From contig JAYXKI010000016.1 of assembly GCA_037892935.1 (NCBI GenBank), positions 434,001-498,000 of the forward strand: a DNA stretch of 64,000 bases. Direction: 5' to 3'. Source of the DNA: Phlebopus portentosus. Taxonomy: Eukaryota > Basidiomycota > Agaricomycetes > Boletales > Boletinellaceae. The notes under the pieces were generated by a model, which saw only the letters and a list, made by a program, of their open reading frames with translations, did not search any database and had not been told where the DNA came from. The translations under genes were made by a program, and so were the position numbers. The first letter of the stretch is position 1. Each line of letters opens with the position of its first letter. Shown here in pieces: positions 1 to 64,000 of the stretch.

Positions 1-1
1 G

Positions 2-841
2 CCACCGAGTGGTGCGCGGCCCTCGACAAGGTCACTCCAGTCACCGCAGCAGGACGACATTACCAGGAAATCACAACCCCAGTATAAATACGTCGTACCA
101 ATAGAAGACTCGAGCGCAGTCTCCAACGTTCTGACTCGTACTCTCAATACCCCTATCACCATCAGCCAACGAGAACTCCTCTCAATCGCCCCGGACGTTA
201 GGAAACAGATGAAGGAGCTGACGACGGCGAAGAGATACAACGCGGCTGAAGTCAAATATGGTGAGGTCGTGGATGATTCACTTACGTTACAAGTTGGGCG
301 TTTCGCGTCGGAACAAGTCGAAACAGGCGAAACACTTTCGACGGAAGAAATACTGGCGCTCAGTGGACAAGGCGTCGCCGCAGAGGCATCCATGCCCCTC
401 AGGACCGTTAGTGCGTTGATTGAAGATACCCTGGAAGTCGAATGCGTGCTTGACCAGGGAGCCGTAGTGTGTCTACTCCGCGAAGACGTATGGGAGAAGC
501 TTCAGATACCCCTATCCCCTGACAAAGGAATGATCCTCGAGACAGCAGACGCAGCTAGGTCATCTACCATTGGCATGATCTCTAATGCGAAGTTCACGAT
601 AGCCGGGATCGACGTTTCGCTCCAAGTGCAAGTCGTTCCGAACGCTCCCTTCCAGGCTTTGCTGGGGAGACCGTTTTTCGCTATTACGGAGTGCGAAACG
701 AAGGATTACACGTCAGGTGACCAACATATCACCTTAACGGACCCGAACGATCGCAGAAAGCAAAGCAAAGTGGCCACCGGAATTCGAACGATCGCGCGAG
801 GACCACTTCCAAAGGGTTTTCCGCAAGCGTCGAGGAACTGA
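2..841 (+). CDS. gag-protease polyprotein, C-terminal part (element A1)
   Basis: The frame is open from the first bases of the window, so the gene continues to the left; internal Met codons are not starts. The N-terminal visible part is Pro/Ser/Gln-rich. From about residue 130 there is a retropepsin-like domain with the catalytic-loop motif LDQGAVVCLL and a later LLGRPFF segment. Family enzymes normally have D-T/S-G at the active site; here the triad reads D-Q-G, and A2 has the same. The product would process Gag and Pol in the virus-like particle. The frame ends at TGA 839-841; pol lies in the -1 frame, reached through a slippery heptamer at 814-820. Confidence 0.85.
   Translation, partial: PPSGARPSTRSLQSPQQDDITRKSQPQYKYVVPIEDSSAVSNVLTRTLNTPITISQRELLSIAPDVRKQMKELTTAKRYNAAEVKYGEVVDDSLTLQVGRFASEQVETGETLSTEEILALSGQGVAAEASMPLRTVSALIEDTLEVECVLDQGAVVCLLREDVWEKLQIPLSPDKGMILETADAARSSTIGMISNAKFTIAGIDVSLQVQVVPNAPFQALLGRPFFAITECETKDYTSGDQHITLTDPNDRRKQSKVATGIRTIARGPLPKGFPQASRN
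814..820 (+). other. Putative -1 ribosomal frameshift site GGGTTTT (A1 gag-PR/pol)
   Basis: In the gag-PR frame the bases are read G GGT TTT, fitting the X XXY YYZ rule. Slipping back one base gives a pol frame open from here through 948. The trans-frame residues after the site (S-A-S-V-E-E-L-I) match those of A2 (S-A-D-V-K-E-L-I). I see no strong stem immediately downstream in this copy. Confidence 0.7.
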
Positions 842-3800
842 TTGAGAGAAATCGGCGAGACGAGAATGGTAGTAACCAATTGCTGGTTCAGGTATTTTCT
901 TATGATTTCGAATTTATTTCACACATGATCCCATCTCTTTTCAACCAATGATTGCCTTATTTATTAAACAAAAATTGCTATACTACTGACAAAGAAGAAC
1001 GGTCATATCGTTCATGTGTTTTAGAAACCCCAGAAGAAGAAGACGCGGCGGTAATGGCTTACAAACGAGTAGCGCAGAAAGTCAGGCCGATCCCGGGAGT
1101 CCTTCCAGAAGAATACAGGATCGTACGAAGGCAGCATCCGGATCCGTTGAGAGAGATGCCCGAGATGCCAGTTGTACCGAAGCCGTTCGAACCCACGGGT
1201 CGTGTAACCGCCGAAAGGATGGAAGTACTGAAGATCGACGAGAATACCTTTCTGTGGCCGGCGGAGAGGTTATTAGTGAAGAATCTGATTATGTTGCAGG
1301 AAGAAGCGTTAGCGTGGACCGAATCCGAACGCGGAACTCTCGATCCGACGTATTTCGACCTGATACGCATTCCCACGATACCGCATATACCGTGGCAGCA
1401 CAAGAGCATTCCAATTCCCCCGGGAATTCATGAAAAGGCCCTCGAACTTATTCGAGAGAAGATTCGCAACGGGGTTATTGAACCGTCGAATTCGTCGTAT
1501 CGATCCAGATGGTTTTGCTTGGTAAAGAAAGACAAAGAAACGTTGCGATCCATCATCGACTTGCAGGATCTTAATGCGGTTACGGTCAAGGACTCGGCAG
1601 TACCACCGAACGTCGAAACGATCGCGGAGAGCAGTGGTGGACGAGCTTGTTACACGGAGTTGGATTTATTCGTGGCATTCGATCAAAGAAAGCTGGACGA
1701 ACAATCTCGAGATCTTACTACGTTCCAGACACCCTTGGGAACATTTCGAATGACGGTTCTACCAATGGGATACACCAATTCCTTGCAGATTATGCATAAC
1801 GACGTGGCCTTTATCCTTCAGGATGAGATTCCGCACGTTACGAACCCTTTCGCAGACGATGCGCCCGGTTTAGGTCCGAAATCGCGATACGAGCTACCAG
1901 ACGGTTCGTACGAGACAATACCGGGAAACTCCGAGATTCGTCGTTTCGTGTATGAGCATATATGCGATGTGAACAGGATTTTGCAGCGAATAAAGGCCGT
2001 AGGAGGAACGTTTTCAGGAAAGAAGTTGGTGCCGTGTGTGGAGTCAGCGGTATTCGTTGGACACAAGTTAACGTACCAGGGACGCGAGCCAGACGATTCG
2101 AAAGTGCAGAAGATACGAGATTGGCCGCCATGTAGAACGCTGACGGAAGTCAGAGGATTTCTGGGAACGGTAGGAGTCCTTCGAATTTTCGTCAAGGATT
2201 ATTCGAAACTCGCTCGCCCGTTGTACCGCATGACAAGGAAGAACCAGATTTTCGCGTGGACAGACGAAGAACAGAACGCAATGGACGAACTAAAGCAAGC
2301 CGTTATTATTTGCCCGGCGCTGTGCGCAATCGACTACGCGTCAGACAACGAAGTAATATTGGCGGTAGACTCGTCTATTATTGGAGTTGGTTGGTATTTA
2401 GGACAAGAGCACTCGGATGGAAGGCGAAGGATCAATCGTTTCGGCTCTATTAACTGGAATCAGACCCAGGCATCGTATTCACAGCCGAAAATCGAGTTAT
2501 ACGGCTTATTTCGAGCATTGCACGCAATGCGACTGTATCTCATCGGAGTCCGGAATCTAGTAGTCGAAATGGACGCAGCATACATCAAGGGGATGATCAA
2601 CAATCCCGACCTGCAGCCCAATGCGACCATTAACAGATGGATCGCAGGTATCCTTCTCTTCAGTTTCAAGCTCAGACACATCCCAGCAGCCGATTTCCGA
2701 TGTACCGATGGATTATCCAGACGAAGAGCAGCTGAAGAAGACCCCCCTCCGGATGAAACGTACGAAGACTGGGTAGACGAAACATACGGTTTTGCGATAG
2801 AAGAGCCGGTTTCGACATACCAAGTAGCGCAACAGGGCGGAACACCTAGCGAAACAGCGACCGGAAACCTGTTTCCTTCTACAGAATCCGCGAGAAGGAA
2901 GGATAGCCGCTTAGATGACGTCACGAAGCTAATCACGCATCTCACACGCCCAGACAATCTTAGCGATAGTGGCTATGCGAAGCTAATCAGGTACGCAGCT
3001 GACTTCTTCGTGAAGCGAGGCCGTCTGTGGAGAAAGGCGCGGAACGGCCGGCACCAAGTCGTAATAGAAGCGAAACGCAGGTGGGACCTAGTCAAGCAAG
3101 CTCACGACGATCTAGGACACAAAGGAATTTTCTGCACTCGAATGCGACTGCTGGAGAGATTTTGGTGGCCGTCCTTAGGACAGGACGTGAAGTATTTCGT
3201 GCGCACCTGTCATGAGTGCCAGATACGCCAGACGAAGAATATTCTTATCCCACCGAACGTACCGGAGGTAGCCCCTCTGTTCCAACGCATCCATATTGAC
3301 TCAAAGGTCATGCCGAAATCGAGTGGATTCCGATATATCGTGCATGCGCGTTGTTCGTTAACCGCGTATCCCGAATTTAGACTTCTTCGTGAAGAAACTG
3401 GTAAGACCGTAGGCCAGTTTATCTTCCAGAACCTTTTGTGTCGATATGGAGCATGCCCTGAACTCGTTACCGATAACGGCACACCATTCGTTGCCGCGCT
3501 AGATTACTTGAAGACGCGGTATCACATCAACCACATTCGGATTTCGTCATACAACTCACGCGCAAATGGATTAGTCGAATGCAGACATTTCGATGTACAG
3601 GAAGCCTTGATTAAAGCTGCAGACGGTAATGACAAGCGTTGGAGTGATCACGCTGACTCGGTATTTTGGGCAGAAAGAATCACGATCAACAGAGCAACAG
3701 GAATGTCCCCGTATTACATGGCCCATAGAGTCGAAGCAGTTTTGCCTTTCGACCTCGCAGAAGCAACATACCTAGCACCGCCGCTCGATTCGCCAATTAC

Positions 3801-4263
3801 GACGTCGGAACTCATCGTAATACGTGCGAAACAACTCCAGAAACGTCCAGAAGAGTTGGATCGCGTTGCGAAACTCGTCATGAATGCAAGGCATGCATAC
3901 ACGAAGCAGTTCGCCGAGGTGGAGAAGCATAGAATCAAGGACTACGACTTTCAGCCAGGAAGCCTCGTACTCTTGCGAAACACGCGTATCAAGATGGAAC
4001 TCAATCGTAAAACGAAACCCCGCTATTTAGGCCCCTACGTGGTAGTTTGACACACCCAAGGCGGTTCGTATATCGTCGCCGAACTCAATGGAGCGGTTTC
4101 GAAACTCCGAATAGCAGCGTTTCGCCTGGTTCCGTACTTCCCGCGTTCGCATTTAACTGTTCCGGTGACCAAGCTCATTGGATCGCACGAAGATGATGAC
4201 ATACCCAAAATAGAAGATTCGCCAGAGAAATTCCCTGACGATGAGTCCCAAAATTCCGATTAA
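820..4263 (+). pseudogene. pol polyprotein of A1: reverse transcriptase, RNase H, integrase (two TGA)
   Basis: This frame is -1 to gag-PR and is open from the heptamer, with TGA only at 949-951 and 4048-4050 before the natural TAA at 4261-4263. RT spans about 1430-2240. Its catalytic box is FADD (1849-1860), followed by an insertion typical of this fungal clade. RNase H follows (about 2340-2720, motif AVDSSIIGVGWYL). Integrase has an HHCC zinc finger (H-X3-H, CHEC near 3100-3225) and D-D-E residues (IHID, VTDNGT, then the E of VECRHFD). No chromodomain is present. In A2 the segment after 4050 continues in frame, so the second TGA is a nonsense mutation. It would act with PR in the particle and nucleus to copy and insert the element. 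Confidence 0.88.
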
Positions 4264-4707
4264 ATCATTCATTTCCCTTCATATATGCTCCTTACTTATT
4301 TCCGATTCTCTCTCTCCTCTGATCAATTCTAATCTTCCAATTCTCCTTCTATAGTTTCGTCTCTGCTAGCGTGATCCACAATAGGATCTAACGCGTGTAC
4401 TTTTACTTAATACGTAGTTCCGCACGGTTTCGCCGTTCAAAACAGCGGAACGACGGCGAAACGCCTCATTTCACTTCGTATCAGTTTCCTTTCATCCTAT
4501 TCCTTGAATTCTTTGATCTATTCTTCTAGCCTTCACTCAGTCTCGCTCGATCGCACGAAAATTCACAAAAACCGAAACAAAATCGTATAAATTAACTATA
4601 AAAACAACTATGTACAGTACAAGTTATTTTTCTTTTTCTTTTGTCCTTTTCTTTTTCTATTTTACAAAAGTCCGACCAGGACATAGAGCATACGCGATGA
4701 TTATACT
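4264..4707. other. Convergent intergenic region of A1 with hairpin
   Basis: This AT-rich stretch separates the pol stop from the stop of the antisense gene. The best structure is at 4427-4462: GTTTCGCCGTT is followed by its near-perfect reverse complement (3-nt bulge), with an inner CCGTT/AGCGG stem around CAAAAC. A similar hairpin with the same CAAAACAGCG core lies at the equivalent place in A2 (30454-30472). A role in 3' end formation for the two converging transcripts is inference. Confidence 0.5.
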
Positions 4708-6999
4708 CTATTCCCGAGCCCTACCTTTCCCCTTCGACTGACGAACCCTCTCCACTTCCCCTCTATCTTCCTCTTCCTCGTCTTCACCTTCCCCCGTCTT
4801 CACCCCAGCCAACTCGAGCAGCAGACGACGATCCGCGTGCGCCTGCGCTACGAGGACGCTGAATTTGTTCAGCATCCGGGACAGGACCTTGTCCCGGTGA
4901 TCCATCCGCGCCAGCACGAACTGCAGCTCGGATTCCCCGACCTCCCGCTGCAGAGCTTCATGCTCGACGCGACCACCCACTGATCTGGCCGCCAGAGCCG
5001 TGACTTTCCGGCGTTTTGCTTCCCGATCGCGCGCCTCCCGAGCTGCCTTACGCTTTGCGGCTACAGCCCTGCCCTTCGTGGCTAGACTACAGCCCTTCGC
5101 CTGCTTCAAGCACGGAGCGCAGGTCCTCTGCGGAAGACCCACGCAATCACGGCCACGCTTCTGGCACTGGTCGCACGGAACCCGATGACGAACGCGCCCA
5201 TCGCTCAATCGTTCGTCGTCGTCGTCGTCATCATCGTCGTCGTCGTCATTATCGTTGTCGTCACCACCAGAACCACCACCATTAGCCGGAATCCTAGAAG
5301 GACCAGCCTCAGGTTGAGACGACGCTCGTCGTGCCGGAGAAACGTGTCTCGCTTGCGTTTCGACAGTTTCGCGCGGAACAGCAGCAGTACCGAGATTGTT
5401 GTTGTTGTTGTTGCTGTTGTTGTTGTTGCTCGCGGTATTGAGAGCCTGAATCTCTTCAAGGCTTGCGTCCGCCTCAAACGGCTCATTCGCCTCCATTCCC
5501 ACATCACCGATATCCATTCCTCCGTCGCCTGGACTCATGACAACGGAGTCTTCTCCCCGATGACCAGGAGGAGGACTCTCAGGACTTTCCTGAATCGCAG
5601 GAGTCTCCTCGTCCGAGTCCACCACTTGCCGAACACCACGAACGCGGCGAGTCCCTGCATCCAGCCGTCGTCGCATGTTGGCCTCGATTTCGGCAGCCAT
5701 CCGGGAGATTTCGGCGCGTTGAGCAGCGCGTTCTTCTTCTTCTCGTCTTTCACTCTCGCGAAGCTCAATCTCGAGCATTGTAGGTTCGAGTGAGGTTAAG
5801 GGTGTAGAACGGCTAGCCCCTTCCAAACGTTCCGCTCCGGTTTCGAGCGTTTCGACCGGTTCCGCGACCTCTCCGTCCTCGATCGTTTCGCCAGTTTCGA
5901 CCTGGAGAGGAGCGGAATCAACCTCCATTGGACTATCGACGTCCTGAGGCAGCATTTGATGTTGCTGCTGTTGTTGTTGTTGCGGAGGAAATGGTTCAGG
6001 CAGCATTGGTTGTTGCTGCTGTTGTTGTTGCAGTTGAGAGAAAGGTTCAGACAGCACTTGTTGGGATCGTTGTTGTTGCTGTTGTTGTTGTTGCGTTTCG
6101 GATTCCTGAGCACGAACGAGTTGATAGAGCCGACGACGAAGGATGGAATAGCCGTAGTATTCCCAGAGGAGCCGGACCGTTCTCAATTTCACCCTGTCGA
6201 TGCGAAGGATGTGCCCTGCACGAAGGTGTCATTGCTCGATATCCTCCCAATATTCGAACGCTTGCTGTAGGAAGGATTAGATGGAGATGATAGACAAGAA
6301 GAAGTACCTACGTGACTCCGGACAGCTTCGTCTCGCGTGTAGTCCGTGTTGCCGGTGAACCTCGCCGTTTGTTGGAACTTGGAGCTCTCCATTCTCACGT
6401 TCTCGAGAGCCTTTTTGATGTCAGGGCGCGGTTTCGGGAACATTGGAGGGAACGATTCGCCCAAGAAGAACCCACGAATCGAATCGAACGAGGCAGGATG
6501 GAATGGAACCCTGCGTCTGCGGAAGAAAGCTCGTCATTTGGTCTCCATCCTGGCGTAAAATTCCCGTCGATCGTAGTACAGCGTCCGTAGGAGAGCGTCC
6601 GTGTCGCAGTAGTTGGAGTACGCTGTCTCCGACCAGACTTCTTTCGTTCCTTTGGGACGGACTTGCTCCAACGCTTCCTTCCGTGCCTGTCGAATTTCGT
6701 TAACAAAAATTCTTGATTAGAGTGCGTGGTTTACGCACCGTGGTTGCCTTCCACCCATCCATCAAAGATTCCATCACCGGATTCGTCAACCACCGAACCG
6801 TCATCGAACCTGTAGGCGCGATCCATTCGACCGGTTTTGTCTTATCCGGCAGAATTACCGTCGTGACGCCATGGTCTAGTTCATCCATTGCCGACCTGGC
6901 CAAGGCGACGTCTGCCTCGAATTTCGCGACCGCCGCCTTCCAGTCGTCATCGGAGTTGATGGGTCCCAAAAGCGCGACAATTTCTTCGGAAGTGAACAT
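4708..6999 (-). pseudogene. Antisense three-exon gene for a Zn2Cys6-type protein (element A1)
   Basis: On the minus strand the ATG is at 6999. Exon 1 is 6999-6739. Intron 1 (6738-6687, 52 nt) starts GTGCGT and ends ACAG. Exon 2 is 6686-6312. Intron 2 (6311-6265, 47 nt) starts GTAGGT and ends CTACAG. Exon 3 is 6264-4708. All junctions are phase 0, giving about 730 codons. In-frame TGA codons at 6534-6536 and 6229-6231 are probably decayed CGA. The protein has a novel N-terminal domain, Gln-rich blocks (about residues 270-335), an Asn run, an Asp run, then Cys spacing C-X2-C-X6-C-X7-C-X2-C-X6-C. That fits the fungal GAL4-type binuclear zinc cluster. A basic stretch and a probable helical C-terminus follow. 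It lies between pol and the 3' LTR, opposite to the element. A regulator role is inference. Confidence 0.7.
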
Positions 7000-7127
7000 G
7001 TTGAAGAATGAAGAAGAGATGACAGCGGAAGAAAATTTGGACGCGACGCGTTATGCTTCGAAACTCCCACGCGTCGGATTGAGATGGGAGTGACCGCGGA
7101 CGGTCACTATTTCATGAACCCGGGAGA
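7000..7127. promoter_or_regulatory. Antisense-gene leader and polypurine tract of A1
   Basis: This segment lies between the antisense ATG and the 3' LTR. Its last bases (GAACCCGGGAGA, ending at 7127) match the purine-rich end in A2 (GAAACCGGGAGA, before 31635). They sit where the plus-strand primer of an LTR element should be. The antisense promoter is probably here or in the LTR. Confidence 0.55.
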
Positions 7128-8100
7128 TGAAGAGTAAGTCTGAAGCTTGGGAACGTACAGAGTCGTTACGACCAGTTCCGCGGTGTTCCGACTGGTTTCG
7201 CTCGGTTTCGACTGGTTTCGCTCGAATGAGTGAACTTAGCAAGAACGCCATAGTCCAGATGGCACGTGCACCGTTCTTTGATCGGCCATCAAGATGGGAG
7301 AATCACAGCATCGAGTTTGCACGCGTCGATCACAAGTCTCCGGACCTCGGATCCGCATTCCAGACAAAGAGATTTGACCCTGCAACCTCGTCCTCAGTCC
7401 CTCTCCTTTGTTAAACATCGCAGACTTACTTTGTCAGGCTAGCCAGAGCCCTTCCGAGTCGTTTCCCCGAGTTCCGCTTCGTTCCGCTCAAAGAGACCCG
7501 GTTCCGAAGGTTCCGCACATATTCTGACCTTTCTATATGCGTCCCCTTTAATCCATTATGCTCTCGTTCCAGACATGCTTAGTATTGTTTCTTTTGACCT
7601 ATGTGTCCCTTAAACCATTCCTATGCGCTCCTCTCCTTTGTAGATAGCGATATGCATTCCCTTTTCTTTATGACGTAGGTTCTCTGACCGCTGGGAGGCT
7701 CAGTCTTGGACGTTTAGTATAAATATAGCACGACTCTCGTAGTAGGAGAAAAGCTTAGTCGGAGCTGAGTGGGAGCTTAGCTTGCAGTTCTCACATCGTC
7801 TCAAAGCCTCTCGACCTCTAGTCTACTTGTTCGTAGTGGACTCTCTCGTCTCTATAGTCTAATATACGATATTTCGTGTTCTGTACAGTCGATCGGTGAT
7901 CTCTCTTTGCAGCAGAGCCGTTCGTACGTTCGTATAGTTCGCTGTGATCGTACAAAGGCTCCTCTTATTTCTCTCACCCGAACTGAAACCTCTCACCAAG
8001 GCCTATCCCTTCACTCCTTCGTGCCCTTAGGTAGTGACCGTTTGAAAAGGTTCGAACTATACACTCCCTGTCCGGCATCAGAACGTCCACAGGAGTTTCA
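7128..8100 (+). repeat. 3' LTR of element A1 (973 bp)
   Basis: It starts TGAAGAG directly after the polypurine tract and ends CACAGGAGTTTCA, the same terminal string as the A2 LTRs. TATA-like GTATAAATATAG lies near 7718. Apart from the 3' end and scattered blocks it is much diverged from, and shorter than, the A2 LTR (about 1340 bp), so A1 and A2 are separate subfamilies. At 8101 the sequence switches without a gap to chromovirus pol. Confidence 0.8.
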
Positions 8101-8548
8101 TCGGTCCCTTCAAGGTAGTGAAAAAGGTTGGTGCGAGCACAGACTCAAACTACCAAAGATGTGGAAAAAGGTTCATCCAGTCTTTAACGAGATCTTGCTC
8201 AAACTAGCTGTCCAACCATTCTTCAAGTTGCAAAAGAAGCCACCTCCACCGCCACCAGTGATCATTAATGAACAGGAAGAGTACGAGGTTAAAGAGATAC
8301 TCGACTCACATCTACATTGAGGCAAACTCCAATTTCTAGTCAAGTAGGTTGGATATGAAGAAGTGACATGGCAACTGGAGTCTGATGTCAAAGACAATGC
8401 ACAAGAATCAATTCAAGAATTCTATCGCAAACATCCTGGGGCTACGAGAAAGCTAATGATACCTCGACAAAGTCTACGAACACTGTACAACTTCATGTCG
8501 TTGGAAGGCTTATGTGGTTGGTCGGGATGCCCAACCTTGAAAGGGGGG
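8101..8548 (+). pseudogene. pol C-terminus with chromodomain (B1 remnant)
   Basis: The sequence aligns with the pol end of B3 (about 49222-49677): a GPF..VV segment, a poly-proline linker, the chromodomain starting EEYEVKEILDS, then CGWSG and the LKGG terminus. A 4-nt deletion near 8135 shifts the frame. TGA replaces CGA after DSHLH, and TAG replaces a Trp codon in the chromodomain (K-stop-VGYEE). In intact chromoviruses this domain binds methylated histone H3 and steers integration to heterochromatin. Confidence 0.85.
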
Positions 8549-9017
8549 TGATAAGGACTCGAACATTTTCCTTCTATTTTCTTACATCATCTTCTATTTT
8601 AATTTTCTTTTCTTTTCTTTTCTTTTATTTTCTTATTATTAACAATTACTCATCCATTTACCGGAACCTTCCATCAGGTTCCACAATGCTCACTAATCAC
8701 CCCATTCCCTCATCATGTGACTTCTCATTAGAGTAGACCTTTCCCATGCTTGAAGTCTATATAAGTAGATAGTTTGACTCATTTGTTTTCTTATCTTTCT
8801 ATTCTACTTACCTTCACTTTGACATAGGTATTTACTCTTGTATTATTAGTTTACTGAATTCTACTTACCTTCACTTCAACATAGCATTTGACAGTCTAGA
8901 CTTAAGTTCCATCTTAGCTGTCTCAATCAGAGCAACGTACTTAGGATTATCTCATCTACACTTATTTATTGTTGTATTAGCCTGTCTCGACTCAGCCTTT
9001 GGGCCATCCACCTAACA
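8549..9017 (+). repeat. 3' LTR of chromovirus B1
   Basis: It starts TGATAAGGACTCG and ends CACCTAACA, matching the B3 LTR (TGTAAGGACTCG ... CGCCTAACA) along its length. It contains TATA-like CTATATAAGTAG and the long arrangement with two copies of the CTTACCTTCACT block. It is clearly older than the B2 and B3 LTRs, with many C/T and G/A differences. Confidence 0.85.
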
Positions 9018-9237
9018 CCTAGGTCAGATGAGGCAGTGATAGTTAGTAGTGAGGATGAGCACATTGGAGAACACATACCTTTGATCTAAGCACAGTGACA
9101 AGTGCTTTCATGCAAACAGCTTAACTGAGCTTCTTGTCCAGGATGTGCAGGCCGAGAATGCCACACTCCGTCACCATCCCCATACTAATATAATCAATAA
9201 TATACATCTAAAATAGAGTGCAGAAGTCCACTTACAG

Positions 9238-10380
9238 ATGAGTCTTGATGAACCTCACAATTTCAACTACAAGCATACTCAGCCCATCATACAGCCAGTA
9301 CCCTCATCTGCATCAATGAGGATAACAAGTTTCATGCCATCAATAATGCAGACAGCACCAATGACCAGAACAATGGACTTCAGAGCATCCATAGTGAATG
9401 AGATTGCATCTGAGGGAGAATGGGGCACATTAATGAGGGAGGCGAGCAGAGATGAATCCATTTCTAGTGAAGAGCAAGTCGCTGCTCTACATGCTCAGAT
9501 TCAGGCCTTCAAATTCATTGAGCAAGGAGTTCTGATTCTAGAGCATATTCAGTATGCAATGCTTCCTTGCAACAATACTATTGCTAACCTTGAAAAGTCA
9601 CTTCATGATTCTGCAAGTGCTGAAGAACCTGAATCAAAGGAGAAATTAGCGGAGAGACTAATATGCATGATGTGGGCTAGATTACTCCCTGCAATTGAGC
9701 ACCAGATGAGTGCACTGATCCCAGAGCATATAGATCATGAGATTCTTTCACATGACAATGCTATTGCTAACCTCAAAAAGCCACTTCAACGTTCTATGTG
9801 TGCTCATGCTGACAACAATGCCATGATGGTCTTTGATGTACCTGGTGGACAAAATTTATGCATATCAATTCCAGAGCATATACATCACGAGATTCCTCCA
9901 TGTAACAATGCTATTGCTAACCTGAAAAGTTGCTTCAATGTTCTATGTGTGCTCATGCTGACAATAATGCCATGATGGCATTTAACATACCTGGTGGACA
10001 AAATTTATGTGTACCAATTCCAGAGCATATACATCGCAAGATTCCTCTATATAACAATGCTATTGCTAACCTTGAAAAGTTGCTTCATTCTTCCGTGTCT
10101 GTATGTGCCAACAATAGTAATGTGTCAGTCTCTGACATATCTGACGAGCAAAGCTCATGTGCACTGATTCAGAGCAAATATGTTATGAGACCCTTCACAT
10201 GATAATGCTATTGCTAACCTCAAAAAGCCACTTCAATATTCCATGTATGCTCATGCCGACAACAATGCTGTGATGGCCTTTGACGTACCTGGTGGATGAA
10301 ATTTATGCATACCAATTTCAGAGCATATACATCATGAGATTCCTCCACACAACAATGCTATTGCTAACCTTGAGAAGTCT
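9238..10380 (+). pseudogene. Unknown protein with ~50-residue tandem repeats (frameshifted)
   Basis: I do not recognise this protein. A 245-codon frame starts at ATG 9238. From about 9541 a unit of about 150 bp recurs with starts near 9541, 9724, 9874, 10024, 10171 and 10321. Each unit holds the core PEHI-H-EI-----NNAIANL, and several also hold CAHADNNA and DVPGGQNLC. The frame breaks at about 9930, where AACCTG lacks a T present in other units (AACCTTG), and again near 10190. The region lies between a chromovirus remnant and a transposase relic and looks like a decayed gene, possibly part of an old mobile element. Confidence 0.5.
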
Positions 10381-10689
10381 GTTTATAGCCCCAATGTTCG
10401 CGTGAGTGAGAAACACATCTTATCTTGAGAGGGGGAAGAGGAGGAAGAGAAAGAGAAAGAGGAGAAAGAGCAGGACGAGATCGATAGATGCCAGGCCATG
10501 GGTACAGAAGCACCCATGTAATGTGACACACAGCACTGACAGCCTGATAAGACTGTCAGTGCTCTTCTAGCTGTGATGCATGCTTTGTGAAATGCAAGAT
10601 GCTTGGACAACAAACTCACCAAATCCCATACCCAAAATGAGACAATCCTGAACTTCTGGAGGCTATCTGGTGGCTGAGCTACATTTCTA
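10381..10689. other. Region without a recognised gene
   Basis: It follows the 150-bp repeat array. It contains a purine-rich GA stretch (10430-10475) that would encode a Glu/Lys run in one frame, and nothing else I can name. Confidence 0.4.
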
Positions 10690-11019
10690 ATGACAAAACA
10701 CTTGATTTATTATTTTATGGCTGCATGATGGCCATGCTTGTCTTTCTTCAGATGTACATGATGTACAGTGAGTTTGAGTGGAGAGGAGGCAGCATTGTTT
10801 GTGGCTGCAATAGTAGCAGGTTGGGGGACATATTTGGCACAGAACATAAAACTCTGGACATGGTGTCACATTCAAGACCACCGGTACTTATCTGTCAACC
10901 TCTATAGAGTCTGGAAGAAATCAATCATTTATGACAAAGACTTTCAGTCCAAGATACACACCCATCTACAAAGCCTCAATAAGAAGTATTTGTCTCCTGG
11001 AATGTACAGACCTATTTGA
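10690..11019 (+). pseudogene. Possible N-terminal part of the DDE transposase relic
   Basis: An 83-codon frame (10768-11019) follows a possible splice acceptor (CTTCAG near 10750). It is predicted helical with several Trp residues (VAGWGTYL, KLWTWCHI) and a Lys-rich second half. It lies upstream and in the same orientation as the catalytic DDE region at 12699-13900, separated by repeat insertions. Linking the two is inference from order and composition. Confidence 0.3.
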
Positions 11020-11128
11020 GCTGACCAGATGTACTTGCTCACCTTGGACATACAAAACCTATCTCTTTGTATACTGTGCAGACATAGCTAAATGCTATGG
11101 GATATTGCTATAGGAAAATAAAATGAGG

Positions 11129-11590
11129 GATGTTGAAAGGATCTGCTCAAAAACTCACATCAAGATTGACACGATTGGCAGATCAACAGGATCAGCATTC
11201 CAAATGTGACTAGTAACAGTCTAGCAGTCACTAGAGCTGAACTACTGTTAATGCGACTAAGGCAACGGTCATAGGCATCAATGGCAATATATGGGCGCCT
11301 GAGAAGCACACCACAAGTATGTAACCCTGCGGACTACTTAACACCGCTGACCGGTAATTACCACTGCCGATTTACTACCGCCGACCGTCACCTTAACACC
11401 GCTGACCAAACTCCTGATCTGACCTGATCAAAAGAAGTCAAGAAGCGATCAAACTACTAGAAGCACGAGAAGTCTAGAACTTGACTACCAAAGCCTAACG
11501 CCTAACAACTAAAGTCTAAAGGCTAATCTAAGCCCAATGGAGACATCACTAGCATTCTAGCACTGTTAGACTTGTGCCTGAGCGTACATG
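11129..11590 (+). repeat. Old LTR-like dispersed repeat R (plus copy)
   Basis: It starts TGTTGAAAGGATCTGCTCA and contains blocks such as GATCTGACCTGATCAAAAG and GACATCACTAGCATTCTAGC. Diverged reverse-complement copies occur at 14200-14534 and 33077-33300, where GAGCAGATC marks the same end. The TG start suggests an LTR; the 3' limit is uncertain. Confidence 0.45.
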
Positions 11591-12306
11591 ATCCTTTATG
11601 AGATATACTTTACAGTATGTCATGCTACAAGCGAAATGCGTGACTGCCAAATTGAAGTCCAATATCACATGCAAGAAGTGTTACATGCCAATCTACCAAA
11701 TCCTATAATACCCAAGCGACATGAAGAACTTATTATTACAACTCGAACCCCTCAAGCTGTAGACCCGATAACTTGGAGGATACTAGGATGGTACAAGCCA
11801 GAGCTGCATTAACTCATGTCCAGCCTCTACAGTATAAGCAAACCTTTATTTACCAAGGAATGCGAACCTGGACACCAAGCAACTACAACTGGTACTCCAA
11901 CGAAGGATATGGCAATACATTTGCAATGTTAGACTCCCAGGCAAAGCATGGCTAGTCACTTGAACATAACTGCATCCCCCAGCAGAACTCATACAGTTTA
12001 TGGTATGCATTGGACCATACTCTACACCAACCCGACATCTCAATACCGATGTGCGAGTTGTGCTTACACCCTTCGGACCACAAGACGAACAGCGAAGAGT
12101 CATATATCAAGCTGCCTACATTGCACCAAGAGCTACAATCCCACCTGGTGATGGAATCAACATTATAGTGGAGCACTGACAGTGGAGCTTTCCATACTGG
12201 AATAGCACCTCTATTGTCTCAGTCAGCAACCCTACAGAATTCCATCATAGTGGAGATACATTGGAGCAAAGTGGTGCTCAGTAGAGCAGAATGACGAAGA
12301 AAGTGA
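11591..12306. other. Region without a recognised gene
   Basis: Several short open frames exist on both strands, none over 90 codons and none resembling a family I know. It is probably decayed transposon sequence between repeat R and the LTR-like element at 12307. Confidence 0.4.
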
Positions 12307-12698
12307 TGTAATAGTGGAGAGAAGTGGAGCAAGGTGGAGTAAAGTGGAGAGAAGATGAGTAAGAAATAGGACGGAAAATAGATTATCTAGAAAGCATAAA
12401 TAGCGTTAGAAGTAGGCCCTCTTTTCTCCATCTTTCAATCCTCTTAACACACTGGTGACATCGTCTTAACACACGATCCACTGTGTGCTTTGTACTACTA
12501 CGCCTCTTGGAAATCCCAATCTGCTCTTACTCTACCTTGTCTCTGAAAGCATCCCTTACCAGGACTGCAACTAGGAAGGACAGTAAGGGGACCGCGTGGT
12601 ACAGCTAAATGTGGGTAGATAGATCACCTCTGCACAACATACCGCTGCTTAGGCAAAAGGATCGAAACTGGTGTAACCCCAGACCTACACCTCTAACA
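12307..12698 (+). repeat. Possible solo LTR (about 390 bp)
   Basis: It runs from TGTAATAGTGG to CTCTAACA. It has repeated GTGGAG(A/C) blocks, a TATA-like CATAAATAG (12397) and a pyrimidine-rich initiator-like stretch. The transposase relic starts immediately after. No convincing target duplication was found, so the call is tentative. Confidence 0.35.
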
Positions 12699-13900
12699 GA
12701 TGTTTGTTGATGGCTATGAGCAAGAGGATGTTGTCTCTTACCGGCAAAAGGTATTTCTGCCACTTTGGGCTGAACTCAAGAAACAGATGGCTTTGGAAAC
12801 TGATGCAATGTACTTTTCATCTGGTGAGAATGCAACTGATGAGACCTATCAAATTGTTCTTGTCACTCATGATGAATCAACATTCTATGCAAATGATCAA
12901 TGAGAATTGTGGTGGGCTCATTCCACAGAAACAGTAACTCTCCAACCTAAAGGAGAAGAGGCATCTATCATGATCTCAGACTTCTGCACTTCTAAAGCTG
13001 GATGGCTGAAATCTCTTGATGGGTAAGTTAGTTTTTAACTACATATATTAAACTGAGCACTCACTTTCTTGTCTAGTATACAAGAGGCACAAGTTGTTTT
13101 CAAAGCTGGCAAGAACCGAGAGGGATATTTTGGACACGACAACATAATAAAGCAAGTTAAGAAAGCAATTGACATATTCAAAGATCAATTTTCAGGCTGC
13201 AATGGACTCTTTGCTTTTGATAATGCAACTACGCATACAAAACATGCAGAAGATGCTCTTTCCGCACATTATATGCCTAAAGGTCAAGGCTGAAAAGGAG
13301 ACTGAGCACTAAAAGTTCTTATGCATCCTGGACAACTTTCTGATGGCACTCCACAATAGCTGTATTATTCCGAAGACCATCCTACTCACCCTAGTGAGTT
13401 TAAAGGTATGGCACAAATTCTTATAGAACGCGGAATCAATATTACCCACAAGAAAGCTCAATGCAAGGACTTCAAATGCCAAGATACCAGCAAAAATGCA
13501 TCCTGCTGCTGTAGATGCATTTTTTTCAACTAGCCTGATTTTTATAACCAGAAGACAGCTCTTGAGGAGTATATTGAATCTTGAAGGCACAAAGTCATTT
13601 TTTATCCAAAATTCTATTGCAAGCTCAATTTTATTAAGCAGTGCTGGGACAAAGCAAAATATTATTACTGAATGCTGCCTTGAACTTCAAATGAAAAGGA
13701 AATAGAGGAGAATATCAAGCAATGCCTTGATTCTATTCCCATTGAGCTTTTTAAAAAGTGCGCTTTTCATCTTTCATTGTAACAGTGCAATACTTCTGAC
13801 TATATGTAGATTTGCAGATTGATCTGCATAGTTTATGGATGTATACCAACATGGTCTTACAGGTCCTCAGGCACAATGGGTAAATAAGCATTACCATAGT
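12699..13900 (+). pseudogene. DDE-type transposase-like protein, decayed
   Basis: This matches a transposase-like family I know as common in agaricomycete genomes. Motifs in order: FVDGYEQEDVVSYRQ, VTHDESTFYANDQ, a KGEEASIMISDF segment, an intron (GTAAGTT at 13023 to TAG near 13078), FKAGKNREGYFG, LFAFDNATTHTKHAEDAL, then YPKFYCKLNFIKQCW. The expected acidic residue in the last motif (usually N-F-I-E) appears as Lys. Stops and frameshifts after 12900 and 13290 show it is dead. The 5' end is cut by the LTR-like repeat at 12698. Confidence 0.65.
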
Positions 13901-14199
13901 CACAGAGTCTTAAATGCACAAATTCTTGCAGAGATGTCAGTGGCTGAAATTTAACTGCTTGTATTATATACTCAGATTATACATTATCAAAGAAAAATTC
14001 TGTCTGACCTCGAGATTTGGCTATCAGGGTCCTTCCTAATGGGGAAATGCAAATTAAGGTTTAGGGTTGTGACTGTGATATCACAGGATTGTTGAGTATA
14101 ACTTTCGCCTACCTTAATAAAGAATATAAACAGAATAATAAATAAAGAATAGTAATAGTGTCAGGATCACACTTCTAACAGTGTACTCATCACTAGACT
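13901..14199. other. AT-rich region without a recognised gene
   Basis: I see only simple AT-rich sequence, with GATATCAC near 14075 and an ATAAAGAATA repetition near 14117-14155. Nothing supports a gene. Confidence 0.4.
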
Positions 14200-14534
14200 C
14201 AGTAGTGCCTTGCTAGATTTATGTGCTTTAACAAGTTTTTGAGCAGATCTTTTTAGCCTTTTTTGGCTATTCTAGTTTTGATATTATTAGTTGTATTTTT
14301 GGCTTTACTTACAGCTTTATTTCTACTTTGTTTTATTACTTATAAAGTAGGTCCTCAAGACATATCATAAAGTAAGGGACTATATAGATTCAGACACAAG
14401 TCTGACAGTGCTGAAATGCTAGTGATATCTTTATTAGGCTCAATTTAGCCTTTAGCCTTTAGTTATTAGATATTAGACTTTAGTAGTTTTACTTTTGGAC
14501 TTCTTGAGCATCTAGTAGTTTTGATCACTTCTTA
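14200..14534 (-). repeat. Old LTR-like repeat R, inverted copy (left part)
   Basis: It shares diverged blocks with the reverse complement of 11129-11590 (AGTCTGACAGTGCTG, TTTAGCCTTTAG, TAGTAGTTTTGATCACTTC). It is broken at TA 14533-14534 by MITE1 and resumes at 33077, giving the relative age R older than MITE1. Confidence 0.45.
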
Positions 14535-15195
14535 CAGCCTTTTTTATATGTATTGTCACTTGTGACTTCTGTGAATTTTGTCACACAAAACACCTTAAAA
14601 CATAAAAACCATTATATCTTACTCAATTCTTGACTGTTTTGCATGATCTAAGTTGCTAAATTCATATTTTTAATATCAGTTTCAAACTCCAACAAGGATA
14701 AATAGAAATGAGTAAAGAATGAGTGAGATATGTTACAAAAGGCTGATTTTAGACACTTCCTTCATATGCATTTTTTCCTGCCCTCAGACTGGGTGCTACA
14801 ACAACCTAGACTGCACCAGAGTGGTGCTATTAGCATAATATGAATTTACAGACATCAGATTGCCTAAGAATAAATTTATTTTGAGATCTGGGGGCCCTTG
14901 AGAAAAGGTAGCTTTGAGTTCAGCTCAGACATGTATCAAACCAGCAGATACAACACAGAATAGAGCTCAAAGTCAGTCTGTAAATTTAAAATAAAATAAT
15001 TATATCATTTTGGACTTGCCTGTAGGACTGTAGAAGCAGAGATGAGGGCAGGAAAAACTGCACATGAAAGATGTATCTAAAATTGGCTTTTTGTGACATA
15101 TCTCACTCATTCTTTGCTCATTTCTATTCATCCTTGTTGGAGTTTGAAATGTATATTAAAACTATGAATTTAGCAACTTAAATCATGCAAAATGG

Positions 15196-16535
15196 TGTAA
15201 GAAGCATCGATACGCTAGGTCCGAGATCATGCACATCACACGTGTTCTGCGGTAATCTGCATTGTAACAGCAGAACTCAGTGCGGATCGATTTGATTCGA
15301 AGTAGAATGGACTACTGTAGCCTCTCGCACTCAACCGCTGTGTAGGAAGAACTTTCGGACGCTTGAGCCACCCAGTCGAAAACTTACAAAGGCTGATTTA
15401 GCTAGCTCGTCTTACTAAACCCAGGCATGAGAGGTATATTGAAGGATCTGCAATCGGCCCCCAACGCCTCCCAAGTTTTGACCCGACGTGATACACTTCG
15501 GCTTTTCCCCCTTTTTGAGTCCCATATGCGTTCATATTTTGTTTTGATCCTTATGCTCATTATTCCGAGTGTGCTCACATTTCGTATTATGCCCTATGGT
15601 CATTATCTTGCCACCTTCCAGATATGCTCACCTCATCTTCTGTTCCCATGCGTTCCCTTATGATTATCACTTCCGATTTTCTTTCATTATGCTCCCTGAT
15701 GCTCCGATGGCTCAGGTTCGGACAAAGTTATAAATAGGCGAGCAACTTGTAGTAGAAGGGGAGTAGTTTCAGCCCAGGGGAGTTTTAACAGACGACAGTT
15801 TAGCTCGGGCTAGAAACCCACTCTAGCTACAGTCGAGACCAATTCGACTCTTTCTGTACTCTCCTAAACTCTATCTCTCATAAATACACGAAAGTTCTGT
15901 CTCATACGCCTCGAGTCTCCTGCTCTGCAGTCGTACTCAAGCCCAGTGTAATCAGTTCAACCCGTGTTGAAGTCTGAGACCCTCATCACTCCTCCTTACG
16001 CCTCCACGCTAGGTCTCACTTGAGCCCCTTGCATATCGCTTTGTTCCACATCGTATCGCCTCATTTCGTTTCATAACCTACCAAAACTCGTCGTAACTCA
16101 TCGTAACCTATTATATCATGTCAGATCCTCAAAAGGATCGCTTTTGTATCATCAGCGCTTAGGGGAAGTCCTTCTCTAAGCTTTGTCTCGTCAACTTCCG
16201 CCTCCAGGGTTCGAATCCATCGAGGGATTACCTGTGAGGACGTCGATTACCTTTGCACCGCCACTGCTGATCCCCCTTGCTTCGACTTCTTCTGCCTTGC
16301 TTCTTCGCCTATCTCCTTTGATCCATCCCCCCCCCCCTCACATACATCCAGCAGCCTTCAATCCCATTTCTCCTCCATCCCTTCCGGAACTACTCCAGAA
16401 CCCAGATTAATGCATCAGCCCTTCTCTAGTTTTCCCCCAAAGTCACCCTTCTTCTTCCCACTCATTTAAATCTTACCGAACAGCCCCCAAGAACTGTGAC
16501 ACTCCTCAGTAATCAGATGGTTCACAGGAGTTTCA
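15196..16535 (+). repeat. 5' LTR of element A2 (1340 bp)
   Basis: It is bounded by TGTAAGAAGC and AGGAGTTTCA. TATA-like GTTATAAATAGG lies at about 15728. A run of C occurs near 16330, and its length differs between the two LTRs, which explains the 3 bp size difference from the 3' LTR. Confidence 0.88.
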
Positions 16536-16713
16536 AGTGGAGCCCCCGGCGAGGGGGGAAATTCACTGTTCGTTCAAAACGAGTAACCAAACTCCAGGTA
16601 GTACTCGGACTACCTGAAGCCAATCAGCCCGTATCCCCGTAGTTCACCAAGCCTTACCCCAAGTCACACCTTGGACACCTAGGCAGAGGGCAAGTGCTAG
16701 AAGCACCACAGCA
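16536..16713 (+). promoter_or_regulatory. Primer-binding site and leader of A2
   Basis: Two bases after the LTR comes TGGAGCCCCCGGCGAGG (16538 onward). It starts TGG as primer-binding sites complementary to a tRNA CCA end do. The tRNA was not identified. The rest is the untranslated leader before the gag ATG at 16714. Confidence 0.55.
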
Positions 16714-18022
16714 TTGTCGCTAAATTCTTCAGTAATTCAACCTTCACCTCTAACTGAGTCCAGTACCCTACCATCGTTCGAGGCGTCGGCTGAATCGTCT
16801 CCTTTTAGTTTCCAAGAAACTGATCTACCTACCAAATTCTCTGAGCAAGAATCCTCATCGCCAGAGGAGATCACTGTTCGACTCGATTACCCAGACCCCG
16901 CTAGGCCCAGACAGTCTCAAACCTCCAATCAAGCAATCCAAGTCGATCTGCTTGCGCAACAGTCACAACCAAGTGGATTAACTCTCGCTCACCACCTCCA
17001 AGAACTGGGAAGTAACCTGCAGATCCTTAACCAACTTCAGACCAATTATCAGCAGTTGCAGCGTATATTAAACCAGATGGCTGCAGTTAGACCACCTCTT
17101 CGAGGTGACAAGAGAGCACCAGTATTCAACGGTTCCGATCTGAAGGAACTGTTCCGCTTCTTCGACAACGTAGATGTGATCGCAATAGATTCCAACTGGG
17201 ATGCGTCAACTACGATCAGACGTGGGTACTTGTACTATGCGAAGACTGACATTGCAGAAGTATGGGAGACCCTCCCTGAAGTTTCTGCCACCCCTGCAAG
17301 TGTCAGAGATTTCAAAACGGCCATCAAGAAGCGGGTGAATTGGAGCAGTTCATCGCTGAATGGGCCGAGAAAGGTATTTACACCAGAGATGAATTCGGCA
17401 CTTATCATTGCGAGTTCCTACACAGAGCCAGGTATCTAGTTGCCAGCAACAAACTTACTGAGAACGACTCGAAATTCGTGTTTCTTCGAGGCATTTCGGG
17501 CCAGACTAGGAAGGATATCCTACAAAGGCTCGAAATCAAGGACCCGGACCACGAGAGGGGTGACCCCTATGACATCGAGAAAGTAGCAAATGCAGCTATG
17601 TACATTCTTTTGGGATCTGCAGTCAATCAGATCAGATCCGACCCGATGAGCGGCGGAATGAGTGCAATGATGAGCGCATCATTGGGAGGACATGGAATGA
17701 CCATCAAGAAGGAAGAAACGGACTTGAGTAAAGTTTGGGAAATGCTGAAAGGTTTTCAGATAACACTGGAATCACTCACTAGAGGCCAGGGCCCTCGAAT
17801 TGCAGCAGGTCTGCAACCGGCCCCATTAGCTTGCATGCCCAGATGTGCATTCTGCAGTGATCCCGGCCACTTTATAAGGTTGTGCCCAAAGGTACTCGAG
17901 TATATCCAGGCTGGAAAGTGTCTACGTGACTTGAACGGTGAAACGTGTCTGCTGGCTCTGAAGGCCAACTGACAGTCTGAAGGTCTGAGTTCAACCTCTG
18001 GGGGTCAACCAGATGTGTACAA

Positions 18023-18927
18023 TGTAAGAGGGAGTGTCTAAAGTGTGAGGAGTGTATGCTGGTGTCGAAGGGAATGGCTTAGAGAAGGGGGAAACAAAAT
18101 ACAAAAGGGTGCCGTGTCGGAAGTGTAATCTGAGCCACCTACTCTGAGGTCGAAAACTAGCTAGCTAAGTCGATGATGTAAAATAAGAGATCAAAATTAC
18201 TCGTCGACACGATCCTAACAGATCAAGAATCACAATGAATGGATAAGAAATGAGGGAGATACAGACTGAACAAGATATTGGAAAACTATTGTAAAATCAG
18301 AACTTGGCGAAATGAAGCGGAACTCTGTGGAACTCGTGGGTAAAAATACTCGAAGATGAAGAACGATGAGACGAATCGAACAAATGCTGGACCGAGGTGA
18401 TCGGTGGAGAACTGATGGAGATATAGCAAAATTGACGATCTGCTGGGCTGGAGTATATGCACAACTGGTGCAACTGTCGGAACTGGACTGGAACTTGAGG
18501 GAACAGACTGAGACGAAGCTGGGAAACTAGGGAACTTGACTGGAGATGATATGAGTCGAAACTGGGGTGTTCTGGGGCTCCCCCTTTTCATTAGAGCGGC
18601 ACAGGAGGCTTATATACAGCAGTGAGCCACCCATACAACAAAGGCTCGAAACATGATTCAGGGAGATAAATAAGGAAAGAAACCAAATAAAATGTAAATA
18701 TGGACATCCAACCAAGTCATCTGCATCACAGCCTGTCACCTGAAAGGGGTAGATAATAGAGAGTGAGGCTGGATGGAGGGAAACAGAAGGCTGCTGAACT
18801 ATAAATACACAACCTACTGATCCACACTGCAGATCCTTCCACATATGGTCAAGGTCAATCATTCTGATGATTGGCATGTCAGATTGTCCAAATAGAGTAG
18901 ATCTGAGCTCAAATCCACAGGTATCTC
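18023..18927. repeat. 905 bp LTR-like insertion in A2 gag
   Basis: It is flanked by TACAA at 18018-18022 and 18928-18932 and starts TGTAAGAGGG. All three LTR families here start TGTAAG. It ends GGTATCTC, not the usual CA. Excision leaving one TACAA restores the gag frame exactly, which proves the borders. On the minus strand there is TATA-like CTGTATATAAGCC (near 18615). A solo LTR of a third family is the best guess. Confidence 0.65.
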
Positions 18928-20072
18928 TACAACGGACGAGTAGTCATGCCGAATGGAGCCTTCGTGTCAAGTAGGGTTTCGGGCCGGAACCTGATGGAGC
19001 GAATTGACAACTTGCTAAAGCTGAACCTGTCACATCCAGTCAACATTATCGAAGTCGCCAAGCACCCGGAAATCCCAGCCGAGCTGATAGCATCAGCTAT
19101 GCTCCAAGAAATCGGCGAGGATTAGACAGAAGAAACCAATTATGAAGTGGAATGTTTGGAAATCTTGCTCAACAAGGCAAAGAAGAAAGCGGCAACTGGT
19201 AAGAGGCAGAAGTTCAACGGAGTAGTCATTCCGACTAAGGTGGGACCGCCGGGAAGAGGGGCCTCGAAAGCGCAGCAGTCGCCACCCCCTACCCCTAAGC
19301 CCCCAGTGGTTTCACGTTCGTCATCGCAGCAGGATGATATTAGAAAACCCTCGAACCCCCAACCCCAATACCGCTATGTAGTCCCCATTGAAGACTCTAA
19401 CGCTGTCTCTAACGTGCTCACTCGGACGCTCAACACGAGCATTACGCTTAGCCAAAGGGAACTGTTATCGATTGCCCCCGAACTATGAAAGCAACTAAAG
19501 GAACTCACTACCGCAAAGAGATATAACGCTGCCAATGTGAATCTTGTCGAATCGCTGAGTTACACCACACAACTATGCGGAACTGTATCGCAACAACCTG
19601 AGGACTCGATTTTGTCCATCGGAACGTCAGAAGTGACTGCAGAAGCAACTCTCCCCCTTCGTACAATTACAGCCATAGTGAAGGATGCGATGGAAGTGGA
19701 GTGCATACTCGATCAAGGTGCAGCAGTGTGTCTGATTAGGGAAGATGTTTGGGAAAAACTTCAAGTGCCCCTATCGCCAGACCAGAGCACGACCATTGAG
19801 ATGGCGGACACAGCGAAGTCGGCCACTGTAGGACTAATCTCAAATGCCAAGTTTACGATAGCCGGGATTGATCTTTCCCTGCAAGTGCATGTCGTTCGTC
19901 AGGCACCATTCCAGGCGCTACTCGGACGACCCTTCTTCGCAGTAACCGAATGCGAAACCAAGGATTATACCTCGGGAGACCAGCATATAACACTATCAGA
20001 CCCCAACAACAGAAATCGACATAGTAAGGTCGCGACTAGAATTCGGAACGTGTTGCGCAACATTGCGCAACA

Positions 20073-20079
20073 GGGTTTT
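20073..20079 (+). other. Putative -1 ribosomal frameshift site GGGTTTT (A2)
   Basis: It is read G GGT TTT in the gag-PR frame, and pol continues in the -1 frame. Position relative to the gag-PR stop and the trans-frame residues are conserved with A1 (814-820). Confidence 0.65.
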
Positions 20080-23000
20080 CAGCAGACGTCAAGGAACTGA
20101 TACTAAGATGTCAGCAAGATGTAGACGATTATTCATGTTCAAGCCTCAACAATATGTTTTCTATCTATTCTATTGATGTTTCCGACACTTTCACCTCTCT
20201 ATTTAGTAACCAGCTTCAGAAGCTGATGAAAGACCCAATGTGTTTCGCTACTGACTATTTAAATCAACCTTATAGATCATGTATTCTAGAAACCCCGGAC
20301 GACGATGACCCGACAGTACTCATGTACAAACATGTCGCTCAGAAAGTACGGCCCATCCCCGGGGTACTACCAGAAGAATTTTGAATTGTTCGAAGGAGGC
20401 ATCTGAACCTGCTCGAAGGACTACCCGAAATACCAAAGAAACTGAAACTATTTATGCCCATAGGCAGACTTACGAAGGAGCGGTTTGAGGCCCTCAGGAT
20501 TGACGAGAATCAGTTCCTATGGCCCGAAGAAAGGCTGCTAGTTGCTAACCTACTTATGCTGCAGGAAGGAGCACTAGCGTGGACAGAAGCAGAATGAGGT
20601 AGTTTCGATGCGCAATACTTCGATCCAATTCGCATCCTGATGGTACCGCATGTACCATGGGTACACAAGAACATACCTGTTCCTCCGGGTATCCTCGAGC
20701 ATACCATCAACCTAATTCACGAGAAAATCAAGAATGGAGCCATTGAACCATCTAACTCCTCGTACCAGTCACGATGGTTTTGCCTTGTCAAGAAAAATGG
20801 AGTCTCCCTTTAATTTATACTCGACCTGCAAGACATGAATGGTGTTTCCGTCCAAGACTCAGCTGTTCCGCTGAATATAGAGACCATTGCGGAGCATTGC
20901 GGCGGACGAAGTTGTTATTTGAGCCTCGATTTCTATGTGGCTTTTGACCAGCGAGTTCTAGACGAATGCTCTCGAGATCTCACAACATTTCAGACTCCCT
21001 TGGGAACGTTCAGAATGACAGTTCTCCCGATGGGATACACGAATTTCCTTCAGATTATACACAATGATGTTGCTTTCATTCTACAAGACGAGATTCCGCA
21101 CTGTACTGATCCATATGCAGACGATTCGCCCGGATTAGGTCCCAAAATGTGCTATGAACTCCTGGATGGCTCTTACAAAACTATGCCAGAGAATCCAGGG
21201 ATTAGGCAATTTATTTACGAGCATATATGCGATGTAAATCGAATTTTGCAGTGAGTCAAGGCAGTGGGAGGAACGTACTCAGGAAAGAAAATGGAGATCG
21301 GCATTGAGTCAATCATATTTCTTGGACACAAACTGACATATTATGGATGAGAGCCAGACGAATCAAAAGTTCAGAAGGTCAGTGACTGGCCGCCATGCCG
21401 ATCGGTAACCGAAGTCAAAGGATTCCTCGGAACGGTGGGAGTCCTGTGAATTTTCATTAAGGACTTTGCCAAGATTGCGTGCCCTCTCAATTGACTCACT
21501 CAGAAGAACAACATTTTCGATTGGACAGACGAAGAACAGGAATCAATGGACGAGTTGAAGGAAGCGGTCATTAGGTGTCCAGCTCTATGCGCAATAGATT
21601 ATCAATCAGAACTCGAAGTCGTACTTGCGGTGGATTCATCGATTATTGGAGTAGGATGGTATTTGGGTCAAGAACACGTAGATGGATGAAGAAGGATTAA
21701 TCGCTTCAGTTCCATAAACTGGAATGCCACATAAGCAACATACTCCCAACCGAAAATCAAACTTTATGGACTATTTCGTACATTACACGCCATGCAATTA
21801 TATCTCATTGGAGTGCGCAAGCTTGTTGTAGAAATGGACACACCATACATCAAAGGCATGATTAACAACCCGGACTTACAACCTAACGCTACGATCAACC
21901 ACTGGATCGCCAGGATACTTCTATTCGACTTCGAGATTTGCTATATCCCGGCGGCAGACTTCAAATGCACCAACGGACTTTCTCGATGACCCCCGGCACC
22001 TGAAGATCCACCTCTGGATGAAGGATACGAAGAGTGGATAGATGACATGTATGGATTCTACATTGAAAACCCAGTTACGACGTATTGCGCAGACTTACGT
22101 GTGCACAACTAAGCGAAACGACTCCCATCGAGCCCTGGAAATGCACAAGCAACTCTCGGATCAGTAGGATACCTCGAGAGATCGAACAGGAAACACCGGG
22201 AGAGAAACGGCAACTCTGACTTCCCAAAGATGACTGACGTTGCATTGACCTTGTTTCCCAGCTCTGAGAAAGCTAACTCGAAAGACGCTTGCTTGGATGA
22301 CATCAAGAGCTTCTTGATTGGCCAGAAGCGACCAGATCAGTTAGACAATCATGGCTATGCAGCGCTGATCAGGTACACGGCAAATTTCTTTGCTAGAGAT
22401 GGACATTTGTGGAAGAAGGTGTAGAACAGATGACACCAGGTCATAATCTAACCGGAACGTAGATAGAACCTCGTAAAGCAAGTGCATGACGATCTAGGCC
22501 ACAAGAGAGTATACTCCGCTCGAATTCAACTCCTGGAACAATTTTGGTGGCCTACCCTCGGACCAGATGTCAAATACTACGTGCGCACCTGTCATGAATG
22601 CCAAGTTCACCAGACGAAGAACATTCTAATTCCCCCGGTCGTACCAATAATACCATCAATTTTCCAGCATATATACATCGACACCAAGGTAATGCCAAAG
22701 TCTGGAGGATACCGGTACATCATACAAGCCCAATGCGCTTTATCTGGTTACCCCGAATTTCGACTCTTGTGCGAAGAAACCAGCAAAGCGATAGCCCAGT
22801 TCATTTTCCAAGACCTCCTTTGTAGATATGGTGCTTGTCCCAAGCTCATAACAGATAATGGGAAACCGTTCATCGCAGCACTTGATTACCTCAAGGATCG
22901 ATATCACATCAATTACATATGCATCTTAGCATACAACTCTCGCACTAATGGAATTGTAGAAAGACGCCACTACGATGTGCAGGAAGCCCTAATAAAGGCT

Positions 23001-23568
23001 GTAGATGGTAATGACAAACGATGGAGCGACCAAGCTTACTCAGTATTTTGGACAGAAAGAATCACCATCCAGAAAGCGACCGGAATGTCCCCGTATTACA
23101 TAGTACATGGAGTAGAGCCTATTCTACCTTTCGACCTCCCAAAGCTATGTACTTAGCCGCCCCCGGTCAATACGCCCATTCTGACTGTGGAACTCATTGC
23201 AACCTGCACGAAGCAGCTCCAGAAGCATCCTGAGGAACTGGATCGAATCGCCAGACTAGTTTCCAATGCCTGGCATGCATATGTGCAACAATTCGAAGAG
23301 ATCAACAAGGCCAAAATCAAAGACTACGACTTCCAGCCAGGATGACTCGTTTTGTTGTGAAATACACGCATCAAAATGGAACTTAATCGCAAGATGAAGC
23401 CCCGATACCTAGGACCCTATGTGGTAGTACGCAAAATAAAGGCCAGTTCATATGTCATTGCAGAACTCAACAGATCAGTCTCGAAGATCCGAGTAGCTGC
23501 ATTTCGTCTGATTCCTTACTTTCCTCATTCAAATCTCTCTGTACCCATTACCAAGCTCGTAAATGCAG

Positions 23569-23971
23569 TGTTAGGCAGACGGCTCAAGGGCTGAGTCGAG
23601 GCAGGCCAACACAACAACAAACAAGCGTAAATGAGATAATCCCAAGCACATCGCTCAGGTCAAGACAGCTAAGACGAGGCTTAAGTCCAGACCCTCAAAC
23701 GCTAGGTCGCAGTGAAGGTAAGTAGAATAGAAAGACAAGGAACGAAAGAGTCAAACTATCTACTTATATAGACTTTGGGCGTGGGAAAGGTCTACTCTAA
23801 TGGGAAGTCACATGACAAGGAATGGGATGATTAGTGAGCGTGATAGAACATTGTGGAATGTTCCGGCAAAAGGATAAATAAGCGCATAAGAAAAATAAAA
23901 AGAAAAGGAAAAGAATATTAAAATAAATGATGACGTCAGAAAAGAAAAGGAAAATGTTCGAGTCCTTACAT
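23569..23971 (-). repeat. 3' LTR of chromovirus B2 (short form)
   Basis: On the minus strand it runs TGTAAGGACTCG ... CTAACA. It lacks about 56 bp present in the B1 and B3 LTRs, with only one copy of the CTTACCTTCACTGCGACCTAG block where those have two. Confidence 0.93.
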
Positions 23972-26900
23972 CACCCCCCCTTCAAGGTTGGGCGTCCCGA
24001 CCAACCACATAAGCCTTCTGAGGACGTGAACTTGTACAGCGCTCGCAGGCTTTGTCGAGGTATTGTTAACTTCCTCGGAGCTCCAGGATGTTTGCGGTAG
24101 AATTCTTGGATTGACTCCTGTGCATTATCCTTGACGTCGGATTCTGGCTGCCAAGTCGCTTCCTCATATCCAACCCACTTGACCAGGAATTGGAGCTTGC
24201 CTCGATGCAGACGCGAGTCGAGTATTTCTTCAACCTCGTACTCTTCCTGCTCATCAATGATCACTGGTGGTGGTGGAGGTGGCTTCTTCTGAGATTCGAA
24301 GGACGGTTGGACAGCTGGTTTGAGCAAGATTTCATTGAAAACTGGATGGACCTTCTTCCAGGTCTTCGGTAGTTTGAGTCTGTATGCACTTGCGCCAACC
24401 TTTTCCACTACCTCGAAGGGTCCAAACCATTTATCCTCCATCTTCTTTGTCGGTCGGATCGTCTTAATATTTCATCCATCTAAGAAGACTCTCTGCCCTG
24501 TCTCATAGGTAATGGACTTTCCAGCATGACGGTCATAGAAGCGCTTTATGTCTTCATTCGCTTGGGTTAGGTTTCCTTGGGCGAGTTCATGCACCTCCTT
24601 GACATGCTTGGCAAATTCTTCTGCTGACAGGTTCGACGATGTTGTTCCAACCCCTGTGAAGTCTAAGGGGTGCATTCCTGTGTTAACGAAGAAGGGAGAC
24701 AGCTTTGTCGCTGAATGTTTGTGGTTGTTGTATGCGAATTCTGCGAGAGCCAGCCAGTCTGCCCAGTCCGATTGCCGATGGTTGACATATAGCCGAAGGT
24801 ATTGCTCTAGTTCTTGATTAATCTGCTCTGTCTGTCCGTCAGTTTGTGGGTGATACGCTGTCGACAGGTTGCCTTCAATGTGGAGGAGCTTGTACAACTC
24901 CTTCATCATCTTTGTGTCAAATTGCGCCCCTCAGTCGTGAATGATCTTCCGTGGTAGTCCATGTAATTGGAAGACGTGGTCTCTGTAGATCCTAGCCATG
25001 CCTTCTGCCGTTAACTTTGTCGTCGTTGGAATTGCATGGATTTGTTTGCTAAAGCGATCGACCACTACGCAAATTGCATTGAACCCATTTGATTCTGACA
25101 ACTCTCCGATTAGGTCGACCATGACAATCTGCCATGGCACCTCCGGCACCTTGTTAGGGTGTAAAACCTTTGCTCTTGTTGTCCTTAGAGCCTTCGTCTG
25201 CTGACAACGATCACATCCCCGCACATACACCCGCACATCTGCACTCATCCTCGGCCACCAGTACCTGCGTGCTATCAGCTGGATTGTCTTTGTCGCTCCT
25301 AGATGTCCTGCCAGGGTCGAGTTATAGTGTTCCGTCATGACATCCTCTCTGATGCTCGCTGGTACGTATAGCCAACGGCCCTTTCTCCACATGTCCCCTC
25401 TCTTCTCGACGTCCTTTAGCCTCAGTCCCTCATCCTCTTGTCTCTGTGCTTCCACGACCTTTTCGACGAGTACCTCTCTTGACATCTGAATCGTTCCTCT
25501 AACCAGCCATTCCTTCTTGACGAAAGTCACGTTCTCATTATTGTGCTCGCTCTTGTCATAATCAGCCCATTGTGACAACAGATCGGCCTTTCCCAACGTC
25601 TTCCCAGGTTTATGGACTAGCGTGAAATCGAACTCAGCTAAATCGAGTCGCCAACGAGCTTGTCGACGATTTAACTTCTGCAGTGATCGGAAGTACGTTA
25701 GATTTGCATGGTCTGTCCATACCTCAAAAGGTTGGTTAGCTCCCTGGAGATATTGTCGCCATTCCTTTAGGGCTTGAACAATGGCGAGCATTTCCTTGTC
25801 GTAAATCTCATAATTTCACTCTGCCTCTAGGAATGTTGACGACCGATAAGCGATCACCTTCCATTTGCCGTCTTGTTTCTGGAGAAGGACTCCACCAGTC
25901 GCAAAGTCTGACGCATCTGCTTCTACACGGAAAGGGTCCTCGTTGTTGGGTATCGCTAACACAGGAGGACTACTCAAACGACGCTTCAATTCCTCAAACG
26001 CTGCCTGCTCGTCTTCACCCCATTTTCATTCCACCTTACCCATTAGGGTAGTCAGGGGTTTGACGACCAAACTGTAATCCTTAACAAAACGTTGCAACCA
26101 ATTTCCTAATCCCAGGAATTGTTGCAGTTCGTGGACGTTCCTTGGAACTGGCCAGTCCTGTACTGCTGCCGTCTTCTTGGGATCCATTCGAACTTCGCCA
26201 TTGCCAATAATGTGTCTGAGGTACTTGACTGTGTCAACTTCGAACTCGCACTTCTGCGGCTTTAGGAAAAGTCCGTTTTGGTGAAGGATCTCAAAGACTC
26301 GTTTGGTGCGTCTGCGATGTTCTTCTAGATCATTCGAGAAGATGAGAATGTCATCGAGGTAAATGATGACGATACCCTCATGAATTAGCTCCCGAAAGAT
26401 GTTATTCATAAAGCCTTGGAACGTCGCTGGCACATTACATAAGCCGAAGAACATGACTGTGGGTTCGAATAAGCCTAGATTTGTCCAGAACGCTGCCTTC
26501 CACTTGTCTCCCTCACGAATCCGGATGTTGTAGTATCCCCAATGAACGTCGAGCTTCGTGATGTACCTTGCATCCTTAACCTTGTCGATGAGCTCATTTA
26601 TCAGCGGCAACGGGTATTTGTTCTTGACCATCCCTTCGTTGAGCTTTCGATAGTCTTGGATTGCTCATAAGCTCCCATCCTCTTTCTTGATAAAGAAGAA
26701 TGGTGACGCCATTGGGGACTTCGACTGTTGGATATGTCCTGATGCTAGGTTTTCCTCAATGAACTCCCTCATCGCTTCTTGTTCTTTTGGCGATAACGGG
26801 TAAACCTTGCAGTCGCTAGGTTTGAAATCCGGTTTCAGGTCAATAGCGTGGTCCCACGTTCGGTGGTTTGGTAAGCGTTTGAACGATTCCTCACTAAAGA

Positions 26901-27855
26901 CATCAGCGTATTCCTCCAGGTAAGGTGGCCATTTTGCTGCTTCCTTCATCCACACATTCCTCACAAACTCTTCATCTATCTCCTCACTCGACAGTGGCGA
27001 CTCACATTCGTCAGGGCAACGGGTGAACTTAACTGTTCCTAACCTCCAATCAATCTCAGGATTATGCTTCGTCAACCAGTCATGTCCGAGGAAGATGTTG
27101 CTTGACGCTAAGGATGTCACTGCCAGTCGAATCTCTTCCTCATGTTTCCCAAAGAACATTCGTACGACTACGTATTCCTTGATCAATCCAGCCTCGTTGC
27201 TTGTTCCGTCAGCATTGAAGACTGGTCTAGGCCAAATGTACCTTTGGGTGGGGAAACCATACCGTCTGACAAAACCTTCATCGATGCATGAGCCCGTGCA
27301 CCCTGAGTCGATCAGTGCATGAGCATCAATGAAGTTTTCCTCTTCGAGCAGGGGGTTTGACAAGTCTACTTCGTCATCACCTGCTACCTTTGGGTGTACG
27401 ATGCTAATGAAGGCGTCCAACTCCTTTCCTCCTGCTCGTTGCACGAACTGATCTGTGTCCACAATGCCCTTGCGCCATACCTCAGCCGCGCGTCTGCCTA
27501 CTACATCCCACACTGCTTCAGTGACGTTCACCTGAGCAACAACGTTCTCGTGGTAAGGTGCTTCCGCCACAACCTCATTTTTTATAGCAGTTTGATTCCG
27601 CTCTTCCTCTCTCAATTTGCCTGCTTGCGCATCTGTTCTTCTGACAAGTAAATCTTCATAGACTTCGAAGTCATCGTTGTCATCTTCAGATTCATCTGGC
27701 AGCACGTCGGTAAGGATCTTTCAAAGGACGAAACCATCACTGGTATTCGCATCTTGATATTGTACAACAGGACAATTATATTTTAACGAGTCCAACGAAA
27801 AGAGTCCTTTAGGAGACCGACCAGTCGTTCCGACGTCTACGCCTGGTCTTCTGGA
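23972..27855 (-). pseudogene. pol of chromovirus B2 (PR, RT, RNase H, integrase, chromodomain)
   Basis: On the minus strand the frame follows the shift site at 27855-27861. The domains match B3: protease loop [12 protein letters not shown] box YLDD (about 26358), RNase H, HHCC finger (CDRCQ near 25205), integrase core and a chromodomain (about 24240-24090). Six nonsense codons lie at 27721, 26665, 26026, 25816, 24931 and 24472 (lowest coordinate of each). Five are TGA where B3 has CGA; one is TGA for TGG. The frame stops at 23972. Confidence 0.9.
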
Positions 27856-29366
27856 AAACCCTCACCTTCTATGAGTTCTTCCAGCTCAGCGGGTACTGCT
27901 CGTACATCGACATCGTCATCCTCTTTGAAGGAGGATTCCTTTGCTTGGCCGAGTTCCTCGAAGAGCGCCTTTCTGTCTGCTGGGACGAAGGCTGCGATGA
28001 TGGCACATATTGCTTCACGACCTCGCGGGCATTCCCTGATGTAGTGGCCCACTTGACCACACTTGTAACAAGCACGGGTATGACATGCCTGGTTTATCAT
28101 CACATCCATGGGTTGTCCTAAGCCTCCATACGTTACTCCCATAGCATCACAACGATCTTGAGCGGGGGGTATGAAAGGACGGGCTGCTTGTTGAGGCAGC
28201 ATGAAACATCTCATTGGTGGTGTCAGAACCAGTTTCATTGCTGTCGAACTAATTGTCTTTCTCCGATGTTCAGCCATCAGGTCCCTGATTTGGCGCTCGA
28301 CCCTATTGACCTTGACAGCGGCCTTCTTGAACTCTTCGTACGACATTGGTTCATTGGGCAATCTCATGACACCTTCAACAACCTTTGGGTTTAGCGCCCT
28401 CTTCAGACGACTCATCAACCATTCATCGTGTGCCTCTGTTGCTAGGCCAGCATCCACTCGGCAAATGTCAAACTTGTTGAAGAACTCATCAGCATTGAGG
28501 TCTCCTTGGTACATCGCATCTAGTCGTTCGAAGGCTTTCTGAGATCTGGCAGGGTCATCAAATGACGTGTCCAGCTTCTTCAAGAAGGCATCCCAGCCGT
28601 CCGTGAATGTCAGGTTGCCATCTTCATCGACTGCTCCACTGGTGTAACTTTCTGCCCAGCGAGCCGCAGCACCACTCTTCATGTACGACAGGGCGAACAT
28701 AATCTTACTCTTGTTTGTCCTGAACTCTGATTCAGATGTGTAGATGTAGAGGCGCAGCTCTCGCTTGAAGTCCACGTAATCGTGTTCGCCATCGAAGTCT
28801 CTTGGTTTGGCGAAGTGGACCTTCTTCGACACCTTTGATCCTTGGTTCGCACCTTCGCCTGCAGCTTGGAGCGCTAGTGCGACCGCCGTCGCGAGATCAG
28901 TCATCGCTTCCTTTGACAATGACATCTTGTGTTCTTCTTCTTCTTCTTCTTCGTCTTCTTCACTCGGTATAAGTGGTGCTGGTTCTCGGAATTTTCCAAA
29001 CGCCGGTGAAGGCTCGACAGGGGGGGGCAACGCTTGAGTGGTCAAACCCGATGGGTCTGGTAAGGGGGCCATTGATTGCATCGGAGTAGGGGGTGAGGGC
29101 TCGTCTACGTCGCCTTCTTGTTTCACTCTCCAGTGGAGGGACTTTCCTTCCCTCTGGGAGTACCACCTCTTGGCAGTCTCGTCCCACCAAGTGCCAAAGA
29201 CTTGATTTCCTGCTTTGACGATGTAATGTCCTCGCGAAGCACTCCACCTAGAGTTCGCAGGGAGGGCTGCTCGTTGCTCGTCAGTTAGCTCCACCTTGAT
29301 AGGCTGGGGTTGGAACGGGGATTGGGATGCTGTTCGGGCGGGACCGACTTTGGATAACCGGCTCGT
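27837..29366 (-). pseudogene. gag of chromovirus B2 (start codon lost)
   Basis: The frame is otherwise intact, but the ATG used by B3 (44285) is ACG here (29364-29366), so normal initiation is lost. It contains a Trp/Tyr-rich N-terminal segment, an acidic stretch, the capsid domain (FDGEHDYVDFKREL) and one zinc knuckle CYKCGQVGHYIREC. The product would form the particle core. Confidence 0.88.
27855..27861 (-). other. Putative -1 frameshift site GGGTTTT with stem (B2)
   Basis: It is in the same phase and context as 45787-45793. After a 6-nt spacer (CCAGAA) comes GACCAG pairing with CTGGTC further on. One loop base differs from B3, so the stem is conserved. Confidence 0.75.
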
Positions 29367-29710
29367 CTTTGAAATTGACGACTAAACGAAAGGCTCTGAG
29401 GTAGATAATGAAGGAGATACTAGTCAACGACTGGACTCTATGCGTTACCCACGAGAAGGTTTGATGGGAGTTCCAGAGGAGGGTGATTCGGAGCGCCACA
29501 GTGATATGATTGGTTGATACTTCGGGTACTATCGGGTCACGTCGGAGTCAATTGGACTTTGACGGGCAAGATAGGGGTTTATTGTCTGCACGGTAGGAAC
29601 CGGGTTTCGTTCGATGTCGTCCTTCGAAGATATACTTCAGGGGACACGTCACAGGCGAGCGCTCGACGACAACGGAATCGGGTGTGAGCCAGAGGTAGGT
29701 CTTTCTATTA

Positions 29711-30112
29711 TGTTAGGCGGACGGCTCAAGGGCTGAGTCGAGGCAGGCCAACACAACAACAAACAAGCATGAATGAGATAATCCCAAACACGTCGCTCAG
29801 GTCAAGACAGCTAAGACGAGGCTTAAGTCCAGACCGTCAAACGCTAGGTCACAGTGAAGGTAAGTAGAATAGAAAGACAAGGAACGAAAGAGTCAAACTA
29901 TCTACTTATATAGACTTTGGGCGTGGGAAAGGTCTACTCTAATGGGAAGTTACATGACAAGGAATGGGATGATTAGTGAGTGTGATAGAACATTGTGGAA
30001 TGTTCCGGCAAAAGGATAAATAAGCGCATAAGAAAAATAAAAAGAAAAGGAAAAGAATATTAAAATAAATGATGACGTCAGAAAAGAAAAGGAAAATGTT
30101 CGAGTCCTTACA
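29711..30112 (-). repeat. 5' LTR of chromovirus B2
   Basis: It is the partner of 23569-23971, ending at the TGCAG duplication. It contains TATA-like CTATATAAGTAG on the minus strand. Confidence 0.93.
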
Positions 30113-30215
30113 TGCAGCAGATGACGAACTCGAGAACGATGCCAACCCCCTAATCAAACCAGAAGAAGATGATGTTTCTGACGCCCAGTCGGAATCTGAA
30201 AACCTCAACCCATAA

Positions 30216-30788
30216 ACACCATTCAGTTGTGATACCCTTCATGCAAACCACTGACATTCCTCTTCTATTAGATCTCTTTCGATTTTTCATTTCATTTCTT
30301 TCCCCTCCTGATTTTCCTCTCAATTTTTCCTTCCTTCGAATTATTCGCGCTCAACTGCATTTAGACCCTTGGAAAGTGTTCGTGCAAACCGAGATATGCA
30401 TTCAACTGCGTTTTCACCTTCATACACTCAGTTGCAAATCACAACCTGGCGTAGCGCTGTGCAAAACAGCGCAACTAGCTTATTTTTCTCTCAGTCCTTT
30501 CGACTCAATCACCGCTTATTTTCTCTAATCTCTCATTTTCTCATATCTCAATCCTCATTCTTCCATTATTCTTCGACTTCGCCTCATTTTACCTTCACCC
30601 CAAAATGTTAAAACCGCAAACAAAAATTCATAACATTCAAAAACATACAAAAACTATATATATACAAAAGTCCAAATTATTTTTTCTTTTTCTTCTTTTT
30701 CTTTGTTTTATTCGTCCCATGAGGGGACACTAGACAAAAAAGCATCGTTTTGACGCACTCTACCCCCTCTCCTCACTCCTCTTACTCC
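30216..30788. other. Convergent intergenic region of A2 with hairpin
   Basis: AT-rich sequence lies between the A2 pol stop and the antisense region. A perfect hairpin GCGCTGT-GCAAA-ACAGCGC lies at 30454-30472, matching the place and the CAAAACAGCG core of the A1 hairpin. No gene seen. Confidence 0.5.
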
Positions 30789-31500
30789 TTACTCTTCCTC
30801 CTCACCCCTTACCACCCTTCCTAGCACACTGGTCTCGGCCAGCATCTCCTCCGCTAGGTTGCGCAGTTGATCCGCAGCGCAAAACAATACACGCGTGTGC
30901 CTCTCCAAGGCCGCCATCTGGAAATGGACGGTGCTCTCATCCGTCCCGGCAACCAACTCCTTGATGTCACTCACCTCGAGGACAGGCGCAACCGGCATCC
31001 TCAGCACCTGCGCCATTGCACATCTCGCATTCCACCTGCTCATTCTGCAGGTGATGTGCAGCCCTTCTGTGCGTAGCCAGCTCGCATCGCCGCCTGGCCT
31101 TCGTGCGGCAGTAATCACAGGCCTGCCCAGAGAAACCCTCACAGACCCGGCCTGTCCTCGTGCACCTCTCACACCTCTCATCATGCATGACCCAGCCACC
31201 GGCAGCAGACGAATTGCTGCTGCTGCTGCTACTGCTGCTACCGTCCCCACCATCGCTTTGGCTTCCCTCATCCTCTTCCATTCATTCTGCACTCGGAGAC
31301 TCACTCGCAGCCGGAGGATTGCTGTTGCTGCTGTTGCTCTCACTGACAGCACCGTCCAGAAGAAGAGGGGCACTTCGTCAAAAGCCCCAAAGTCATCATC
31401 ACCAGCTGGACCCCTAGAAGAGAAACTATTGGCAGCAAAAGGAATGTTGCTGCTGCTGCTGTTGCTGTTGTTGCTGTTGTTGTTGCTGTTGTTGGGACAT
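30789..31500 (-). pseudogene. Antisense zinc-cluster gene of A2, decayed
   Basis: It is the counterpart of the A1 antisense gene. On the minus strand the first ATG (31500) leads into a poly-Gln run. A Ser-rich acidic stretch follows, then Cys spacing C-X2-C-X6-C-X7-C-X2-C-X7-C (from CERC to CEL, about 31185-31100), also allowed for Zn2Cys6 clusters. A Leu-rich C-terminus lies in another frame (QMAALERHTRVLF ... near 30900). Frameshifts and stops separate the parts. The long N-terminal domain of the A1 version is absent, yet the ATG-to-LTR distance (135 bp) is almost the same as in A1 (129 bp). Confidence 0.6.
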
Positions 31501-31634
31501 GATGGAGAGAAGAGAGGATAGATGAACGGAACGTGTTGCGAATCGCATTTTACGCATCAAGAATCTAGAGACGCCAAGTCTAACCCTATTGGGAGCATGA
31601 CTGCAGACAGTCACAATTTCAAGAAACCGGGAGA

Positions 31635-32971
31635 TGTAAGAAGCATCGACACACTAGGTCTGAGATCGCGCACATGACACATGTTCTGCAGTAATCCGCA
31701 TCGTAACAGCGAAACTCAGTGCGGATCAATTTGATTCGAAGTGGAATGGACTACTGTAGCCTCTCGCACTTGACCACTGCATAGGAAGAACTTTTGGACG
31801 CTTGAGCCACCCAGTCGAAAACTTACAAAGGCTGATTTAGCTAGCTCGTCTTACTAAACCCAGGCACGAGAGGTATATTGAAGGATCTGCAATCGGCCCC
31901 CAACGCCTCTCAAGTTTTGACCCAATGCGACGCACTCCAGCTTTTCCCCCTTTTTGAGTCCCATATGTGTTCATATTTTGTTTTGATCCTTATGCTCATT
32001 ATTCCGAGTGTGCTCACATTTCGTATTATGCCCTATAGTCATTATCTCGCCACCTTCCAGATATGCTCACCTCGTCTTCTGTTCCCATGTGTTCCCTTAT
32101 GATTATCACTTCCGATTTTCTTTTGTTATGCTCCCTGATGCTCCGATGGCTCAGGTTCAGACAAAGTTATAAATAGGTGAGCAACTGGTAGTAGGAGGGG
32201 AGTAGTTTCAGCCCAGGGGAGTTTTAACAGATGACAGTTTAGCTCGGGCTAGAAACCCACTCTAGCTACAGTCGAGACCAATTTGACTCTTCCTGTACTC
32301 TCCTAAACTCTATCTCCCACAAATACATAAAAGTTCTATCTCATACACCTCGAGTCTCCTGCTCTGCAGTCGTACCCAAGCCCAGTGTGATCAGTTCAAC
32401 CCGTGTTGAAGTCTGAGACCCTCATCACTCCTCCTTACACCTCCACACTAGGTCTCACTTGAGCCCCTTGTGTATCGCTTTGTTCCGCATCGTATCGCCT
32501 CATTTCATTTCGTAACCTACCAAAACCTATCGTAACTTGTCGTAACCCATTATATTGTGTCGGATCCTCGAAATGATCACTTTCGTATCGTCAGCGCTTA
32601 GAGGAAGTCCTTCTCTAAGCTTTGTCTCATTGACTTCCGCCTCCAGGGTTCGAATCCATCGAGGGATTACCTGTGAGGACATCGATTACCTTTGCACCGC
32701 CACTGCTGATCCCCCTTGCTTCGACTTCTCCCGCCTTGCTTCTTTGTCTATCTCCTTTGATCCATCCCCCCCCTCACATACATCCAGCAGCCTTCAATCT
32801 CATTTCTCCTCCATCCCTTCTGGAACTACTCCAGAACCCAGATTGACACATCAGCCCTTCTCTAGTTTTCCCCTAAAGTCACCCTTCTTCTTCCCACTCA
32901 TTTAAATCTTACTGAACAGCCCCCAAGAACTGTGACACTCCTCAGCAATCAGATAGTTCACAGGAGTTTCA
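31635..32971 (+). repeat. 3' LTR of element A2 (1337 bp)
   Basis: It is preceded by the polypurine tract GAAACCGGGAGA, starts TGTAAGAAGCATCGA and ends AGGAGTTTCA. Differences from the 5' LTR are dominated by CG/TG and CG/CA pairs. Confidence 0.9.
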
Positions 32972-33076
32972 ACGGTCAAGAATTGAGTGAGATATGGTGA
33001 TTTTTATATTTCGAGACGTTCTGTATGACAAAAATCACAGAAGTCGCGAGTGACAATACATATAAAAAAGGCAGTA

Positions 33077-33349
33077 AGTTCTTTTGATTAGGTTAGATTA
33101 GATGTCTGGTTGGTAATATTAAGATGATAGTAAGTAGTAATAAGAAGTTGGCAGTGGTAAGTTTTTATTCTGTGCTTTTAGGTCACTTGAGTTATGCTGG
33201 TAACTGTTGACAAGATCTGTTACCAATTGCTTTTAGAATGCTGATTATATTAATTTGCTAATTGTGTTAAATTTAATGTAAGATTTTGAGCAGATCCTTT
33301 TACTGTGATATCTCTATTAGGCTCAATTTAGCCTTTAGCTATTAGATAT
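33077..33349 (-). repeat. Old repeat R, continuation and second fragment
   Basis: It continues the R copy broken by MITE1 (AGTTCTTTTGATTAGG) to the R terminus near 33300 (GAGCAGATCC). A second, deleted R fragment (GGCTCAATTTAGCC) follows and is broken by MITE2 at TA 33350-33351. Confidence 0.4.
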
Positions 33350-33351
33350 TA

Positions 33352-34435
33352 CAGCTAGTTGCAAAATTGTTGGCAATCATGTGATTTCGTCACTTTTCAT
33401 GTCATAAGAGCCTCAAAACACAAATAAAATCATATCTCACCCAAAACTCAACAGTTTCACATCATCTAAGTTGCTAAATTCATCTTTTTGAAAGGGCTTT
33501 CATTATGAAACAAAGATTGAGAGAATAGGTAAAAATGTGACCCCAAAATGGCGAAAATATTATTTTTTGCCTCTCCCTTGCATGTGCATTTTTTTCTGTG
33601 CTCCATGCTGGTCCAGCACCTCCCCAAAGCTGTCCAGAATGATAATATGATTATAATATGAATTTACAGACTGAGTTTGAGTTGAATTGTGTACCAGAAT
33701 ATACTGCTTTGAGGCATGCCTGAATTGCTCAAAACTCATCGTTCACCCCTAGCCTCCCAAGCTCCAGAAAAAATTCTTACAGGCCAGATTGATGCATAAA
33801 AATTCATTTTGGATATAATAGACTAGGTTTGTGTGCTAGCTAGGGCCTCAGCATCCACTGGTGAGCTGGGCTGAGCATAAGGTTCTAGTTGTATGCACTA
33901 TTCTAGATAGTATCTTCCCAGCTCACCAGTGGATGCTGAGGCCCTAGCTAGCACACAAACCTAGTCTATTATATCCAAAATGAATTTTTATGCATCAATC
34001 TGGCCTGTAAGAATTTTTTCTGGAGCTTGGGAGGCTAGGGGTGAACGATGAGTTTTGAGCAATTCAGGCATGCCTCAAAGCAGTATATTCTGGTACACAA
34101 TTCAACTCAAACTCAGTCTTTAAATTCATATTATAATCATATTATCATTCTGGACAGCTTTGGGGAGGTGCTGGACCAGCATGGAGCACAGAAAAAAATG
34201 CACATGCAAGAGAGAGGCAAAAAATAATATTTTTGCCATTTTGGGGTCACATTTTTACCTATTCTCTCAATCTTTGTTTCATAATGAAAGCCCTTTTAAA
34301 AAGATGAATTTAGCAACTTAGATGATGTGAAACTGTTGAGTTTTGGGTGAGATATGATTTTATTTGTGTTTTGAGGCTCTTGTGGCATGAAAAGTGACAA
34401 AATCACATGATTGCCAACAATTTTGCAACTAGCTG
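33352..34435. mobile_element. MITE2, 1084 bp near-perfect palindrome
   Basis: It is flanked by TA (33350-33351 and 34436-34437). The ends are CAGCTAGTTGCAAAATTGTT and its exact reverse complement. The arms of about 520 bp pair with few mismatches around a short centre (33875-33925). There is no coding capacity. R sequence continues on both sides, so insertion into R is direct evidence of mobility. The terminal sequence is nearly that of the Tc1-like element starting at 34469. Confidence 0.88.
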
Positions 34436-34468
34436 TAGGTTTTAGTAGTTGCACTTCCAGGCTTCTTA

Positions 34469-36770
34469 CAGCTAATTGCAAAATTGTTGGCAATTTGGAA
34501 AATCACGTGTATTTTTGATGCAAAGTGCATCCTGGATGAGCAAAAAAAAAAAAAAAATAGCAAATATCTTAGTCAATACAGCACATAAAAATCTGATATA
34601 ACCATGTAAAAAACCTGCTTGAAAATGCGCTCCAGTACATATAAAAATGTCTGGGTTTTGTTGAGTATGTACTTCACTACTAAAAAGATAGCATCATAGT
34701 GCTAAATCCTTGTCATGCCCTCCGTTCAGTGTAAAAATCATAGCTTGCCCAACATCATCTGGAAAAAGCTTATTCAAGTTTGATAAATCAGGCCAGCCCA
34801 ATGGGCACCTGTACGCAACTCCTTGAGGCTCCCTGACATGATTGTGGTAGTGAAACTGGGTGGTTTGTTGTCACTCCTGCTCGCAGAACTCTCCCCTACT
34901 TCATTGCATCTATCATAACTTACGCATTCGGACACCAAAAAATCTGATTATTTCTGCTAAAAAGACAGCAGCATAGGCACTTTCAGCCAAGACAGTAGCT
35001 GAGCTGAGTTAGGCTTGGGTGTGGCTACATTACATATACTATTAACCAATCAGACTTGAAACCACCTCAGTGACCATTCTCTGCTGAAATGTCACCCAAA
35101 ATCATATCTGGGCAAGGGTGAACAAGGTCAGCTTAGCCATCATGCACTCCTGCTATAACCAAACCAAGCGTGCCTGCTAGGGCCGCAGAAACATCTCTCA
35201 GAGAAACACAAGTGTATGCACATGATGGTAGTCTTTCGTACACAGTATCTCCCCACACAGCAGCTCTCATCACTTGTCTACAGTTCCCTCCTCATCCTCA
35301 CCAATCCCTCATCACCCACAGACATGAGGGAACCCCCAGTTGCTGGGGATGGACCATCACAAGAGACGAGGCACCATGGCAAAGAGATAGGAGCAGCGAC
35401 GCATGTGAGGATGAAGGGTTAACTCACGTGTTGAGTCACCACTTGATCTCGAGCCATCACTATCTTTACAGTCACCATCTCTACAGCTTATGTTGAGCAT
35501 TCATTCATGCAACCCTGGTGACGTGGCAGACGGCTGTCCAACGATTTACAGGAATACATCATCACTATGAACAAGAAACTCAGTGCCTCTCAGATCACAG
35601 CCTTGACTGACATACTCAAGACAACAGTTTTCCAGATAATATGAGAGTTCAAGTGCAACGGGACTGTTGCTGCGCATGAACTTGGTTTTTGTGGAAGGCC
35701 TTGAGTGCTTGATTATATCCACACCAAGGTATGCACATGTTGAAACCTGTCCTGGTAGCTGTTGGTTCACACCACGTAGTTCCTTTTCAGGTCACTAAGC
35801 AATCTCAATGACTGTTACATCAACGAGTTGAGGCTACTGCTCCAGGAAAGATGGGAGAAGGAGGCTTTGGATGTGACTATATACAGGTCCTTGCTGCACA
35901 CCGGTTTTACACTTAAGAAGGTGGCTGTCTCTGTCGCTTTGCTTTTCTATGCAGTCCACACGAACTGAAATTGTTGTGGTCTAGTTATCGAAAAGGGCTC
36001 TCGAGCGGAATGAAACTCTGCATGCGCAGTACGTCACACGTATTGCCTCTCAGTACACAGCAGAACAGCTGGTATTTGTCGATGAGAGTGCTTGCAATTG
36101 GTGGGCTTTTCTTCGCAACACTGCTTGGGCCCTTGAGGGTCGCTGTGCATGTCGCAAGCAGTTTTTCAATAGAGGGAAATGGTAATTCTGCCTCTTGTAG
36201 TGCATCACAAGCTTCTGATTCACTCTGTTAGCTTCTCTGTCTTGCCAGCTATCAGCCTCGATGGGACAATTGACTGCACTATCGTACAGGGTGCATTCAA
36301 TACCAAATTGTTCACAGAATTCATCACCAGCCTGTTGGACAAAATGCATCCCTTCCCTGGTAATCAATCAGTCATTGTAATGGACAACTGCCCGATACAC
36401 AAGGCTCCCAAGATTCAGGAGCTCATTGAATCTCGGTCTGTCTCACTAGCAATGCAAGTCGCAGCATGTACTGACCCCTTTGCTTAGGGGTGTCAGGCTT
36501 GAATTTCTTCCTCCTTACTCACCAGACTACAATCCTATTGAACTTGCATTCTCCGTAATCAAGTCCAGGTTAAAATGGCAGGGTCCTGGTCCTCAGGATG
36601 ATGCTTCAGTTGTTAAGCAACTCTGCAGGCAGGTGTATTCCATTAATTCTTTAGATAGTTATTCCTTCTTTTGCCACTGTTGCTATGATGTGCTTGTATA
36701 GGCTGTTGAATCTGAAGATAGTGTATGTTTGCGGACTTTGGATCGTCGATCTCCAGAGGGCTAGTAAGCG
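34469..36770 (+). mobile_element. Tc1-like DNA transposon T1 (left end clear, right end uncertain)
   Basis: It starts after TA (34467-34468) with CAGCTAATTGCAAAATTGTT, matching the MITE2 terminus except at two positions. About 1.1 kb of noncoding sequence follows, with an A run at 34540-34555, then the transposase. I could not find a matching right terminus; it may lie beyond gene U or be lost. Confidence 0.65.
35567..36770 (+). pseudogene. Tc1-like DD34E transposase (T1), damaged N-terminus
   Basis: Catalytic motifs: first Asp in FVDESACNWWAF (about 36075), second in VIVMDNCPIHKAP (about 36375), Glu in LPPYSPDYNPIELAF (about 36515-36550). Joining across an intron (GTCTGT at 36435 to TTAG at 36487) gives exactly 34 residues between the second Asp and Glu, the Tc1 DD34E signature. 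A further intron ends at TATAG near 36701. The N-terminal half (from ATG 35567) has several stops, so the copy is dead. The intact enzyme cuts and pastes at TA sites. Confidence 0.8.
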
Positions 36771-36838
36771 AGCTGGGAACATGTTTATAAGCAGCTACCT
36801 TCGTTGCCACATCACTTTTTTTATTATCTCTTACCATC

Positions 36839-38964
36839 ATGAGTCCCACCCCTAGAAAACTCGCAGCTTGCAAGACTGCAGCTCATAAGACTGCTGGGAT
36901 GAAGCAGGCATCTGCCATCACAAGAAACTCCTCTCTCAAAAAAGCAGTAATGGCCCTGGAGCCTCAGCAAGCAAATGGCCCTCATTCGAACTCTCAAAAT
37001 GCAGATGTCATTGCTGAAGGACCATGGAAATGAGGCCGGCCAAGGAAGGCAGAGCAGCCTGCTGTCAACAAGAACGGTGTTGAAGAGATGGTAGTACTGA
37101 TAGTCTTGTCTTCCGGTATTGCACTCATACTTCATAACAGAAAAACATGGAAGCGGAGCCCACCACGACAAAAGCAAGGGGCCGGAGAGCTGCTGACAAG
37201 GACCTGACATATCAATATGAAGAGCCCTATGATGAAGAACCATCACAACTTGATATTGCCCGAATGGCTAATGACAATCCGGGTCAAGAGTCAGATACCA
37301 ACAGAGTCGGTACTGGTGATCCTTGGGACTTTGATAATCCGTTGCTTGCAGCCGGTGCATAGACCATTATAGGAGTTTGTCAGTCTCTAATGATTTAATA
37401 GACTACGCTGACAATTCAGACCAAGAGTATAGATGCAACTTGTCAGTTGTATCTTACGTGCATTTCATGGAAAATCTCGAATGTGAAAAAGAGGAGCAGC
37501 AAGCTCCTAAAGAAACGCGATCAACACTTGTTGTTCTGGTTGACGATGGGCAGGCTTTGCACAAAATGAATGTGAACCTCAACACAGCATAATTGATGTG
37601 CATCAGAATGTGGCAAGTATTCTTCAGTGCTATCCCACCTCGGTTACACTAGGCTACACTGGTCTGTGGTTTAAGAAGATTGGGATGAAGATTCAACCAC
37701 GGTATCTCGAATCCGATGTAGATCTTGATGAGCTTGTGCAAGGGTTCAAGAAGTATCTCGAGGAGCTGAAGAAGAAATGCAAGGTCAATAGTGCAGGCGA
37801 AATTATGCTTATGAACATGAACGATGAACAGGTAAATATGATCATTTGCCTTTCTCTCTTTCACGTGTTGATGTGTGAATTACGTTCCATTTAGAAGGGT
37901 TCTAAATGCTCAGGAAGCGTACTTCAGAATGTGGCCAAACCAACCAGTGCAGCCGAAGCAACGAAAGGTGACCTGAATGCAATGCTTGCGCCTCATATTA
38001 AGGAGATCAAGCAGAACCTATAGTGCAGCATGCATCCAGAGGAAGTTTGTTATGTTCGTACCAATGGCACCCATATATATTATACAATGAAGAATTATTT
38101 TGATCATGCAAGGCTCCTAGTACGTGTCTTACTCTCATCTATGTGATTCTGGAGGCTTCTGAGCTTTTGTAGCTAAGTAAAGCTCCGGGTGTGACAGCTT
38201 CAGAGGTTCCCAAGCAGCTGAACTTGCTCGACTACCACAAATCAAAGCAAACTGTACAGACCACCCACCATAGGCATGCAGCAGGGGCTTACAAACCAAG
38301 CTGGCGCTGGTCAAGCACAAGCGGATGGGGATCCACAGACCAAACCAGGTGTAGAAAATTCCAGTGCTGGAAGGACTCACCATGCATCACTATCACTCAC
38401 CTCCCGGCCTGCATGAGACAGGCCAAGAGATGACAGAAGGTACCGTGGATCATCGCGTAGAGGGAAGTGTCATTGTGACAGGAGCCAATCCGTCAGAAAG
38501 AGGGGTCGTAAACATCACTATCAATTCTCATCATCATCAGGGTGGGCAGACTCCAAAAGCTCTGCAGAAAGGGGTTATCATGATCGCAGTTCATTATCCG
38601 AGGATGACTACAGGCACCACAGTTATCAGAACAGACACTCTGCATCGCGTCGTAGTGGATATCATCGCAAAGGTCACCACAACAGAACTCAAGGCTCCCC
38701 GTCCGCAAGAAATAAAATTCATGATTATCCTTTGGTGGAGATTTGACTGAAGATGTGCGATGATCATATGGAATGAGGGCGCGACAACATGAATTACTCA
38801 GTGCTGGCCGATGTTCTAAAATGTAATAGATATCTGCGCATCAACCTGATTCTACTCGGGTTGACAACCGATGAATTGATTTCAATGGCGTCACAGTCGG
38901 GTGTTCACATCACATGCGGGCTTGCATCCACCATGCTTTTCTATGCCCGGGAGGACATTGGCTG
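36839..38964 (+). pseudogene. Unknown gene U, copy 1 (AT-hook, RS-rich), decayed
   Basis: I do not recognise this gene. From ATG 36839 there is a Lys/Ala-rich segment, then GPWK, TGA, GRPRKAEQ: the TGA (37031-37033) replaces the Arg of an AT-hook core R-G-R-P. A probable intron ends CATAACAG at 37140, followed by a Glu/Asp-rich exon. Then come YVHFMENLECE (about 37455-37490), VVLVDDGQALHKMN, a Lys-rich helical exon ending MNDEQ before a GTAAAT...TTTAG intron (37832-37893), an RS/His-rich region (38430-38720) and a helical tail (LGLTTDELISMA). Copy 2 at 42690-43353 shares several blocks. A TATA-like TTTATAA lies about 55 bp upstream. Confidence 0.5.
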
Positions 38965-39272
38965 AATGACAAAGACAATCACAGTCAATAGTAAACATGA
39001 TATGTGTTACATACAGTCATGCGCACAATAAATAAGGGTACAGAAAGGAAGTGGGAACAAACTCCTGGCTGAAGACAATCCAAAATCAATAATGTTCCTG
39101 GAAATTCCTATCAAAAAACTGGTATGCATGTCAAACAAACCGCTGTAACAAAACGAGAACAAGTCAATTTCTAAAAATTACATGAACTTAAGGCCCAAAT
39201 GCAAGGAGCGAACCTAGATCATGTCAGTTACGACCATGAAAAATGGTGCGGAGGCCCAAATACCTTAAGAAT
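38965..39272. other. Region without a recognised gene
   Basis: It lies between converging gene U and the minus-strand gene ending at 39273. It could be their 3' ends; no motif stands out. Confidence 0.4.
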
Positions 39273-40420
39273 TTATACAAAGCTCACCTCCAGTGAAGAA
39301 CTGTGTGACGTCGAGGATTTGCTCTCATTGCTCATATACATGTTGGAAGTCTTAGCATCAGAACCATCAGAACTATCAGAACCATCATCCGAATCACCAT
39401 CCGTGTTCGCTTGAGTGAGAATGAGAGAACTACAATTCTGGTCATCCAATATCTGGTTGTTGGATTCAGCCTGCCTGACCTGATCCTGCAGAATTGTGAA
39501 CGCTGAAGATTGACCAAAAGACTGAAAATGCATCTTCACTTCAATCAGTTCATTGCCATGCTCATCGTCGCGCCTCACCTTAAAGTCGTGTGTATCTCCT
39601 CGGTACTGATAGGAATCATGTGGATCCTTCATTGCAACCACTTTATGTTCAGTCTCACTACTGGAGGTCTCCAGCGCGAAAACCAGAAAGGATAGGATCT
39701 TAATCGAGCCATTATCATTCAGAAAGCATTGAAGCGCCCGCTTTAGGTGACGAAATCGATCCTCTGCCAGATCTATATCTGGCTTGAAGGTGCCGCACTC
39801 CTTGGTACTTTTGAGCTGATCTTCTGCAAGTTTAGCCCAATCAACTAGCTTTCGGCAGAAACACTGTGATAACCATGCCAATTCTATTCTCTGAATGGGA
39901 TCGTGCTCAAGTTTGAGGAATTCCCAGAGCTTCTGTGTGAGAATCTCAGCATTAATACGTCTGTTGGAAGTCTTTGCTTCCTCCAGTCTCCAGTCAACAC
40001 CCCCAGGAACCTGCTGGTTTGCGGATTGTAGACTATCCACATAAGCGGCGACTGCGTCATACACAATGGTCAATGCTCTCTTGAGAAGTTCTGGATTTGC
40101 CTCATCTGCTTTTGTCCAGAGTACCTATTAAACATAACATATCAAACCTCCCATTATACCGAAAAAAAGGAGAATCCTATGGAATTGAGGTAGCTCTCAT
40201 CTTTCTTCAAACACTCTCTCTGTTTTTGCAATTCCTCATGTAAGACGGCAAATTTTTCTTTGGTATCCTTAACTCCAGATCCAATTTGCTCATGCATAGA
40301 TGTAAAACATTTGCGCATGCCATCTGCAAACGCCTTCTCCTCCTCCTCCTCCTGCTTCTTCTTCACTGCTTCTGCATCTGGAGATACAGACTTTGCAGAA
40401 GTTACCGTCTTAGATGCTGA
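39273..40420 (-). CDS. Unknown minus-strand gene VA (coiled coil plus acidic tail)
   Basis: Two exons are supported. The first (about 40419-40186) is strongly charged, with a KKKQEEEEEKAF run and heptad-like KEKFAVLHEELQKQ, suggesting a coiled coil. An intron of about 50-60 nt ends TTTAATAG near 40125. The second exon runs from VLWTKADEANPEL to the stop at 39273 and is mostly helical (LWEFLKLEHDPIQRIELAWL), then Asp/Ser-rich. The reading frame of about 280 codons is uninterrupted. The motif PELLKRALTIVYDAVAAY resembles PETIKEALILVYEAAVAF in VB upstream. Function unknown; the 5' end is not defined. Confidence 0.5.
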
Positions 40421-41027
40421 TCAAAAGAGTTTGAGAGTGTGCATACTACAGTATTCAACTGAGGAAACGTACCTAGACTGACTTTCTCCAGCTGGAGAAT
40501 TCTTCTGGAACTCAGGGCTAGGTGGAGGCATTTAGTTGTTTTCAGTGCTTTGAACAATAACAGCTGATACTCACAGCCCCTAACGGTAGCTCAAGAGGAG
40601 TGCATGACACTGCTCAGACAGAGTTTAAGTGGGGGGAGATCTGTATAGGAAAGGGGAGGAGTTACCAATGATAGTGGGAAGAGGCAAAGTGGGTACTAGG
40701 GATCATTCATCCCTGGCTCCCTTATATATGGAGATGAGCCGAATCTTACAAAGACTCAGCTGACTAACATCTAGGTTGCCTGACCTAGTCTCTATTATAT
40801 AGTGTGGCCTAGTACTGCGCACTTTCTTTGAATCTTTTTGGAGCAGAGAACACAGAGCTTGGACTAAAGTAAAGTACACAATCATCTCCTCTTCTTCACT
40901 TCCCTCTCTTCCTCTACACTCGACACCTCTGTACTCAGCCTCACCTTCTCTTTGTCTTTCCCCTTTACTACACTTTGTCACTCCCTCCTACACTCTATTC
41001 GATTGGTGGTGCTTCAAGCTCGCTTGG
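40421..41027. other. Region without a recognised gene
   Basis: It could hold 5' exons or the promoter of VA. Short open frames exist on both strands but none has features I would defend. Confidence 0.35.
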
Positions 41028-41390
41028 TCAAGGTACTCGACGGACCAGCCTCTTTGACACAAATGTATCGCTAGTCCATGTCGGGATTATGGGTGAGCAT
41101 TTTTTTGAGTCACCGAGTAGGCTGAAAATGACATCGCCCTTCCCCTTCCCCTTCCCCTTCCCCTTCCCCTTCCCCTTCCCCTTCCCCTTCCCCTTCCCCT
41201 TCCCCTTCCCCTTCCCCTTCCCCTTCCCCTTCCCCTTCCCCTTCCCCTTCCCCTTCCCCTTCCCCTTCCCCTTCCCCTTCCCCTTCCCCTTCCCCTTCCC
41301 CTTCCCCTTCCCCTTCCCCTTCTCCTTCTTCGGCTCCTTCAACCCATACCCAAACTTGAGACCTTTGAACTCATCCTGAATCTTCTCCAT
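41028..41390 (-). CDS. Hypothetical ORF with (Gly-Lys)n run
   Basis: ATG at 41390 starts MEKIQDEFKGLKFGYGLKE, followed by about 30 Lys-Gly dipeptides encoded by the GGGGAA repeat, then a 40-residue non-repetitive tail. It might be an exon of the neighbouring VB gene. The plus strand would read (Pro-Phe)n. Whether it is translated is unknown. Confidence 0.3.
   Translation of the reverse strand: MEKIQDEFKGLKFGYGLKEPKKEKGKGKGKGKGKGKGKGKGKGKGKGKGKGKGKGKGKGKGKGKGKGKGKGKGKGKGKGKGKGKGDVIFSLLGDSKKCSPIIPTWTSDTFVSKRLVRRVP
41137..41322. repeat. (CCCCTT)n hexanucleotide microsatellite, about 31 units
   Basis: About 186 bp of uninterrupted CCCCTT units, ending in a CTCC variant. The minus strand has runs of four G separated by AA, which fits the consensus for G-quadruplex formation. 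Confidence 0.97.
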
Positions 41391-41573
41391 ATTGTGGGAG
41401 ATTTAGCACAAAACTTCCTTATCCTCCACATTTATGTCAACCTGCTCCACCAAAAATTCCATAGAAGAGTAAGACATCCCGATCTCTAAGGGATGTGCTG
41501 CATCGTTACCAAATTGTCAAATTGGATTCTTTTTAACAAAAAAGTAAAGGACCACAATTTGTGCGGACCCTTC

Positions 41574-42660
41574 TACAGGTGGGAAGGCCTGCAGGAAGCA
41601 CTCTAGTGCTCATACCTGGTCTTCGTGCTGTGACCGTAGGCTCATTACTACAGTTTCGAGGGAGTCCTTCAAAGGACTGGTTCGTATTGATACAGCATTC
41701 AAAAGTGCTATCACTATAGAGATTGCTTCCGGTTCCTTCCCCTCCTCTACTGTAAGATCCCTGAGTCTGATTAATAAGGAAGCCAAATGCGAAAGGAAAG
41801 TAGATAGCTTGAGTTTGCCATAATGGTCAAAACAAGTCACAAAGGCCCTAAGCCTCGCATCATTGCCGCTGTCGTTGAGAATGCCTCTATCCTTTCTACC
41901 GATCTCTGCAAGTATCGAGCCAATTTGGCTAAACATCTCTAGGCTGATATCAAAAGAAAGCCTTCCTCCGATGGCCAGATCTGCTGTCATCTTCTAAGAG
42001 AATATAAGCAACTATAAGTTCTTGAAAGAAAGTGCTAAAACTCACCTCCATCATCCTGACAGACAAGTCATTTGACGAATCTCTGGTCTCCTTCACCTCA
42101 TTGAACAGGGCATCCGCGAGCTGCAAGGCATGCACGCTCGCCTCAAAAAGTGCATGGATGTAGGGTGCTACATGCTCAACTGCATCCCAATAGCCCCGGA
42201 TGTAACCGACATTGCTGTCCCAGGCTTCCTCAACTTTCAGCACAGCCTTGTTCCACTCGTATATTACGCCTTTTAAATCATCCGCAATCACTTATACCCA
42301 ATATTACAATGAGAATGAACTCTATATAAGAGAAGATACTTACGATCATTGTCGGGCATGGATAAGTCTAAGACAATTTCAGAACATGTCAAGGAGAGTG
42401 GAGGATGAGGACCCACATAAATCTCTGTCCTAGCATTTGACAGACATGTCGGTCATAGTCAGAGGGGAACAGACATCAATATCGATCAATCAACTCGATC
42501 TCATGGGAAAGCAAAGTCATGCCGTGAGACTAAATAGATATTTATGGATGCTTCATCAAAAAGAAGCATACTCTTCAAAAGAACTCACCAAAAGCAACTG
42601 CTGCTTCATAAACGAGAATCAGAGCTTCTTTGATTGTTTCTGGCTCTGCAGGCAATGATC
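41574..42660 (-). CDS. Unknown minus-strand multi-exon gene VB
   Basis: Plausible exons on the minus strand: about 42655-42590 (PETIKEALILVYEAAVAF), about 42430-42346 (LSLTCSEIVLDLSMPDND), 42290-42055 (V/L-I-A-D-D-L-K ... to RMME) and 41993-41616 (MTADLAIGGRLSFDIS ... LRSQHEDQ). The intron at 42054-41994 starts GTGAGT and ends CTTAG; the next starts GTATGA at 41615 and ends CTGTAG near 41574. The protein is helical with no motif I know. The fragment 42291 frame starts GTG, so it is an internal exon, not a start. It may form one gene with the Gly-Lys ORF or VA; borders uncertain. Confidence 0.45.
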
Positions 42661-42689
42661 TCTATTTATACTCACACATATGAAATGTG

Positions 42690-43353
42690 AGCATTGCATT
42701 GAGGTTCCCTGGAGCTACATGGGCTGCACTGGTGAAAGCGTCTCCTGAGCGTTTAGAACACTTCCTATTAGAACAAATAAGTGCACAATGCAAGGAAAGG
42801 GGCAAGGCAAACAATTGCACCTATCATTCATCGATCGTGTTCATCAGCGCTATATCCTTTAACAAGTTTGCCCAGGCCTTCATTGGAGTTGAGGTACCAT
42901 AATGGAACATTGTGATAACCTCCTTGAACTGCAGTGAGGTGGCGTTTTAACACACATCATTATGTTGTGTTGCAGTTTGATGTACATTTTGTGCAAAGTG
43001 CACCCCTCATCAACTAGAACAACGAGTATTGATCATCTTTCATTGGGAGCGTGCTGTCCCTTAATTTTACATTCAAGATTTCTCATGAAGTGCATGTAAG
43101 ATAGAACTGACGGGTCGCATCTATTATCCAGTTGTACATCAAATGCAATGGCTATTGAACCATCAGGCATTGCTATACTCCTATGACAGTCAACGTACCA
43201 GCGTTTAAGGCCAAAAGTGATTCCAAATGCACTCGGTGTTAATTTCGTTAAAATCAACTTTCGGCCAGCATCCTCATTGGTCATTCTGTCAAAGCGGTAT
43301 GTTCTTATGGCGAAGACGACGGCGAATGTTGAGTACTTTATAGAACTAGGCAC
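42690..43353 (-). pseudogene. Unknown gene U, copy 2 (partial, decayed)
   Basis: The minus strand carries SYMHFMRNLECK (about 43105-43070), matching SYVHFMENLECE of copy 1. Then comes a stretch matching VVLVDDGQALHKMN at the nucleotide level, and further on KCSG ... LNAML (about 42765-42700) matching copy 1 at 37895-37990. It also keeps a segment not visible in copy 1 (LKRWYVDCHRSIAMPDGSI). Stops and gaps interrupt it. It lies directly 3' of the T2 transposase fragment in the same orientation, as copy 1 does to T1. Confidence 0.5.
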
Positions 43354-43399
43354 AGATCCCTGCCTGCAAGAGGAAATAAAATAAACTCGTCAGATTCCA

Positions 43400-43481
43400 C
43401 AAAGCCTGGACTTGATTACAAAGAATGCAAGTTCAATAGGATTGTAGTCTGGTGAGTAAGGAGGAAGAAATTCAAGCCTGA
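43400..43481 (-). pseudogene. T2 transposase, C-terminal fragment
   Basis: The minus strand encodes the end of the DD34E domain (RLEFLPPYSPDYNPIELAF), nearly identical to T1. It is separated from the rest of the gene by B3, with CCTGA duplicated at both borders (43477-43481 and 50137-50141). Confidence 0.85.
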
Positions 43482-43940
43482 TGTAAGGACTCGAACATTT
43501 TCCTTTTCTTTTCTGATGTCATCATTTATTTTAATATTCTTTTTCTTTTCTTTTCTTTTTCTTATGCGCTTATTCATCCTTTTGCCGGAACATTCTACAA
43601 TGTTCTATCACGCTCACTAATCATCCCATTCCTTGTCATGTGACTTCCCATTAGGGTAGACCTTTCCCGCACCCAAAGTCTATATAAGTAGATAGTTTGA
43701 CTCTTTTCGTTCCTTGTCTTTCTATTCTACTTACCTTCACTGCGACCTAGGTATCTACTCTTGTATTATTAGTTTGCTGAATTCTACTTACCTTCACTGC
43801 GACCTAGCGTTCGACGGTCTGGACTTAAGCCTTGTCTTAGCTGTCTTGACCTGAGCGACGTGTTTGGGATTATCTCATTTACGCTTGTTTGTTGTTGTGT
43901 TGGCCTGCCTCGACTCAGTCCTTGAGCCGTCCGCCTAACA
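43482..43940 (+). repeat. 5' LTR of chromovirus B3 (long form)
   Basis: TGTAAGGACTCG ... CGCCTAACA. TATA-like CTATATAAGTAG lies at about 43680. It contains two copies of CTTACCTTCACTGCGACCTAG about 56 bp apart. Confidence 0.95.
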
Positions 43941-44284
43941 TAATAGAAAGACCTACCTCTGGCTCACGCCCGATTCCATTGTCGTCGAGCGCTCGCCTGT
44001 GACGTGTCCCCTGAAGTATATCTTCGAAGGACGACATCGAACGAAACCCGGTTCCTACCGTGCAGACAACAAACCCCTATCTTGCCCGTCGAAGTCCGAT
44101 TGACTCCGACGTGACCCGATAGTACCCGAAGTATCAACCAATCACATCACCGTGGCGCTCCGAATCACCCTTCTCTGGAACTCCCATCAAACCTTCTCGT
44201 GGGTAACGCATAGAGTCCAGTCGTCAACAAGTATCTCCTTCATTATCTACCTCAGAGCCTTTCGTTTAGTCATCAATTTCAAAG

Positions 44285-45811
44285 ATGAGCCGGTTATCCG
44301 AAGTCGGTCCCGCCCGAACAGCATCCCGATCCCCGTTCCACCCCCAGCCTATCAAGGTGGAGCTAACTGACGAGCAACGAGCGGCCCTCCCTGCGAACTC
44401 TAGGTGGAGCGCCTCGCGGGGACATTATATCATCAAAGCAGGAAATCAAGTCTTCGGCGCCTGGTGGGACGAGACTGCCAAGAGGTGGTACTCCCAGAGG
44501 GAAGGAAGGTCCATCCACTGGAGAGTGAAACAAGAAGACGACGTAGACGAGCCCTCACCTCCTACTCCGATGCAACCAACGGCCCCCTTACCAGAACCAT
44601 CGGGTTCGACCACTCAAGCGTTGGCCCCCACTGTCGAGCCTTCTCCCACATTTGGAAAGTTCCGAGAACCAGCGCCGCTTATACCGAGTGAAGAAGACAA
44701 AGAAGAAGAAGAAGAACACGAGATGTCGTTATTGAAGGAAGTGATGACTGATCTCGCGACGGCGGTCGCACTAGCGCTCCAAGCTGCAGGCGAAGGTGCG
44801 AACCAAGGATCAAAGGTGTCGAAGAAGGTCCACGTCGCCAAACCAAGAGACTTCGATGGTGAACACGATTATGTGGACTTCAAGCGAGAGCTGCGCCTCT
44901 ACATCTACGCATCTGAGTCAGAGTTCAGGACGAACAAGAGTAAGATTATGTTCGCCCTGTTGTACATGAAGAGTGGTGCTGCGGCTCGCTGGGCAGAGAG
45001 TTACACCAGTGGAGCAGTCGATGCAGATGGCAACCTGACATTCACGGACGCCTGGGACGCCTTCTTAAAGAAGCTGGACACTTCGTTCGATGACCCTGCC
45101 AGATCCCAAAAGGCCTTCGAATGACTAGATGCGATGTACTAAGGAGACCTCAACACCGACGAGTTTTTCAACAAGTTTGACATTTGTCGAGTGGATGCTG
45201 GCCTAGCAACAGAGGCACACGACGAATGGTTGATGAGTCGCCTGAAGAGGGCGCTAAACCCGAAGGTTGTGGAAGGGGTCATGAGATTGCCCAATGAACT
45301 GACGTCGTATGAAGAGTTTAAGAAAGCCGCCGTCAAGGTCGACAGGGTCGAGCGCCAAATCAGGGATCTGATGGCTGAACGTCGGAGAAAGACAATTAGT
45401 TCGACAGCGATAAAACCAGCTCCGACACCACCAATGAGACGTTTTATGCTGCCTCAACAAGCAGCCCGTCCTTTCATACCCCCCGCTCAAGATTGTCGTG
45501 ATGCTACAGGAGTAACGTATGGAGGCTTAGGACAACCCATGGATGTGATGATGAACCAGGCATGTCATACCCGTGCTTGTTACAAGTGTGGTCAGGTGGG
45601 CCACTACATCAGGGAATGCCCACGAGGTCGTGAAGCAATATGTGCCATCATCGCAGCCTTCATCCCAGCAGACAGAAAGGCGCTCTTCGAGGAACTCGGC
45701 CAAGCAAAGGAATCCTCCTTCGAAGAGGACGACGACGACGATGTACGAGCGGTACCCGCTGAGCTGGAAGAACTCATAGAAGGTGAGGGTTTTCCAGAAG
45801 ACCAGGCGTAG
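44285..45811 (+). pseudogene. gag of chromovirus B3 (two nonsense codons)
   Basis: ATG 44285. It has a Pro-rich N-terminus with a Trp-rich segment (FGAWWDETAKRWYSQ), a Glu run, the capsid domain (about 44850-45300) and zinc knuckle CYKCGQVGHYIREC (about 45580-45621). TGA at 45122-45124 and TAA at 45140-45142 replace CGA and CAA of B2. The frame ends at TAG 45809-45811, after the slippery site. Confidence 0.92.
45787..45793 (+). other. Putative -1 frameshift site GGGTTTT with downstream stem (B3)
   Basis: It is read G GGT TTT in the gag frame; pol is in the -1 frame and open from here. After 6 nt (CCAGAA) GACCAG (45800-45805) can pair with CTGGTC (45824-45829) around an 18-nt loop. The layout matches known -1 frameshift signals (heptamer, 5-9 nt spacer, stem). 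Confidence 0.78.
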
Positions 45812-48800
45812 ACGTCGGAATGACTGGTCGGTCTCCTAAAGGACTCTTTTCATTGGACTCGTTAAAATATAATTGTCCTGTTGTACAATATCAAGATGCG
45901 AATACCAGTGACGGTTTCATCCTTCGAAAGATCCTTACCGACGTACTGCCAGATGAATCTGAAGATGACAACGATGACTTCGAAGTCTATGAAGATTTAT
46001 TTGTCAGAAGAACAGATGCGCAAGCAGGCGAATTGAGAGAGGAAGAGCGGAATCAAACCGCTATAAAAAATGAGGTTGTGGCGGAAGCACCTTACCGTGA
46101 GAACGTTGTTGCTCAGGCGAACGTCACTGAAGCAGTGTGGGATGTAGTAGGCAGACGCGCGGCTGAGGTATAGCGCGAGGGCATTGTGGACGCAGATCAG
46201 TTCGTGCGACGGGCGGGAGGAAAGGAGTTAGACGCCTTCGTTAGCATCGTACACCCAAAGGTAGCAGGTGATGACGAAGTAGACTTGTCAAACCTCCTAC
46301 TTGAAGAGGAAAACTTCATTGATGCTCATGCACTGATCGACTCAGGGTGCACGGGCTCATGCATCGACGAAGGTTTTGTCAAACGGTATGGTTTCCCCAC
46401 CCAAAGGTACATTCGGCCTAGACCAGTCTTCAATGCTGACGGAACAAGCAACGAGGCTGGATTGATCAAGGAATACGTAGTCGTACAAATGTTCTTTGGG
46501 AAACACAAGGAAGAGATTCGACTGGCAGTGACATCCCTAGCGTCAAGCAACATCTTCCTCGGACATGACTGGTTGACGAAGCATAATCCTGAGATTGATT
46601 GGAGGTTAGGAACAGTTAAGTTCACCCGTTGCCCTGACGAATGTGAGTCGCCACTGTCGAGCGAGGAGATAGACGAAGAGTTTGTGAGGAATGTGCGGAT
46701 GAAGGAAGCGGCAAAATGGCCACCTTACCTGGAGGAATACGCCGACGTCTTTAGTGAGGAATCGTTCGAACGCTTACCAAACCACCGAACGTGGGACCAC
46801 GCTATTGACCTGAAACCGGATTTCAAACCCAGTGACTGCAAGGTTTACCCATTATCGCCAAAAGAACAAGAGGCGATGAGGGAGTTCATTGAGGAAAACC
46901 TAGCGTCAGGACATATCCGACAGTCGAAGTCTCCAATGGCGTCACCATTCTTCTTTATCAAGAAAGAGGATGGGAGCTTACGAGCAATCCAAGACTATCG
47001 AAAGCTCAATGAAGGAACGGTCAAGAACAAATACCCGTTGCCACTGATAAATGAGCTCATCGACAAGGTTAAGGATGCAAGGTACATCACGAAGCTCGAC
47101 GTTCGTTGGGGATACTACAACATCCGGATTCGCGAGGGAGACGAGTGGAAGGCAGCGTTCCGGACAAATCTAGGCTTATTCGAACCTACAGTCATGTTCT
47201 TCGGCTTGTGTAATGCGCCAGCGACGTTCTAAGGCTTTATGAATGACATCTTTCGAGAGCTAATTCATGAGGGTATCGTCATCATTTACCTCGATGACAT
47301 TCTCATCTTCTCGAATGATCTAGAAGAACACCGCAGACGCACCAAACGAGTCTTTGAGATCCTTCGCCAAAATGGACTTTTCCTAAAGCCGCAGAAGTGC
47401 GAGTTCGAAGTTGATACAGTCAAGTACCTCGGGCACATTATTGGCAATGGCGAAGTTCGAATGGATCCCAAGAAGACGGCAGCAGTACAGGACTGGCCAG
47501 TTCCAAGGAACGTCCACGAACTGCAACAATTTCTGGGATTAGGAAATTGGTTGCGACGTTTTGTTAAGGATTACAGTTCGGTCGTCAAACCCTTGACTAC
47601 CCTAACAGGTAAGGTGGAATGGAAATGGGGCGAAGATGAGCAGGCAGCGTTTGAGAAATTGAAGCGTCGTTTGAGTAGTCCTCCCATGTTAGCGATACCC
47701 AACAACGAGGACCCTTTCCATGTAGAAGCAGATGTGTCGGACTTTGCGACTGGTGGAGTCCTTCTCCAGAGACAAGACGGTAAATGGAAGGTGATCGCTT
47801 ATCGGTCGTCAACATTCCTAGAGGCAGAGCGAAACTATGAGATTTACGACAAAGAAATGCTCGCCATCGTTCAAGCCCTAAAGGAATGGCGACAATATCT
47901 CCAGGGAGCTAACTAACCTTTTGAGGTATGGACAGACCATGCAAATCTAACGTACTTCCGATTGCCGCAGAAGTTAAATCGTCGACAAGCTCGTTGGCGA
48001 CTCGATTTAGCTGAGTTCGATTTCACGCTAGTCCATAAACCCGGAAAGACGTTGGGAAAAGCTGATCTGTTGTCACGCCGGGCAGATTATGACAAGGGCG
48101 AGCGCGATAATGAGAACGTGACTTTCATCAAGAAGGAATGGCTGGTTAGAGGAATGGTTCAGACGTCAAGAGAAGTACTCGTTGAAAAGGTCGTGGAAGC
48201 GCAGAGACAAGAGGACGAGGGAGTGAGGCCAAAGGACGTCGAGAAGAGAGGGGACATGTGGAGAAAGGGCCGCCGACTATATGTACCGGCGAGCATCAGA
48301 GAGGACATCATGACGGAACACCATGACTCGACCCTGGCAGGACATCCAGGAGCAACAAAGATGATCCAGCTGATAGCACGCAGGTACTGGTGGCCGAGGA
48401 TGAGTGCAGATGTGCGGGTGTATGTGCGGGGGTGTGATCGTTGTCAGCGGACGAAGGCTCTAAGGACAACGAGAGCAAAGGTTTTGCACCCTAATGAGGT
48501 GCCGGAGGCGCCATGGCAGATTGTCACGGTCGACCTAATCGGAGAGTTGCCAGAATCGAATGGGTTCAATGCGATTTGCGTAGTGGTCGATCACTTTAGC
48601 AAACAAATCCATGCAATTCCAACAACGACAAAGTTAATGGCGGAAGGCATGGCTAGGATCTACAGAGACCACGTCTTCCGATTACACGGACTACCATGGA
48701 AGATCATTCATGACCGAGGGGTGCAATTCGACGCAAAAATGATGAAGGAGTTGTACAAGCTCCTCCACATTGAAGGCAACCCATCGACAGCATATCACCC

Positions 48801-49677
48801 ACAAACTGATGGACAGACAGAGCGGGTTAATCAGGAACTAGAACAATACCTGCGGCTATACGTCAACCATCGGCAGTCGGACTGGGCGGACTGGCTGGCT
48901 CTCGCAGAATTCGCATACAACAACCGTGAACATTCAGCGACAAAGCTATCTCCCTTCTTCGTCAATACGGGAATGCACCCCTTAGACTTCACGGGGGTTG
49001 GAACGGCATCATCGAACCTGTCAGCAGAAGAATTTGCCAAGCATGTCAAGGAGGTGCACGAACTCGCTCAAGGTAATCTAACCCAAGCAAACGAAGACAT
49101 GAAGTGTTTCTATGACCGCCATGCGGGGAAGTCCATTACCTATGAGGCAGGGCAGAAAGTCTTCTTAGATGGACGAAATATCAAGACGATCCAACCAACG
49201 AAGAAGATGGATGATAAATGGTTCGGTCCCTTCGAGGTAGTGGAAAAGGTTGGTGCAAGCGCATACAGACTCAAACTACCGAAGACCTGGAAGAAGGTCC
49301 ATCCAGTTTTCAATGAGATCTTGCTCAAACCAGCCATCCAACCATCCTTTGAATCGCAGAAGAAACCACCTCCACCACCGCCAGTGATCATTGATGAGCA
49401 GGAAGAGTACGAGGTTGAAGAAATACTCGACTCGCGTCTGCATCGAGGCAAGCTCCAATTCTTGGTCAAGTGGGTTGGATATGAGGAAGCGACTTGGCAG
49501 CCAGAATCCGACGTCAAGGATAATGCGCAGGAGTCAATTCAAGAATTCTACCGCAAACATCCTGGAGCTCCAAGGAAGTTAACGATACCTCGACAAAGCC
49601 TGCGAGCGCTGTACAAGTTCACGTCCTCAGAAGGCTTATGTGGTTGGTCGGGACACCCAACCTTGAAGGGGGGGTGA
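45793..49677 (+). pseudogene. pol of chromovirus B3 (three nonsense codons)
   Basis: Protease loop [10 protein letters not shown] (about 46330), RT with YLDD (47287-47298), RNase H (about 47720-48080), integrase HHCC finger (EHHDSTLAGH ... CDRCQ, 48316-48450), catalytic D-D-E region (VDLIGEL, HDRGVQFD, HPQTDGQTERVNQELEQYL) and a C-terminal chromodomain (EYEVEEILDS to about 49560, with aromatic residues in FLVKWVGYEEATW). TAG 46171-46173 (for TGG), TAA 47230-47232 and TAA 47914-47916 (both for CAA, judged against B2) break it. The chromodomain would tether integration complexes to heterochromatin. Confidence 0.93.
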
Positions 49678-50136
49678 TGTAAGGACTCGAACATTTTCCT
49701 TTTCTTTTCTGACATCATCATTTATTTTAATATTCTTTTTCTTTTCTTTTATTTTTCTTATGCGCTTATTCATCCTTTTGCCGGAACATTCTACAATGTT
49801 CTATCACGCTCACTAATCATCCCATTCCTTGTCATGTGACTTCCCATTAGGGTAGACCTTTCCCGCACCCAAAGTCTATATAAGTAGATAGTTTGACTCT
49901 TTTCGTTCCTTGTCTTTCTATTCTACTTACCTTCACTGCGACCTAGGTATCTACTCTTGTATTATTAGTTTGCTGAATTCTACTTACCTTCACTGCGACC
50001 TAGCGTTCGACGGTCTGGACTTAAGCCTCGTCTTAGCTGTCTTGACCTGAGCGACGTGTTTGGGATTATCTCATTCACGCTTGTTTGTTGTTGTGTTGGC
50101 CTGCCTCGACTCAGTCCTTGAGCCGTCCGCCTAACA
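49678..50136 (+). repeat. 3' LTR of chromovirus B3
   Basis: It has the same borders as the 5' LTR and begins one base after the pol TGA (49675-49677). It is followed by the CCTGA duplication. Confidence 0.95.
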
Positions 50137-50141
50137 CCTGA

Positions 50142-50530
50142 CACCCCTAAGCAAAGGGGTCAGTGCATGCTGCAACTTGCATTGCTAGTGAGACAGACCA
50201 AGATTCAATGAGCTCCTGAATCTCGGGAGCCTTGTGTATTGGGCAGTTGTCCATTACGATGACTGATTGATTACCGGGGAAGGGATGCATTTTGTCCAAC
50301 AGGCTGGCGATGAATTCTGTGAACAATTTGGTATTGAATGCGCCCTGTATGATAGTGCAGTCGATTGTCCCATCGAGGCTGATAGCTGGCAAGACGGAGA
50401 AGCTAATGGAGTGAATCAGAAGCTTGTGATGTGCTACAAGAGGCAGAATCACCATTTCCCCCTATTGAAAAACTGCTTGCGACACGCACGGCGACCCTCA
50501 AGGGCCCAAGCAGTGTTGCAAAGAAAAGCC
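50142..50530 (-). pseudogene. T2 transposase, central fragment
   Basis: The minus strand encodes SVIVMDNCPIHKAPEIQELI and the upstream LPAISLDGTIDCTI segment, about 95 percent like T1 by eye. It includes the same intron. The first catalytic Asp region is missing: the sequence switches to MITE2 arm at about 50531. Confidence 0.85.
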
Positions 50531-51073
50531 TGCTAATACAACTAGAACCTTATGCTCAGCCCAGCTCACCAGTGGATGCTGAGGCCCTAGCTAGCACACA
50601 AACCTAGTCTATCATATCCAAAATGAATTTTTATGCATCAATCTGGCCTGTAAGAATTTTTCCTGGAGCTTGGGAGGCTAAGGGTAAATGATGAGTTTTG
50701 AGTAATTTAGGCATGCCTCAAAGCAGTACATTCTGGTGCACAATTCAACTCAAACTCAGTCTGTAAATTCATATTATAATCATATTATCATTCTGGACAG
50801 CTTTGGGGAGGTGCTGAACCAGCATGGAGTACAGAAAAAAATGCACATGCAAGGAAGAGGCAAAAAATTATATTTTCGCCATTTTGGGGTCAAATTTTTA
50901 CCTATTCTCTCAATCTTTGTTTCTGAATGAAAGTCCTTTCGAAAAGATGAATTTAGAAACTTAGATGATGTGAAACCGTTGAGTTTTGGGTGAGATATGA
51001 TTTTATTTGTGTTTTGAGGCTCTTGTGACATGAAAAGTGACGAAATCACATGATTGCCAACAATTTTGCAACT
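50531..51073. repeat. Half of a MITE2 copy (one palindrome arm plus centre)
   Basis: It matches MITE2 from the centre to near its end (TTGCCAACAATTTTGCAACTA). It has only one arm, and the terminal CAGCTA/TA border is lost at 51073. It occupies the place of the transposase N-terminal part in T2, so deletion or rearrangement accompanied it. Confidence 0.75.
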
Positions 51074-51143
51074 ATGTATATTTGTATAAGATGCATCAAC
51101 AACACATGATTTTGGCTTTTGCCAGTCTTTTTGCAAACAGCTG

Positions 51144-51487
51144 TAATTGCATATCTTAAAAAATATCATTATCAATGATATGCCCATTCGCCTGTTGTGA
51201 AAATTCCCTGTAGCCGTATTATGGAATTCCCTGTAGTCTTGTGGAGATTTGAACTTACACACTGGGCGAAAACTCGTTTTCAAACTGTAAGAATGTCACC
51301 CATCGAGTCAATTGAATGGGACTTTCCCATTCCGATCAAAAATTCTAAGGGCTCGGAATGTTTTTTGTCCGGTGTGTTAGAAGCTGTTCATGATCTTACT
51401 CAGAATGTACATATCTCATGAATTACAAATAAAAAATGCCAATCAAACGGTAAAACTATATAATATACTAGTCGCAGCAAGCCATTC
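51144..51487. other. Boundary between repeat island and host genes
   Basis: Noncoding flank after the T2 terminus. It contains a small palindrome (ATATCATTATCAATGATAT, about 51163-51181) and a twice-occurring AATTCCCTGTAG (about 51204 and 51227). No gene seen. Confidence 0.5.
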
Positions 51488-53076
51488 CTATTTCCGCAAG
51501 AGACGTTCATGTATTTCGGCACCCTTCAGCCGTGCCTTCAGATAATCCAATCGCTGCTGATAGCGCATGGTAATCTCGGCTCTCCGTCGCCCGAGTTCAT
51601 TTAATTGGATGTCTTCGTCATTTCCTAGCCAGTGCTGGAAATTAGTATTTGATAAAGGAATAAGCTGTCCTCGTACCGTAGTTCATCCAAAAATTTTCGT
51701 CGGGAACAGCCCCGATGTGTGCTGAATACGAATCAGAAGCAGACCATTCATAACCATTGCGTGAGTCATTAGAAGAGACGAGCGGGGCAGATATCCCCAT
51801 CCGAGAATTTAAGTATTGAGTATGACCATACGGGGCCGAGCTGAACTGGTGTTGTGATAAGAGCGAGAGAGAAGCAATCACGCTTTGCTGTTCAGCTTCC
51901 ATTGAGCGGATCGCAGCCCTAATATCCGCAGCTGATCGTAGCCTATCTACATTACTGTCTAAGGATGAAAGCCGCGAAGACACATATTTCGCATTGAAAG
52001 ACGAGGGAGGTGGGTTAGTTCGAAAGCTCCTCGTGCTTCCACGAGAGATGCCTCCAACATCAGAGGTGGTCATTGTGCTCTGCAACGACTTCTTTGAAGA
52101 TAGGGAACGTAGATCTGGGGGTATCTGTCGCGAGTGGGTTATCTTCACAGAAGTCGTGGAAGCCTGGCGTCCCAATTCTCGAGTGTCTGAATTCAATGCA
52201 GGCGACAAAGGAAATCGAGGGGTAGATGATGAAATGGACGTTCGGTCTTGCTCGGACATGCTGTGGTCCCTCGAGGACCTACTCCGTAAGCGACGAAACA
52301 AAGTAGAAACAGAAGATCGATTGGTGTTCTGAGTCTGCAAAGAAGGGGCCCGCACAGAGTTGGTCGTCGAGCAATCATCCGGTGAGGTAGATGAATATCC
52401 TTAAGTCCTGTGTCAGTGCCAGAAACCCGACTGACGTCGATACTTGACATACGTAGAGAAACCGGTTCAACGGACTTGACGACCGGAGCTTCAACAGGAG
52501 GTGTGGAATGGGTTGCAAAACTATCAAATAGATTCTGCCTCAGAACTCGATAGTCATCATCACTTGGATTTAATCCGATCAGCAAAGGCCACGAAAAGTA
52601 TCTCGAGGCTCACTTCAGCAGACCCTCCTTGTGTGCAGTTGCTAATTCGTTGAGCTTATGAGCGAGCGTGACCCTGCTGTGTTTTCAGACGAGAAACCAA
52701 GGCTCAAAAGTCTGTGAGACGTACGTGACTATATCAGAAGACGTCCTATGGCTTAGGAGATGGTCGGATCGACGAGGTGCCTGGACTGCACCGCTACCCA
52801 CAGGCGGACTGGCATATTTCTGTTCCACTATCTTCAACGACGAGTCAATCGACGTGGGATCGGCCGTATGATTGAATAATTGAGTGAGATTTGCTTGGCG
52901 TTTTCTCCTTCCGTTCTAAAGAATGAACACTAAGACGGGCAGCGTGAACGAAACAATTGACTCACGAAACGTGCTCGAATGAACTCGGTGACGGACCTGT
53001 CTGAAGGGTTCGATGCCTCGCCATGACTTAGAGATATAGATGATGGGCCCTCCTTCCGCAATGCGAAAAGACCCAT
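51488..53076 (-). CDS. Unknown host gene, Ser-rich with C-terminal coiled coil
   Basis: The start is ATG 53076 (MGLFALRKEGPSS), chosen because splicing keeps one frame to the stop at 51488. Introns deduced on the minus strand include GTGAGTC...CTTTAG after IRARF, GTACGTC...CAG after SSDIV, GTGAGCC...CCAAG, GTATGTC...CTTAAG, and a last one GTACGAG...GGCTAG (52 nt) before NDEDIQLNEL. Segments: NGRRKRQANLTQLFNHT, LAHKLNELATAHKEGLL, DDDYRVLRQNLFDSFATH, a long Ser/Arg-rich region, a heptad-like stretch (RSAADIRAAIRSMEAEQQS) and a Glu/Arg/Leu-rich end. No family recognised. Head-to-head with the next gene. Confidence 0.75.
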
Positions 53077-53241
53077 ATCTGCATTCCGCCTGTAGTGTCC
53101 TGCACTACGGCAAATGTCGAGAGTTTAGAATTATCCGCGAAAAAATCTGGCGTGTTGCGTTGCGACCGACGTCGCGTCGACAGGGTCACGTGTCAACCAC
53201 ATCCTAAATCATATCCATAATGTACTGCAACTTTTTTCACA
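53077..53241. promoter_or_regulatory. Divergent promoter (165 bp)
   Basis: It separates two start codons on opposite strands, so both genes must start from here. It contains GACGTC (CRE-like core) and CACGTG (E-box) close together near 53169-53193. No clear TATA box. Factor binding is inference. Confidence 0.55.
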
Positions 53242-53926
53242 ATGGAACAAAATACAGCGAGTAGCGAAAACGCTCCAGTCGAAACTATAACGTCTCAAAA
53301 GCAACCGGTTAAGTCGAGCAGTGTGGTTTTACGGGAGGAAGGTCGTAGTCTTTTGCCTATCTCGAGAGTTCAAAGAATCATCAAGGCGGACAAAGTACGG
53401 TTTACTTTCCGATGGGCACAATTTCGTCCTTAATCGTATCTAGGATCTGCCTGTCGTAGCCAAGGAGGCCGTCTTCGCAATATCAATCGCTACTGTACGT
53501 TCCGATTGCGATTCTTGGTTGGGCGTGCTCTTATTCGTGAGTGATTAGGAAGAGTTTATCAAACGTGTGACCGCTGCGTCTCAGCGTCAAGCAGAGCGCG
53601 AGAATAGGATGACAGTTCAGAAAAAAGATATTGGTAGGTTATGTAGGGTTCGTTCTTCTAAGCTATGTTGTACTTACCAAACGCAAGCCACTGTCGCCTC
53701 CAAAGCGGACGAGTTTTTCTTTATGGAGGGTACGAGTTTAGTTACACAGATTGCTCTCAATGATCTGATTAATATGCTAGACATTCTCATGTGGCTTCAG
53801 GAGGACAAAGCGCAGACTATCAAGAAAACGAGTAAAAAAGCGAAGGTGACATCAGGGGCTGGGAACTTAGCTGAGAACTTCAACTCATTGGTTTCGAACG
53901 ATATCACCGATACGCGAACGCGCTAG
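53242..53926 (+). CDS. Histone-fold protein, Dpb3/CHRAC-like (NF-YC type)
   Basis: Five exons: 53242-53394, 53444-53494, 53549-53633, 53688-53729, 53781-53926, each intron 49-56 nt with GT..AG, giving 158 residues. The core LPISRVQRIIKADKDLP, AKEAVFAISIATEEFIKRV, RMTVQKKDIATVASKADEF, FFMEDILMWL is an H2A/NF-YC-type histone fold (helices 1-3). An acidic/Lys tail follows. Family members pair with a second histone-fold subunit in DNA polymerase epsilon (Dpb3-Dpb4) or in CHRAC/ISWI remodelers; which one cannot be told from sequence. The last intron was chosen because it restores the usual end of the fold. Confidence 0.85.
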
Positions 53927-54387
53927 TAGTATCGCGACGCCTCTGTTCACCATGAACGTTATTCAACGACCCAAACTCAAGGCCAAGTATCATTTCATGG
54001 AGAGGGTGAAGAGGAATCGAGAATGACGGATGGGAGACCAATCTTTAAGCTCTCGAGACGCGACGCAACACATGGAACCAAATAATGTCCTTGAGGAGGC
54101 AGGAGCCGACGGTGGGGTTCTCCCGCATTAACAAGTGTACTATTTTTTTAATTATGATGTTATCATACAATGTAATATATACATTCTGAACGGTATTGTA
54201 TTGTGGCAAATAGGCGTCGATCACTCTCCTTTTTTTGTCAAACTGTCGACTGTGAATGTACCGTTTTCCTGACTTCAGAACTCTCATCTTCATCTCCTTT
54301 CTCAACATCTTTTCTTCCAGATCACGTCCTGGTCGCTGCCTTCATTTGCTATTTAGAACAAGATTAGCTCCTCTGACAGTACGAATT
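53927..54387. other. Intergenic region upstream of the SCC2 gene
   Basis: It holds the 3' flank of the histone-fold gene and the upstream region of the next gene. It is AT-rich around 54135-54200, with no TATA box I would call. No gene seen. Confidence 0.5.
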
Positions 54388-57300
54388 ATGCATAATCAAA
54401 GGGAGGCAGAGACTAGTGCAGGCGACAGTGCCAGTGCTTTTCGTCAGACGCAACGACTACTTGGTGCTTATCCGTTCGCGTCCGCAACACCTTCAACTCA
54501 TGGTACGTAGATTTAGTCGACCCAGATAAAGTTAGCTTTCAGTTATTGTACTCATTTTCATGTTTATTTCTCACTTGGTCCAGTGGCTCGTCATCTAAGC
54601 AACCTGTCTCTTACTGGAACTCCACCTTCGTATATACATCCAGCGTATTACTCGACTCCTGCAGCGTATGGACACTCGTCAACGTATCAGAATGAGCTTG
54701 CACATATATCAACTGTGAACGTTCCCCACGATGGCTACGAAAGAGCTTATTGGGATGCTTCTCGAAACGACGTATTTCGTATGATGCCCGATCACTCTGT
54801 GTCTGGGTAAGTCATCCACATGTACTCATTCGACTTAGTCACTTAGTGAGCGCAAGCTGTTATTCGGGATCTTATTACGAGAGAAACGCCTTGTCTGCAG
54901 ATTCCTCGTATCAACTAGCGCCATTCGCGCAATCTGTGATCCAGCATGAGGCACCGTACAATGCGTATCCGACGCCTCCACCTGCTTCCATTTCATTCTC
55001 CTCTTCGTCATCCTCCTTAGCGAATGCCCTGGGATCTCCAACACCTAGGAAAACTGAGCCCAGCCTCCAGGAACCTTCAGGTCCCAAGACTAATTTCAAC
55101 GACTCAGCACGTTTCTTTGACAGTTTTCTGAACGAAAGGCTGAAGGAGCTGCAAAAAGAACGACGCCCGGAAACCATTTCCCCTCATTTCTCATCCTCGA
55201 CGCTAGAGAGGAGACCCTCGACACCAGTCTCCAAACGAAGTGGTAGTGTAACGGAAAGCCCTTTGTCATGGGATACGCAACACAGTTCGCCGAAGAAACG
55301 TAAACTCGTAGAAGTTGTCATTGAGACACCGAGCAAGCAATCATCAGCAAACAAGTTGCGCTCCAGTACTTTACCCATATCAGATACTACATTCCGTCAG
55401 CAGGATCAGAAGCCAATGACGCCTTCTCGCGCCCCTAGAATGCAGGTGTATGTTGAAATAACTCCGTCAAAAAGCATGGCTACCCCGGTGCGGTCACACG
55501 CTTCAGCATATGCATCAAGTCCAGATTTAGGTGGTTATGGAGCAGAAGAGGGGAATCACTATCCTTTACAGAAACAGGGTGTCCGTCCGTCAGGGAAGAG
55601 GACAGGAGAAAGAGATGATAGAGGTGAGTAAGTCACTTGAATCGAATGCTGGCATTGAAAAGCCCATTCATTTTCAGTCCCCCTTGAGAAGTTCCTCAAT
55701 TTGACGGATGAAATATTTGAAGCGGACGACAATATCTCACCAGACGGCGAGATCAGTTCTTTGCCAACTAATTTCTTCTCGCACCTTAGCACAGATCCAG
55801 CCAAACCACTCTTGCATCCTGTCGTTATACTTAGACTAACGAAAGCGATTGGCAAAGTGGCCCGGCCTACGAAACGTCTACGCCTCGCGTCAGCTCAATG
55901 GGAAAGCGTGACTCCAGGTAGCCCTCGTAAAGCTGGTGGAATGGCCGATGTTGAGGTCCAAACGCTGTCACGCCTACTCAAGCTCTTGGAAAGAAGCGTG
56001 CAGGCAGGGGAGGACCTGGATCCATTAAGATCAACGTTACTCACCGGTTTCGGATCGAGTGGGTTGTCAGGGAAACCTGGGGCTATGCATGAGCCCTCTG
56101 GAGCTCATTCAGGTCATTTGGAAGTTGACGCAGTGGGAACAACTGTGACTTTGGCGGACGAGGATTTCGATAAGCTCGAGCGATCGTTGGAAACTGTTAG
56201 AGAGAGCGTACTAGCTGCGAATTGTTGTCTTGCATTACTTACTAGTGACCGGCTTGCGAAACAGGTTCGTCGTGTGATTCTTAGTCTAAACACGAAAGTA
56301 GACAGTGAGCTCATGGATTGTGACAGTTATTCTCCGAAGACCTTATCTCATCGTGTCTGACAGTTATCAAGAATTCCCTGACGAAGATTATTTATCCATT
56401 TGTCGAAGCCCCTTCATTGGATACCCGCGAATTTTCGCCACTACTGATGCATATGCTGAATCGGTTGCCAGAAGGCGCTCAGCTCTTCGACCTAACGAAT
56501 CACCGCCATCTGATTGGTGATATCTTCCAAGTCATGTCTTCTGTCTTCCCTCGCATCAACAGTCTCATCTGTTCTGACGGTCTTTCAATGCCTGAATCAA
56601 TTATAATACCTGCGGTCTATATTGCTATTGGACCCTTTTTTATTATAGAAGCTATTCCCGATGGCGAAGCAAAAGCCAAAAGGGATGCTGCTGCCTCAAT
56701 CATCACAGATACATTGGGTTCCAGCGGGATGCGAGGCCTTCGTCTGCAGGCTCTCTCCCTCGTGCGAAGCGTTAGTCCCTAAATCGATGAGATGAAGAGT
56801 GCGCGTCAGCTGACTTTGCTCTTCAGATATATGCATATCATGAAGATCAGCGGTCCTGGATAATAGAGGAGATCCTCACATCTTTGGTGAGGCTCTCCGA
56901 TTCAAAGCAGAAGGCCGGCGTATTCCGGTAAGGTTCAGTCTGCAGCTGCGCCCTTTCATTTGCTGTTAATTATTTCAACATAGACTACGTGATGGTCGAT
57001 CAATCCGCACAGTCTCTGCTTTACTTCTACAGCTTGTCCAGACTTCAGCGCACAGTGTTCGGGTGGAAGCGCACCGATTAAAAAAGATGCGCCAGCAACG
57101 GCTCGCTTTGAAGCGCCAGGAAAGCAATTCTGGCATTCAACAAGAATCTTCAACCGAGCAACTTGTCATTGAAGTATGTACATATCCATTATTTGTTCGG
57201 ATACAGATCGTAACGCGCGACCGTTTGCTTAGGAGGCCGGTTTGTACAGTACAGGTTTAGATGCGCCGACAAAGGCCGCCAAATCAATTGTCATGTTCCT

Positions 57301-60300
57301 CACCCAGAGATCAGGTAGAGGGAAATCGACCAAGAATACAAATGAGCTGGAGTACCGTGTCATTCTGGATAATCTTATCAACGATCTACTGGTCGTCGTC
57401 TTCTGGCCAGAATGGCCGGCAGCAAGCCTCGTATTGAGCGTCGCTTGCAAGTACATGGTCTGTATTAGTCACTAGCACACGGCGTTCCTGAGTTTATATA
57501 TCTATGCATTTGCAGATATCATCTCTTGACGACGTGAAATCCTCCAACAATGACAATAATGCGTCAAAGGCGCTCGCTCTCGACCATTTGGGTATCATCG
57601 CGGCTCGGCTGCGAGCCAACGCCTTGAAATGGAGCAAACCAGACAATGATGCAAGTACCAATGCTGGGGTAACGGCTATAAAAAGCCTTGACGACGTGAG
57701 TAGTCCCTTGCACGCAAGCCTGCCCGGAGCTAAAGCTCCCTTAGCTGGTAGCCACTTGGGACAAAGAGGGCTTAGGAAAGCTCAATAATATTCATCAAGA
57801 CGTCTCATCGCACTTATCCAAGCGCTCAGCCGAGGACCATGCACTTGAGGTGGGTTGGTCGGATCAAACCGGTTATGCCTCGTACTAACCTGATGCAGAG
57901 TGCTCGAGAATTGAATGCTGTCATGTGGGGCCAGGAGCTCGCATCGGTTTTCATACAGCTGAATAACTTATTGACGGATCAGAATGAAGTCAACTTGGAT
58001 CCGGTGACGACGAATAAGTGTGCGGCTTTCATGAGCAAGATCAACTCTGCGCTTCAAGACGTTTGGAAGGACGCGCCAACGGATGTATTTGACAATACGT
58101 ATGAATCTTTTCGCTCTTCATCATTGCGCACATTGACCTGTACATAGGACGCAGGAAGAAATAGACAGAGCCGACAATTTATCTGAGCAACTTGGAACCA
58201 CCCAGGCCCTCAAGAACGCCTTTGATCCCATCTTGAATGTAATCATTCTTGCTCTCGACGCTCCCGCTGTCTTCGTTAGGACAAAAGCATTGCGCGCGTT
58301 GAGCCACGTTTTAACGGTAGATTCAAGCGTACTCACTAAAGTAAGCAATAACTTGCCTTAGCCGATACAGGGCTCAAGTCGAGGTCTCATTGCAGTCCAA
58401 TGTTCGCCACGCTATCGAAAGCCACCTTTTGGACAGTTCTCCTCAAGTCCGTGATGCTGCGGTAGAGCTCATCGGAAAATATATCGTAGATTCTCCGGTC
58501 GTTGCTGGGGATTACTATCAGAAGATAGCGGAGCGTATTGCGGTAGGTTAAATCGGTCATGGCGGAGAACCAGTTGGGCTCAATCGTCACACAGGATACT
58601 GGTTTAGGTGTTCGCAAGCGGGTGATCAAACTTTTGAAATCATTCTATGGCATCACGAATAGCTTGGACCGGAAAATAGATACTTGCTCCAAGCTGGTCC
58701 TTCGAATGCTCGACGAAGACGACACTGTCAAGGTCTGTCCAGGAAAAATCCTGTACTCTTCCGCTTTATTAAAGAAATATTTCCAGGATCTCTCTATTAA
58801 GACACTTGAGGAACTTTGGTTCTCAAACGGACCGCTGACGGCTCAAGCCGATAGGAGCGCGACTCTTGAGACAGTTTCTGTGGTTATGGGGGTGTGCAGC
58901 GTCTTCAAGGATCGGCACTCCCCACTGGAAGAGATGCTCTGTAGAATTGTCAATGGCAAAGAAGGCTCAGATGATTCTACGCCGTCCTCAGTACAGTCTC
59001 GTTTCAGGGAGATCTACAATGTTATGATCGAAGGGCTTGTCGATGCCTCTGATTACGTAAATTTCGTAAGTCAAAGTATTGCAAAGTATTCTATGCAACA
59101 TCCCGTGTCCTGATGTGACTATCTTTAGACTATCGTAAATTGCATACGAGCCATCTATCTCTTTACTTCAGCGTTCCCGTCCGTTTTGACAGGTCCCAAG
59201 GCATCGGTTCTTCTTCCATATTTGAAGAACTCTGCGTCAGTAAGTCATCATTTGGAAAGCTGGTTGTTTTGCGACAGCACGCCGATTTCATGACTAGAAT
59301 GAGGATGTCATCGCATCCGATTATATCCTGAAAACATATCGCGCTTCAATTCCCCATATGTCAAAGACTTCCGTGAAGTTTGGAAACGACCTACAAGGCA
59401 TACTTCAGCCAATGGTTCTCAAGCCAAATATCCATGGCACCGTAAGTCGCACGTCCAGACATTCTTGATTGTACGGAAGCTCAACCGTATTCATCGATCA
59501 GTCTTTACAAGAAGTTGTGGCATGTTTATGTGCCGTAGTGCAACATTTAACACACGATTCTGCTCGAATCGTTGCCTTATTGAAGTCCTGCATTGGTAAG
59601 AAAGACATTGATATGATCGCGAGAAAATTTATTAATCACAGTATAGCGAGGTTGCGTCATTTCATTACTCAACCGAGTAATCCGCTTGCTCCAAACGATT
59701 CTCGTACTCTACAGATCTTGGTCATCATCGTCTCTCTCCTTGGAGAACATTTCAAATTTGATCGGCTTAGATCTGAAAATGCGGATTTATCGACCCAGTT
59801 GGATGCCATAAGCAAAGTAAGTACAGATACAAATATAGAGAAGAATGCTACTCTAAGAAAGCATTAGGGTCCTATTATCGACCACATCTACATGTGTCTC
59901 CTTCAACTATATGAACGATACACGGACTGTAATATCCGGGGACGACTACTTGTTTGCTTAGGCTTCCTATTTCGCGCTCAGCCAACTTTGATGACGTTGG
60001 ATAGTTCAGCGACCATAATGGATGCGATATTCGCATCCTTTGAGGACGATAATCGCGCTCGGCTTCTCAAGATCATGCAAGAGTTCTTGGCTTCGGAGAG
60101 TACCAAGCATTCAGTACAGCAGAATGGTAAGATACTAGGTTACTTCCGCAAGATTGTATTATTGATTTCTTTGCTCTCAGCCGCCAATAAGCCAACCCAT
60201 GCGAAATCGAATCCGGGCATAAATATGGAGGAGCTAGTGGGAAATACCCATGGCTTTGCAGAATCTGGGTATGCCGAGAGGCTCTGATTCGCGATGGACC

Positions 60301-61579
60301 TTAACGCTCATTTATCCATACAGTGTTAGCTCTGCAGTAGTGCAGCGCTATCTCAGCCAGATTCTTGACGCCGCCCTGTCGCCGTTCTCCCATGTTCAGG
60401 CCTCGGCTGTGGATATTCTGAGCTTCACGGTGAAACAGGGTCTCGCTCACCCGCTTTTGGTGCGTCGTACATATTTTATATCCTCTGAAGTACTCAAGTC
60501 GTCGTCAGTCATTTCCTGTTATTGTCGCTCTGGAAACTGCACCTGTCGGCTCCTTGAGTATGCGTGCCGTTGCTTTGCATACAATTCTACATCATAAGCA
60601 CGCTTCCTTACTCAACTCGGGTTTCATCGCTGCGTGTCGAAAGTCTTTTGATTATCAATGCAAACTGGCTAGCACGGAAGCCGGCGAATCCGAGGTGAGG
60701 GGTTACCGTATGCAGTTGGGTCCGGTTGCTTTACTCGGAAGGTGGTACGCGCTGGTCCGAGAGAAGAGGGCAACACGACAGGAGTTCTTGCGCTCTGTTC
60801 TTAAAGTATTTGAGTTGCGAGACGCGGGGAAGACGGACGATGATACAGTACAATTCTCGCGATATATGGCAGAGAACTTTGCGAGCTTTGACTATAGGAG
60901 TCAAGAGGAAGTTCTGACGGTCCTGAAAACGTTAACGCGCGAGCTCGCCGAAACGGGGGCACAGTTGGTGGAACGAATAGCTCCGGGCAATTTGCTAGCT
61001 CAACTACGATCTCAAGATCGAGAGGTAGGTGAAGATCAGGCTCAGATTGCCGAGTCATCATCTTTATTAAGGCCAGGTAAGCCTTATTTGTTATGTACGG
61101 AGAAATACAGACGGAACTCGGGTCTTCCAGATCTGGCTTCACTGCCTATGGAAGAGCAGATTTCCTCAGCCCGTTCTACATGCATTGTCGGGATGATCAT
61201 GTTGCTCAAGAGTTATCTCAAGAGTACATATGGTCTTTCGGAAGAGTGAGTCTATATCATTTTTTAAAAGTCATTTAGACTGACAGAACTTGACCTGTGC
61301 AACAGAAAATGTCAGAAATTTGTGCTCGGGAAGAAGAGTACAATTGGAGACCGACCTGCAGTGCGTCGAAGAGACATTGGGATCTCTTGGGAAAGAATGC
61401 CGTTCGCTGTGAAGGCGATACGCACGATCGAAGACGTGCAAGCACAAAGAGTAACGGTCAGTCTGTTTTCAAATCGGAAGTATCCGAAGACCAGTACCGA
61501 TTCTCATCGAACCTAGTTCCTTGAAATCTGGAATGAAGATGGTGCGACCGCCGAACCGGATGGGGAGGAATGGGAATGA
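54388..61579 (+). CDS. SCC2: Cohesin loader Scc2/Mis4/NIPBL (Nipped-B family)
   Basis: Large HEAT-repeat protein that loads cohesin on chromatin with Scc4/Mau2. Start ATG 54388; exon 1 ends 54502; about 20 or more introns of about 45-60 nt. The end ([18 protein letters not shown] ... TGA 61577-61579) follows a last intron with GTCAGT. Residues 1 to about 330 are Ser/Pro-rich and disordered with Lys/Arg patches ([11 protein letters not shown]). Family-typical parts: [13 protein letters not shown] region, [33 protein letters not shown], and the strongly conserved HEAT block [14 protein letters not shown] ... [14 protein letters not shown] (58450-58700), then the Nipped-B C-terminal region (60250-61250). 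Its homolog in the mushroom Coprinopsis is Rad9, needed for meiosis and repair. No disruption seen. Confidence 0.88.
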
Positions 61580-61936
61580 AACCGAAGTTGCCTTGCACTA
61601 TTTATTTGACATAAACTATAGTTGTGTACATCAATTACGTAACTGTATCAATACCACGTGATGTATTCCTGGTGGTGTGGAAAAGCCTCAACCCCCTAGA
61701 CGACGGCTGCCTCCAAAACATCAGCAACACGTCAAAGGTGAGCGAAATCGATGGTATAGAAAGTCGAGAAGGGTGTACGTTACCCAGAGAACATGAATTA
61801 TGAACGAATATGGGGAAGCTGGGTCAAGAAGGGGTGGATGGCCAAATAGTTGATGGATGGCCTTCCAAAGCAGCGGGAGCGTACACCCGTCCGAGATTTC
61901 GACCCACCTTGGATTGACGCTTCTATTTCCAGCTCT
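61580..61936. other. Intergenic region before uL23
   Basis: It contains the 3' flank of SCC2 and the ribosomal protein promoter. CACGTG occurs near 61655. The bases just before the ATG (TTTCCAGCTCT) could be a 5'-UTR intron acceptor. No gene seen. Confidence 0.5.
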
Positions 61937-62612
61937 ATGGCCACTCCGAAGACCTCGAAGGGCAAGGCAGCTGCCACAAAGTGTACGTGGTCGAGAAGGC
62001 TTGAAGGATGAGGCGAGGGGCTGACAGATTTTGTGTTCTATAGCGGACACGGCCAAGGCCAAGTCGGCCAAAAAAGCAGCACTACAGGGTGTACATGGGC
62101 ACCGTTCGCGCAAGGTGCGATATTCTGTGACATTCCGTCGACCGAAAACGTTGCGCCTGCCCCGTTCGCCGAGATACCAGCGGAAGAGCATCACCCATGC
62201 TCCACGAATGGACGCCTATCGAACGATCGTTTCACCGCTCAATACCGAGTCCGCAATGAAGAAGATTGAGGAGCACAACACATTGGTATTCCTTACGGAC
62301 GTCCGGGCGAATAAGCGCCAGATCAAAGACGCGGTAAAGAAGCTATGGGATGTGCAAGCGGCATCGGTCAACACACTTATTCGGTAGGTGTATTCGACTC
62401 GCTTGGGCAATGACGGGATAACTGACGGATTTGCCGCTTTCTGAATTACCCGCATTTGCATTATTGGAACAGGCCTGATGGAAAGAAGAAGGCGTACGTG
62501 CGATTGACAGCGGACCATGATGCTCTAGATGTCGCAAACAAGGTGAGCTGGCAGCGCTTTGCTTCTTAGTAGATGATCATGATATGTGTGTTATTAGATT
62601 GGCTTCATCTGA
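61937..62612 (+). CDS. rpl25: Ribosomal protein uL23 (L25 / L23a)
   Basis: Large-subunit protein at the polypeptide exit tunnel. ATG 61937 ([14 protein letters not shown]). Exon 1 ends in AAAGT before GTACGTGG; exon 2 starts CGGACACGG (about 62042). Lys/Ala-rich eukaryotic N-terminal extension, then [18 protein letters not shown] and the uL23 core [25 protein letters not shown]. After the next intron comes [24 protein letters not shown]. The last exon is only IGFI plus stop (62598-62612). Length and the IGFI terminus match fungal and animal orthologs. Confidence 0.95.
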
Positions 62613-63218
62613 TTCTTCAGACGGTTTCGTTATACACTGTACACCGTGTTCCTTTCTACCCGCATTTGTGAACTCGATACAATATAAGAACATGAACGAT
62701 GCGAGTGTATATTCATCCGATTCCGGAATTTGAGAGATGAAACGTGTAAGAAGAATTTGATGGCGATGATGGCTGTGTGAGATGAAATGAAACCCCGAAT
62801 AGAGAGAGAGCATGTCTACCCTCAACTGAAGGGCTAGAAGTAGATTGGATAATAGTGAAAATGCGAATAATGAAAATTAAATTAAATGCGCATCAAATAT
62901 CCAGTACTTGGTCGTGAGAGTTCTGGCCTTGATCCCCATCTCACCCCTCACCCTCGCTGTGACCGTTCGTTTGTTTGTTGTCCCTGCCACTCGCTAACTC
63001 TCTTTCCGTTTCTCTCTCTTCGCTTCGCTCTCTCTCCTCCTCTCGCTCTCATCGTGGCGAATATAACGATTGTCCGTCTGCTCACTGTCTCATCTCGCTA
63101 ACAATCAATTCAGTTCATCTCCTGTTCTGCTTTTTTCCCTCTTTCGTCGTCGCTCATTCACAGCTTCTTCTTCCTTCGTCTGCCCCCCCTTCCAATCGCC
63201 CGCCATAGCTACCGCAAT
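62613..63218. promoter_or_regulatory. Intergenic region and probable promoter of the last gene
   Basis: After the uL23 3' flank there is a long pyrimidine-rich tract (about 62990-63060, CTCTCTTTC and CTCTCGCTCTC) before the next ATG. Such tracts are common near fungal transcription starts. No gene seen. Confidence 0.5.
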
Positions 63219-64000
63219 ATGGCCCCAAGCTCGACTCCGTCAAAAAGATCTGTGACTCGTAGTAGACGTGCTACTTTACTCGGTCTCTCCGTCTATCTCC
63301 TCCTCGGCTTAGCCTTTGCCGCGCCCGCCAACGCAGAGCACTTGTCCCACAGTCGATCTCATGCTCGCAGGAGTCTCGAGGTCTCCAACTCGAATGCAAG
63401 ACGGGGACCTGCTCCTCAGGATGCACCTGTGAAGCAGGTAAGAGGGTCCCTCCTCAACATCGATACTCCTGCGTTCGATCTTGTGCTCGGTAAGTCCTTT
63501 TTTTCTCGTATCGAATCCCTCTAAGCCCCTTCGATTTGGTACCTATCTACTCCTTCATTCGATGCGTGTTCAATCTTACGATATGGCACAATTAATGCAT
63601 CGTTTTCTGGCTGTTGCATTGACGTATTTCATAGGAGGGGATGATGGTCAAATTCTCGGGATCACTCTCACACCGAATAGTTCGGTTGCATCTTCAACAA
63701 GTTCAAGCACTTCTGTGACAGACTCGTCACCAACATCGAGGACGGCATCATCTACGGCTTCGTCGTCGTCTTCTGATCCAACGTCATTAGCAACAAGTTC
63801 AAGCAACAGAGTCACCAACATTCAAGCAACGTCATCTGCAACAAGTTCATGACAGACTCGTCACCAACATCGAGGACGGCATCATCTACGGCTTCGTCGT
63901 CGTCTTCTGATCCAACGTCATCTGCAACAAGTTCAAGCACTTCTGTGACAGACTCGTCACCAACATCGAGGACGGCATCATCTACGGCTTCGTCGTCGTC
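63219..64000 (+). CDS. Secreted or membrane-tethered Ser/Thr-rich repeat protein, partial
   Basis: ATG 63219. A basic start (KRSVTRSRRA) precedes a hydrophobic stretch (LLGLSVYLLLGLAFAAPANA) that reads as a signal peptide with an A-X-A cleavage motif. Exon 1 ends at 63489. The chosen intron is 63490-63634 (GTAAGT to CATAG, 145 nt, long for this genome); another donor GTAAGA lies at 63439. Exon 2 (GGDDGQILGITLTP) passes into Ser/Thr repeats. In this frame TGA comes at about 63850, caused by a 10-bp deficit in one repeat unit; an intron there, an error or a true truncation are all possible. The gene meets the right edge. Likely heavily O-glycosylated; function unknown. Confidence 0.6.
63697..64000 (+). 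repeat. Tandem Ser/Thr-coding repeats
   Basis: A block from TTCAAGCACTTCTGTGACAG through ACGGCTTCGTCGTCGTC occurs three times (starts about 63697, 63846 and 63931, the last cut by the window). The second copy lacks AGCACTTCTG. Units are nearly identical, suggesting recent expansion or gene conversion. Confidence 0.85.

Follow-up and report, generated by a model that had tools for sequence, protein, structure and literature searches.

A Ty3/Gypsy retrotransposon (family A) carries, on the strand opposite to gag-pol and between pol and the 3' LTR, a gene of three exons and two short introns, and purifying selection has acted on the protein that it encodes. The frame and the selection are observed; concerning the function, we infer that this is probably an accessory gene of the element, whose product would be a nuclear DNA-binding regulator that tunes or protects the element's own transcription.

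The family A element and its surroundings

The window, by which we mean the whole 64,000-nt stretch of DNA that was analysed, corresponds to positions 434001-498000 of contig 16 (C16); the genome searched comprises 38.4 Mb. Positions 1-8100 of the window are part of the family A element, and its 5' LTR lies to the left of the window. The main features are the following.

C16:430701-432328, family A 5' LTR, 1628 bp, left of the window
952..4050, plus strand, family A pol open frame with RT, RNase H and integrase zinc domain; stop at 4050 in this copy
4708..6264, minus strand, exon 3 of the antisense gene, 1557 nt including the stop; remainder of the N-domain, Q-, N- and D-rich tracts, Cys6 cluster, basic stretch, C-terminal helix and acidic tail; in-frame stop at codon 224 in this copy
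5089..5175, minus strand, Cys6 (Zn2Cys6-like) cluster from first to sixth Cys, residues 576-604 of the joined frame; coordinates derived from the residue numbers
6265..6311, minus strand, intron 2, 47 nt, GT-AG (GTAG...CAG)
6312..6686, minus strand, exon 2, 375 nt; in-frame stop at codon 138 in this copy
6687..6738, minus strand, intron 1, 52 nt, GT-AG (GTGC...CAG)
6739..6999, minus strand, exon 1, 261 nt, ATG at 6999, start of the N-terminal domain
7000..7127, no strand, 128 nt between the antisense ATG and the 3' LTR
7128..8100, plus strand, family A 3' LTR, with an internal loss relative to the 1628-bp 5' LTR

The 3' LTR matches the 5' LTR at 7128-7992 (99.3% over 865 bp) and again at 8052-8100 (the last 49 bp), and the middle part is absent. 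The sequence TCGG is found before the 5' LTR and after the 3' LTR, and we read it as a 4-bp target duplication. On our reading of the flanks (8101-8552 and the sequence left of the 5' LTR), family A was apparently inserted in a broken copy of another Gypsy family, the pol end of which resumes to the right of family A and matches the copies in the window at 84-85%. This other family is present in two inverted copies, at ~23569-30110 (minus strand) and ~43480-50130 (plus strand), which are ~94% identical; the former is nested within an element of family B. Further repeats of the window are an inverted repeat at 33339-34448 (532-nt arms, 98% complementary, 46 nt apart), one arm of which pairs also with 50536-51074, a six-base tandem repeat at 40873-41379 which gives a Pro-Phe repeat frame, and neighbouring direct repeats of 82-90 nt at 63689-64000 (77-99% identical, spaced 134 and 96 nt).

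Structure and distribution of the antisense gene

The preliminary description, made from the letters of the window, had proposed three minus-strand exons joined in one frame of about 730 codons with two stops, through introns of 52 and 47 nt, and this structure was confirmed to the base. Both exon junctions are in phase 0, and the exons join into a single frame of 730 codons; the in-frame stops at codons 138 and 224 make the window copy a broken one. The sense strand was rejected as the coding strand of this region, its three frames being interrupted in the window copy by 12, 20 and 17 stops. TATA-like words of the antisense strand are found 728 and 867 nt from the ATG and none near it.

Copies of the gene were collected with a 24-mer of the cysteine cluster, which matched 62 places of the genome at two or fewer mismatches. 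The 39 exact matches were taken, of which 31 are full-length and were aligned and eight are fragmentary and were dropped; the 23 places with mismatches were left out, and this choice favours copies that are intact at the cluster. All 31 aligned copies keep the ATG and the 261-nt length of exon 1, the 375-nt length of exon 2 and both introns in place. Intron 1 has GT...AG in 31/31 copies and a size of 51-53 nt; intron 2 is 47 nt long in every copy, and its 5' GT is lost in five of the 31. The frame is open across all three exons in 18 of the 31 full-length copies, 16 of which have GT-AG at both introns; for comparison, a test segment of pol is free of stops in 8/15 copies. Based on the reverse transcriptase, 127 candidate copies were seen at first look; 40 RT copies were scored and the antisense gene lies at the expected distance in 37, with no antisense-gene match at that distance for the remaining three among the matches listed. 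A conserved antisense frame in other copies of the family had been named beforehand as a check of the gene, and such a frame is thus present. The claim that the introns persist in the element also holds, both being in place in all the aligned copies, which is what copying from sense RNA would predict: lying on the opposite strand, the introns would not be recognised as such in the sense genomic RNA and would be kept through transposition.

Selection on the antisense frame

Variants were counted in the 31 copies against one natural open copy as reference, and CpG-type changes were separated. Non-CpG variants shared by at least three copies are 12 nonsynonymous and 29 synonymous (N12:S29), against an expectation of 29.0:12.0 (binomial P=5e-8), so that the dN/dS-type comparison over copies which the preliminary description had proposed reveals purifying selection in the shared variants. 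Shared CpG-type changes are biased in the same direction (N30:S34 vs expected 42.7:21.3, P 0.001). The bias is weaker for singletons (N68:S46 vs expected 80.5:33.5), as expected of changes that arose after insertion. Among the other frames, only one has this bias in the shared non-CpG class: the sense frame with the same third codon positions, in which the window copy has 20 stops. The constraint is weaker than that of pol (N9:S57 in 15 copies). When the antisense gene is counted in only those 11 copies that also served for pol, its non-CpG variants are N9:S8 for those found in at least three copies and N0:S12 for those found in two, so the strength of the selection signal depends on the sample. 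Looking at each part separately, the shared non-CpG counts are 3:3 in the N-domain, 8:20 in the low-complexity middle and 1:6 in the cluster and C-terminus; the signal therefore rests largely on the low-complexity middle, with small numbers elsewhere. Purifying selection has acted on the antisense protein.

The weight of the middle part bears on a reading without a protein, in which the frame arose by chance and the constraint comes from the GTTYCG arrays described below or from triplet repeats. Motif arrays do lie inside the frame, much of the N:S signal is found in the low-complexity middle, and the indels of the exons fall mostly in the triplet tracts for Gln, Asn and Asp, for which reason indels in multiples of three were rejected as proof of coding. 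The cluster and C-terminal part is biased as well, however (N1:S6 in at least three copies, non-CpG), splice signals are present, and the cluster retains its six cysteines across species and families; a chance frame is highly improbable.

It is also improbable that the antisense RNA itself is the regulator, through dsRNA, siRNA or interference with the sense RNA, and that the protein is of little weight. Passages of PMC7264820 give such action as one proposed for retroelement antisense transcripts. It leaves aside the purifying selection at the level of amino acids, the open frames, the phase-0 introns and the conservation across species and families, all of which argue for a protein.

Relatives in other species and in family B

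The best protein matches of the antisense gene are 97% and 95% identical and come from Sanghuangporus sanghuang. Annotated proteins of the same design are found in S. weigelae (P0003, 731 aa), in S. baumii (P0005) and, several times, in S. sanghuang; those of S. weigelae and S. baumii are known here as annotated proteins. Between an open family A copy and the S. weigelae and S. baumii proteins, respectively, the cluster is 89% and 97% identical, the C-terminus 88% and 85%, and the N-domain 82% and 71%. No homologues were found outside Sanghuangporus in protein searches that reach near relatives only.

A second element family of the window, family B, has its LTRs at ~15196-16536 and ~31635-32972, with a nested element inside, and contains remains of an antisense gene.

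30789..31600, minus strand, remains of the family B antisense gene beside the B 3' LTR; internal loss relative to L048/L049

The gene has the same position as in family A, and longer versions are found in the family B copies L048 and L049 and in the annotated protein P0007. The family B cluster has the spacing C-X2-C-X6-C-X7-C-X2-C-X7-C, and P0003, P0005 and P0007 have all six cysteines. The cluster and C-terminus of the two families align by hhalign with a probability of 96.6 (E 6.6e-10, 113 columns) and by BLASTP with E 2e-11 and 32% identity over the shared part; the N-terminal halves were not aligned by hhalign. When an alignment of the two is inspected by eye, a family B junction lies a single residue away from the position of intron 2 of family A, a suggestive observation at most. 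In pol, an integrase stretch is 72% identical between the two families. Set against this value, the divergence of the A and B homologues suggests that the antisense gene probably existed before the two families separated and that it changes more quickly than pol. Within family B, a comparison of copies with L049 gives N:S at 0.58-1.71 of neutral (non-CpG), a range obtained from few changes in decayed copies, and no sign of constraint.

These relatives bear on the question of whether the gene is passive cargo that the element took up from its host. A gene taken up as DNA typically keeps its introns, and the relatives are annotated as ordinary hypothetical proteins. The presence of the gene in 37 of the 40 scored RT copies argues against passive cargo, as do the family B homologue, which at ~30% identity over the shared part probably dates from before the split, and the result of the searches beyond Sanghuangporus within their range; we give this reading a low probability.

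The encoded protein and the Zn2Cys6 question

The protein consists of a helical N-domain, a Gln-, Asn- and acidic-rich middle, the Cys6 cluster, a basic stretch, a long C-terminal helix and an acidic tail. This is the layout of a transcription factor. The Gln-, Asn- and acidic-rich tracts noted earlier are all found in the joined protein, and the spacing C-X2-C-X6-C-X7-C-X2-C-X6-C is as first described and uses six of the seven cysteines of the protein. None of 200,000 shuffles of the protein of one open copy gave any Zn2Cys6-like spacing.

The assignment of this cluster to the GAL4-type binuclear zinc clusters stands in one part only: the spacing of the six cysteines is GAL4-like, but the Pfam Zn_clus model (PF00172, cut-off 21 bits) recognises none of the antisense proteins scanned, which were the window exon-3 frame, P0001, P0003, P0005, P0007 and the L049 family B frame. 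Also, none of the 60 places listed in a genome-wide Zn_clus scan is among the 62 antisense-gene places. GAL4-type clusters usually carry basic residues between the second and third cysteines, and the basic residues of the antisense-protein cluster are not at the usual places. An AlphaFold model of P0003, built from three sequences, is poor (mean pLDDT 43.2); it contains short helices at 576-580 and 594-601, one per CXXC, with pLDDT blocks of 72, 72 and 59, and the rest is poor. Because of the missing Zn_clus match and the poor predicted structure, the cluster is named ‘Zn2Cys6-like’ here.

Other comparisons of the protein gave no meaningful match. In a Foldseek search with the P0003 model the best E was 1.1, and a search of PDB sequences with the segment that spans the cluster and the C-terminus returned only RNA-binding protein 40 (E 0.55 and 0.59), which is irrelevant. 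Sub-threshold matches of the Q-rich-to-acidic middle to TFIIA (P0001 31.1 bits against a cut-off of 36.2, P0005 16.4 bits) were taken as an effect of composition. The domains of the VANC proteins (DUF1985/DUF287) had no match in the Pfam scan of P0001, P0003 and P0005 (E up to 10).

The lack of a Zn_clus match favours a different role for the protein, as an accessory factor whose substrate would be RNA or the integration complex, with a part in RNA export, in bringing cDNA into the nucleus or in the targeting of integration. The gene and the evidence of selection fit such a factor equally well, and a review of plant antisense ORFs names roles of the retroviral accessory type as possible (PMC7264820). 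The Q/N-rich and acidic tracts, the Cys6 cluster, the basic stretch and the helix, together with the phased arrays, would fit DNA binding better, and we consider an RNA or integration factor rather unlikely. A DNA-binding regulator remains our preferred reading.

GTTYCG arrays as candidate target sites

A short motif is enriched in family A. In a 10.4-kb stretch of the element CGAAAC is found 45 times and CGGAAC 26 times, against 10.4 and 8.4 expected from dinucleotide shuffles. Same-strand pairs of GTTYCG/CGRAAC number 14 at 10 bp, eight at 20 bp and five at 30 bp, against a background of 0.32 per lag. Array sites are spread over the LTR, the 5' internal part, the gap between pol and the antisense gene, and the insides of gag/pol and of the antisense gene; examples are given below.

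300-340, GTTYCG/CGRAAC array of family A
4417..4463, no strand, GTTYCG/CGRAAC array between pol and the antisense gene
5829..5900, no strand, GTTYCG array within antisense exon 3
7165..7220, plus strand, 10-bp-phased GTTNCG array of six units at the LTR start; read on the 5' LTR at offset 37, with 3' LTR sites at 7175-7215

Concerning the whole genome, triple arrays of GTTYCG at 10-bp spacing are found 450 times, against two for a reversed control pattern, and among the hundred or so places listed all but one, a simple repeat, resemble by eye variants of the family A array. CGNAAC sites are densest in family A, at 8.15 per kb; family B has 3.23, Gypsy family C 1.35, and two further stretches of the window have 2.14 and 0.45. 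Within the antisense gene 9 bp is the commonest spacing (three pairs), which would suit codon phase. Across 22 LTRs the non-CpG bases of the motif are variable at 2/55 positions, against 212/1329 elsewhere (P 0.012; three other comparisons were not significant), a weak sign that the motif is protected. A corresponding phased triple array in family B (GTTRCG) was rejected, with one hit against two in the control; the family B LTRs contain a few CGTAAC pairs at 10 bp. As a separate observation by eye, a VETGET peptide occurs both in the sense gag/protease frame (~310-345, plus strand) and in the antisense protein (~5860-5907, minus strand), both stretches being encoded by a CGAAAC array.

The GTTYCG arrays are possible target sites of the antisense protein, and we treat them as a candidate.

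Proposed mode of action

The steps of the proposed regulation are as follows. A promoter located within the 3' LTR or close to it would drive the antisense gene, and the introns, retained through transposition, would be spliced from the antisense mRNA. The protein would then enter the nucleus, where the Cys6 cluster, the basic stretch and the helical C-terminus may bind DNA, with the Q/N-rich and acidic tracts serving as putative regulatory regions. It would most likely target the GTTYCG arrays of the element itself, which have a 10-bp phase in the LTR and occur in the internal region too. In sum, the protein would tune or protect transcription of the element that carries it, in the way of HBZ in HTLV or VANC in VANDAL elements.

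A bolder form of this reading, which we put forward only tentatively, is a self-contained control system: the Zn2Cys6-like protein of the spliced reverse-strand gene might recognise GTTYCG at sites one helical turn apart across the LTR and the body of the element, coding parts included, and might thereby activate the element or shield it from silencing. Such a system would be an LTR-element counterpart of VANC, and antisense like HBZ.

Comparison with known systems

HBZ of HTLV is the product of a spliced gene and tunes or protects HTLV transcription, and it is a bZIP protein, whereas the family A protein has a Cys6 cluster. The HTLV 3' LTR has an antisense promoter, according to a passage of PMC7264820, and HBZ is nuclear, according to one of PMC11963269. 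The family A gene may be likened to HTLV-1 HBZ and similar retroviral antisense genes as an antisense gene that would be read from the 3' LTR and encode a nuclear regulator; we claim no homology.

VANDAL transposons, the second comparison, are not LTR elements. In Arabidopsis they contain many copies of a short motif, often as tandem repeats, which are targeted by their own anti-silencing protein VANC (parts of PMC5735166). Family A likewise carries arrays of a short motif, and the link between its protein and that motif is a candidate one. VANC contains DUF1985/DUF287, unlike the family A protein, which has no such Pfam match.

GAL4-type Zn2Cys6 factors resemble the family A protein in the cysteine spacing, in the basic stretch and helix that follow the cluster, and in their low-complexity tracts. 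They differ in that the family A cluster is near the C-terminus, is not recognised by PF00172 and has its basic residues at other places.

The closest parallels in position are antisense ORFs of plant LTR retrotransposons (aORF-3R), such as Grande gene23, RIRE2, Retand TRP28 and PvRetro13, which the relevant passages of PMC7264820 and PMC11963269 describe between pol and the 3' LTR, on the opposite strand, in most copies and with a suspected nuclear or DNA-binding role, as in family A. On the strength of these descriptions, the family A gene is set apart by its fungal host, its two short introns and its Cys6 cluster with Q/N-rich and acidic tracts; the main text of the Retand paper (PMC11963269) contains no word beginning with ‘intron’ or ‘zinc’. 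A fungal case is the antisense gene brtn of the Boty-like retrotransposons of Botrytis cinerea (Zhao et al. 2011, named in PMC7264820 and with its title in PMC8365987). By that title and mention, brtn is, like the family A gene, an additional antisense gene of a fungal retrotransposon; its host is an ascomycete, unlike that of family A. In a literature search which covered subscription journals only to a small extent, none of the matches listed describes a mushroom element with an antisense Cys6 gene. Antisense extra genes are thus already known in plant elements and in Botrytis Boty, as far as these sources go, and what is new here are the introns, the GAL4-like cysteine cluster, the mushroom host, the sharing of the gene by two element families and the candidate target motif.

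The function of antisense retrotransposon genes is called an open question in passages of PMC7264820 and PMC11963269. Family A combines introns, selection and a cysteine cluster in one gene, to which a sister family adds a diverged homologue and the element itself a candidate motif, and this makes the question of function directly testable. The finding would suggest that GAL4-like modules, which are common in the regulators of fungal hosts, were used by the parasites of these hosts as well.
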